Shown one piece after another: positions 1 through 45,845 of a DNA stretch of 45,845 bases. This DNA is from Methylomagnum ishizawai (GTDB lineage: Bacteria; Pseudomonadota; Gammaproteobacteria; Methylococcales; Methylococcaceae), in contig NZ_FXAM01000005.1 of the NCBI RefSeq assembly GCF_900155475.1, forward strand, positions 1 through 45,845, read 5' to 3'. Each line of letters opens with the position of its first letter. The first letter of the stretch is position 1. The notes beneath the pieces are model-generated. The model was not told the DNA's origin. It did not search any database and saw nothing but the letters and a program-made list of their open reading frames with translations. The translations under genes were made by a program, and so were the position numbers.

Positions 1-266
1 CGGCTGTTGGCCGACCCCGACCCGGACGTGCGCATTTTGACCGTGAACATCCTGGAATCCCTGCGCCATCCCGAGGTGGAGCCTGGCTGATCGAAGTCAT
101 CGACCAAGACCCCCACCTGAACGTCTGCGGCACGGCGGTGGATTTGCTCGGCGAGGCGGGATCGGCGGCGGCGCGGGAGCCGCTATTGCGCCTCAAGGCG
201 CTTCCCGACGAACCCTACATCCAATTCGCCGCCGATTTGGCCCTGAAACGCCTCGCGGAGGAATAA
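1..266 (+). pseudogene. HEAT-repeat protein, 3' fragment with indels (copy of 37484-38107)
   Basis: The last ~88 codons of the HEAT-repeat gene of the chemosensory operon, cut by the contig start. Compared with the intact copy, an A is missing near 79 and bases are missing near 199-205, so the frame is broken. The breaks sit only at the contig end and are most likely sequencing or assembly errors. The intact gene is at 37484-38107. Confidence 0.8.
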
Positions 267-273
267 CCCGATC

Positions 274-1120
274 ATGGGCACAATCGCCATCAGTGACGGG
301 GATTTCCAGAAATTCCGGGAATTCTTCTACCGGAAAACCGGCATCCACTTCGAATCCTCGAAGCGTTACTTCGTGGACAAGCGGTTGCTGGAACGGATCG
401 AGGACACCGGCAGCGCCAGTTTCCGCGAATATTTTCGTCATGCTGCGCTTCCAGTCCTCCGGGCGAGGAATTGCAAGCGCTCACCAACCTGATGACGGTC
501 AACGAAACCTATTTTCTTCCGCGAGGAATACCAGTTCCAATGCCTGGCGCAGTCCATCCTGCCGGATAATCACCGCCAGCCAGCGCCCCGGCAAACCCAT
601 CCGCATCTGGGTGGTCCCTTCGTCCTCCGGCGAGGAACCCTATTCCATCGCCATTTATCTGCTCGAATATTGGGCGGGCATCAATGATTGGGATGTCGAG
701 ATCATCTCCTCCGATATCGATACCCGGATCCTCGGCCTGGCCCGCGCCGGGCTTTATTCCCCCCGTTCGGTGCTGCAACTGCCGGAGCCGCTGCTCAAAA
801 AATATTTCACCCCTACGGGCGATCACTACCAGCATTTCCGACGATCTGCGGCAGGCGGTCGAATTCACCCGGGTGAATCTCAACGAACCGGGGGATACCC
901 GGCCCTACCGCGATTTCGATGTGGTCTTCTGCCGCAACCTCTTGATCTATTTCGACGAACTATCGCGCAAGGCCGCCGCCGAAACCCTTTACGACGCGCT
1001 TAACCCGGGCGGTTTCCTATGCCTCGGCCACTCGGAATCCATGAGCCGCGCTTCCGGCTGTTCAAGGTGCGCAAATTCCCCGAGGCCGTCGTTTACCAAA
1101 GGCCTTCGGAGGCGAGATGA
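274..1120 (+). pseudogene. cheR: cheR, frameshifted duplicate of 38115-38957
   Basis: The same chemoreceptor methyltransferase gene as at 38115-38957, with several 1-bp indels (near 434, 456, 514, 565, 830 and 1056) that scatter the protein over three frames. All belong to the error-rich left tail of the contig, so this is not evidence of real gene decay. The ATG at 274 and the overlap with the next gene (ATGA at 1117-1120) are conserved. Confidence 0.8.
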
Positions 1121-1487
1121 AACGCATCCTGATTGTCGACGACGCCGCCACGGTACGCATGTACCACCGCACCCTACTCGAAGCCGGGGGCTACATGGTG
1201 GAGGAAGCGGTCAACGGCGTCGAAGCGCTGGAAAATCCCTCAGTGAACCCTTCGACCTCTATCTGGTGGATATCAACATGCCCAAGCTGGATGGCTACGG
1301 TTTCCTGCGCGAATTGCGCGGCCAGGACCTGCCCCAGACACCGGCCATCATGATTTCCACCGAAGCGGCCGGGCACGACCGGAAACGGGCGCTGGCCGCC
1401 GGTGCCAACCACTATCTCATCAAGCCCGTGAAGCCGGAACAATTCCTCGTGCCCGTGCGCCTGCTGCTGGGGGAGGAAAGCCCATGA
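1117..1487 (+). pseudogene. CheY-like response regulator, frameshifted duplicate of 38954-39325
   Basis: A copy of the first stand-alone receiver gene. One A is missing in a run near 1232, so the frame is lost after about 40 residues and resumes in another frame. This is probably a contig-end error; the intact gene is at 38954-39325. Confidence 0.8.
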
Positions 1488-1974
1488 ACCCCTTTGCTCG
1501 GACAATTCCTGACCGGGGTCCGTGGCTTCCTGCAAGGGATAGGCGGGAAACTGACACCACCGCCCCCCAGGTCTTGGTCCCGGCCGAGACCGCGCCCAGC
1601 GCGATGAAACGCGTATTGATCGTCGACGATGCCGCCACAGTGCGCCTATACCACCGCGATATACTCGAAGCCGGGGGCTACGCCGTGGAAGAAGCCGTCA
1701 ACGGCGTCGAGGCCCTGGAGAAATCCCTGCGGACGCCGTTCGACCTCTATCTGGTGGATGTCAACCCGCCCCGGCAGGATGGTTGCGGCTTCCTGCGGGC
1801 ACTGCGCGGCCAGGACCTACCCCAGGCACCGGCCATCATGGTTTCCACCGGGGCGGCCGCCCATGACCGGAAGCTGGCCCAAGCCATCGGCGCCAATCAC
1901 TATCTCGTCAAACCGGTGCAGCCGAGCAACTCCTGATACCCGCACGCCTGCTGTTAGGAGAGGAAAACCCATGA
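1484..1974 (+). pseudogene. CheY-like response regulator with cheA-relic N-terminus, frameshifted duplicate of 39322-39813
   Basis: A copy of the second receiver gene with an extra T near 1492, a missing C near 1566 and a missing G near 1922. The receiver core is readable but the first residues and the last ~15 are out of frame. The intact version is at 39322-39813. Confidence 0.8.
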
Positions 1975-4430
1975 CCCCCTTGCTCGAGCAATTCCTTTCC
2001 GAAGCCCGTGAATTCCTGCAAGGCATCGGCGAAAAACTGATGAGGCTGGAGGACGACCCCGCCGACGCCGACCTGATGAACGAGCTTTTCCGTTTGGTGC
2101 ATACCCTCAAGGGCAACAGCGGGCTGTTCGAACTCCCCGAAATGACCCGCGTTCTCCATGCGGGCGAAGACCTGATGGATGCCGTGCGCCAAGGCCGCGT
2201 CGCCTATTCGCGGACGCTGGCCGACCGTTTGCTGGACGCCATGGACTTTGTCGGCATATTGTGCGACGAGATCGAAGCCGGGAAAAACACCGGCCCGTCC
2301 CACGCCAGCGATTCGGCGCGCTTGGCGGAATCCCTGCATAAACTGATCGTAGACCCCCAAGCCGCCGGTAGCGCTCGCGATCCCGCCATCCCGGCCGCTA
2401 CGGACGACTCGCCGGGACTTCCGGCGGCGGTCGTAACCACCACCGGCGCCAGCCTACCCCTCGCGGAAATACCGGAAGCCGCGCGCCTAGAAGCCTACCG
2501 TCGCGCGATGGATGGGGACGCCTTGCATTGGCTGGTCTATGACCCGGCGGAAGAATGTTTCTATCAAGGCGACGATCCCTTTTTCCGCGCCCGCCAAACG
2601 CCCGGACTGCTATGGGGCGAGGTCGCCGCCCGCGAGCCGTGGCCCGCCTTGGCCGAACTGGACGCTTACCGTTGCGTGCTGGAATTCCGCATATTGGCCG
2701 CCGCCCCCCTGGCCGCATTGGAAGAACACTATCGCTACGTGCCGGACCAAATCCAGATCCGCCCTTTAAGCGCGGAATGCTTGGGCGTGGAGGACGGCAA
2801 GGTGGCCGAAGACGCCGTGGGTTCCCGCCAAACCGGGCTATCCCCCGGCATAACGGCCCACGGGCTTCCACCGCAAATGGCCCAAGTGCTGACGGACTTG
2901 ATCGCGACCCAGCGCGAGATACTCGCCCTGCCCATCGAGGCGGCATGGCACCTGGGGCGGATCAAGGCCACCGCCGCCGCGCTGTCCGGTTGCCTCCGGG
3001 CCATCGGTGCCATGGATGAGCTTCCAGCCTTGGAAGCGGCGACCGCCAAGGCCTTGGGTCAATCCACGGGGATGCCGTTGCTGGTCTGGCTGGATGGCAG
3101 ATTCCCCCCGCCGACCGGGGCCGAAGCGGCCGCGGAGACGCTTCCCACGCCCCCCACCGAGGCCGCGCCGGAGCCGGTTCCCACCGTCCGGGCACCCGCG
3201 CCGGAAGCCGAGGCCGAAATCAAATTCGGCCGCCGCGCCGAGGACAACCCCGCGACGATGAAGAGCCTCCGGGTGGACCAGGTGAAGATCGACCGCCTGA
3301 TGAACCTGATCGGCGAGATGGTGGTGGCCAAGAACGCCCTGCCCTATCTGGCGGGCCGCGCCGAGTCGGTGTTCAGATCGCGGGAACTGGCGCGGGAGAT
3401 CAAGGCCCAGCACGCGGTGATCAACCGCATCGCCGAGGAAATGCAGGACGCCATCATGCAGGTGCGCATGATGCCCGTTTCGTTCGTGTTCCAGCGCTTT
3501 CCGCGCCTGGTGCGGGATATTTCGCGCAAGCTCGGCAAGGAAGTGAACCTGGTGCTGGAGGGCGAATCCACCGAGGCCGACAAGAACATCGTCGAAGCCC
3601 TGGGCGACCCATTGGTGCACATCGTCAGGAACAGCCTGGACCATGGATTCGAGATGCCCGAGGTGCGCCGGGCCATCGGCAAGCCGCCGGTCGGCACCCT
3701 GATCCTCCGGGCCAGCCAGGAATCCGACCGGGTCGTGATCGAGGTCGTGGACGACGGTCAAGGCATCGACCCGGCGGTGGTCAAGCGCAAGGCCTACGAG
3801 CAGGGCGTCATCGACGAAGCCACCCTGGAACGCATCGGCGACCAGGAGGCCGTCAACTTGATCTTCGCTGCCGGTTTCTCCACGGCGGCGGCGGTGTCCG
3901 ACCTCTCGGGCCGGGGGGTGGGCATGGACGCGGTGCGGACCGCCGTGCAAAAGGTGAACGGCTCCCTCCATTTGGACAGCGAGAAAGGCAAGGGCACCCG
4001 CATCCGCATCGCCTTGCCGCTCTCCATGGCGGTGACCAACGTCATGATCGTCGAATCCGATAGCCAGGTCTTCGGCATCTCCATGGACAGCGTGGTGGAA
4101 ACGGTGCGGGTGCCGCGCCGGGATATCCGCATGATCAAATCCAGCCAGGCCGCCGTATTGCGGGGACGGATCGTGCCCATAAAATCCCTCAACGCCCTGC
4201 TCGGCCTGGCCACGCCTCCCAAGCTCAGCGGCGATGACGAACTGGCCGTGCTGGTGGTGCGCTTGGGCGGCGAGCCCATCGGGCTGGTAGTGGACGATTT
4301 CCGCGGGACCGTCGACATCATCCTAAAACCCATGGCGGGCGTCTTGGCGGGGCTCTCCGCCTACACGGGCTCGGCCCTCATGGGCGACGGGACGGTGCTG
4401 ATGGTGCTCGACGTCAAGGAGATTCTGTGA
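1971..4430 (+). CDS. cheA: Chemotaxis histidine kinase CheA (left copy, intact)
   Basis: Identical at protein level (819 aa) to the copy at 39810-42269, where the domains are described. The start is the ATG at 1971, which overlaps the preceding receiver gene's stop and follows the ribosome-binding-like stretch aggagaggaaa. The frame is open further upstream only because the preceding gene is frameshifted here. In the circular plasmid this and the right copy are one gene. Confidence 0.93.
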   Translation: MTPLLEQFLSEAREFLQGIGEKLMRLEDDPADADLMNELFRLVHTLKGNSGLFELPEMTRVLHAGEDLMDAVRQGRVAYSRTLADRLLDAMDFVGILCDEIEAGKNTGPSHASDSARLAESLHKLIVDPQAAGSARDPAIPAATDDSPGLPAAVVTTTGASLPLAEIPEAARLEAYRRAMDGDALHWLVYDPAEECFYQGDDPFFRARQTPGLLWGEVAAREPWPALAELDAYRCVLEFRILAAAPLAALEEHYRYVPDQIQIRPLSAECLGVEDGKVAEDAVGSRQTGLSPGITAHGLPPQMAQVLTDLIATQREILALPIEAAWHLGRIKATAAALSGCLRAIGAMDELPALEAATAKALGQSTGMPLLVWLDGRFPPPTGAEAAAETLPTPPTEAAPEPVPTVRAPAPEAEAEIKFGRRAEDNPATMKSLRVDQVKIDRLMNLIGEMVVAKNALPYLAGRAESVFRSRELAREIKAQHAVINRIAEEMQDAIMQVRMMPVSFVFQRFPRLVRDISRKLGKEVNLVLEGESTEADKNIVEALGDPLVHIVRNSLDHGFEMPEVRRAIGKPPVGTLILRASQESDRVVIEVVDDGQGIDPAVVKRKAYEQGVIDEATLERIGDQEAVNLIFAAGFSTAAAVSDLSGRGVGMDAVRTAVQKVNGSLHLDSEKGKGTRIRIALPLSMAVTNVMIVESDSQVFGISMDSVVETVRVPRRDIRMIKSSQAAVLRGRIVPIKSLNALLGLATPPKLSGDDELAVLVVRLGGEPIGLVVDDFRGTVDIILKPMAGVLAGLSAYTGSALMGDGTVLMVLDVKEIL

Positions 4431-4666
4431 TGGCCATCGAATTCACGCAAGACCTGGCCACGTTCCACGGGGTGATCGGCGTCGAGGACGCGGAAACCCT
4501 ATTGGAATGGTTGCAAAACAGGCCCAGGGCGAAGGTGGACCTCTCGGCGTGTACCCACCTGCACCCGGCCAATCTGCAAGTGCTGATGGCGGCGAAAACC
4601 GCCGTGGGCGCCTGGCCGACCGACCCAGGCCTCGCCGCTTGGCTGAAGCCCGCATTGGAAATTTGA
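4430..4666 (+). CDS. STAS-like small protein of the chemosensory operon (left copy)
   Basis: 78 aa, identical to 42269-42505. The ATG overlaps the cheA stop by one base (TGATG), so translation is probably coupled to cheA. A GTG three bases upstream (4427) is also possible. See the right copy for the domain reasoning. Confidence 0.75.
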   Translation: MAIEFTQDLATFHGVIGVEDAETLLEWLQNRPRAKVDLSACTHLHPANLQVLMAAKTAVGAWPTDPGLAAWLKPALEI

Positions 4667-4681
4667 ATCAGGAGCATCGCT

Positions 4682-5056
4682 ATGGCACTCACCATCCTTA
4701 TCGTCGACGATTCCGCCACCATGGTCATGAGCGTCAGGACCACCTTGGAAATGAACGGTTTCAAGGTGGAAACCGCCAACGACGGGGTACAGGCGCTAGC
4801 CAAGCTCAAGGCCGGGATGAAGCCCGACCTGATGATTACCGACATCAACATGCCCCATATGGGCGGGCTCGAACTCATCCAAAACGTCCGGGCGTTGCCG
4901 GGTTTCCGCTTCATGCCGATCCTGACGCTCACCACCGAAAGCCAAGCCGCCAAGCGCGACGAGGCCAAGAAACTGGGCGCCACCGGCTGGCTGGTGAAGC
5001 CCGTGTCCGGGACCGACCTGGTCAAGGTCATCAAGCAAGTCCTGCCGGGGGCTTGA
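4682..5056 (+). CDS. cheY: CheY-type single-domain response regulator (left copy)
   Basis: 124 aa, identical to 42521-42895. It begins 15 nt after the STAS-like gene, with a caggag ribosome-binding site. Acidic pair D9/D10, phospho-acceptor D53 in the ITDINMP context and the conserved lysine K108-region (WLVKP) make a complete receiver. One gene in the circular plasmid. Confidence 0.93.
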
Positions 5057-5066
5057 GGGAGGCACG

Positions 5067-6419
5067 ATGAAATTAGCGGATAAGCCTTCCGCCGGACCCA
5101 AACGGTTCCAGAATTGCGAAAACCGCCCGAAAGTTCCGGCGGCATCGCCAGATTTTCCCCAGTCCGGCTTTGGTAGTCGGTTGATGGGCGCGATTCTGGT
5201 GGCTGCAACGGTCAACGGCTTGATTGCCTGGTTCGCCTCGCCGTGGCTGCATGACAACCTGATTCATTCGTGGGGCCTGTCCGAAGGCAGGGAGATCGCT
5301 ATCGGCACGCTGCTTTGCATGTTCACTTTCATCCCTTTATCGGCGATGAGCGCATGGCCGTTCGTTCGAGAGGAACTCGCCATGCTAAAGGGAAAAATCA
5401 TGTACGACAAAGGGTTGATCATCGATAAAAACGCTAGACAGCAATCCATTCAAAACGAATTAGTCCATGTCACCGCCTATATCAATATCCTGCGTGAGCA
5501 ACTGGATGGCGCGATCAAGCAAACCGAAAGCGGCGTCATGGCGGTGATCGAGCGGATCAGCCAGGTGCATGGGCTCTCCCACGCCCAGATGGACCGCATC
5601 GGCAATTCCCTGCAAAACGGCATGGCCCTGGTGGATGTCATTGGGCAGCAGACCCACTATAACCACCAAGTGATCGGCGTCCTGGTCGGGCATATGGAAG
5701 GGCAGATCGCGGAATTGCGGAATAACCTGGATCGCCTTCATCGCCTCGCCGACGAAGTGGGCGCGTTATCCCCGCTGGTAGGCGTTATTTCCCAAATCGC
5801 CAGCCAGATCAACCTGCTGGCGCTCAATGCCGCTATCGAGGCCGCCCGGGCCGGCGACGCGGGCAGGGGGTTTGCCGTGGTCGCGGACGAGGTCAGGAAG
5901 CTTTCGGCCCAAACCGCCAATGCGGTGACGGACATTTCGCGCATGATCAGCGCCGCGACCCATGGCGCGGACACGGAATACACCGTCGCCAGGGAAGCTT
6001 TGGAAAGCCATCAATCCGCGTCCGAGCTAAGCCACGTCATCGATGAGCTGAGCGCCATGGAGCACCGCTTCGCCGAGGGCAGCAAAATGATGATGGCGGT
6101 CATCCATGGCGTCGACAAGGGCAATCAGGAGGTGGTCGAGAGACTTTCCGAAGCCCTGGGCCATATCCAATTCCAGGATGTAGTGCGCCAGCGTATCGAG
6201 CATGTGCAATCCGCCCTGCACGAACTGGACGAGCATTTCCAGGGCTTGGTTGGGCATCTGGGCGATCCCGACTGGGACGGACAGGTGACTCCCAGTTTGC
6301 GGACGCGCTTGGACGGCTATCTCGACCGCTATGTCATGACCAGCCAGCGCGATGCCCATTCCGCCGTGACGGGGGCCAAACGGGAAGAGGACGATGGCCC
6401 GAGGATCGAGCTTTTCTAG
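5067..6419 (+). CDS. Membrane-bound methyl-accepting chemotaxis protein (intact copy)
   Basis: 450-aa chemoreceptor, last gene of the operon, starting 10 nt after cheY with GAGGGAGG just upstream. Two hydrophobic helices (about residues 38-58 and 77-97) are separated by a loop of only ~18 residues, so there is no sizeable periplasmic ligand domain. A cytoplasmic helical region follows, with a canonical signalling tip at about 246-285 ([17 protein letters not shown], then [10 protein letters not shown]). The C-terminal part contains [16 protein letters not shown], a motif common in receptors with a short coiled coil. It may sense membrane or cytoplasmic signals; that is inference. The right copy (42906-44261) is broken by contig-end indels, so this is the reference version. 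Confidence 0.9.
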
Positions 6420-6622
6420 GGCGTGTCCTCAATATAGCGGTGGAAGCCAGGTAAGGCGCATTATCTTTATCAAAAGTTAAGATAAAGCCTTGTTAAAACG
6501 ATTACCACCCTATCCAAACGGTGAAGCCAAGGCCCCGCACCACCCATAGACACCACCACTTTCGATTAACCGGGGACACCAAAGCGACGGGACAGCGCCA
6601 AGGCTCCATAGCCGGAATCTTC
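6420..6622. other. Intergenic region after the chemosensory operon
   Basis: About 200 bp without a convincing gene. It contains a 7-bp inverted repeat, CTTTATC (6465-6471) and GATAAAG (6481-6487), with a 9-nt loop. This could be a weak terminator for the operon, though no clear T-run follows. I recognise nothing else. Confidence 0.35.
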
Positions 6623-7596
6623 AATGCGAATTACGAGCTAACCGAGGAGTGATGAGCCGATCTGGGGTAGTCTCGCCGGGGATGTCCCCGACCCATTGGT
6701 TCCCCAAACATGGATTGGCAAACCCGGCTTATCACCCTCTACCTGTCTGTCTGCGAGCACTTCGCGCAAGGCCTTTGGATTCACGCCCAGCGCTTTGCTC
6801 CCCACGCCGACCTGGGCTTCACCGACGAGGAGGTCGTCACGATCTACCTGGCGGGCATCCTGGATAAGAAGCGGGAAATCCAGACGATCCACGGCCACGC
6901 CCGCGACTACTGGGCGGATTGGTTCCCGCGCCTGCCTTGCTACGGTGCCTATGTGCGGCGCCTGAACCGCTTGGCGGAAGTGTTCCCCGCGCTGCTGGAA
7001 CGGTTGTGCCCCGAAGGCCCGTCCCCGACCCGCGTCGGCCTCGTCGATTCCCAGCCGGTGATCCTGGCCCAGCAGAGCCGACGGTTCAAGGCCAAGGTCG
7101 CCCGGCAGGAGTTGGCGAACAGCGGCTACTGCCCCACCAAGAAGCTTTACTACCACGGGCTGAAAATCCATGTCGTCGGCGATTACCGGCCCGGCACCCT
7201 GCCGCTGCCGCGCTATATCGGGGTCACGCCCGCCGGGATGAACGACGCCCCGGCCCTGGAAACCATCGCGCCCGTGCTTGCCTACCGGGAGTTGTACTCC
7301 GACAAGGCCTACGAATATCTCACCCGGAACCCCAACCTTCCATTCACGGTCCTGACCCCGGTCAAGAAGGAAAAGGGTCAGGAGCGCCTGGACTCCGCCG
7401 ACCGCCTCTATTCCACCGCCGTTTCCCGCGTCCGCCAGCCCGTCGAGTCGCTCTTCAACTGGATACAGGAAAAAACCGGCATCGAATGCGCCAGCAAGGT
7501 GCGCTCGTTCCGGGGATTGCTCGTCCACGTCTTCGCCCGCCTTGCCGCCGCCATGTTCCTGTTGAGTTCATGCCTTCAAAGCGCGTAATTCGCATT
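6623..7596 (+). mobile_element. IS982-like insertion sequence
   Basis: A 974-bp element bounded by inverted repeats that begin AATGCGAATTACG on the left and end with the complement, CGTAATTCGCATT, on the right. It contains one transposase. A TC dinucleotide lies outside each end and may be a 2-bp target duplication. It sits between the chemosensory operon and the small methyltransferase gene. A second rendering at 44465-45436 is the contig overlap, not a second insertion. Confidence 0.8.
6710..7588 (+). CDS. IS982-like DDE transposase (intact copy)
   Basis: 292 aa. The N-terminus resembles IS982-type transposases, with a helical region followed by a DDE core: a first aspartate in GLVDSQP, a second in LYSDKAYEY and a glutamate in RQPVESLFNW. 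The family assignment rests on the overall layout rather than a search. Stop at 7588, just inside the right inverted repeat. A perfect CGGGGA/TCCCCG hairpin at 6677-6690 lies shortly upstream of the start, as often seen in front of transposase genes where it limits readthrough. Confidence 0.8.
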   Translation: MDWQTRLITLYLSVCEHFAQGLWIHAQRFAPHADLGFTDEEVVTIYLAGILDKKREIQTIHGHARDYWADWFPRLPCYGAYVRRLNRLAEVFPALLERLCPEGPSPTRVGLVDSQPVILAQQSRRFKAKVARQELANSGYCPTKKLYYHGLKIHVVGDYRPGTLPLPRYIGVTPAGMNDAPALETIAPVLAYRELYSDKAYEYLTRNPNLPFTVLTPVKKEKGQERLDSADRLYSTAVSRVRQPVESLFNWIQEKTGIECASKVRSFRGLLVHVFARLAAAMFLLSSCLQSA

Positions 7597-7790
7597 TCAG
7601 ATGATCGAAACCCATCCGGTCCGCCGTCAATGGTGAATATTCACCTTGACACCCCCCTATTTTCCGGTTACGCCTTCCCCGACCCCCCAATGCTGGAACC
7701 CGGGTCGTCCCGGCCTTCCAGCCGCCGAGTTGGAACCCTGGCGACTTCCGGCATTCAAAGCGGATACCCCCGCGGAGGAGATTGCCGATC

Positions 7791-8450
7791 ATGAAACCCA
7801 CCCCCGGATGGGCGTTCCCCGCCATCGTGGCGACCCTGGCCTATCTCGGATTGGCCGTCCTCGGCTGGGGTGGCTTCGCCGCCTTCTTTTCCCATCCCAC
7901 CCGGACCGCCCTCGCGGCGACCACCCTGGCGCTGTCCGGCGCGGCGCTGTTTTCCGGCGGGAACCTGAGCCCCGGCGAGCGCGAGGACCGCGCCAACCGC
8001 TGGATTTTCATTCCCCTCGGAATCATCGCGCTGTTGGCCGCCTACCTACCGGCCTACGACGATAGGCATGGGTTCTGGACCTTCGGCGGCGATACCGTCC
8101 GCTGGCTGGGTGTCGTCCTCTACGCCGTGGGTGGGGCATTGCGGCTATGGCCGGTGTTCGTCCTGGGCCACCGGTTCAGTGGGCTGGTCGCTATCCAACC
8201 GGGGCATGTCCTGGTCACGGACGGCGTCTATGGTGTCATCCGCCACCCGAGCTATCTGGGGCTGCTGGTCAACGCGTTGGGCTGGGGGCTCGCCTTCCGC
8301 TCGTGGGCGGGCGTGCTGCTGACCGCGTTGCTGATCCCGCCGCTGGTCGCCCGCATCGGGGCGGAGGAGCGATTGCTACGCTCGCAATTCGGGGCTGAAT
8401 ATGACGCCTACCGTGCCCGGACATCGCGGCTGGTTCCCGGCATTTATTGA
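7791..8450 (+). CDS. Isoprenylcysteine carboxyl methyltransferase (ICMT/PEMT-like) family membrane protein
   Basis: 219 aa, rich in hydrophobic helices (about 4-5 segments), ending in the family signature: TDGVYGVIRHPSYLGLL, then RIGAEERLLRSQFGAEYDAY. Proteins of this fold are integral-membrane SAM-dependent methyltransferases of lipid or isoprenyl-cysteine type; the bacterial substrate is generally unknown. I chose the ATG at 7791; a TTG at 7782 is closer to the GGAGGAG but less likely. The gene stands alone between two insertion sequences. A truncated, frameshifted rendering at 45628-45845 is contig overlap. Confidence 0.82.
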   Translation: MKPTPGWAFPAIVATLAYLGLAVLGWGGFAAFFSHPTRTALAATTLALSGAALFSGGNLSPGEREDRANRWIFIPLGIIALLAAYLPAYDDRHGFWTFGGDTVRWLGVVLYAVGGALRLWPVFVLGHRFSGLVAIQPGHVLVTDGVYGVIRHPSYLGLLVNALGWGLAFRSWAGVLLTALLIPPLVARIGAEERLLRSQFGAEYDAYRARTSRLVPGIY

Positions 8451-8564
8451 TCCCAGGGTAAACGCCAACAGGGCAGTCCTGGCCAATACCCGAGCCGCCG
8501 GTATAGAGGTGGCCCCGATTGTTTGAACAAGATTTAAGCCGGGATAAGTGGATACCCTGCTGGG

Positions 8565-9395
8565 TTAAGCGGCCTTGGGAAGGGCCGGTCGGGGTTTAAA
8601 GTAGACCTCATCCGGGGTTTGGCTGTCCAGGCTCGAATGGGGCCGCCGGGTATTGTAGAAATCCAGGTACCGACCGATGGATTCGCGGGCTTCCCGGACC
8701 GAGTCGTAGGCTTTGAGGTAAACCTCCTCGTACTTCACCGTCCGCCAGAGGCGTTCGACGAAGACGTTGTCGCGCCAGGAACCCTTGCCGTCCATGCTGA
8801 TGCGGATGTTCCGGCCCGTCAGCACCTCGATGAACTCCCCGCTGGTGAACTGGGAACCTTGGTCGGTGTGGACGATATCCGGCGGGCCGTAGCGGCGCAG
8901 CGCCTCCTCCAGGGCCTCGACGCAGAAGCCCGCGTCCATGGCGACCGATACCCGATGGGCCAGGGCCTTGCGGCTGGCCCAGTCGAGGACCACGCACAGG
9001 TAGACGAAGCCCCGCGCCATCGGGATGTAGGTGATGTCCAAGGCCCAGACCGCGTTGGGCCGGTCGATGGTCAGGCCGCGTAGCAGATAGGGATAGACCT
9101 TGTGGGCCGGATGCCTCTGGGTGGTTTTGGGACGCCGGTACAGGGCTTCGATGCCCATGCGGGCCATCAGCGTGGCCACATGGCGGCGTCCGACCCGGAA
9201 GCCTTCCCGGTTCAGGGTGTCGCGCAGCAGCCGGGCGCCCATGAACGGGTGTTCCAGGTGCAACGCGTCGATCCGCCGCATCAGCGCGAGGTCCGACTCC
9301 GGCACCGGCTTGGGCGCGTAGTAGGCGCCGCCCCGGCTGATGCCCAGCAATTCCGCCTGTCGGGTCAGGGAAACATCGTGGTCCCGGTCGATCAT
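8565..9395 (-). CDS. IS3-family transposase OrfB (rve integrase core), copy 1
   Basis: The catalytic half of the IS3 transposase, 276 aa from the internal ATG at 9395. DDE residues are in WALDITYI, VHTDQGSQF and FVERLWRTVKYEEVYL. It is normally made as an OrfAB fusion: within orfA the minus strand carries the slippery heptamer T TTT TTA (plus-strand 9437-9443), and a -1 slip there enters this frame directly. The copy differs from copies 2 and 3 by only one or two residues, which implies recent spread. Confidence 0.92.
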   Translation of the reverse strand: MIDRDHDVSLTRQAELLGISRGGAYYAPKPVPESDLALMRRIDALHLEHPFMGARLLRDTLNREGFRVGRRHVATLMARMGIEALYRRPKTTQRHPAHKVYPYLLRGLTIDRPNAVWALDITYIPMARGFVYLCVVLDWASRKALAHRVSVAMDAGFCVEALEEALRRYGPPDIVHTDQGSQFTSGEFIEVLTGRNIRISMDGKGSWRDNVFVERLWRTVKYEEVYLKAYDSVREARESIGRYLDFYNTRRPHSSLDSQTPDEVYFKPRPALPKAA

Positions 9396-9697
9396 CGCTT
9401 TGCGCTCAGCTTTCCGGCCTTGCTGAGCGCGCCGGATAAAAAATCGATCTCCAGCGCCTGTTGGCCGATCTTGGCGTGCAGGGCTTTGAGGTCCACGGCG
9501 GGTTCGCTTTTGTCGTTCTCGCCACCGAACACGCTGGCGGCCCGTTCCAGAAGTTGGCTCCGCCACTCACCGATCTGGGTCGGATGGATATCGAATTCCT
9601 GCGCCAACTCGGCCAGGGTCTTTTCGCCCCGCAGGGCCGCCAGGACCACTTTGGCCTTGAAACTCGCTGAATGGTTGCGGCGTGGTCGTTTGCTCAT
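9392..9697 (-). CDS. IS3-family transposase OrfA (HTH), copy 1
   Basis: 101 aa, beginning MSKRPRRNHSASFKAKV. Helix-turn-helix protein that binds the element ends (LAELAQEFDIHPTQIGEWR), followed by a leucine-zipper-like helix. An upstream in-frame start at 9751 would add 18 residues but is less typical. It overlaps orfB and provides the -1 frameshift site at 9437-9443. Confidence 0.9.
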   Translation of the reverse strand: MSKRPRRNHSASFKAKVVLAALRGEKTLAELAQEFDIHPTQIGEWRSQLLERAASVFGGENDKSEPAVDLKALHAKIGQQALEIDFLSGALSKAGKLSAKR

Positions 9698-9754
9698 CGT
9701 ATGCTCCAGTCCATCGGCGTTGCCCACGCCGTCAGGGAGCAGTTTATCCACTTA

Positions 9755-10686
9755 GAGGATATCCGGCACATAAGCTGCTTACGCGGAGTTGGCCTTGATC
9801 CGTCTTTCAAGGATTAGGGCGCAGGCGAATTGAAGAAGGGCCAAATAATTGGCTCCACGGCAGGTGTAGCGGGTTCGGATGGCCCGGAAGCCCTTGAGCC
9901 AAGCGAATGTCCGCTCCACCACCCACCGCCGAGCGGGGTGTGTTTCCGCGGAGCCGGGGCGTTTTTCCTCGCCGATCTTGCGAATGTGGGGAACGTAGCC
10001 CAATCCCGCAACCTCCCGCTCAACCCGCTCGTACCCATAACCCTTGTCCAGGCAAAGATGCCGGGGTCCTTGCTGGGTGCCGGCGGGTGCCGCGATCACG
10101 GCCGCCTCGACCGTGACAGTCACCAAGCGGCTGTCGTGTACGTTGGCCCCGGCTTGCACGACGGCAAAGGGCATCCCTTTCCCATCCACCTGGAGGTGGA
10201 TCTTGCCGCCACTACGCCCGCGATCCGTGGGATTGCGCCCCAACCCCTCGTCCTTCCGGCAGTGGGCTTGGCGCACCGGGGCCTGCACCAGGCTGCCGTC
10301 CATCGACTGCCAGGCCAGTTCAAAACCCTCAAGCTCCTCATAATCCGCCGCCGACCAGCGGAACATCTCCGTGAACACGCCCGCAGCGGCCCATCGCTGG
10401 AAGTGTTCGTGGACCGCGCTCTTCGAGCCATAGCAGGGCGGCAGGCAATTCCATTGGCAACCAGTTTTGAGCACGTACAAAATCCCATTCATGACCGTCC
10501 GGAACCCCAGCGGCTTGGAACCGCCCGGCCTGCGCCGCTTGAACGGCTCCAACAACGACGCTACCCGCTCCCACAGTCGATCCGAGATTTCCAAGCAACT
10601 CACGACTCTCCTTCGCTTCCCGCCTTGCAAAAAACGGGGCTTTTAAACGCTCGCCGCGAAAAGCACAAGATGTGCCGGATGTCCTC
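9755..10686 (-). mobile_element. IS5-family (IS427-type) element nested in IS3 copy 1
   Basis: 932 bp with ends GAGGATATCCGGCACAT and the complement of GAGGACATCCGGCACAT. It interrupts the IS3 right end and duplicates TTA (9752-9754 and 10687-10689). The uninterrupted sequence at this point is present in IS3 copies 2 and 3, so the insertion point is certain to within a base or two. Confidence 0.9.
9779..10630 (-). CDS. IS5-family transposase
   Basis: 283 aa. An N-terminal DUF4096-type region (LWERVASLLEPFKRRRPGGSKP) is followed by a DDE_Tnp_1 core with aspartates in WQSMDGSLVQAP and CLDKGYGYE and the glutamate in RRWVVERTFAWL, the typical IS5/IS427 arrangement. It appears intact and fills the element. 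Start chosen at the first ATG inside the right inverted repeat. Confidence 0.9.
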   Translation of the reverse strand: MQGGKRRRVVSCLEISDRLWERVASLLEPFKRRRPGGSKPLGFRTVMNGILYVLKTGCQWNCLPPCYGSKSAVHEHFQRWAAAGVFTEMFRWSAADYEELEGFELAWQSMDGSLVQAPVRQAHCRKDEGLGRNPTDRGRSGGKIHLQVDGKGMPFAVVQAGANVHDSRLVTVTVEAAVIAAPAGTQQGPRHLCLDKGYGYERVEREVAGLGYVPHIRKIGEEKRPGSAETHPARRWVVERTFAWLKGFRAIRTRYTCRGANYLALLQFACALILERRIKANSA

Positions 10687-10720
10687 TTAGCCGACTGTTC
10701 AGATTTCCGAGACCACCTCT

Positions 10721-11110
10721 CCCGTACCCGCCGCGCTGGGGGGTTTGGGGGGCGATAGCCCCCCGGTGTGATGGGCTGCGAAGCTTCCTTTATAGCTCTG
10801 AGGTATTTATTCGCGTCTGAATAAGTCAGACCACTTAACGGCTATTCGCATGACACTTAATTGATCCTCCCAGGCCGGAGCGGGAAGCTCCCTGACACTT
10901 ATTTTTGATATTGCGTCTTATTACTATTTGATGCCCAAACCTGGGCCGGAACCGGCATCGAGGGCACGGCCTGGGCGGCGTGGGCCGACATGGACGAGGC
11001 GGATCGGGGGCGGATCGGGGAGCGATCTGGAGGGCGGGGTATAGGGGGGCGTCGCCGGGGGGCCAGCGTGCGGAAAAACGGGGGGAAGGGAGCCGGGGCC
11101 GGGGGATCGG
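10721..11110. other. Non-coding region downstream of rep; possible origin of replication
   Basis: 390 bp without a convincing gene. It holds a perfect GGGGGGC-gata-GCCCCCC hairpin (10747-10764), an inverted repeat GTCTGA-ataag-TCAGAC (10815-10831) and two direct repeats TGACACTTA (10851-10859 and 10903-10911) 52 bp apart, with a related CACTTAA at about 10832. An AT-rich stretch lies at 10908-10930. In IncFII-type plasmids the origin lies downstream of repA, which fits this position, but assignment as oriV is inference. Confidence 0.4.
10747..10764. terminator. GC-rich perfect hairpin downstream of rep
   Basis: A 7-bp G/C stem with a GATA loop, immediately beside IS3 copy 1. No T-run follows, so it is only a weak terminator candidate. 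It could equally be a replication-associated structure. Confidence 0.3.
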
Positions 11111-12091
11111 CTAGCTGGTGTCGGGCTTGGCCCCGCTCCACTGTAGTGCTTTCTCGATGGCTTCCATCTGGCTCAGCCCCGGTTGCTCCTGCATGAGCCG
11201 CTTGGCCAGTTCCAAGGTGGGGTTGGTCGCGGTGGCTTGGCGCTCGGGCTGGGGCGCGGGTTCGGGCTGGGGTTTCTTGCCCAAGAAGTCGTGCGCGTAG
11301 GCGAAGAACGCTTCGGCGGCGTTATCGTTCTCCGTCTTGGGCCTGTCCGTCTTGCCGGTGTCCGTGGCCGACGCTCCGGCTTTGGGCTTGCGCTTGCCGC
11401 CCATCAAGGCCGTGGCCGCCATCAGTTCGCGGCCCATTTCGATCAGTTTCCGCTTCTTGTCCTTGTCGTGCTTGTCCCGCCGCCGCTCCGCCGCCTTCCG
11501 GCGCTCGTGTTCCAACCATTGGCCCAGGCCCAGCGCGTTGAACAACTGCCGGTTGATGGCGCGGATCGCGGCGAAGCCCTTGTAGGTCACGTCGTCGAGC
11601 TTGGCGCAGCGGGGATGCACGGTGATGATGCCCGCCCGCTTGAGGTCGGCTATCGACCGCCACGCCCGGCGCACGGTCAGCCCGGCCCGCTCGGCCAAGC
11701 CGATCACCAGGGCGCGGCCCTCGGCATCCCGCTTGGTCTCCATCGGAATACCCGCCATGCTCCCATCGGCCTGGGGGATGCCCACGCGCAGGGTCACGAG
11801 GTCCGTGTAGTGCATCAACGCGCCCAGGAGGGAACAACACGCCTCGCGGCGCTCGGTGCGTTGCTGGCGGGCGCTGCGGTTGGCGGCGTTGAGGGTGGGG
11901 AGGGTCGAGGGGTCGCGGAAATAGTCGCGGATGCGCTCGATGATCCGGCGCAGGATCAGGGGCCGGTTGGCGTGGTTTTTAGGCGGCTCGAATGGGCGGG
12001 GCCGTTGCGGGTCGTGGCCGCAGCGGTTGCCGGATTTCGGGCGTCCGGGTTTAGGACCGGCTATGGCAGTGCTAGAATTACATCCGTCCAT
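11111..12091 (-). CDS. Plasmid replication initiator, IncFII RepA-like
   Basis: 326 aa. The central part (TDLVTLRVGIPQADG, then a winged-helix-like RRAWRSIADLKRAGIITVHPR, then YKGFAAIRAINRQLFNALGLGQWLEHERRKA) matches my memory of the IncFII RepA family of theta-replication initiators. A highly charged linker (KDKKRK) and a Pro/Gln-rich C-terminus follow. Start ATG at 12091 with an AGGAT ribosome-binding site. The palindrome at 12219-12236 lies upstream and an origin-like stretch lies downstream. The role is assigned from family resemblance and plasmid context (parAB present, circular contig). Confidence 0.75.
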   Translation of the reverse strand: MDGCNSSTAIAGPKPGRPKSGNRCGHDPQRPRPFEPPKNHANRPLILRRIIERIRDYFRDPSTLPTLNAANRSARQQRTERREACCSLLGALMHYTDLVTLRVGIPQADGSMAGIPMETKRDAEGRALVIGLAERAGLTVRRAWRSIADLKRAGIITVHPRCAKLDDVTYKGFAAIRAINRQLFNALGLGQWLEHERRKAAERRRDKHDKDKKRKLIEMGRELMAATALMGGKRKPKAGASATDTGKTDRPKTENDNAAEAFFAYAHDFLGKKPQPEPAPQPERQATATNPTLELAKRLMQEQPGLSQMEAIEKALQWSGAKPDTS

Positions 12092-12196
12092 ACTAATCCT
12101 ATGCGAAGGGTGATGTCGGACATCTGGGCCGGGGTGTTAGTTGCGCTTACCGGCCCTCTAATTTTGTGCATTCTGTAATATTTCCTATGTCTTGTC

Positions 12197-12236
12197 TGTA
12201 GGAGTTTTCTTGCTTTTTTGTAGGAAAAATCCTACA
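12197..12236. promoter_or_regulatory. Operator or iteron-like TGTAGGA sites upstream of rep
   Basis: The palindrome TGTAGGAAAAATCCTACA (12219-12236) and a separate half-site TGTAGGA (12197-12203) start 22 bp apart, about two helical turns. They lie between divergent rep (minus) and the XRE gene at 12312 (plus). They could bind the XRE regulator or Rep. The TGTAG...CTACA outer bases resemble the parS-like palindromes at 30027 and 31816. Confidence 0.45.
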
Positions 12237-12311
12237 CGGTTAACTTAATCTACTTTTTGCATCAGCACTTGAGCCGCTTACACAGTTGCCTCGATTTAAG
12301 GGACGAGGCGT

Positions 12312-12566
12312 GTGGCGAAATCAATCTACCGAATGGAGGGGGCTATTTTCTCAAATATCCTCACCGAGGCTCGGGAGCGGGCCGGGCTATCTCAAGCCCG
12401 GCTAGCTGAGCGGCTCGGCTGCCCTCAATCTCGTATTGCCCGGATCGAAACCAATCAGCGGCGGCTTGATTTCGTCGAATGCTACGAATATTGCGCGGCG
12501 CTCGGCATGTCGCTCTCCGACCTGGTGGCGGAGTTCGAGCGGCGGATAGCGCTACGCGGCCCGTGA
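12312..12566 (+). CDS. Small XRE-family HTH regulator
   Basis: 84 aa with a helix-turn-helix in the first ~60 residues (LSQARLAERLGCPQSRIARIE). GTG start at 12312 preceded by AGGGACGAGG. A later in-frame ATG at 12333 is possible. It is divergent from rep across a palindrome-bearing 220-bp region, and its 3' end overlaps by 15 bp the convergent XRE gene at 12552-12788. A copy-number or maintenance regulator is plausible, but no target is shown. Confidence 0.78.
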   Translation: MAKSIYRMEGAIFSNILTEARERAGLSQARLAERLGCPQSRIARIETNQRRLDFVECYEYCAALGMSLSDLVAEFERRIALRGP

Positions 12567-12788
12567 TTGCTCCATGCGCTCGATCTCGGCCAACAGTTCC
12601 GAACCCGATATCCCAAAGCCGCGGGCGAAGTCGCGCAGGGAACTCAGGTTGATATCGGCTTTCCTGCCACCCTCAATCCGCGCAATCAGTGGCTGCGAGA
12701 GGCCGCAACGCTCCGCAAGCTGAGTTTGGGTCAGCTTTAGTGCCGCCCGGCGCTCCGCGATGACTTTCCCGATGACATTGATGCTCAT
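12552..12788 (-). CDS. Small XRE-family HTH regulator
   Basis: 78 aa, HTH region LTQTQLAERCGLSQPLIARIEGG followed by a short helix. I prefer the ATG at 12788, which has AAGGGT a few bases upstream; a TTG five codons earlier (12803) would extend it. It is convergent with, and overlaps, the XRE gene at 12312-12566. The inverted repeat ATTAC-gtta-GTAAT at 12816-12829 just upstream may be its own operator. Two unrelated-length HTH proteins facing tail to tail are not a classical toxin-antitoxin pair, since neither resembles a toxin. Confidence 0.78.
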   Translation of the reverse strand: MSINVIGKVIAERRAALKLTQTQLAERCGLSQPLIARIEGGRKADINLSSLRDFARGFGISGSELLAEIERMEQSRAA

Positions 12789-12815
12789 GTTTTTACCCTT
12801 CAATCTCCGTTGCGG

Positions 12816-12829
12816 ATTACGTTAGTAAT
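12816..12829 (-). promoter_or_regulatory. Inverted repeat upstream of XRE gene, possible operator
   Basis: ATTAC-gtta-GTAAT, a perfect 5-bp inverted repeat about 28 bp upstream of the chosen ATG of the minus-strand XRE gene. The position suits an autoregulatory operator. Short enough to be chance. Confidence 0.3.
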
Positions 12830-13012
12830 TTCTACCGAAAAAAGCAAAGGCCTGGCGAAAAAAAATCCGCCCGGCCCTAAAAAGGGGCGGCGGATCACCG
12901 CCCTTTGAAAAAATTCGCTACACCGAGGTTAGGGTCATTGGGGTGGATGCTCAGAGGTGGCCCCGATTGTTTGAACAAGATTTAAGCCGGGATAAGTGGA
13001 TACCCTGCTGGG

Positions 13013-13843
13013 TTAAGCGGCCTTGGGAAGGGCCGGTCGGGGTTTAAAGTAGACCTCATCCGGGGTTTGGCTGTCCAGGCTCGAATGGGGCCGCCGGGTA
13101 TTGTAGAAATCCAGGTACCGACCGATGGATTCGCGGGCTTCCCGGACCGAGTCGTAGGCTTTGAGGTAAACCTCCTCGTACTTCACCGTCCGCCAGAGGC
13201 GTTCGACGAAGACGTTGTCGCGCCAGGAACCCTTGCCGTCCATGCTGATGCGGATGTTCCGGCCCGTCAGCACCTCGATGAACTCCCCGCTGGTGAACTG
13301 GGAACCTTGGTCGGTGTGGACGATATCCGGCGGGCCGTAGCGGCGCAGCGCCTCCTCCAGGGCCTCGACGCAGAAGCCCGCGTCCATGGCGACCGATACC
13401 CGATGGGCCAGGGCCTTGCGGCTGGCCCAGTCGAGGACCACGCACAGGTAGACGAAGCCCCGTGCCATCGGGATGTAGGTGATGTCCAAGGCCCAGACCG
13501 CGTTGGGCCGGTCGATGGTCAGGCCGCGTAGCAGATAGGGATAGATCTTGTGGGCCGGATGCCTCTGGGTGGTTTTGGGACGCCGGTACAGGGCTTCGAT
13601 GCCCATGCGGGCCATCAGCGTGGCCACATGGCGGCGTCCGACCCGGAAGCCTTCCCGGTTCAGGGTGTCGCGCAGCAGCCGGGCGCCCATGAACGGGTGT
13701 TCCAGGTGCAACGCGTCGATCCGCCGCATCAGCGCGAGGTCCGACTCCGGCACCGGCTTGGGCGCGTAGTAGGCGCCGCCCCGGCTGATGCCCAGCAATT
13801 CCGCCTGTCGGGTCAGGGAAACATCGTGGTCCCGGTCGATCAT
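13013..13843 (-). CDS. IS3-family transposase OrfB, copy 2
   Basis: 276 aa from the internal ATG, with the same DDE core as copy 1. The only clear protein difference is HKIYPY where copies 1 and 3 have HKVYPY. It is expressed through the -1 slip at 13885-13891. Confidence 0.92.
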   Translation of the reverse strand: MIDRDHDVSLTRQAELLGISRGGAYYAPKPVPESDLALMRRIDALHLEHPFMGARLLRDTLNREGFRVGRRHVATLMARMGIEALYRRPKTTQRHPAHKIYPYLLRGLTIDRPNAVWALDITYIPMARGFVYLCVVLDWASRKALAHRVSVAMDAGFCVEALEEALRRYGPPDIVHTDQGSQFTSGEFIEVLTGRNIRISMDGKGSWRDNVFVERLWRTVKYEEVYLKAYDSVREARESIGRYLDFYNTRRPHSSLDSQTPDEVYFKPRPALPKAA

Positions 13844-14145
13844 CGCTTTGCGCTCAGCTTTCCGGCCTTGCTGAGCGCGCCGGATAAAAAATCGATCTCC
13901 AGCGCCTGTTGGCCGATCTTGGCGTGCAGGGCTTTGAGGTCCACGGCGGGTTCGCTTTTGTCGTTCTCGCCACCGAACACGCTGGCGGCCCGTTCCAGAA
14001 GTTGGCTCCGCCACTCACCGATCTGGGTCGGATGGATATCGAATTCCTGCGCCAACTCGGCCAGGGTCTTTTCGCCCCGCAGGGCCGCCAGGACCACTTT
14101 GGCCTTGAAACTCGCTGAATGGTTGCGGCGTGGTCGTTTGCTCAT
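13840..14145 (-). CDS. IS3-family transposase OrfA, copy 2
   Basis: 101-aa HTH protein identical to copy 1 OrfA. It contains the slippery T TTT TTA on the minus strand at 13885-13891. Confidence 0.9.
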   Translation of the reverse strand: MSKRPRRNHSASFKAKVVLAALRGEKTLAELAQEFDIHPTQIGEWRSQLLERAASVFGGENDKSEPAVDLKALHAKIGQQALEIDFLSGALSKAGKLSAKR

Positions 14146-14260
14146 CGTATGCTCCAGTCCATCGGCGTTGCCCACGCCGTCAGGGAGCAGTTTATCCACT
14201 TAGCCGACTGTTCAGATTTCCGAGACCACCTCTGCCATGGGTTTTCCATTCGGTTTAGAC

Positions 14261-14312
14261 TTCGGCAATTTTAATCCGGTATACGCCAAATATGCGCAAT
14301 TAAATTGCCGAA
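14261..14312. promoter_or_regulatory. Long inverted repeat upstream of leuA
   Basis: TTCGGCAATTT (14261-14271) and AAATTGCCGAA (14302-14312) form a perfect 11-bp inverted repeat around a 30-nt spacer. Flanking CGGTTT (14251-14256) and AAACCG (14311-14316) partly extend it. It lies about 90 bp before the leuA start. It could be an operator or the base of a leader structure; no leucine-rich leader peptide is apparent. Confidence 0.45.
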
Positions 14313-14401
14313 ACCGCGCATTTTTCATGAGAAAACGCAAGCGCCTGCGGGTCGGAATTCCCTAAGATTGCTCCATCGCCAACCGTGTCCAGGAGCATCC
14401 C

Positions 14402-16111
14402 ATGTTGCAGTATCCCGCCCGTAAATACCGGCCCTTCGCCCCGGTGCCGCTCGCCGACCGCCAATGGCCCAACCGGGTCATCGCCGCCCCGCCCCTCTGG
14501 ATGAGCACCGACCTCCGGGACGGCAACCAGGCGCTGTTCGAGCCGATGGATGGCGGGAAGAAGCTGCGGATGTTCGAGATGCTGTGCCGGATCGGTTTCA
14601 AGGAAATCGAGGTGGCTTTCCCCTCGGCTTCCCAGACCGAGTTCGATTTCGTGCGCACGCTGATCGAGGTGGGCCACATCCCCGGCGACGTCACCATCGG
14701 GGTACTCACCCAGGCCCGCGAACACTTGATCCGCCGGACCTTCGAGTCCATCCGGGGTGCCCGCAAGGCCATCGTCCATATCTACAACGCCACCTCCCGG
14801 CCGTTCCGGGAGATCGTCTTCGGCATGGGCCGGGCCGAGGTCGTGGCCATGGCGGTGGACGCGGTCCAACTCGCCAAGGAACTCGCCGCCACGCTGCCGG
14901 AAACCGACGTGTTGCTCGAATACAGCCCGGAGACCTTCACCGCCACCGAGCTCGATTTCGCGCTCGAAATCTGCGATGCCGTGACTGCGGCCTGGGGCGC
15001 CACGCCGGAGCGGAAGGTCATCCTCAACCTGCCGACCACGGTGGAGGCCGCCACCCCGAACGTCTACGCCGACCAGGTCGAGTGGATGCACCGCCACCTC
15101 GCCCGCCGGGACGGCGTCGTGTTGAGCCTGCATCCCCACAACGACCGGGGCACGGCGGTGGCCGCCGCCGAATTGGGCCTGATGGCCGGGGCCGACCGGG
15201 TCGAGGGCTGTTTGTTCGGCAACGGCGAGCGCACCGGCAACGTCGACTTGGTCACGCTCGCCCTCAACCTCTATACCCAGGGCGTGCCTCCCGGCCTCGA
15301 CTTCCCGGATATCAACGCCGTGGCCCGGGTCTACGAGGATTGCACCCAGTTGCCCGTGCATCCGCGCCACCCTTATGCGGGGGATTTGGTATTCACGGCC
15401 TTTTCAGGCTCGCATCAGGACGCCATCAAGAAGGGGTTCGCCATCCAGAAGGACGGCGAACTTTGGAACGTGCCGTATCTGCCCCTCGATCCCGCCGATG
15501 TGGGCCGGGGTTACGACTCGGTGGTCCGGGTCAACAGCCAGTCCGGCAAGGGCGGGATCGCCTATCTCCTGGAAACCGGATACGGGGTGGCGATGCCACG
15601 CCGCCTACAGGTGGAATTCTCCGGGGTGGTGCAGCGGCATACCGAGACCAGCGGTGGCGAGGTGAGCGCCGCCAAAATTTGGCGGATTTTCTCGGCCACG
15701 TATTTGGAAACCGCCGTGCCGTTCCGCTACCGGGAACACCACCTGTTCGAGCGCGGCAAGAATCAGGGCATCCGGTTGTCCCTCGATATCGACGGGACTT
15801 CCCACCTGCTCACCGGCGAGGGCAACGGACCCATCGATGCCGCCATCCATGCCTTGCGTAGCGCGGACATCCGTGTCCAGGTGCGCAGCTACGAGGAACG
15901 GTCCATGGCGGCCAGCACCGACGGCGGCGAGGCCCAGGCCTGCGCCTTCGTCGAGATCGCCGCAGAAGGCCGGGAATGCTATGGGGTCGGCATCGACGCC
16001 AATATCGTCACCGCCTCGCTCAAAGCCATCGTCAGTGCGCTCAACCGGAGCGGCACAGCGGGCCATGCCGCGAATCCGCCGCATCCATCGGCGGCTGGCC
16101 GACAGCTTTGA
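14402..16111 (+). CDS. leuA: 2-isopropylmalate synthase (LeuA2 type)
   Basis: 569 aa; condenses acetyl-CoA with 2-oxoisovalerate, the first committed step of leucine synthesis. The N-terminal TIM barrel shows [11 protein letters not shown] (R39/D40), the metal-binding HPHNDRG (H244, H246, N247) and [19 protein letters not shown]-terminal regulatory LeuA dimer-type domain spans about 430-550. Length matches the longer LeuA2 form. Start ATG at 14402 follows CAGGAGCATCCC. It is the only leucine gene here, 32 nt before a methyltransferase gene. Plasmid leuA genes are known from Buchnera; here it may be an extra, possibly feedback-different, copy. Confidence 0.93.
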
Positions 16112-16143
16112 TAGCGATTCCCAACCCAGCCCAGGAGAACCCC

Positions 16144-16917
16144 ATGAACTCAGCTTCCGCACAGCGTTTCAACACCCTCGCGGGCGGCTATGCCACCAGC
16201 GAAGTCCATTCGGCCAGCCCCACGCTCGACCGCCTGCACGGCCTGTTGCCGCACGTCGATTCGGTGTGCGATATCGCCAGCGGCGCGGGGCATACCGGCC
16301 TCCGGTTCGCGGCCACCGCCACGCGGATCGTCGCGGTCGATCCGGCACCCAATATGCTCGCCGAGGTGTGGCGTTTGGCCATTCAACGCGGCGTCGCCGT
16401 CGAAACCGTCGAAGCGTTCGCTGAGTCGGTCCCCCTGCCGACCGGTAGTTTCGACCTGGTGGTGTGCCGCGTGGCCGCCCACCATTTTTCCGATCTTCCG
16501 CAAGCCATGGCGGAAATGACCCGTCTGGCCAAGCCGGGCGGCCATGTGGCGGTGATCGACATGGAGGGGGACGAAGACCCCGTGCTGGACGCGCTCAATC
16601 ACGAGATCGAAGTATTGCACGACCCCACCCATGTCCGCTCGTATACCGCCAAGCATTGGCGGGCACTGTTCACGGCGCATGGGCTGGACGTGGTGGCTTG
16701 CGCCACCCGGCTCTGGGAAATCCCCGGCGGGATGACGGTGAGGCGTTGGTGCGAGTTGGGACATTCCGGCGATATGGCCTTCCGAGCCATCCAGGCGCGT
16801 TTGGCGTCCACCTCCGTAGAAGACTTGGCCGCGCTAGAAATCACGCGGGACGCCGACGGGGATTTCCACCTACCGATCCGCACCCTGCTGATCCTCGGAC
16901 GCAAATCCCCGGTTTGA
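16144..16917 (+). CDS. Class I SAM-dependent methyltransferase (UbiE/Methyltransf_11-like)
   Basis: 257 aa. Motif I is VCDIASGAGHTGLRFA (about 41-56), followed by an acidic IVAVDPAPNML strand, SFDLVVCRVAAHHF and PGGHVAVIDMEGDE: the standard order of a Rossmann-fold small-molecule methyltransferase. Start ATG at 16144 with CAGGAG upstream; the frame is open further upstream but overlaps leuA. It probably forms a two-gene unit with leuA. The substrate cannot be read from sequence; there is no sign that it acts in leucine synthesis. Confidence 0.85.
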   Translation: MNSASAQRFNTLAGGYATSEVHSASPTLDRLHGLLPHVDSVCDIASGAGHTGLRFAATATRIVAVDPAPNMLAEVWRLAIQRGVAVETVEAFAESVPLPTGSFDLVVCRVAAHHFSDLPQAMAEMTRLAKPGGHVAVIDMEGDEDPVLDALNHEIEVLHDPTHVRSYTAKHWRALFTAHGLDVVACATRLWEIPGGMTVRRWCELGHSGDMAFRAIQARLASTSVEDLAALEITRDADGDFHLPIRTLLILGRKSPV

Positions 16918-17001
16918 CGGGTACCCCAGCCGTTCCGGCTTCATCCTGACTACGTCTTGGGTGTCCCGGCCCACGCCAGCGGCACGAGACCCACCAGGGC
17001 G

Positions 17002-17143
17002 CTATCGAGCGCCGACCCAGGGCTGGATCGCCACGGCGGATACGCTGTTGGCGGGGGCGCCCTCGATGACCTTGCGGCTGATGGCGAGGTAGACCAGGAC
17101 GTTGCGTGTCTTGTCGTACATCCGTTTGATATTCGTGGACTTG
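17002..17143 (-). pseudogene. creA: CreA-family protein, C-terminal fragment cut by an IS5-type element
   Basis: The minus strand reads KSTNIKRMYDKTRNVLVYL followed by ISRKVIEGAPANSVSAVAIQPW and a stop at 17002. This is the conserved C-terminal end of the CreA family of periplasmic proteins of unknown function. The 5' part is missing: the insertion sequence beginning at 17144 interrupts it, and no continuation is found beyond 17995. A relic of a gene captured from a chromosome. Confidence 0.65.
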
Positions 17144-17995
17144 AGAAACTGTCTGGCAAAAAGGAATTCATGTAGAGTCAAGCCCCCGTTGATTTTCCAA
17201 GGTTCCCCGACATGAGCTATCCGAGCGACCTGAGCGACGAAGAATGGTCGTTGATCGAACACCACTTCCGCCCGAAGGACCGGCGTGGCAATGCCAGCAA
17301 GCACCCGCGCAAGCGGGTGGTGGACGCCATCCTGTACGTGGTGGAGGGCGGCATCAAATGGCGGATGCTGCCGAAGGACTTCCCGCCCTGGCAGACCGTG
17401 TACGACCATTTCAGCCGTTGGAACAAGGCCGGGGTCTGGGAAACGGCCCTGGACGAGATCAACGCGCGGCATCGAAAAAAAAGCATCGGGCCGGTTCCCC
17501 GAGCTACGCCATCATCGACTCGCAGAGCGTCAAGACCCAGTACGCCAGCGAGGAGCGGGGGATCGACGGCGGCAAGCGCGTGAAGGGGCACAAGCGGCAC
17601 ATCGTCGTGGACGTCCTGGGCCACCTGCTGCATGTCGAGGTCCACGCCGCCAACCTGAGCGACACCGTACGCGGCTGCGAAGTCATGCGCCGGGCGGCGG
17701 AGAAGCATCCCGGCATCGAGGCATTCTCCGGCGACGCGGGCTATCGCGGCACGGCGGTCGAATACGTGGAGGAAAAGCTGGGCTTGGTCCTGCACATCTC
17801 GCAAAGGATCGTGGACGGCTTCGCCGTCCTGCCGAAACGCTGGATCGTCGAGCGGACGTTCGCCTGGTTCGGCTCGTTCCGCCGGTTGAGCAAGGATTTC
17901 GAAACCCTTACCGCCACCGCCGAGAACGTTATCCGCATCGCCATGCTGAGGACCACCCTTGCAAAATGTGTCTGAGCTTTTGCCAGACAGCTTCT
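17144..17995 (+). mobile_element. IS5-family element with A8 frameshift site
   Basis: 852 bp. Ends AGAAACTGTCTGGCAAAA and the complement of AGAAGCTGTCTGGCAAAA (17 of 18 matching). It contains a two-frame transposase. No clean target duplication is seen, and the genes on the two sides (CreA relic, Mut7-C relic) are unrelated, so a deletion probably followed insertion. Confidence 0.87.
17212..17975 (+). CDS. IS5-family transposase, two frames joined at an A8 run
   Basis: The first frame (from ATG 17212) encodes the DUF4096-like N-terminus (YPSDLSDEEWSLIEHHF through AVW-type RWNKAGVWETALDEI). The DDE part, with YAIIDSQSVKT, FSGDAGYRG and RRW-like RWIVERTFAWF, lies in the -1 frame and ends at 17975. 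The switch is at eight A residues near 17476-17483. IS5 elements of this group use programmed frameshifting at such runs, so the gene may be functional; a homopolymer error is the alternative. Confidence 0.82.
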
Positions 17996-18038
17996 AATAG
18001 AACTCCAGGGACATGGCGGTATTTCCTCGCGGTCGGAT

Positions 18039-18305
18039 TCAAGCCAACGGGCGGACAAGGTAAATCATCCGGCGGTCGAAGCCCAGGGTATGGAGGATGG
18101 CATGGGCAGCGGGGACCGGGCCGTTGCCCGGCAGGGGGATGGCGTCTAGCACCAACCGGTCACCCGGCCGCAACCGGTAGTCGAAACCGACCGAAACCCC
18201 ATCCACCACGAAGAGTTCCATTTCCGTGTGCGGCACACCCAGGGCTTCTATCGGGTCCTTGATGCCGGGATGGCCGTCGAACCTGTAGTCGAGGGTCCGG
18301 TGGCG
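18039..18305 (-). pseudogene. Mut7-C ubiquitin-like domain protein fragment
   Basis: The minus strand reads LDYRFDGHPGIKDPIEALG, then PHTEMELFVVDGVSVGFDYRLRPGDRLVL. This resembles the ubiquitin-fold domain that precedes Mut7-C RNase domains. A stop codon lies upstream at 18306-18308, and the expected C-terminal Mut7-C nuclease domain (zinc-binding cysteines) is absent; the sequence ends soon after with PLA. I read it as a truncated relic. The only start in frame is GTG at 18236. Confidence 0.5.
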
Positions 18306-18497
18306 TTATAGACCCCGACTACGGTTGGATTCTCCGCCAGATTCAATCGACCGTTGGGTGTCTGTTCCGTCCGCCAGACCTTCGGGTCTGGCCGTCCCGT
18401 CGCGGCCTATCCGCCAGCCGTGGCCCCCCCGCCCGGCCTTGGTTCAGCTATGGATGAGAAGGCGGTTATCTAGGGCAAAATTTTTAACACACGCTTA
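18306..18497. other. Non-coding junction between relic genes
   Basis: No gene recognised. It includes a perfect hairpin GCCAGACC-ttcg-GGTCTGGC (18373-18392), an 8-bp stem capped by a UUCG tetraloop with no T-run. Together with the truncated genes on both sides, this looks like a recombination or deletion junction. Confidence 0.4.
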
Positions 18498-19652
18498 TTA
18501 AAACCAGCACCGTTCCATAAAATATCCACAGCAATCCTGATCCGACCTGATATGCCGCCCGAGTTCGGGGAACCAGGAGCCTATGCGGGCTGGTGCCTGG
18601 CCGGTTGACCCCGCACGGAAAACAGCGCCGCGAACTGGTGGTATTGATGGTCGTCTCGAGGTAATCACCAACCCGAAGGTACAGCGCGGGTTTTTCGGGT
18701 TCTCCAAATAGTCTGGGTCGTAGGCGAGGTTCAACAGCCCGATTTGCGGCTCCCCCGCGTCATCGACTGGGACCGGCTTCAACTGCTCGCCAGCGTCCAC
18801 CGCCAGCGGGACTTTTGCATACGGTTTGAGCGTGCAATATTCCGCATAGGTGGGGTAGTACCGGGCTAACGATTTCCGCGCCTCTACGAGCACCCAGCGG
18901 CCCCAGGCGCGGACGTGCCAAGCCAAGTCCGCATCCAGCAACTTGGGGTCGATGGGATCATGCCCGAACAAATCGCCGTTCTTCTCGTCCTTTTCCACCT
19001 CGGCAGCTTGGCCCAATTCGTTCAGATGCCGCCGGATCGTGGCCGGCGTCAGCCCCCGCGCCTTGAGATAAGCCGCCATGAACTCCCGGTCCCGGATCGC
19101 GAAATCGGGCAAGCGCCGTGTCTGCCCGGCCAGCTTCTGCGGATATTCCAAAGTACATTTGAGGACGAACCAGGCGACCGGGTTGATATCCATGGCCGTC
19201 ACCTCGCAACCCAGCCGCATCGCCTCCAGCGGAATCGCCCCGCCACCCGCGAACGGGTCCAGCACCTTGGGCGCCCGTCCACCATAGGCTTTGCGGATTT
19301 CCTCCCGGAACGTTTCCAGATCGGGACCGGATTCCCGCCCCCAGTGCAGGATGCCGCCCAGGGTTTCCTCCACCGCCACATCCTCGGTTTGCCCGTTGGC
19401 CTGCTTCTTCGCCTTGGTGGTCTTGACCAAGGTGCCGCCCAAGCGCTTGAGGATCGCCGCCCGTTGCTCCGCGTCGCCCGGATCGGGCAACAGGGTCGCG
19501 ATCAAAGCCGCCCGCGCCGCTGCCAAGGGCCGCCGAGCCGGCCAGATATGCAACGTGGAAATATGCCCATGGCGCACGTTCTTTTCGTGGACCGAGTCGA
19601 TGGAGGCTTGCTTCAACGGGAAGGCGACTTCGATCAGGCGCTTATCGCTCAT
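18498..19652 (-). pseudogene. DUF1156-type adenine-specific DNA methylase, truncated
   Basis: 384 codons from ATG 19652, which overlaps the fic stop (ATGA). The N-terminus SDKRLIEVAFPLKQASIDSV and the following HISTLHIWPARRPL are typical of DUF1156 methylases (COG1743), which I know as defence-associated DNA methylases of roughly 900-1000 aa. The SAM-binding motif DPFAGGG is at 132-138. Homology seems to stop near 18690 (after YLENPKNPR); the ~65 further codons look random. The catalytic (D/N)PPY motif, expected further on, is missing, so the product should be inactive. Confidence 0.8.
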
Positions 19653-20410
19653 GCCCCGCCCCCGGCGATGTGCAACAGGCGTTTGCCCATGGCCTGGACT
19701 TGTAGGGCGATGAAGCGGTGGAAAGCCGATTTGTCCCCGGACAGGTTGCATTGCTCCAAGGCGTCGTAATAGGCGCGGCGGCTGTCGGTGTCGCCGGGGA
19801 TGTTGGCGAGCGGATAGCCCCGCGTGAGCAGGATCAGGTTCATGGCGAGTCTCGAAGTGCGGCCATTGCCGTCGATGAAAGGATGGATGGTGGCGATACG
19901 TTCGTGGATTTCCGCCGCCAGCAACACCGGATGCAGGTTTTCCCGCTGGGATTCGTACCACGCGAAGCATTGCTCCATCTGCACAGGCACGGCCCAAGGC
20001 TGCGGCGGCAAATGGCGGCTGCCCGCGATCATCACCGGTACGTTGCGATAGCGCCCGGCGTTGTCGTGGTCGATCCCATGGAGGATCAAACCGTGCAACT
20101 GCTTGACCAGCGATTCCGTGAGCGGCTGCCCGTCGCGCACCAGATCGCGGAGGAACAACAAGGCTTCGTGATGGTTGATGGCTTCGAGGTGTTCGCGCAT
20201 GGACTTGCCGCCGACCGTCAGCCCTTTCTCGATCACCAGTTCGGTTTCCCGGAGGGTCAGCGTGTTGCCCTCGATGCGGTTGCTCTCGTAGGTGTATTCG
20301 ATGTCCAGGGCGTGCAGGATGGAGGGATTCTCCAACGGGCGCAGCGTGTCCAACTCGGCCTTGAGGCGGTCGATGTCATCCAAAAGCTCGGCCAAATCGG
20401 GATTTTGCAT
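19649..20410 (-). CDS. Fic-domain protein (predicted AMPylase) with N-terminal inhibitory helix
   Basis: 253 aa. The Fic active-site motif HPFIDGNGRTSR is complete (residues 176-187), including the catalytic histidine and the anion-binding GNGR. The N-terminal SNRIEG (43-48) fits the (S/T)xxxE(G/N) inhibitory motif of class II Fic proteins, whose glutamate blocks ATP binding. It starts 15 nt after the helicase gene and overlaps the methylase start, so the three form an operon. Fic genes recur between helicase and DUF1156 methylase genes in defence islands (from memory). Of the three, only this gene appears intact. Confidence 0.88.
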   Translation of the reverse strand: MQNPDLAELLDDIDRLKAELDTLRPLENPSILHALDIEYTYESNRIEGNTLTLRETELVIEKGLTVGGKSMREHLEAINHHEALLFLRDLVRDGQPLTESLVKQLHGLILHGIDHDNAGRYRNVPVMIAGSRHLPPQPWAVPVQMEQCFAWYESQRENLHPVLLAAEIHERIATIHPFIDGNGRTSRLAMNLILLTRGYPLANIPGDTDSRRAYYDALEQCNLSGDKSAFHRFIALQVQAMGKRLLHIAGGGA

Positions 20411-21059
20411 GGGGGTTCCAGTGGTTCAGGGTTCGGCGCATTGAGCGATGGGGCCGAAGCCGATGGTAACGCTGCCCTTGGCCTTGGCGATCAACTGCGC
20501 GAATGGATTGCGTACCCGGTATAGCTTGGGCGTGGCCGAGCCGCAGTTGAACACGGTATACAGCCAGTAACGGTCGCCGAGGTTGCAAGCGCGCGCCCAC
20601 TCGTTCTCGGTCAACTCGATGTCCCCGGTTCCGGCACGGCCCTTGACTTCGATGCCGCGCTCCTCGCGGCCCAGCCTGGAATAGAGATCGAAACCGGGAT
20701 AATCGGCCAGCCCGGCCAAACGGGCTTGCGCGGGCGTGGACACGTCGCGGACCACCGCGCCCCGCGAGGTCTCATAGGCCATCGCGATATCCATTGCGAT
20801 GCGCTCGACTTCGGCGTCGCGGGCTTGGATGTCCTCCGCTTTCTGTGAGGGTTGCACCAAGACCGTCGCGATGATTTCCACCGACCCCGGACGGATGAGT
20901 TCGGGTTCCCGCCGCACTTCCGCCAGGGCGCGTTCCCGGCGCTCGCCCAAGCCGCGTTGTTGCCGCTTGACCTGGTCCAATTCCGCCGCCGCGCCGGATT
21001 GCCCATCACGGACCCGCTCCATCTGGCGCTTGCGGGCGGTGGCCAGTTCGGACTCTTGA

Positions 21060-22104
21060 ACGCTTGGTGTGAATTGATTTGGCCGAATCCAACGCCCGGA
21101 CGGAGAGTACGGGGGCGCGGAAGACTCTGAATCCCATCTGGATTCGGAGCACGGCGATGATCGATTTCGAGACCTTCCTGACCGCCCTGTACGTCTTCGT
21201 CGAAGACTTCTGCAAAAGCCGGTGGGCACCGGAAAGATCGCGGGGCGCACCGGCGGGGTTGACGCGGAGCGAGGTGGTGACCCTGGCCATCGCGGGTCAG
21301 TGGGAATGCTTTGGGAGCGAACGCGGCTTCTACCGCTACGCGCAGCGGCACCTGCGAGGGGCTTTTCCCGGCTTGCCCGACCGCAGCCAGTTCAACCGGC
21401 TGATCCGCCTGGCCCAGGACGACATCGCCGCCAGTTTCCGCTGCCTGGCGGAGGTTTTGCGCGAACCCGCCGACCTGTTCGAGGCCCTGGACGGCACGGC
21501 GGCACCGACCCGCGACGCCAAGCGCCGGGGGTTGGGATGGCTTCCCGGCCTGGCGGACATCGGCTGGAGCAACCGCCTGGGGTGGTTCGAGGGCTTCCAC
21601 TTGCTGCTGGCGGTCGGCCCGGCCGGCGTCGTCACCGGTTTCGGATTCGCCCCGGCCAGCGCCAAGGACCAGCCCATGGCGGAAACCTTCTTCGCGGCGC
21701 GCCACCGGGCCGACGCCCGCCTGCCGACGGTGGGCCTGTCCGCCGACGTCCCCTACGTGACCGACAAGGGGTTCGAGGGCGAGGATTGGCACGCGCACTG
21801 GCGCGAGGACTATGGGGCGGAGGTAATCACCCCGCCCAAGCGGAACAGCCGCAAACCCTGGTCCCGCGCTTGGCGCCGTTGGTTGGCCGGTATTCGCCAG
21901 GTGGTCGAGACCGTGAATGGCAGTTTGCATCACATGTTCCGCCTGGACCGGGAACAGCCCCACGAGCTCGGCGGGTTCGCCGCCCGGATCACCGCCAAGA
22001 TGGCGCTCCATAATTTCTGCATCTGGCTGAACCGGAAACTTGGAAGGCCTTCTTTGGCGTTCGTCGAATTGATCAGTTGGTGAAATTGAAATCACACCAA
22101 GCGT
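21060..22104 (+). mobile_element. IS982-like insertion in the helicase gene (TSD TTGA)
   Basis: 1045 bp with ends ACGCTTGGTGTGA and its complement. TTGA is duplicated at 21056-21059 and 22105-22108. Excision of the element plus one TTGA restores the helicase frame (YDYQ joined to ESELATARKRQ on the minus strand). Confidence 0.92.
21157..22083 (+). CDS. IS982-like DDE transposase
   Basis: 308 aa from ATG 21157 (an earlier start at 21079 would add 26 residues that overlap the inverted-repeat region). The N-terminus IDFETFLTALYVFVEDFCK resembles the IS982 opening; ALDGTAAPTRDAKRR, WFEGFHLLLAV and the C-terminal RQVVETVNGSLHHMF fit its DDE layout. Intact. A different element from the one at 6623-7596. 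Confidence 0.82.
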   Translation: MIDFETFLTALYVFVEDFCKSRWAPERSRGAPAGLTRSEVVTLAIAGQWECFGSERGFYRYAQRHLRGAFPGLPDRSQFNRLIRLAQDDIAASFRCLAEVLREPADLFEALDGTAAPTRDAKRRGLGWLPGLADIGWSNRLGWFEGFHLLLAVGPAGVVTGFGFAPASAKDQPMAETFFAARHRADARLPTVGLSADVPYVTDKGFEGEDWHAHWREDYGAEVITPPKRNSRKPWSRAWRRWLAGIRQVVETVNGSLHHMFRLDREQPHELGGFAARITAKMALHNFCIWLNRKLGRPSLAFVELISW

Positions 22105-24530
22105 TTGATAGTCGTAAGCCCGGACCAGGGCAGCCTCGGTTTCCGTGAGGCGATCCCTGAACGCCATGGCCTTGAGTTCCGCCGCTCGGCCCAGAATATG
22201 GGAACGCAGGAACTCCGCTGCCGCCAAGCGATGGGTTTCGCCATGGGCCAGGAATTCCACCGCTCCGGGAGCCGCTTTGCGGTCTGGCTTGAGCAGGAGC
22301 AGATGCTCCACGGGCATTTCTTCCATGAACTTGTCCCCAGCTTGGCGTAAGCCGACCAGACGCTGTTCGAGGATTTCCTGGGTATGGAATGTGGGGAACC
22401 CCGGATCGGCGTCTCTGACCACCGCGATGCGGGCGACATGGAAAAGGTAGGGTTCGGTAGCGGAGACATCGACAAAGATCGCTCCGCGCCGCCCGGACGG
22501 ACGGCATTTTTCCAGGGCCAGGGCGGAGAGTTTTTCAAAAACCGGTTCCCCAGGGTGCAGGAATATCGCATCGCGCCGATCATCGGGCCGGTACACGGTG
22601 AACTTGCCACGCGCCGCTTCCGGGTAGGTTTCGAGCAGGGGCATCAGACTGTCGAGCGCGCCCCGCTTGCGTGCCCGTAGGAAGAAATGGCCACCCAGGT
22701 CGCCAACGATATCGGCACCCGCCATCGGTACGGCGTATTCCAAGAAGCGGCGCACATAACCCGGCAACAACCGGCGCAATTCCTCGGTGGCCAGGGCATC
22801 TTGCAATTCGGGAAGCGCCCGGGCCACGTCCCCGCCGCCGGTGCCATAGATTCCCTCTTCCTGGGCCGCGATGGCACGGACCTGCTCCACAGTCAGTTGG
22901 CCCGTGATTGCGAGGGCTTCCCGTTCCGCCTCGTCGTCCGAGAGTACGGCCCGTTGCAGGTAGTCGGTCAAAGAAATTCCCTCGAACACCCTGCCGATCA
23001 CATCGAACACCTTGTCGGAGCCAAGCGCCTTGCGGATGTCTTCCATCTTGTCGAGCAGTGTTTTGACGACCCGGCCTTCACGGGTTTTGCCCGCTACCAG
23101 GTTGACGATGGCGACCCGGTCCTTCTTTTGCCCGTAGCGGTGGATGCGGCCCATGCGCTGTTCCAGCCGTGCCGGGTTCCAGGGAATGTCGTAATTGACG
23201 AGTATCCAGCAAAACTGAAGGTTGATGCCTTCGGCCGCCGCGTCGGTACCGATGAAAAAGCGGCAGCCTCCCGCCGAGTTCGGGGCGCGGAAACGTTCGA
23301 CCTGGGCATCCCGTTGCTGGAAATTCAGGCCCCCGTGGATGTAGGCGACTTGGTCGGTATACCCATGCGCTTCGAAGCGCCGGATCAGGAATTCGAGCGT
23401 ATCCCTATGTTCGGTGTAGATAATGACCTTCTGGTCGGCGAATTCCGGCGATTTCAGCAGTTCCCCCATCCGTGCGAATTTGGATTCCTGGCCATCGGCA
23501 TAGACGGATTCCGCCAGTCGGGCCAATTCGTTGACCTTGTCCCGCTCGACAATCAATTCCGCGAGGCTGGTCGCTATGAAATCGCCCAGGGCTTCGGTTT
23601 CCTCGCGTTCGTGCTCCTCGATCCCGTTTTCTATGGACTCTTCATCGGCGGTTTTGCCGGGATCGCCGAGGCTGTCCTTGACCTTCCTGTCCAGTTGCCG
23701 CTGGCGGGTGCGAAGCTCGGCTTCGGGGATGCGCCCGGTTTGGATATCCTCGATCAGGCCATCGAGCTTTTCCCGTCGTTTGCGGAACGAACACAACAGG
23801 GCCCAGGTGCTGCTTGCCAGCCGCCTTTGGAAAACGGTCATGGCGAACCGCGCCGCTTGCCTGTTCAGCAACCGGGCTTGGTTGTAGTAATGCTGGATGT
23901 AAGCGGTGGTCTCGTCGTATAGGGTTTGCTCGCCTTGGGTGAGTTCGAAGCTCATCGTGTCGCAGAGGCGCGGGGGATACAGGGGTCTTCCCTGAATATC
24001 GACCATTTCTTCCTTGACCCGGCGGATGAAATAGCGCGACCGTGCTTCCTTGGGGAAAAGATCGAACGCGGTTTCGGTGCTGAATAATTCCGGTTCGAGC
24101 AAACGCCAAAGGCAGTAGTACGGATAGGCCTTGCCCATGTGGGGCGTGGCCGTCAGCAGCAAGAGGTGCTGCGCCGACCAGGGCAGTTTCCATTCCGGAG
24201 GCAGGTCGCGGATCCCCGAGAGGGCTTCCGCCAGGCGATAGCGGTCGGTCGCGCGGAAGGTCCCATCGGGATCCCGGCTCGCGGATAACTTGTGCGCTTC
24301 GTCGAAAACGACGATGTCATAGGGTTGGGTCGATGAGTCGCTTAGGCAACGGAACAAGTTGCCGCCCCGGAGGCTATCCACGCTCACCACGATCCGGTCG
24401 CTGTCCGGTCCCAGGAATGGGTTTACGTCTTTGGCCCGCGCCCCGGAGATGATTTTGAAATCGAGTTGGAATAACGATTTCAACTCCCGGTGCCAGTTTC
24501 CCACCAAGCCGGCAGGTGCCACGATCAATA

Positions 24531-25587
24531 GACATGCTCCCAAGCTAACCTATTGTTTTTAATTATAATTTAAAATTCCAGAGGCCAGCACCAATATAAA
24601 TGAAGGTATCTAATAAATGTGCCAGATGGTTTCTTGAGCGATGTACTAAACTATGCAGACATTTCATCCCGCCGATGGCATGCTCAACAGCCACGCGGGT
24701 TTTAGCAAGCTTCCGATTATGTTTCTTCTGTGTTGGTGTTAATTTCGGATCAGGATTCGCTTTGGACTTCTTTGGCTTTTTATGGGGGATTTGAATGGCC
24801 CGTGCGTGGGGATAATCATTTTTAATGCCTTGGAATCCGAGATCAACCTCGATAAGTTGCTTTTGAAACCATGGCAAGGCGGGCGGAAATTCCGTCTTAA
24901 ACAGGGCATAGTCGTGGACACTTCCCGGCACGGTGGAGCTAAGGAATAGGATTTTCTTGGCGGGGTTGGCAATCACTAGGTTATTAACGCCGTGATGTTT
25001 TTTTTTACCGCTGTAGCGTTGCTCTTGTTGGGATTTATCCTGGGGCCTGAGGGTCGCCCGCTCCGTGCCATCAATGATGATAGTAGGTTGTTTTTCAAGG
25101 AGTCTATCCAGCGCCTCAACCGTCTTGACCGAACGTTCGGGAAGTGTTTTCAGATGGGCTAGGCTCGCTTGAAGGATGGGCAGCAGTGTTTCTAAATGAT
25201 CGAAAGCATGGCCTCCACTGAAACCAAAGAGATAGCCCAGTACGTCGTAACTGGGATAGTTTTTCAAGTAATAAAGGACAAAAAACAGCCGGTGTCCAAA
25301 GCTAGATAGATAGCCTGGGAAAGCGGGGCTAGGCGCGTCGAGCGAAGGGCCACCGTACTGGTCACGATAAGTTGATTCAAAAGACAGAAGTAAATGCTTG
25401 AACTGATCTTTGGTAAGTCCGGTCAAGGCTTTGCAAACACGATCATTGCCGATGTCGTCAAGGCTGCTAAAGATCATTGTGGAAGCACCATTAAAAAGGA
25501 TTCGTGGGGAATTGCGATTGATCTTACTCTGCGGACCTTGCAGTAACAATTATGAACAGAATATTTATGAGGCCTTGGGAACATCTC
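24531..25587 (-). mobile_element. Low-GC IS5-superfamily (DDE_4) insertion in the helicase gene (TSD TA)
   Basis: 1057 bp, ends GAGATGTTCCCAAG / GACATGCTCCCAAG (12 of 14 matching), duplicated TA at 24529-24530 and 25588-25589. Removal with one TA rejoins RRI and LLIVAPAG in frame. Base composition is clearly more AT-rich than the rest of the plasmid, which points to a donor of different GC content. Confidence 0.92.
24563..25477 (-). CDS. DDE_4-type transposase
   Basis: 304 aa from ATG 25477; an upstream start (25549) would add 24 residues but is less convincing. An N-terminal HTH_Tnp_4-like region (LTKDQFKHLLLSFESTY) is followed by a DDE core: IIDGTERA, EVDLGFQGI and AVEHAIGGMK. The product is lysine- and tyrosine-rich, unlike the arginine-rich proteins around it, consistent with a low-GC origin. 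It appears intact. Confidence 0.87.
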   Translation of the reverse strand: MIFSSLDDIGNDRVCKALTGLTKDQFKHLLLSFESTYRDQYGGPSLDAPSPAFPGYLSSFGHRLFFVLYYLKNYPSYDVLGYLFGFSGGHAFDHLETLLPILQASLAHLKTLPERSVKTVEALDRLLEKQPTIIIDGTERATLRPQDKSQQEQRYSGKKKHHGVNNLVIANPAKKILFLSSTVPGSVHDYALFKTEFPPALPWFQKQLIEVDLGFQGIKNDYPHARAIQIPHKKPKKSKANPDPKLTPTQKKHNRKLAKTRVAVEHAIGGMKCLHSLVHRSRNHLAHLLDTFIYIGAGLWNFKL

Positions 25588-26115
25588 TAATATTCTGCGG
25601 AGGGTCCGGCGGGAGAGGCTTTCCCGGATGTAGAGGCCGGTCATGATGGTTTTGCCCGCACCGGCGTCGTCGGCCAACAAGAAACGCATCCTGCTTTGCG
25701 GCAGCATCCGTTGATAAACCGCGATGCGTTGGTGGGGCAGCGGATCGACCTGGCTGATTTCCGTCGCGAACGAGGGATTGAACAAGTGCCCGTAGGAAAG
25801 CCGTTCGCCTTCGATCAATATCCGGACTTCGTCTGGATTTCCCAGGAAATCGAGTCGGCAGACAGGTTCGATTGGTCCTGGGGCATTGCTTGCTTGTCCA
25901 TCAGTTTGCCTGCACTGGTTCGCCAATCCACGTAGTTTGGCGATGCCCATGGCGGAAGGTTTGGTCTGGCCGTTTTCCCATCGGTTCAAGGTTACGAAGG
26001 ACACGCCGAGCAGGTCAGCGAATTGCTGCTGGGTGAGCCCTAATTGCTGGCGGATCGCTCGAATCTTGTCCGGGTCCATGGTGATGACGTCGGTTTCCTG
26101 TTGGGAAGGAAAACG

Positions 26116-26143
26116 AGGATAGCAAACCCGGCCTTTGATTCAA
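26116..26143 (-). promoter_or_regulatory. Candidate sigma-70 promoter of the helicase-fic-methylase operon
   Basis: On the minus strand, TTGAAT (26138-26143) and TATCCT (26116-26121) with a 16-bp spacer, 37 bp before the helicase ATG. The IS4 target duplication begins at 26144, directly upstream of the -35 box, so the IS4 insertion just misses the promoter. Confidence 0.4.
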
Positions 26144-26152
26144 GTGCCGCCT

Positions 26153-27295
26153 CTAAGTACAGGACAAAAACCTAACTGCTTGATTGCCAAAGGCGTAAAC
26201 TATCCGGCTTTTACCTCCGATGGCTGACCCTCATCAAGACCTCAAGGCCGTCCTGTCCGAGCACCTGCCGTGGCACGGGGCCCGGATCGGCTTCCTCGCG
26301 CATTTCCTGCTGGCCCTGCTCAAGGTGCGCAGCGTCAACCTGGCGGAACTCGCCACCGGCTTCGGCGGTCCGGCCAAGGTGGAGTCCCACTACAAGCGGC
26401 TCCAGCGCTTCTTCCGCGCGTTCGAGTTGGACCAGGACGTCCTCGCCCGCCTGTTGGTGCGGCTGGTCCCGGTCGGCGACGGCCCCTGGCGGCTGACCCT
26501 GGACCGCACGAACTGGAAGTTCGGCCTGGCCGAGATCAACTTCCTGGTCCTGGGGATCGCCCACCGGGGGATGGCCGTGCCGGTGTTCTGGAGCGTCCTC
26601 GGCAAAGCGGGGAACTCCGACACCGCCGAGCGCATCGCGTTGATGGAGCGCTTCCTGAAGGTCTTCGGCACCGCCCGGATCGCCGCCCTGCTGGCCGACC
26701 GCGAGTTCATCGGCGAGGACTGGTTCCGCTGGCTGCAACAGAAGGGCATTCCCTTCCACCAGCGCCTCAAGCGCGACACCCGCGTTCCCAACAGTTGGAA
26801 CCGGATGATGCGCTTGGACCAATTGTTCGGCTCGCTCCGGCCCGGCGAGACCCACCGCCTGGTCGGGCGCCGTCCGGTGTGGGGCTGCTTCGTCCACCTC
26901 TCCGCCCTGCGCCTCGACGACGGCGGCTTCCTGTTCATCGCCTCCTCCGGCACCCCACAGGCCGGGGCCATCGACGCCTACGCCGACCGCTGGCAAGTGG
27001 AAACCCTGTTCGGCGCTTTGAAATCCAGGGGCTTCAACTTGGAGGATACCCACCTCACCGACCCCAAGCGCCTCGCCAAGCTCATGGGCCTGCTTGCCCT
27101 GGCCTTCGCCTGGCCCTACCGCACCGGCGAACTGCTCCACGACGGCCCCAGCCCCGTCCGTCAAAAAAAACGCTGTCGCGCCCCCTCAAGTCCCTCTTCC
27201 GCCACGGACTCGACTTCCTTCGCAACACCGTCCTGAACCCAACCGAGAAGTCCGATGAGTTCGCCTGGGCATTGCGGGTTTTGTCCTGTACATAG
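26153..27295 (+). mobile_element. IS4-family element with 9-bp target duplication
   Basis: 1143 bp. Ends CTAAGTACAGGACAAAA and the complement of CTATGTACAGGACAAAA. GTGCCGCCT is duplicated at 26144-26152 and 27296-27304; a long duplication of this kind is typical of IS4. Confidence 0.92.
26220..27295 (+). CDS. IS4-family transposase, frame change at an A8 run near the C-terminus
   Basis: The frame from ATG 26220 carries the DDE core: LTLDRTNWKFG, LLADREFIG and the Y-(2)-R...E signature DRWQVETLFGALK. It runs on to 27236 with an unlikely Ser-rich tail. The natural C-terminus, RPLKSLFRHGLDFLRNTVL through VLSCT, lies in the -1 frame after eight A residues (about 27165-27172) and its stop TAG (27293-27295) is the last three bases of the element. 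Either a programmed -1 frameshift or a homopolymer indel. Confidence 0.85.
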
Positions 27296-27507
27296 GTGCC
27301 GCCTATATCGGGTGATATAAAGCTTTATGAGAATCCTCTCCGTCCGGGCTTCGGCATGGATAATACAAAGAAGATTAAAACAAAGAATAGAAGAATAGAG
27401 GCCGAAAAATGGATGTTTTTGTTTTTAAAAACAAGTGTTTGTAATTTAGAGGTGGCCCCGATTGTTTGAACAAGATTTAAGCCGGGATAAGTGGATACCC
27501 TGCTGGG

Positions 27508-28338
27508 TTAAGCGACCTTGGGAAGGGCCGGTCGGGGTTTAAAGTAGACCTCATCCGGGGTTTGGCTGTCCAGGCTCGAATGGGGCCGCCGGGTATTGTA
27601 GAAATCCAGGTACCGACCGATGGATTCGCGGGCTTCCCGGACCGAGTCGTAGGCTTTGAGGTAAACCTCCTCGTACTTCACCGTCCGCCAGAGGCGTTCG
27701 ACGAAGACGTTGTCGCGCCAGGAACCCTTGCCGTCCATGCTGATGCGGATGTTCCGGCCCGTCAGCACCTCGATGAACTCCCCGCTGGTGAACTGGGAAC
27801 CTTGGTCGGTGTGGACGATATCCGGCGGGCCGTAGCGGCGCAGCGCCTCCTCCAGGGCCTCGACGCAGAAGCCCGCGTCCATGGCGACCGATACCCGATG
27901 GGCCAGGGCCTTGCGGCTGGCCCAGTCGAGGACCACGCACAGGTAGACGAAGCCCCGTGCCATCGGGATGTAGGTGATGTCCAAGGCCCAGACCGCGTTG
28001 GGCCGGTCGATGGTCAGGCCGCGTAGCAGATAGGGATAGACCTTGTGGGCCGGATGCCTCTGGGTGGTTTTGGGACGCCGGTACAGGGCTTCGATGCCCA
28101 TGCGGGCCATCAGCGTGGCCACATGGCGGCGTCCGACCCGGAAGCCTTCCCGGTTCAGGGTGTCGCGCAGCAGCCGGGCGCCCATGAACGGGTGTTCCAG
28201 GTGCAACGCGTCGATCCGCCGCATCAGCGCGAGGTCCGACTCCGGCACCGGCTTGGGCGCGTAGTAGGCGCCGCCCCGGCTGATGCCCAGCAATTCCGCC
28301 TGTCGGGTCAGGGAAACATCGTGGTCCCGGTCGATCAT
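27508..28338 (-). CDS. IS3-family transposase OrfB, copy 3
   Basis: 276 aa, same DDE core as copies 1 and 2. The last residues are PKVA instead of PKAA. The -1 frameshift site is at 28380-28386. Confidence 0.92.
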   Translation of the reverse strand: MIDRDHDVSLTRQAELLGISRGGAYYAPKPVPESDLALMRRIDALHLEHPFMGARLLRDTLNREGFRVGRRHVATLMARMGIEALYRRPKTTQRHPAHKVYPYLLRGLTIDRPNAVWALDITYIPMARGFVYLCVVLDWASRKALAHRVSVAMDAGFCVEALEEALRRYGPPDIVHTDQGSQFTSGEFIEVLTGRNIRISMDGKGSWRDNVFVERLWRTVKYEEVYLKAYDSVREARESIGRYLDFYNTRRPHSSLDSQTPDEVYFKPRPALPKVA

Positions 28339-28640
28339 CGCTTTGCGCTCAGCTTTCCGGCCTTGCTGAGCGCGCCGGATAAAAAATCGATCTCCAGCGC
28401 CTGTTGGCCGATCTTGGCGTGCAGGGCTTTGAGGTCCACGGCGGGTTCGCTTTTGTCGTTCTCGCCACCGAACACGCTGGCGGCCCGTTCCAGAAGTTGG
28501 CTCCGCCACTCACCGATCTGGGTCGGATGGATATCGAATTCCTGCGCCAACTCGGCCAGGGTCTTTTCGCCCCGCAGGGCCGCCAGGACCACTTTGGCCT
28601 TGAAACTCGCTGAATGGTTGCGGCGTGGTCGTTTGCTCAT
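28335..28640 (-). CDS. IS3-family transposase OrfA, copy 3
   Basis: 101-aa HTH protein, identical to OrfA of the other two copies. Confidence 0.9.
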   Translation of the reverse strand: MSKRPRRNHSASFKAKVVLAALRGEKTLAELAQEFDIHPTQIGEWRSQLLERAASVFGGENDKSEPAVDLKALHAKIGQQALEIDFLSGALSKAGKLSAKR

Positions 28641-28728
28641 CGTATGCTCCAGTCCATCGGCGTTGCCCACGCCGTCAGGGAGCAGTTTATCCACTTAGCC
28701 GACTGTTCAGATTTCCGAGACCACCTCT

Positions 28729-28834
28729 GGGCCACGACCTCCACATCCCCGGCCCGCCGCAGGGCGTGCAGCGCCCAGGCCGAATCCTTGCCGCTGCTCC
28801 ACGCCAGCAGCGCGCGGGGGCGCGGCCCGCTCAT
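28729..28834 (-). pseudogene. N-terminal stub of an ATP pyrophosphatase (Dph6-like) gene cut by IS3 copy 3
   Basis: About 35 codons: MSGPRPRALLAWSSGKDSAW then ALHALRRAGDVEVVAQ, after which the frame runs into IS3 sequence. SSGKDS is the PP-loop of the adenine-nucleotide alpha-hydrolase family, in the form seen in Dph6/MJ0570-type proteins. The ATG overlaps the stop of the ProQ/FinO gene (ATGA), so it was translationally coupled. The rest of the gene is not present elsewhere in the window. Confidence 0.7.
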
Positions 28835-29676
28835 CCGCCGGCCTTCGGCTTCAAGCCCAGCCTGGGACGCCCGTTGTCCCGGTCATTGGACGCAGGGGTG
28901 CCCCGGACCTGCGGGGCGGATGCCGGAACCGGGGCCGGTTCCGCCGCCTTCGCCCCCTTGTCGAACACCTGGATGCCCGCCGACTCCACCACCCCGTCCT
29001 TGAGGTTGCCGGAGATCGTCACCACCGGGCTGGCCGCCTCGCGGAACGCGGCCTGGGCCTTGCGGAACGACTTGGGGTTGAGCAGGGCGTCGTAGTATTT
29101 GCCGTCGGCCTCGATGGTGACGGACAGGGTCTTGATCCCCACGGTGTCGAGGTCCAGCGCGGCGCGGAAGGTCGCGGGGTCGAGGACCAGGGTGATCTTG
29201 GCCTGGGCGGCGGAAAAGCGGATTTTCGGCATGGGGTTTCCTTGGGCGTCGGTGGGGTGTTCCAGCCTCGCGGCCAGGAAGAGGCGCCGCTTCTCCTTCT
29301 TCGGGAGGCGGCTGCCGGGGTCGGCGAGCGTGGCGGCGGCTTCCTTCCGGTGGACTTCCGACACGAAGCCCGCCGGTTCGCCTTCGAGGCCCACCCGTGG
29401 CCTGCCCGCCGCCAGCGCCGCGAGGTATTCCGGGGTGGTGGTGTAGAGCCGGAGCGCGGCGGACAGGTGGGCCCGCGTGTAGCCCTCGGGCGGCTTGATC
29501 TTGTGGTGGATGTAGAGCGCCAGCGGCATGACCGCCTCCGGCCCGCTGGCGAACGCCTTGGGATAGAGCGCGCGCAGTTCGGCCAGCAACCGTTCCTCCC
29601 GCTTGGGTTTGGGTGGCTTGGTCGGCTTGCCGGTGTCCGCCGTACCGGGGCCGGGTGTTTCCATGTCCTGTGTCAT
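28831..29676 (-). CDS. ProQ/FinO-domain RNA-binding protein
   Basis: 281 aa. An acidic/Pro/Lys N-terminal tail precedes a ProQ/FinO domain at about 25-115 (RLLAELRALYPKAF, PLALYIHHKI, HLSAALRLYTTTPEYLAAL, GRPRVGLEGEPAGFVSEVH). Such proteins are RNA chaperones; on plasmids FinO controls antisense RNA pairing. The C-terminal ~140 residues (KIRFSAAQAKITLVLDPATF onward) I do not recognise; they end in a Pro/Ala-rich low-complexity tail. Start 29676, with an in-frame ATG at 29664 as alternative. It may regulate plasmid copy number or host mRNAs; this is inference from family and location near parAB. Confidence 0.82.
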   Translation of the reverse strand: MTQDMETPGPGTADTGKPTKPPKPKREERLLAELRALYPKAFASGPEAVMPLALYIHHKIKPPEGYTRAHLSAALRLYTTTPEYLAALAAGRPRVGLEGEPAGFVSEVHRKEAAATLADPGSRLPKKEKRRLFLAARLEHPTDAQGNPMPKIRFSAAQAKITLVLDPATFRAALDLDTVGIKTLSVTIEADGKYYDALLNPKSFRKAQAAFREAASPVVTISGNLKDGVVESAGIQVFDKGAKAAEPAPVPASAPQVRGTPASNDRDNGRPRLGLKPKAGG

Positions 29677-29727
29677 CTTCGGTGTCGTCTCCTGTTTGGA
29701 TCGCGCCAGGCCGGGCGCGGCGCGGCA

Positions 29728-29976
29728 TTATCCCACCGCCCGGTAGCCGCGCCGCCCGCGCTGGCGTTCGACCCCGGCCAGTTTGGCCCGGGCCTCCTCG
29801 TAGCTCCCGCAGGGTATCCGCCGGACCCGCCCCAGCGGCGAACCCCGGCGACCCCACACGCGGGTCAGCACCCAGCCGCCCCACAGGTCTTGCCCGATAT
29901 GGGCCTCGTAGTAGCGGGTTCCCTTTTCCCAGCGGATGATGTGTAGCGGTCCTTCCCCCGCATTGCTATTAGGCAT
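29728..29976 (-). CDS. Small WGR-domain protein
   Basis: 82 aa. HIIRWEKGTRYYEAHIGQDL then WGGWVLTRVWGRRGSPLG matches the WGR domain (Trp-Gly-Arg), a nucleic-acid-associated module also found in PARPs and MolR. Stand-alone WGR proteins are frequent next to partition genes on proteobacterial plasmids (from memory). I chose ATG 29976; a longer frame to 30081 would run through the parS-like site and is unlikely. Divergent from parA. Confidence 0.72.
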   Translation of the reverse strand: MPNSNAGEGPLHIIRWEKGTRYYEAHIGQDLWGGWVLTRVWGRRGSPLGRVRRIPCGSYEEARAKLAGVERQRGRRGYRAVG

Positions 29977-30026
29977 GGCTTGATGCGGAAGCGGTAAGCG
30001 AATAGAAATTAGCGGTATCCGGGACG

Positions 30027-30043
30027 TGTAGCAAGTTGCTACA
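30027..30043. promoter_or_regulatory. parS: parS-like palindrome, site 1 (upstream of parA)
   Basis: TGTAGCAAGTTGCTACA: an 8-bp perfect inverted repeat around a central G. An identical site lies at 31816-31832, so the pair brackets parA and parB exactly. Two more bases on the left and three on the right are also shared. ParB partition sites are commonly palindromes in or beside par operons, so this is the best candidate centromere. Confidence 0.72.
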
Positions 30044-30044
30044 T

Positions 30045-30074
30045 GGCATGAGTAATGCCGTGTTATCTTACACG
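30045..30074 (+). promoter_or_regulatory. Inverted repeats in the parA leader, possible operator
   Basis: GGCAT-gagta-ATGCC (30045-30059) followed directly by CGTGT-tatctt-ACACG (30059-30074), both in the short region between parS site 1 and the parA start. These could be binding sites for autoregulation by ParA/ParB; no clear -35/-10 pair is seen. Confidence 0.35.
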
Positions 30075-30097
30075 TATTCAATCAATGACATACACGA

Positions 30098-30907
30098 ATG
30101 GCACCCAGGAAATCAACCAAGACCATCGCGGTCACCAACCATAAGGGAGGCTGCGGCAAGACCACGACGGTCGTCAACCTCGCCGCGGAGTTCGCACGGC
30201 TCGGCTTGTCGGTGCTGGTCGTGGACCTCGACCCGCAAGCCAACGCAAGCCTCCATATCGGCAAGAAGCATCCGAGCGAGATACCCGTCACCTGCGCCGA
30301 ATTGCTGCTCGCGGAAGCGGAAAAACTGCCCCTCGCCATCCACGAGGAAACGAATATCGAGGGGGTTTCCCTCATCTACGGATCGCTCGCCCTGGGCAAG
30401 ACGGAAGACGATTTGCGGGACCAGACGCCGCGTCCGTCCGAGGAACTGCGAAGCAAGCTAACGCCGCTCGAAGGCTTGTACGATGTCGTCCTGTTGGATT
30501 GCCCGCCCAGCCTCAAGCTACTCACCAGCAACGCCCTCGCCGCCGCCACCCACCTCATCATCCCCATCGAATCGGGTTCCCAATATGGGATGTACGGCGT
30601 CACCGACCTCATGCGCCATGTCGCCAAGATTCGGAGGATCAATCCGGGTTTGGACCTCCTGGGCGCTTTGCTCATCAAGCACGACGAACGGCAAACGGTA
30701 TGCAAACTGATCGAAAACACGGCGCGGGAGCAAATCGGCAAGTTGCTCCCGGTGAGGATTTCCACCAGCACGAAGATCAATCAAGCGGCCATCGCGCAAA
30801 TGAGCCTCCATGCCCTGGACCGGAGCGCGAAAGTGGCGCGGGAATTCCGGCAACTCGCGGCAACCCTGGCCAAGAACCTTGACCTGACCCAGAACGGCGT
30901 GGAGTAG
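30098..30907 (+). CDS. parA: Partition ATPase ParA
   Basis: 269 aa. Deviant Walker A KGGCGKTT (16-23) with the signature lysine, Walker A' VVDLDPQANAS (D43/D45) and Walker B VVLLDCPPSL. There is no N-terminal HTH extension, so it resembles Soj/type Ib ParA rather than P1-type ParA. No strong ribosome-binding site precedes the ATG at 30098. parB follows after 4 nt. It forms nucleoid-bound gradients that separate plasmid copies together with ParB. Confidence 0.93.
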   Translation: MAPRKSTKTIAVTNHKGGCGKTTTVVNLAAEFARLGLSVLVVDLDPQANASLHIGKKHPSEIPVTCAELLLAEAEKLPLAIHEETNIEGVSLIYGSLALGKTEDDLRDQTPRPSEELRSKLTPLEGLYDVVLLDCPPSLKLLTSNALAAATHLIIPIESGSQYGMYGVTDLMRHVAKIRRINPGLDLLGALLIKHDERQTVCKLIENTAREQIGKLLPVRISTSTKINQAAIAQMSLHALDRSAKVAREFRQLAATLAKNLDLTQNGVE

Positions 30908-30911
30908 CGCG

Positions 30912-31820
30912 ATGGCAAAGAACATCAAGGACATGCTGGCCCAGAAACTGGCCGAAAATAGCAAACGCCACTCCGATGCCAGCCAGGAGCCTTTCTTCGA
31001 GGCCGGGCGGCAGCACGTCAAACTCCCGGTGGATGGGATCGACGCCAACCCCTACCAGCCACGGCGGGCCTTCCCGCAAGATGAACTCGAAGCGCTGGCG
31101 TCTTCCATTTCCGAGGCCGGATTGCTGCAACCCGTCAGCGTCAGGGCCGTAGGCGACCGCTACCAACTCATCGCCGGTGAAAGGCGCTGGCGTGCCCATA
31201 AGCTACTCGGGCGCGCCACCATAGAAGCGCTAATCATCCCGGTGGAAGAGGCCGACATGGCGATCCTGGCCCTGGCCGAGAACATCGACCGGGAGAACCT
31301 GAGCGACTACGAAATCGGCAAGGCGTTGCGGCAAGTCGAGAACCTTTTCCCGACCAAGAAGAAGCTTGCCGAAGCCTTGGGCATGAACCGGGAGGACATG
31401 TACCGCTACTTCGCCTTCGAGGCTTTGCCGGAAAGCGTACTCTCGCGGCTGGACTCGAACCCACGCCTTCTATCCCGCTCCGCCGCCACGGACATCAAGC
31501 GCGTTCTACAGCAACCGGAAGCACCGGAGCTAGCCTTGACCCTCCTGGCCGAGGCCTGGGAAAAGCTGGAAACCCGTGAGATCGAGCAAACCAAGATCGC
31601 GGTGTACATCGCCAAAGGCCTGCGGACCCAAACCCACCAGCAGGGAACAAGCCACGACCGGACGGAAACCCGGCAATTCACCTCCAAAGGCAAGGTCGTG
31701 GGTTCCTATTCGGCGGATAAAAAAATCCTGGCCTTCAAACTCGACGCCAACACGTTGAGCGAAACCCAGCGGGAAAGGCTGATTCAATTCATCGAGGGCT
31801 TGATGGAGGAAGGCGTGTAG
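30912..31820 (+). CDS. parB: Partition protein ParB
   Basis: 302 aa. An N-terminal region precedes the ParB/Srx CTPase domain with NPYQPRR and GERRWRA (CTP-binding arginine patch), then AENIDRENLSDYEIGKALRQ and a central HTH (KKKLAEALGMNREDMYRYF). The C-terminal part (about 245-302) should be the dimerisation domain. The stop codon TAG (31818-31820) lies inside the second parS-like palindrome. An 'ISRSAATDI'-type helix suits DNA binding. Confidence 0.93.
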   Translation: MAKNIKDMLAQKLAENSKRHSDASQEPFFEAGRQHVKLPVDGIDANPYQPRRAFPQDELEALASSISEAGLLQPVSVRAVGDRYQLIAGERRWRAHKLLGRATIEALIIPVEEADMAILALAENIDRENLSDYEIGKALRQVENLFPTKKKLAEALGMNREDMYRYFAFEALPESVLSRLDSNPRLLSRSAATDIKRVLQQPEAPELALTLLAEAWEKLETREIEQTKIAVYIAKGLRTQTHQQGTSHDRTETRQFTSKGKVVGSYSADKKILAFKLDANTLSETQRERLIQFIEGLMEEGV

Positions 31821-31832
31821 CAAGTTGCTACA
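31816..31832. promoter_or_regulatory. parS: parS-like palindrome, site 2 (overlaps parB stop codon)
   Basis: TGTAGCAAGTTGCTACA, identical to 30027-30043. The parB stop codon is formed by bases 3-5 of the palindrome, so coding end and centromere-like site are fused. Confidence 0.72.
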
Positions 31833-31846
31833 TGGGTTTCAATCCA

Positions 31847-31868
31847 CTCCCGGAGGTTAATCCGGGAG
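31847..31868 (+). terminator. Hairpin after parAB, candidate terminator
   Basis: CTCCCGG-aggttaat-CCGGGAG, a perfect 7-bp GC-rich stem, followed by atattt. Position 27 nt after parB suits transcription termination; the T-run is weak. Confidence 0.45.
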
Positions 31869-31883
31869 ATATTTCCTTGCGGG

Positions 31884-32170
31884 TCAGCGCGACCATGGCG
31901 CACATGTTTCGTAAGCGTCCAGCGCTACCCCCGCCACCAACCATTCCCACTGCGCCGGCGTCAGCGCGAACCCGCCCCGGTGCAGCCGCCGCTGGCACAG
32001 CCACACCCCGTTCCCGTCCCACACCAGCAGCTTCAGCCGTGTGCCCGCCTTGTTCCGGGAGATGAACCCCCGCCGGAACACGGCGACCGGCCCAGCCGGT
32101 GCTGGACATGGGCCGTCAGCCCGTCGATGCCACGCCTCATGTCCGCCGGCTCGACCACCAGCCATGTTGC
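31884..32170 (-). pseudogene. IS66-family TnpB (Orf2) remnant, frameshifted
   Basis: The minus strand reads VVEPADMRRGIDGLTAHVQ in one frame and, after a shift near 32085, SRNKAGTRLKLLVWDGNGVW then LCQRRLHRGGFALTP in another. This is the IS66 Orf2 (TnpB) protein, which normally has ~115 aa. The ends of the parent IS66 and its other genes are absent. Confidence 0.75.
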
Positions 32171-32535
32171 CGCACCGCCTTCTTGAAGAACCGCAAGGCG
32201 GCTTTCTTGTCGCGATGCAGTCAGCAAAAAGTCGATGGTTTGACCATCGCGATCCACAGCCCGGTAGAGATACTTCCGCTCGCCCTTGACCTGGATATAG
32301 GTTTCGTCCATCCGCCGCTTTTGCCCACCGGGCGCTTCTTGTTTTTCCGGAACGCGGCTTCCAGTTGGGGCGTGAACTTCCGGACCCAGCGGTAGATATT
32401 CGAGTGATCCACCACCACGCCGCGTTCCGCCATCATCTCCTCCAGGTTCCGGTAGCTGAGCGGATAGGCCAGGCACCAACGGGCGCAAATCAGGATGATG
32501 GCTTTCTCGAAGCGGTGGCCTTTGAGATCGATCAT
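32170..32535 (-). pseudogene. IS6-family transposase remnant, frameshifted and truncated
   Basis: Beginning at ATG 32535: FEKAIILICARWCLAYPLSY then RNLEEMMAERGVVVDHSNIY, the IS6/IS26-type N-terminal HTH. After a shift near 32325 it continues as RRMDETYIQVKGERKYLYRAV and DRDGQTIDFLLTASR, containing the first catalytic aspartate (MDETY). It then stops and abuts the IS66 remnant, so the second Asp and Glu are lost. Confidence 0.8.
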
Positions 32536-32883
32536 GCGGGGAACCAGGAGCGGTGTTCTTACTGAACGGTTACCTTACCGAAGCCGGGATGCTCCACGCT
32601 AATGCAACAAAACCATATGTTTTCATACGAAACTGCGAAGCAGGATGAAAAGACGTTTCTCAGCTTGACGAGTTTGACGAGCTTGACGGTCCAAGAGTTT
32701 TCCGAACTGTGTTCCATGGGACTCGCGAATTTATCGTTTTTGTCGTTTTTATTGATTTCTTTACTATCCTTGGGTCGGAGATCGAAGCAAATTCAAGTTA
32801 CGAGCGTGCCAAAATTCGCCCGGGGGGCTAACGCATGGTTCGCTCCGCATCCATTTCGAGAACGGTAGCATAGGAGATTCAAC
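32536..32883. other. Upstream region of the chemosensory operon
   Basis: About 350 bp, more AT-rich than its surroundings. It contains three tandem 9-bp units, agcttgacg / agtttgacg / agcttgacg (32662-32688), two tcgttttt units (32734-32751) and a possible promoter TTGTCG-N16-TACTAT (32740-32767). A frame of 88 codons at 32602-32868 exists but has no family resemblance and low-complexity content; I do not call it a gene. The operon's ribosome-binding site TAGGAG lies 8 nt before the ATG at 32884. Confidence 0.4.
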
Positions 32884-34794
32884 ATGGGCCTAGTCAAAAA
32901 ACCCATCACCGGAACAACCGCCACCGAAGGCCGCTCATCGGCGGCTTCGGCCAGGGATGCGGAAGCCCAGCGCAAACGGGCGCGCACCCTAGCCAAACAG
33001 CAGCAGGCCGCCGAGCGCATCGCCGCCGCCACGGCGCAATTATCATCGGGTATCAACGAAGCAGCTTCCGCCGCCGAAGAATTGAAGCGCGCCTCCGACC
33101 AGATCGCGACCGGGGCGGAAGAGGCGTCCGGCGCGGCGCAAGAATCCCTCGCGGCCTTCAAGCAGGTCGAAATCGCCATCCAGCGCCAAATGCAGAACGC
33201 GGATATCAGCCAGGCCAAAATAGAGGCCACCCAAACCCTGGTGGCCAAGACCAGCGGCGATATCGCCACCTTGGTGACCAACGTCGGCATCGCCGCGCAG
33301 CGCCAGGCGTCCTCGGTGGAGATGGTGGGCGAACTGGAAAAACAGGCGGCCAATATCGGCGACATCATCAAGGCCGTGGTCCGCATCGCCGACCAAACCA
33401 ATCTCCTGGCCTTGAACGCCGCCATCGAGGCCGCCCGCGCCGGCAAGCACGGCAAGGGCTTCGCCGTGGTGGCCGACGAAGTGCGGACGCTGGCCGAAAC
33501 CTCGGAGAAAAGCGCCAAGCAAATCCAGGATTTGGTGGGGCAGATCCAGCAGGAAGTGAAAACCATCGCCGAAGGCATCACCACCGCCGCCAAGACCGTC
33601 GAAGGCGAAGTGGAAAACGGCAAGAACATCACCGTGCAATTGGAGCGGATCCGCGCCGACGCCATCGAAATCGTCGGCGGGGTGCGCGAAATCGCCACCG
33701 GTGCCCAGCAGTCCGGCGTCGCCGCCCAGCAGGCGCTCAAGGGGTCGGAGAACATCGCTTCGGCCGCCGAGGAGCAATCCGCCGCCGCCGAGGAATCGGC
33801 GAAAACCGTGGAAGAGCAAGCCCAGGCCCTGGCCCAATGCGAACAGACCGCCAAGACCCTGTCGGATCTGACGGAAGACCTCAAGAATTCCACGGATATC
33901 GCCAAGAGCGCCGAGGAAGTGGCTTCTGCGGCCGAGGAACTCTCCTCCGCCGTTTCGGAAATCAACCGTTCGGGCACCCAGATCATGGCGGCCCTGGAAC
34001 AAATCCGCAAAGGCGCCGAAATCCAGTCCTCGGCCAGCGAGGAATCCGCCGCCGCCATCACCCAGATCGAGAAGGGCCTGGAGATCGCCTTGGCCCGAGC
34101 CACCACCAGTGGCGAAAAGGTCGGGGCCATCAAAAGCTTGTTGGCGGCGAACAAGTCCTCGGTGGACGCCTTGATCGAGGGGGTTTCCTCGTCGGCGGTG
34201 GCGTCCAAGACCAGTATCAAGCAGATCAAGGATCTGGAACTGGTTTCGCGGCGCATCGACAAGATCGTCGACGCGATCACCACGGTGTCCATCCAGACCA
34301 ACATGCTGGCGGTCAATGGCTCCATCGAAGCCGCGCGGGCCGGCGAGTTCGGCAAGGGTTTCGTGGTGGTGGCCACCGACATCCGCAACCTGGCCCACGA
34401 TTCCGCCGAGAACGCCGATCGCATCAAGGATTTAGTCAAGGCGGTACAGGACCAGATCGGCGTGGTGGGACGCGACCTGGAAGAAATCCTCGCCGCCGCC
34501 ATGGGCGAAGTGGAAAAGGCCAAGAACTCGACGGCCAATCTGGTCCTGATCGAAACCGACATCGCCGCGGTGGAAACCGGCGCCAACGAAATCCTGGCCG
34601 CCGCCAACGAGATCGCCGCCGCCATCGCCCAGGTGAAAAAGGGGGTGGAGCAAATCTCCGCCGCCGCCCAGGAAGCGGACAAGGCCGTCACCGAAGCCGC
34701 CGCCGCCGCCAAGCAGCAATCGCAAGGCGCCGAGGAGTTGGCCGCCGCCATCGAGGAAATCGCCTCCCTCGCGGACGAACTGCAAAGCGCTTGA
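32884..34794 (+). CDS. Soluble chemoreceptor with two MCP signalling tips (DosM-like)
   Basis: 636 aa, no transmembrane segment and no recognisable sensor domain; almost entirely Ala/Glu-rich coiled coil. It has two complete receptor hairpin tips: tip 1 at about 168-204 ([17 protein letters not shown] at 171, then [12 protein letters not shown]) and tip 2 at about 468-504 ([17 protein letters not shown] at 471, then [12 protein letters not shown]). They are exactly 300 residues apart. Tip 2 has lost the conserved DEVR glutamate (TDIR). Double-tip receptors are known (DosM of Vibrio cholerae, which bridges two CheA/CheW layers in a cytoplasmic array). First gene of the operon; the triple-CheW protein follows after 15 nt. 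Confidence 0.93.
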
Positions 34795-34809
34795 TCGGAG
34801 GACCTCAGC

Positions 34810-36381
34810 ATGACCACAGAACTTCTGGAAGAACGGGGGAATTCCCCGCCGCCGGTGGACGATGCGGTCGGGGCGGAAGCCTCCGACACCCGCCAGTTCG
34901 TGACCTTCATCGCGGGCGGCGAGGTCTTCGCCGTCGATATGGCCCCCGTGCAGGAAATCATCCGCGTGCCGGGCGTGGTGCGTGTGCCCTTGGCACCGCA
35001 TACCCTGGACGGCTTGGCGAACCTGCGCGGCAAGGTGCTGCCCATCATTTCCCTGCGCCGGATCTTCGGCTTCTCCGAAGTCGAATACGACGAGGCCACC
35101 CGCGCCGTGGTGATCGACATCGGCCAGCCCTTGGGCTTCGTGGTCGACCGGGTCGCCAGCGTGGTCGGCGTGGACGCGGGCAAGATCGAGGATGTGGAGA
35201 GCATCCAAGGCACCGTGAAGACCGAGTTGCTTTCCGGCCTCATCAAGGATGTCGGCGGGCACGCCATGATCATGGTGCTGGATTTCGCCAAGCTGATCGC
35301 CCAGGAATTCGCCGATATCGCCGCGCTCGCCAAACGACGGGCCGGCCTGGGCGCGGGTCCGGGCCTGTCCGGCGAACCGCGCGACGAGGAGGAGGAAACC
35401 AGCGACGAACTGCAATTGGTGAGCTTCGAGGTCGCGGGCCAGGAATACGCGATGGACATCAAGGATGTGCAGGAGATCGTGCAAGTGCCGGAGCTGATCG
35501 TCCATGTGCCGCGCTCCGAATCGCATGTGCTGGGCGTGATGACCTTGCGCAACCGCCTGCTGCCCCTGGTCAGCCTGCGCCGCATGTTCGACCTGCCCAT
35601 CCGGGATGCCGACGAACGTAGTCGCATCGTCGTGGTGGCCTTGGGCAGCGCCTCGGTGGGCGTGGTGACGGACACCGTGAACGAAGTCCTGCGCGTGCCC
35701 AGGAACGAGGTGGACGCCATCCCGCCCTTGCTGGCCCGCGAGGGGAATTTGGCCGACATCACCGATATCTGTCGATTACAGGGCGGCAAGCGCCTGGTGT
35801 CGATCATTTCCGCGGGCAATTTATTCGGCCACGCGGCCATCAAGGAGGCTTTGAACACCGTGGATACCTTGCAAGACGACGATGAACAGCGGGTCGCGAC
35901 CCTGGATGACGACGCGGTCGACGACGACGAGCAGGTCGTGGTGTTCCACTTGGGCAAGGAAGAGTTCGGGGTCCCCATCGAGAGCGTGCAGGAAATCGTG
36001 CGCGTCCCCGAGGAATTGACCCATGTGCCCAAGGCGCCGCCCTTCGTCGAGGGCGTCATCAACCTGCGGGGCGCGGTGCTGCCGGTGATCGACCTGCGTC
36101 GGCGGCTCGGCCTACCGGTCCTGGAACGCACCGACCGCCAGCGCGTCATGGTGTTCCTGATCCATGGGGCGCGCACCGGCTTCATCGTCGACGTGGTGAC
36201 GGAGGTGCTCAAGATCCACAAGAGCGCCATCGAACCCGCGCCGCGGCTATCCGGCGAGCAGGCCAACCTGCTGGCCCGCATGGCCAATCTGGAAAAGCAA
36301 AAGCGCATGGTGCAATTGATCGAACCGGCCCATCTGGTGGAAGGACGCGAACTCGCCGACCTGGCCGGAATGGCGGCCTGA
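34810..36381 (+). CDS. Triple CheW-domain coupling protein
   Basis: 523 aa made of three CheW domains at about 28-170, 200-345 and 375-512, joined by acidic linkers (DEEEETSDE, DDDAVDDDEQ). Each has the CheW core (for example VQEIIRVPGVVRVP, VQEIVQVPELIVHVP, VQEIVRVPEELTHVP). Domains 1 and 3 keep the NLRG motif; domain 2 has TLRN, so its receptor or kinase contact may differ. CheW couples receptor tips to CheA; three in one chain could link neighbouring array units or the two tips of the upstream receptor. A GGAGG site precedes the ATG; cheB follows after 17 nt. Confidence 0.93.
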   Translation: MTTELLEERGNSPPPVDDAVGAEASDTRQFVTFIAGGEVFAVDMAPVQEIIRVPGVVRVPLAPHTLDGLANLRGKVLPIISLRRIFGFSEVEYDEATRAVVIDIGQPLGFVVDRVASVVGVDAGKIEDVESIQGTVKTELLSGLIKDVGGHAMIMVLDFAKLIAQEFADIAALAKRRAGLGAGPGLSGEPRDEEEETSDELQLVSFEVAGQEYAMDIKDVQEIVQVPELIVHVPRSESHVLGVMTLRNRLLPLVSLRRMFDLPIRDADERSRIVVVALGSASVGVVTDTVNEVLRVPRNEVDAIPPLLAREGNLADITDICRLQGGKRLVSIISAGNLFGHAAIKEALNTVDTLQDDDEQRVATLDDDAVDDDEQVVVFHLGKEEFGVPIESVQEIVRVPEELTHVPKAPPFVEGVINLRGAVLPVIDLRRRLGLPVLERTDRQRVMVFLIHGARTGFIVDVVTEVLKIHKSAIEPAPRLSGEQANLLARMANLEKQKRMVQLIEPAHLVEGRELADLAGMAA

Positions 36382-36398
36382 CCGGGTGGGGAGGTGCC

Positions 36399-37463
36399 GT
36401 GATCAAGCTGCTCATTGTCGACGACTCGGCGCTGATGCGCCGCCAGTTGACCCAATTATTCCTGGATGAAAACGATTTCGAGATCCGCCAGGCGCGCAAC
36501 GGGATCGAGGCCGTGGCGGAAAACCGCGAATTCGAACCGGATGTGGTGACGCTGGACATCAACATGCCCGAGATGGACGGCATCACCGCGCTTTCGCTGA
36601 TCATGGCCGAACGCCCGGTGCCGGTGGTGATGGTGTCCTCGCTCACCGAGCAAGGCGCGCTGGCGACCTTCGAGGCGCTCAACCTGGGCGCGGTGGACTA
36701 TGTCGCCAAACCGGGCGGGACGATTTCGCTCAGCATCGACACCATCAAGGACGACCTGATCGGCAAAGTGCGTACCGCCGCCCGCGCCAAGATCAAGGGC
36801 AAGGGTGCCAAGGGCTTGGCGCAACGGCTGCGGGAGGAGCGGGAAAAAGTCGCCGCCCGCCCGGTGGCCGTGCGGCGCGGCGTGGCGGGCGAAGGCCTGG
36901 TGGTGATCGGCGTCTCCACCGGCGGGCCGCGCACGCTGGAGGACATCCTGCCGCAACTGCCGGCGGATTTCCCCTGGCCGGTGCTGGTGGCCCAGCACAT
37001 GCCACCCTCGTTCACGCGGCCTTTCGCCGACCGCATGAACGGCTTGTGCGTCCTCAACGTGGTCGAAGCCGCCCAGCCCATGGCCCTGGAACCCGGCACC
37101 ATCTATATCGGCAAGGGCGGCGCGGACATGGTGCTGGGTCGGCGCAACGGGAAACTGACGGTGTTGGCCAAGCCGGAAAACAAGGAATTCCTCTGGCACC
37201 CGTCGGTGGAACTCCTGGGCCGGTCGGTCCTGGAACATTGCGATCCGGCGCGGGTGGTGGCGGTCATGCTGACCGGCATGGGCTACGACGGGGCCGACGC
37301 CTTCACCGAGATCAAGAAGCGCGGCGGGCGCACCATCGCCGAATCGGAAGAAACCGCCGTCGTGTTCGGCATGCCGGCCGAACTCATCAAGCGCGGTGGC
37401 GCATCGGTGGTGATTCCCAATGAAAAGGTCGCCGCCCAACTGAATACCTGGGCGTCGCGATAA
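36399..37463 (+). CDS. cheB: Chemoreceptor glutamate methylesterase CheB
   Basis: 354 aa. Receiver domain 1-125 (D8/D9, phospho-acceptor D53 in TLDINMP, K104 in YVAKP), a charged linker 126-165, then the esterase domain with the catalytic triad S173 (GVSTGGP), H200 (QHMP) and D297 (MGYDG). GTG start at 36399 with GGTGGGGAGG upstream. All catalytic residues are present, so it should remove methyl groups from receptors in response to CheA phosphorylation. Confidence 0.95.
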   Translation: MIKLLIVDDSALMRRQLTQLFLDENDFEIRQARNGIEAVAENREFEPDVVTLDINMPEMDGITALSLIMAERPVPVVMVSSLTEQGALATFEALNLGAVDYVAKPGGTISLSIDTIKDDLIGKVRTAARAKIKGKGAKGLAQRLREEREKVAARPVAVRRGVAGEGLVVIGVSTGGPRTLEDILPQLPADFPWPVLVAQHMPPSFTRPFADRMNGLCVLNVVEAAQPMALEPGTIYIGKGGADMVLGRRNGKLTVLAKPENKEFLWHPSVELLGRSVLEHCDPARVVAVMLTGMGYDGADAFTEIKKRGGRTIAESEETAVVFGMPAELIKRGGASVVIPNEKVAAQLNTWASR

Positions 37464-37483
37464 CAATAAAAAAGGGGGGAACG

Positions 37484-38107
37484 ATGGCTTTAATCAGGCA
37501 AGTGGCCCACGAGCGCATCGACGAGGATCAGCGCAAGCAAGGACGGGACTGCGCCAGTCTCGCGGCGGCTCTGACGGATGCCAATCCCACCGCCCGCCGC
37601 TGGGCGGCGCGGGATTTGGCGGCCTGCCCGGACGCCGCCGCCGCCCTGGTGGCCTGCTTGCGGCGGGAACAAGACGCCTCGGTCCGGGAGGTGATCCTCA
37701 CCACCTTGACCGGCTTCGGCAATGCAACGGCGGTGGCGGGCCTGCTCGATTGCCTCAGGAGCGAGGACGCGGCGCTACGCAACGAAGCCATCGACGCCCT
37801 CAAGCAGTTGCCCGAACAACTCGGCCCCATCATGCGGCGGCTGTTGGCCGACCCCGACCCGGACGTGCGCATTTTGACCGTGAACATCCTGGAATCCCTG
37901 CGCCATCCCGAGGTGGAAGCCTGGCTGATCGAAGTCATCGACCAAGACCCCCACCTGAACGTCTGCGGCACGGCGGTGGATTTGCTCGGCGAGGCGGGAT
38001 CGGCGGCGGCGCGGGAGCCGCTATTGCGCCTCAAGGCGCGCTTCCCCGACGAACCCTACATCCAATTCGCCGCCGATTTGGCCCTGAAACGCCTCGCGGA
38101 GGAATAA
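37484..38107 (+). CDS. HEAT-repeat protein of the chemosensory operon
   Basis: 207 aa of repeated paired helices: about five HEAT units (for example ARRWAARDLAACPDAAAALVACL, then VREVILTTLTGFGNATAVAGLL, LRNEAIDALKQLPEQLGPIM, VRILTVNILESLRHPEVEAWLIEV). HEAT repeats are protein-binding scaffolds; the partner is unknown but its place between cheB and cheR implies a role in the array or output. An AAAGGGGGG ribosome-binding site lies just before the ATG at 37484; cheR follows after 7 nt. Confidence 0.85.
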   Translation: MALIRQVAHERIDEDQRKQGRDCASLAAALTDANPTARRWAARDLAACPDAAAALVACLRREQDASVREVILTTLTGFGNATAVAGLLDCLRSEDAALRNEAIDALKQLPEQLGPIMRRLLADPDPDVRILTVNILESLRHPEVEAWLIEVIDQDPHLNVCGTAVDLLGEAGSAAAREPLLRLKARFPDEPYIQFAADLALKRLAEE

Positions 38108-38114
38108 CCCGATC

Positions 38115-38957
38115 ATGGGCACAATCGCCATCAGTGACGGGGATTTCCAGAAATTCCGGGAATTCTTCTACCGGAAAACCGGCATCCACTTCGAATCCTC
38201 GAAGCGTTACTTCGTGGACAAGCGGTTGCTGGAACGGATCGAGGACACCGGCAGCGCCAGTTTCCGCGAATATTTCGTCATGCTGCGCTTCCAGTCCTCG
38301 GGCGAGGAATTGCAAGCGCTCACCAACCTGATGACGGTCAACGAAACCTATTTCTTCCGCGAGGAATACCAGTTCCAATGCCTGGCGCAGTCCATCCTGC
38401 CGGAAATCACCGCCAGCCAGCGCCCCGGCAAACCCATCCGCATCTGGGTGGTCCCTTCGTCCTCCGGCGAGGAACCCTATTCCATCGCCATTTATCTGCT
38501 CGAATATTGGGCGGGCATCAATGATTGGGATGTCGAGATCATCTCCTCCGATATCGATACCCGGATCCTCGGCCTGGCCCGCGCCGGGCTTTATTCCCCC
38601 CGTTCGGTGCTGCAACTGCCGGAGCCGCTGCTCAAAAAATATTTCACCCCTACGGGCGATCACTACCAGATTTCCGACGATCTGCGGCAGGCGGTCGAAT
38701 TCACCCGGGTGAATCTCAACGAACCGGGGGATACCCGGCCCTACCGCGATTTCGATGTGGTCTTCTGCCGCAACCTCTTGATCTATTTCGACGAACTATC
38801 GCGCAAGGCCGCCGCCGAAACCCTTTACGACGCGCTTAACCCGGGCGGTTTCCTATGCCTCGGCCACTCGGAATCCATGAGCCGCGCTTCCGGGCTGTTC
38901 AAGGTGCGCAAATTCCCCGAGGCCGTCGTTTACCAAAGGCCTTCGGAGGCGAGATGA
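38115..38957 (+). CDS. cheR: Chemoreceptor methyltransferase CheR (intact copy)
   Basis: 280 aa. N-terminal all-helical CheR_N (1-75), then the SAM-dependent domain: NETYFFREEYQF, VPSSSGEEPYSIA (motif I; usually A-[AS]-S-[TS]-GEEPYS), SSDIDTRILGLARAGLYS, DVVFCRNLLIYF and LNPGGFLCLGHSES. No TPR or pentapeptide-tether extension. It methylates glutamates on receptor helices, opposing CheB. It overlaps the next gene by 4 nt (ATGA). The left-end copy at 274-1120 has only contig-end errors. Confidence 0.95.
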   Translation: MGTIAISDGDFQKFREFFYRKTGIHFESSKRYFVDKRLLERIEDTGSASFREYFVMLRFQSSGEELQALTNLMTVNETYFFREEYQFQCLAQSILPEITASQRPGKPIRIWVVPSSSGEEPYSIAIYLLEYWAGINDWDVEIISSDIDTRILGLARAGLYSPRSVLQLPEPLLKKYFTPTGDHYQISDDLRQAVEFTRVNLNEPGDTRPYRDFDVVFCRNLLIYFDELSRKAAAETLYDALNPGGFLCLGHSESMSRASGLFKVRKFPEAVVYQRPSEAR

Positions 38958-39325
38958 AACGCATCCTGATTGTCGACGACGCCGCCACGGTACGCATGTA
39001 CCACCGCACCCTACTCGAAGCCGGGGGCTACATGGTGGAGGAAGCGGTCAACGGCGTCGAAGCGCTGGAAAAATCCCTCAGTGAACCCTTCGACCTCTAT
39101 CTGGTGGATATCAACATGCCCAAGCTGGATGGCTACGGTTTCCTGCGCGAATTGCGCGGCCAGGACCTGCCCCAGACACCGGCCATCATGATTTCCACCG
39201 AAGCGGCCGGGCACGACCGGAAACGGGCGCTGGCCGCCGGTGCCAACCACTATCTCATCAAGCCCGTGAAGCCGGAACAATTCCTCGTGCCCGTGCGCCT
39301 GCTGCTGGGGGAGGAAAGCCCATGA
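38954..39325 (+). CDS. CheY-type response regulator, first of a tandem pair (intact copy)
   Basis: 123 aa, a single receiver domain: D8/D9, phospho-acceptor D52 (LYLVDINMP), T82 and K103 (YLIKP). The start is the ATG overlapping the cheR stop; a longer frame upstream is not used. It is very similar to the receiver at 39322-39813, and the two share LLLGEE(S/N)P at their ends, showing that they arose by tandem duplication. Confidence 0.92.
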   Translation: MKRILIVDDAATVRMYHRTLLEAGGYMVEEAVNGVEALEKSLSEPFDLYLVDINMPKLDGYGFLRELRGQDLPQTPAIMISTEAAGHDRKRALAAGANHYLIKPVKPEQFLVPVRLLLGEESP

Positions 39326-39813
39326 ACCCCTTGCTCGGACAATTCCTGACCGGGGTCCGTGGCTTCCTGCAAGGGATAGGCGGGAAACTGACACCACCGC
39401 CCCCCCAGGTCTTGGTCCCGGCCGAGACCGCGCCCAGCGCGATGAAACGCGTATTGATCGTCGACGATGCCGCCACAGTGCGCCTATACCACCGCGATAT
39501 ACTCGAAGCCGGGGGCTACGCCGTGGAAGAAGCCGTCAACGGCGTCGAGGCCCTGGAGAAATCCCTGCGGACGCCGTTCGACCTCTATCTGGTGGATGTC
39601 AACCCGCCCCGGCAGGATGGTTGCGGCTTCCTGCGGGCACTGCGCGGCCAGGACCTACCCCAGGCACCGGCCATCATGGTTTCCACCGGGGCGGCCGCCC
39701 ATGACCGGAAGCTGGCCCAAGCCATCGGCGCCAATCACTATCTCGTCAAACCGGTGCAGCCGGAGCAACTCCTGATACCCGCACGCCTGCTGTTAGGAGA
39801 GGAAAACCCATGA
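39322..39813 (+). CDS. CheY-type response regulator fused to a cheA N-terminal relic (intact copy)
   Basis: 163 aa. Residues 41-163 are a receiver with D48/D49, D92 and K143, but the usual NMP after the acceptor is NPP. Residues 1-23 (MNPLLGQFLTGVRGFLQGIG) match the first helix of the neighbouring CheA (MTPLLEQFLSEAREFLQGIG), followed by a Pro-rich linker. The DNA over ~70 bp is also about 80% alike. So the duplicated unit was receiver gene plus 5' end of cheA. The ATG at 39322 overlaps the previous stop and has GGGGGAGG; the internal ATG at 39442 has no ribosome-binding site. Confidence 0.9.
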   Translation: MNPLLGQFLTGVRGFLQGIGGKLTPPPPQVLVPAETAPSAMKRVLIVDDAATVRLYHRDILEAGGYAVEEAVNGVEALEKSLRTPFDLYLVDVNPPRQDGCGFLRALRGQDLPQAPAIMVSTGAAAHDRKLAQAIGANHYLVKPVQPEQLLIPARLLLGEENP

Positions 39814-42269
39814 CCCCCTTGCTCGAGCAATTCCTTTCCGAAGCCCGTGAATTCCTGCAAGGCATCGGCGAAAAACTGATGAGGCTGGAGGACGACCCCG
39901 CCGACGCCGACCTGATGAACGAGCTTTTCCGTTTGGTGCATACCCTCAAGGGCAACAGCGGGCTGTTCGAACTCCCCGAAATGACCCGCGTTCTCCATGC
40001 GGGCGAAGACCTGATGGATGCCGTGCGCCAAGGCCGCGTCGCCTATTCGCGGACGCTGGCCGACCGTTTGCTGGACGCCATGGACTTTGTCGGCATATTG
40101 TGCGACGAGATCGAAGCCGGGAAAAACACCGGCCCGTCCCACGCCAGCGATTCGGCGCGCTTGGCGGAATCCCTGCATAAACTGATCGTAGACCCCCAAG
40201 CCGCCGGTAGCGCTCGCGATCCCGCCATCCCGGCCGCTACGGACGACTCGCCGGGACTTCCGGCGGCGGTCGTAACCACCACCGGCGCCAGCCTACCCCT
40301 CGCGGAAATACCGGAAGCCGCGCGCCTAGAAGCCTACCGTCGCGCGATGGATGGGGACGCCTTGCATTGGCTGGTCTATGACCCGGCGGAAGAATGTTTC
40401 TATCAAGGCGACGATCCCTTTTTCCGCGCCCGCCAAACGCCCGGACTGCTATGGGGCGAGGTCGCCGCCCGCGAGCCGTGGCCCGCCTTGGCCGAACTGG
40501 ACGCTTACCGTTGCGTGCTGGAATTCCGCATATTGGCCGCCGCCCCCCTGGCCGCATTGGAAGAACACTATCGCTACGTGCCGGACCAAATCCAGATCCG
40601 CCCTTTAAGCGCGGAATGCTTGGGCGTGGAGGACGGCAAGGTGGCCGAAGACGCCGTGGGTTCCCGCCAAACCGGGCTATCCCCCGGCATAACGGCCCAC
40701 GGGCTTCCACCGCAAATGGCCCAAGTGCTGACGGACTTGATCGCGACCCAGCGCGAGATACTCGCCCTGCCCATCGAGGCGGCATGGCACCTGGGGCGGA
40801 TCAAGGCCACCGCCGCCGCGCTGTCCGGTTGCCTCCGGGCCATCGGTGCCATGGATGAGCTTCCAGCCTTGGAAGCGGCGACCGCCAAGGCCTTGGGTCA
40901 ATCCACGGGGATGCCGTTGCTGGTCTGGCTGGATGGCAGATTCCCCCCGCCGACCGGGGCCGAAGCGGCCGCGGAGACGCTTCCCACGCCCCCCACCGAG
41001 GCCGCGCCGGAGCCGGTTCCCACCGTCCGGGCACCCGCGCCGGAAGCCGAGGCCGAAATCAAATTCGGCCGCCGCGCCGAGGACAACCCCGCGACGATGA
41101 AGAGCCTCCGGGTGGACCAGGTGAAGATCGACCGCCTGATGAACCTGATCGGCGAGATGGTGGTGGCCAAGAACGCCCTGCCCTATCTGGCGGGCCGCGC
41201 CGAGTCGGTGTTCAGATCGCGGGAACTGGCGCGGGAGATCAAGGCCCAGCACGCGGTGATCAACCGCATCGCCGAGGAAATGCAGGACGCCATCATGCAG
41301 GTGCGCATGATGCCCGTTTCGTTCGTGTTCCAGCGCTTTCCGCGCCTGGTGCGGGATATTTCGCGCAAGCTCGGCAAGGAAGTGAACCTGGTGCTGGAGG
41401 GCGAATCCACCGAGGCCGACAAGAACATCGTCGAAGCCCTGGGCGACCCATTGGTGCACATCGTCAGGAACAGCCTGGACCATGGATTCGAGATGCCCGA
41501 GGTGCGCCGGGCCATCGGCAAGCCGCCGGTCGGCACCCTGATCCTCCGGGCCAGCCAGGAATCCGACCGGGTCGTGATCGAGGTCGTGGACGACGGTCAA
41601 GGCATCGACCCGGCGGTGGTCAAGCGCAAGGCCTACGAGCAGGGCGTCATCGACGAAGCCACCCTGGAACGCATCGGCGACCAGGAGGCCGTCAACTTGA
41701 TCTTCGCTGCCGGTTTCTCCACGGCGGCGGCGGTGTCCGACCTCTCGGGCCGGGGGGTGGGCATGGACGCGGTGCGGACCGCCGTGCAAAAGGTGAACGG
41801 CTCCCTCCATTTGGACAGCGAGAAAGGCAAGGGCACCCGCATCCGCATCGCCTTGCCGCTCTCCATGGCGGTGACCAACGTCATGATCGTCGAATCCGAT
41901 AGCCAGGTCTTCGGCATCTCCATGGACAGCGTGGTGGAAACGGTGCGGGTGCCGCGCCGGGATATCCGCATGATCAAATCCAGCCAGGCCGCCGTATTGC
42001 GGGGACGGATCGTGCCCATAAAATCCCTCAACGCCCTGCTCGGCCTGGCCACGCCTCCCAAGCTCAGCGGCGATGACGAACTGGCCGTGCTGGTGGTGCG
42101 CTTGGGCGGCGAGCCCATCGGGCTGGTAGTGGACGATTTCCGCGGGACCGTCGACATCATCCTAAAACCCATGGCGGGCGTCTTGGCGGGGCTCTCCGCC
42201 TACACGGGCTCGGCCCTCATGGGCGACGGGACGGTGCTGATGGTGCTCGACGTCAAGGAGATTCTGTGA
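39810..42269 (+). CDS. cheA: Chemotaxis histidine kinase CheA
   Basis: 819 aa. HPt domain 1-105 with phospho-accepting H44 (RLVHTLKGNSG). A variable linker is followed by an unfamiliar globular segment about 168-270 (HWLVYDPAEECFYQGDDPFF...) at the place of the usual P2 CheY-binding domain, and a helical piece 300-365. After a Pro/Ala/Glu linker come the P3 dimerisation helices (430-505), the ATPase domain with N box H550..N554..D557H558, G1 DDGQGID (594-600), F box IFAAGFST (631-638) and G2 GRGVGMD (647-653), and a CheW-like P5 (690-819). All kinase residues are present. It overlaps its neighbours on both sides. Identical to the left copy. Confidence 0.95.
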   Translation: MTPLLEQFLSEAREFLQGIGEKLMRLEDDPADADLMNELFRLVHTLKGNSGLFELPEMTRVLHAGEDLMDAVRQGRVAYSRTLADRLLDAMDFVGILCDEIEAGKNTGPSHASDSARLAESLHKLIVDPQAAGSARDPAIPAATDDSPGLPAAVVTTTGASLPLAEIPEAARLEAYRRAMDGDALHWLVYDPAEECFYQGDDPFFRARQTPGLLWGEVAAREPWPALAELDAYRCVLEFRILAAAPLAALEEHYRYVPDQIQIRPLSAECLGVEDGKVAEDAVGSRQTGLSPGITAHGLPPQMAQVLTDLIATQREILALPIEAAWHLGRIKATAAALSGCLRAIGAMDELPALEAATAKALGQSTGMPLLVWLDGRFPPPTGAEAAAETLPTPPTEAAPEPVPTVRAPAPEAEAEIKFGRRAEDNPATMKSLRVDQVKIDRLMNLIGEMVVAKNALPYLAGRAESVFRSRELAREIKAQHAVINRIAEEMQDAIMQVRMMPVSFVFQRFPRLVRDISRKLGKEVNLVLEGESTEADKNIVEALGDPLVHIVRNSLDHGFEMPEVRRAIGKPPVGTLILRASQESDRVVIEVVDDGQGIDPAVVKRKAYEQGVIDEATLERIGDQEAVNLIFAAGFSTAAAVSDLSGRGVGMDAVRTAVQKVNGSLHLDSEKGKGTRIRIALPLSMAVTNVMIVESDSQVFGISMDSVVETVRVPRRDIRMIKSSQAAVLRGRIVPIKSLNALLGLATPPKLSGDDELAVLVVRLGGEPIGLVVDDFRGTVDIILKPMAGVLAGLSAYTGSALMGDGTVLMVLDVKEIL

Positions 42270-42505
42270 TGGCCATCGAATTCACGCAAGACCTGGCCAC
42301 GTTCCACGGGGTGATCGGCGTCGAGGACGCGGAAACCCTATTGGAATGGTTGCAAAACAGGCCCAGGGCGAAGGTGGACCTCTCGGCGTGTACCCACCTG
42401 CACCCGGCCAATCTGCAAGTGCTGATGGCGGCGAAAACCGCCGTGGGCGCCTGGCCGACCGACCCAGGCCTCGCCGCTTGGCTGAAGCCCGCATTGGAAA
42501 TTTGA
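42269..42505 (+). CDS. STAS-like small protein between cheA and cheY
   Basis: 78 aa. VDLSACTHLHPANLQVLMAAK fits the strand-loop-helix of a STAS domain (as in anti-sigma factor antagonists), but the loop serine or threonine that is phosphorylated in SpoIIAA-type proteins is replaced (HPAN instead of DSAG). It may therefore be a docking protein rather than a phospho-switch. ATG overlaps the cheA stop by one base. STAS proteins occur in some alternative chemosensory clusters; partner unknown. Confidence 0.75.
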   Translation: MAIEFTQDLATFHGVIGVEDAETLLEWLQNRPRAKVDLSACTHLHPANLQVLMAAKTAVGAWPTDPGLAAWLKPALEI

Positions 42506-42520
42506 ATCAGGAGCATCGCT

Positions 42521-42895
42521 ATGGCACTCACCATCCTTATCGTCGACGATTCCGCCACCATGGTCATGAGCGTCAGGACCACCTTGGAAATGAACGGTTT
42601 CAAGGTGGAAACCGCCAACGACGGGGTACAGGCGCTAGCCAAGCTCAAGGCCGGGATGAAGCCCGACCTGATGATTACCGACATCAACATGCCCCATATG
42701 GGCGGGCTCGAACTCATCCAAAACGTCCGGGCGTTGCCGGGTTTCCGCTTCATGCCGATCCTGACGCTCACCACCGAAAGCCAAGCCGCCAAGCGCGACG
42801 AGGCCAAGAAACTGGGCGCCACCGGCTGGCTGGTGAAGCCCGTGTCCGGGACCGACCTGGTCAAGGTCATCAAGCAAGTCCTGCCGGGGGCTTGA
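42521..42895 (+). CDS. cheY: CheY-type single-domain response regulator
   Basis: 124 aa. Receiver with D9/D10, D53 in [13 protein letters not shown]-containing LTLTTES and WLVKPVSG lysine. More distant from the tandem pair upstream of cheA and closer to classical CheY (family context [19 protein letters not shown]). Likely the output messenger or a phosphate sink of this operon. It is followed after 10 nt by the membrane receptor gene. Confidence 0.93.
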   Translation: MALTILIVDDSATMVMSVRTTLEMNGFKVETANDGVQALAKLKAGMKPDLMITDINMPHMGGLELIQNVRALPGFRFMPILTLTTESQAAKRDEAKKLGATGWLVKPVSGTDLVKVIKQVLPGA

Positions 42896-42905
42896 GGGAG
42901 GCACG

Positions 42906-44261
42906 ATGAAATTAGCGGATAAGCCTTCCGCCGGACCCAAACGGTTCCAGAATTGCGAAAACCGCCCGAAAGTTCCGGCGGCATCGCCAGATTTTCCCCA
43001 GTCCGGCTTTGGTAGTCGGTTGATGGGCGCGATTCTGGTGGCTGCAACGGTCAACGGCTTGATTGCCTGGTTCGCCTCGCCGTGGCTGCATGACAACCTG
43101 ATTCATTCGTGGGGCCTGTCCGAAGGCAGGGAGATCGCTATCGGCACGCTGCTTTGCATGTTCACTTTCATCCCTTTATCGGCGATGAGCGCATGGCCGT
43201 TCGTTCGAGAGGAACTCGCCATGCTAAAGGGAAAAAATCATGTACGACAAAGGGTTGATCATCGATAAAAACGCTAGACAGCAATCCATTCAAAACGAAT
43301 TAGTCCATGTCACCGCCTATATCAATATCCTGCGTGAGCAACTGGATGGCGCGATCAAGCAAACCGAAAGCGGCGTCATGGCGGTGATCGAGCGGATCAG
43401 CCAGGTGCATGGGCTCTCCCACGCCCAGATGGACCGCATCGGCAATTCCCTGCAAAACGGCATGGCCCTGGTGGATGTCATTGGGCAGCAGACCCACTAT
43501 AACCACCAAGTGATCGGCGTCCTGGTCGGGCATATGGAAGGGCAGATCGCGGAATTGCGGAATAACCTGGATCGCCTTCATCGCCTCGCCGACGAAGTGG
43601 GCGCGTTATCCCCGCTGGTAGGCGTTATTTCCCAAATCGCCAGCCAGATCAACCTGCTGGCGCTCAATGCCGCTATCGAGGCCGCCCGGGCCGGCGACGC
43701 GGGCAGGGGGTTTGCCGTGGTCGCGGACGAGGTCAGGAAGCTTTCGGCCCAAACCGCCAATGCGGTGACGGACATTTCGCGCATGATCAGCGCCGCGACC
43801 CATGGCGCGGACACGGAATACACCGTCGCCAGGGAAGCTTTGGAAAGCCATCAATCCGCGTCCGAGCTAAGCCACGTCATCGATGAGCTGAGCGCCATGG
43901 AGCACCGCTTCGCCGAGGCAGCAAAATGATGATGGCGGTCGATCCATGGCGTCGACAAGGGCAATCAGGAGGTGGTCGAGAGACTTTCCGAAGCCTGGGC
44001 CATATCCAATTCCAGGATGTAGTGCGCCAGCGTATCGAGCATGTGCAATCCGCCCTGCACGAACTGGACGAGCATTTCCAGGGCTTGGTTGGGCATCCTG
44101 GGCGATCCCGACTGGGACGGACAGGTGACTCCCAGTTTGCGGACGCGCTTGGACGGCTATCTCGACCGCTATGTCATGACCAGAGCCAGCGCGATGCCCA
44201 TTCCGCCGTGACGGGGGCCAAACGGGAAGAGGACGATGGCCCGAGGATCGAGCTTTTCTAG
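42906..44261 (+). pseudogene. Membrane MCP, frameshifted duplicate of 5067-6419
   Basis: Same gene as 5067-6419, interrupted by an extra A near 43236 (splitting the two transmembrane helices from the signalling part), a missing G near 43917, and further indels near 43940, 43994, 44096 and 44182. All lie in the error-rich right end of the contig; treat the gene as intact on the plasmid. Confidence 0.8.
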
Positions 44262-44464
44262 GGCGTGTCCTCAATATAGCGGTGGAAGCCAGGTAAGGCG
44301 CATTATCTTTATCAAAAGTTAAGATAAAGCCTTGTTAAAACGATTACCACCCTATCCAAACGGTGAAGCCAAGGCCCCGCACCACCCATAGACACCACCA
44401 CTTTCGATTAACCGGGGACACCAAAGCGACGGGACAGCGCCAAGGCTCCATAGCCGGAATCTTC

Positions 44465-45436
44465 AATGCGAATTACGAGCTAACCGAGGAGTGATGAGCC
44501 GATCTGGGGTAGTCTCGCCGGGGATGTCCCCGACCCATTGGTTCCCCAAACATGGATTGGCAAACCCGGCTTATCACCCTCTACCTGTCTGTCTGCGAGC
44601 ACTTCGCGCAAGGCCTTTGGATTCACGCCCAGCGCTTTGCTCCCCACGCCGACCTGGGCTTCACCGACGAGGAGGTCGTCACGATCTACCTGGCGGGCAT
44701 CCTGGATAAGAAGCGGGAAATCCAGACGATCCACGGCCACGCCCGCGACTACTGGGCGGATTGGTTCCCGCGCCTGCCTTGCTACGGTGCCTATGTGCGG
44801 CGCCTGAACCGCTTGGCGGAAGTGTTCCCCGCGCTGCTGGAACGGTTGTGCCCCGAAGGCCCGTCCCCGACCCGCGTCGGCCTCGTCGATTCCCAGCCGG
44901 TGATCCTGGCCCAGCAGAGCCGACGGTTCAAGGCCAAGGTCGCCCGGCAGGAGTTGGCGAACAGCGGCTACTGCCCCACCAAAAGCTTTACTACCACGGG
45001 CTGAAAATCCATGTCGTCGGCGATTACCGGCCGGCACCCTGCCGCTGCCGCGCTATATCGGGGTCACGCCCGCCGGGATGAACGACGCCCCGGCCCTGGA
45101 AACCATCGCGCCCGTGCTTGCCTACCGGGAGTTGTACTCCGACAAGGCCTACGAATATCTCACCCGGAACCCCAACCTTCCATTCACGGTCCTGACCCCG
45201 GTCAAGAAGGAAAAGGGTCAGGAGCGCCTGGACTCCGCCGACCGCCTCTATTCCACCGCCGTTTCCCGCGTCCGCCAGCCCGTCGAGTCGCTCTTCAACT
45301 GGATACAGGAAAAAACCGGCATCGAATGCGCCAGCAAGGTGCGCTCGTTCCGGGGATTGCTCGTCCACGTCTTCGCCCGCCTTGCCGCCGCCATGTTCCT
45401 GTTGAGTTCATGCCTTCAAAGCGCGTAATTCGCATT
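44465..45436 (+). mobile_element. IS982-like element, overlap copy of 6623-7596
   Basis: Same element with the same flanks, so it is the contig overlap and not a second insertion. It is two bases shorter because of indels. Confidence 0.8.
44552..45428 (+). pseudogene. IS982-like transposase, frameshifted duplicate of 6710-7588
   Basis: Two bases are missing near 44982 and one near 45032 relative to the left copy, which split the frame into 44552-45004 and 45078-45428. Contig-end errors are the likely cause. Confidence 0.8.
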
Positions 45437-45627
45437 TCAGATGATCGAAACCCATCCGGTCCGCCGTCAATGGTGAATATTCACCTTGACACCCCCTATT
45501 TTCCGGTTACGCCTTCCCCGACCCCCCAATGCTGGAACCCGGGTCGTCCCGGCCTTCCAGCCGCCGAGTTGGAACCCTGGCGACTTCCGGCATTCAAAGC
45601 GGATACCCCCGCGGAAGATTGCCGATC

Positions 45628-45845
45628 ATGAAACCCACCCCCGGATGGGCGTTCCCCGCCATCGTGGCGACCCTGGCCTATCTCGGATTGGCCGTCCTCG
45701 GCTGGGGTGGCTTCGCCGCCTTCTTTTCCCATCCCACCCGGACCCCCTCGCGGCGACCACCTGGCGCTGTCCGGCGCGGCGCTGTTTTCCGGCGGGAACC
45801 TGAGCCCCGGCGAGCGCGAGGACCGCGCCAACCGCTGGATTTTCA
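45628..45845 (+). pseudogene. ICMT-like methyltransferase, 5' part, duplicate of 7791-8450
   Basis: First ~70 codons of the membrane methyltransferase gene, cut off by the contig end and carrying two indels near 45745-45765. The complete gene is at 7791-8450. Confidence 0.8.

Follow-up and report, generated by a model that had tools for sequence, protein, structure and literature searches.

The closest described relative of the receptor considered here is DosM of Vibrio cholerae (VC1403), which carries two signalling domains in one chain and belongs to the F9 (cluster I) cytoplasmic array (PMC7534058). In the published description, DosM forms a rod whose two ends are both signalling domains, is placed between CheA/CheW layers 35 nm apart and sits in every other trimer of dimers; the array needs DosM (PMC7534058). 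V. cholerae provides the imaged example of F9, a system to which that account assigns no known function (PMC7534058). In the survey of F9 systems, the combination of DosM and the triple CheW protein CheW3 is given as the signature, 98% of the DosM proteins are sensor-free, full sets number 64 in 2781 species and the sets move between lineages; partial sets that lack a CheA of their own also occur and may make use of a different CheA (PMC9321776). The cytoplasmic array of R. sphaeroides likewise has two baseplates that sandwich opposed receptors, as proposed for DosM, but its separate receptor sheets meet mid-way, and a double-tipped receptor is not described in the portion of that report used here (PMC3964821).

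The window analysed, 45,845 bases of Methylomagnum ishizawai DNA, is a whole contig. The stretch 1-8010 recurs at 37838-45845; the alignment of the two has 28 gap bases and 0 mismatches. Since the window is the whole contig and its overlapping ends are the same sequence, it is most simply one circular molecule, a plasmid of about 37.8 kb, and the mismatch-free overlap refutes a true duplication of the che operon at both window ends. The second cheR-cheA-MCP copy is an assembly overlap with indel errors; the two end copies differ by indels alone and the frameshifts there are therefore not biological. In the overlap copy, CheR is split into ORFs 293-1003 and 684-1487, and the gene of the methyl-accepting chemotaxis protein (MCP) at 5067-6419 is the same as the one that is divided between ORFs 42906-43268 and 43240-43929. 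A ParA/ParB pair at 30098-31820, upstream of the che operon, probably serves the plasmid itself; no replication protein was recognised among the plasmid ORFs that were given to Pfam. The plasmid also carries a 2-isopropylmalate synthase (LeuA-like) gene at 14402-16111, three copies of an rve-type (IS3-like) transposase at 8505-9566, 12953-14014 and 27448-28509, which are identical over the 300-base stretches compared, and on the minus strand, at 18498-25549, genes for Fic, a DUF1156 protein and a 1310-aa helicase ORF beside a transposase, which may be a defence-type locus. The host is probably a methanotroph, as its genome has three matches to the PmoA/AmoA family. The receptor heads a run of che genes on one strand of the plasmid that includes a further MCP gene; the genes are:

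32884-34794, plus strand: DosM-like double-signalling-domain receptor, ATG start, 636 aa, with tip 1 at about aa 171-201, a joint at aa 336-338 and tip 2 at about aa 471-501
34810-36381, plus strand: CheW3, three concatenated CheW domains, 523 aa (Pfam CheW in 3 stretches, E 4.5e-93)
36399-37463, plus strand: CheB, receiver (REC) and methylesterase domains, 354 aa (Pfam)
37484-38107, plus strand: HEAT-repeat protein, 207 aa (Pfam; 8 of 12 related loci encode a similar protein)
38115-38957, plus strand: CheR methyltransferase, 280 aa (Pfam)
38954-39325, plus strand: single-domain response regulator a, starting at the methionine of MKRILIVDD (the longest ORF begins at 38855)
39322-39813, plus strand: single-domain response regulator b, a tandem duplicate of a; a piece at its N-terminus resembles the first 23 CheA residues
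39810-42269, plus strand: CheA kinase with Hpt, dimerisation, ATPase and CheW-like domains, 819 aa (Pfam)
42266-42505, plus strand: STAS-like small protein, 79 aa (Pfam STAS_2, E 6.8e-4, a weak match below the cut-off; similar proteins in 8 of 12 loci)
42521-42895, plus strand: CheY-like response regulator, 124 aa (Pfam)
5067-6419, plus strand: MCP with an N-terminal hydrophobic region (by eye), 450 aa

From the letters of the DNA it had been proposed that 32884-34794 encodes a soluble receptor that has two MCP tips 300 residues apart and no sensor domain, and that matches the double-signalling-domain type known from DosM. This description held throughout. The two 17-residue tip motifs begin at residues 171 and 471, so that the distance from tip to tip is exactly 300 residues. 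MCPsignal, found in two stretches (E 3.2e-65), is the one Pfam family of the receptor; neither a sensor nor any further family was detected at E 0.001, and no stretch resembles a transmembrane segment, the highest 19-residue mean on the Kyte-Doolittle scale being 1.05. The protein contains a single proline, residue 7, and in all four arms the hydrophobic residues recur with the heptad period of 3.5, the strongest among the seven periods tried. The receptor scored 1055.7 bits with a DosM profile built from six sequences, whereas none of the other matches listed for its genome went beyond 96. Tandem MCP domains, an adjacent CheW3, a full set of CheA, CheB, CheR and CheY, and the usual, though not universal, lack of a sensor and of a membrane span are the features of an F9 system, and there is hardly any doubt that the receptor belongs to the known DosM family. 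DosM as a kind of receptor is thus already known and the plasmid receptor is a further case of it. As in the plasmid operon, the VC1403 cluster includes a triple CheW, VC1402, and a CheA, VC1397, according to the published description (PMC7534058). The likeness to VC1403 is drawn from that description. Unlike its counterpart in V. cholerae, the operon is carried by an approximately 37.8-kb plasmid of a probable methanotroph, with two tandem response regulators before CheA. In this region (38954-39813) a regulator gene and the start of cheA are duplicated in tandem, seemingly yielding a CheY-like protein with a CheA-like N-terminus.

The AlphaFold2 model of the receptor, calculated from 8 sequences (mean pLDDT 90.4, pTM 0.65), consists of helices at 18-335 and 339-635 that are broken at the joint, residues 336-338; confidence drops at the joint and at both tips. 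In a Foldseek search with the full model, the cytoplasmic domain of a Thermotoga maritima MCP (2ch7_A) aligned over 298 columns with an rmsd of 2.5 at rank 7 of a list in which several other entries align as coils by chance and have a large rmsd. When half 2 was predicted alone (mean pLDDT 91.6, pTM 0.52), the model aligned with 2ch7_B over 299 columns at TM 0.91 and rmsd 2.3, a match at rank 5, behind 2ch7_A and integrative models of Bacillus-type receptors (TM 0.87-0.90). For the first half, residues 46-335 align with 2ch7 on the basis of sequence. Since both halves match 2ch7, one by sequence and one by predicted structure, each half is modelled as a full MCP hairpin, two in one chain. 2ch7 has the hairpin fold and the approximate length of each receptor half, but it comprises one hairpin, as against two in series in DosM. 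The outcome named beforehand as contradicting the DosM assignment, a single hairpin with an internal repeat, was not seen, as half 2 folds by itself into a full hairpin in the prediction.

Apart from the receptor's own plasmid, 17 of 72,556 records in a plasmid collection, which may leave out records nearest the host genome, match the receptor at E 1e-50, and the smallest of these has 285,280 bp. Including the host, DosM was found in at least 3 of 38 genomes of the family (E 1e-60; one match is cut by a contig end), at least 9 of 369 of the class (E 1e-40) and at least 9 of 398 of the phylum (E 1e-60), with up to 3 candidates scored per genome in the class and phylum scans. The DosMs of two genomes of the same class cluster with an Alteromonas DosM at 80% identity, a weak hint at Gammaproteobacteria as the class of the host, given that F9 sets move between lineages. 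One single-contig genome of the same family, G019, has two DosM genes, L095 and L097, about 1.8 Mb apart. At least 3 of 227 Vibrio genomes contain DosM (E 1e-60, up to 5 candidates scored per genome). These three, which are not taken to be V. cholerae, have DosMs that are 46% identical to the receptor and that also show the spacing of 300. Matches in five further Vibrio genomes, out of 148 searched at E 1e-40 with up to 8 candidates scored in each, were rejected as DosM because they are ordinary receptors that match one half.

Twelve related loci from named records (L009-L020) were compared with the plasmid operon. CheW and CheB occur in 12/12, CheR and CheA in 11/12 (the L016 locus ends early), the HEAT-repeat protein and the small protein each in 8/12 and a ParA-like gene in 4/12. 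In L009, L012 and L019 the ParA-family gene directly follows that of the small protein and possibly positions the array. In a tree of the CheW3 domains of 12 homologues, the three domain positions group apart, with the exception of L016_d2 (support 0.973, 0.433 and 0.592). The order DosM-CheW3-CheB-HEAT-CheR-REC-CheA-small protein is common to the M. ishizawai plasmid and to F9 operons on large plasmids of Methylosinus trichosporium OB3b, Eleftheria terrae, Sphaerotilus sulfidivorans, Methylobacterium currus and Azospirillum argentinense, with DosMs at 48-70% identity. These five replicons have at least 285 kb, in contrast to about 37.8 kb in M. ishizawai, and in two of them (L009 and L012) ParA lies right after the small protein whereas the M. 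ishizawai ParA/ParB pair is upstream of the operon.

The spacing of the tips is a property of the family. Counting the plasmid receptor, the tip glutamates E182 and E482 lie 300 residues apart in 32 of 33 full-length DosMs, whose mean pairwise identity is 45%, and in 24 of 25 clusters formed at 80% identity. Excluded from these counts were rows that represent the same genes as others (L112 and L113, equal to L020; L094, equal to L008, the plasmid receptor; L106-L111, equal to L014-L019), the ordinary receptors L117-L121 (at most 140.5 bits) and L096, which is cut by a contig end. Segment lengths of 122, 144, 27 and 130 residues are found in 33/33 DosMs and a fifth, of 129, in 32/33. The arms that keep these lengths have a mean pairwise identity of 33-38%, and the joint region, 322-356, one of 0.586. 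The sole exception to the spacing is L020, from a Denitrovibrio MAG, with 402 residues. Its DosM contains a CZB zinc-binding domain (residues 446-510, E 4.3e-14). With the joint at 355 and tip 2 at 602, the insert falls within the first arm of hairpin 2, some 90 residues beyond the joint and roughly halfway to the tip. In the L020 locus the CheW matches are spread over two ORFs. Judged from this comparison of homologues, the tip-to-tip spacing of DosM acts as a ruler. The CZB insert suggests that sensors might be spliced into the proposed rod.

The two tips are not alike. The original prediction had pointed to a divergence of tip 2, TDIR (residues 498-501) for DEVR (residues 198-201), which proved to be real and present throughout the family in the 33 homologues. 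When the 50 positions 160-209 were compared with their partners 460-509 in 33 DosMs, 11 of the 50 had no residue shared between the tips. Seven of these lie in the core: D170 versus I/V/L470, L/I174 versus M474, L177 versus V477, A179 versus G479, D/E198 versus T/A/S/N/G/R498, E/T199 versus D499 and V200 versus I500; the four outside the core are 160, 205, 206 and 208. M474, V477, G479, E482, D499 and I500 of tip 2 are invariant in 33/33. In a tree that combines 64 DosM tips with 90 others, and from which L104 and L096 were left out, all tips 2 fall into one clade with a support of 1.0 and nothing else within it, and tips 1 into one clade with a support of 0.928, in which the sole extra member is tip 1 of L020, entered twice; it is counted among the 90 others, so that 89 are from other receptors. 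The outgroup was mostly gathered by tip-1-like patterns and its want of tip-2 sequences is therefore biased. The support for a joint clade of tip 1 and tip 2 is 0.005, and internal duplication and a fusion of two receptors are thus both compatible with the tree. With a half-2 profile, a fairer test than the outgroup, no stand-alone relative of the tip-2 half was found among at most 5 scored candidates per genome in 398 genomes: the range for the 9 DosM second halves was 186.6-510.5 bits, and no other scored receptor exceeded 106.5. An ordinary LALNA-type tip was read in the 21 other loci inspected. Since each tip has been conserved separately for long, the alignments imply that the tips are probably not interchangeable.

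It had been suggested that the tips bind different partners, for which the plasmid CheA/CheW3 and a chromosomal CheA/CheW come into question, so that the receptor would link two chemosensory systems. The non-overlapping residues at 11/50 positions in 33 homologues and the separate clades fit this proposal, the many other receptors in the genome make other chemosensory systems likely, and partial F9 sets without CheA may, as described in the F9 survey, rely on a foreign CheA (PMC9321776). Yet the same tip differences are seen where the F9 operon has its own CheA. We take E385, R388 and F396 in E. coli Tsr numbering to be the contacts for trimer formation and for the kinase, and these are kept in both tips: E in 33/33 of tips 1 and 33/33 of tips 2, R in 33/33 and 32/33, F in 33/33 and 33/33. 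A connection between two systems is accordingly improbable. A little less probable is that tip 2 is a degenerate, non-signalling tip, kept merely to hold hairpin 2 in place. Its mean pairwise identity of 0.742 is below that of tip 1 (0.876), but it is about twice as conserved as the arms (0.33-0.38) and has invariant positions of its own.

By analogy to V. cholerae, dimers of the receptor would form a rod that carries tip 1 and tip 2 at opposite ends. Two CheA/CheW3 baseplates would face each other, with each tip joining trimers of receptor dimers in one of them, and the rod would keep the two layers at a fixed distance. A fixed length would be needed because the rod must fit both baseplates, and with two baseplates setting the length, indels would be absent. 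As the receptor is sensor-free, signals would enter via other cytoplasmic receptors in the shared trimers. The dimensions can be estimated. The rise per residue is about 0.148 nm, and 300 residues thus amount to about 44 nm from tip to tip. For calibration we assumed arms of about 126 residues each for a fragment of E. coli Tar. The sandwich formed by the Tar fragment is reported to measure 31 nm (PMC3964821). On these figures, its baseplates lie about 6 nm nearer to each other than the added lengths of the arms would give. For DosM a baseplate gap of about 37-38 nm would therefore be expected, a rough value since it uses assumed constants, but near the 35 nm published for V. cholerae.

The break of the helix at 336-338 would permit a turn, and the two hairpins might fold back side by side, with both tips on the same baseplate, to give a pseudo-dimer in place of a rod. 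This arrangement is slightly more doubtful than the two discussed above. The published tomography of V. cholerae DosM depicts a rod with one tip per end (PMC7534058), the length arithmetic agrees with the end-to-end form, and the constant spacing is readily explained by the fit between two baseplates. Finally, the unpolished overlapping ends of the contig with their 28 gap bases could raise the suspicion that the double domain is an assembly artefact or a frameshift fusion of two adjacent receptor genes, but the receptor ORF lies outside the duplicated ends and the 300-residue architecture shared by 32/33 full-length homologues, the plasmid receptor counted, refutes a fusion of neighbouring genes, so that hardly any likelihood is left for this explanation.

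We therefore consider it very likely that the receptor is of the DosM type, belongs to an F9-class cytoplasmic system and acts as a rod that braces two facing baseplates; counted against it are the low pTM values of the models, 0.65 for the full receptor and 0.52 for half 2. By analogy to the imaged array, it is probably the cross-brace of a two-baseplate cytoplasmic array. Because each rod has two chemically distinct, separately conserved tips, the array could be polar: all rods would point in one direction, the tip-1 and tip-2 faces would be unlike and differ in CheA content, in the use of the CheW3 domains or in partner receptors, and the conserved mid-rod joint would couple both faces. We regard such polarity as clearly less likely than not, an estimate that is independent of the CZB insert.

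In the literature searched, the exact spacing of 300, the tip differences and an F9 system on a small plasmid were not encountered; they may be in print. With the M. ishizawai plasmid, a compact plasmid-borne F9 operon is now known in a probable methanotroph. The geometry of DosM provides a testable ruler, in that changes of the arms by whole heptads should alter or abolish the baseplate gap, and the CZB insert of L020 marks a site in the rod where a signal could enter. The conserved asymmetry of the tips makes the equivalence of the two faces of the sandwich directly testable.
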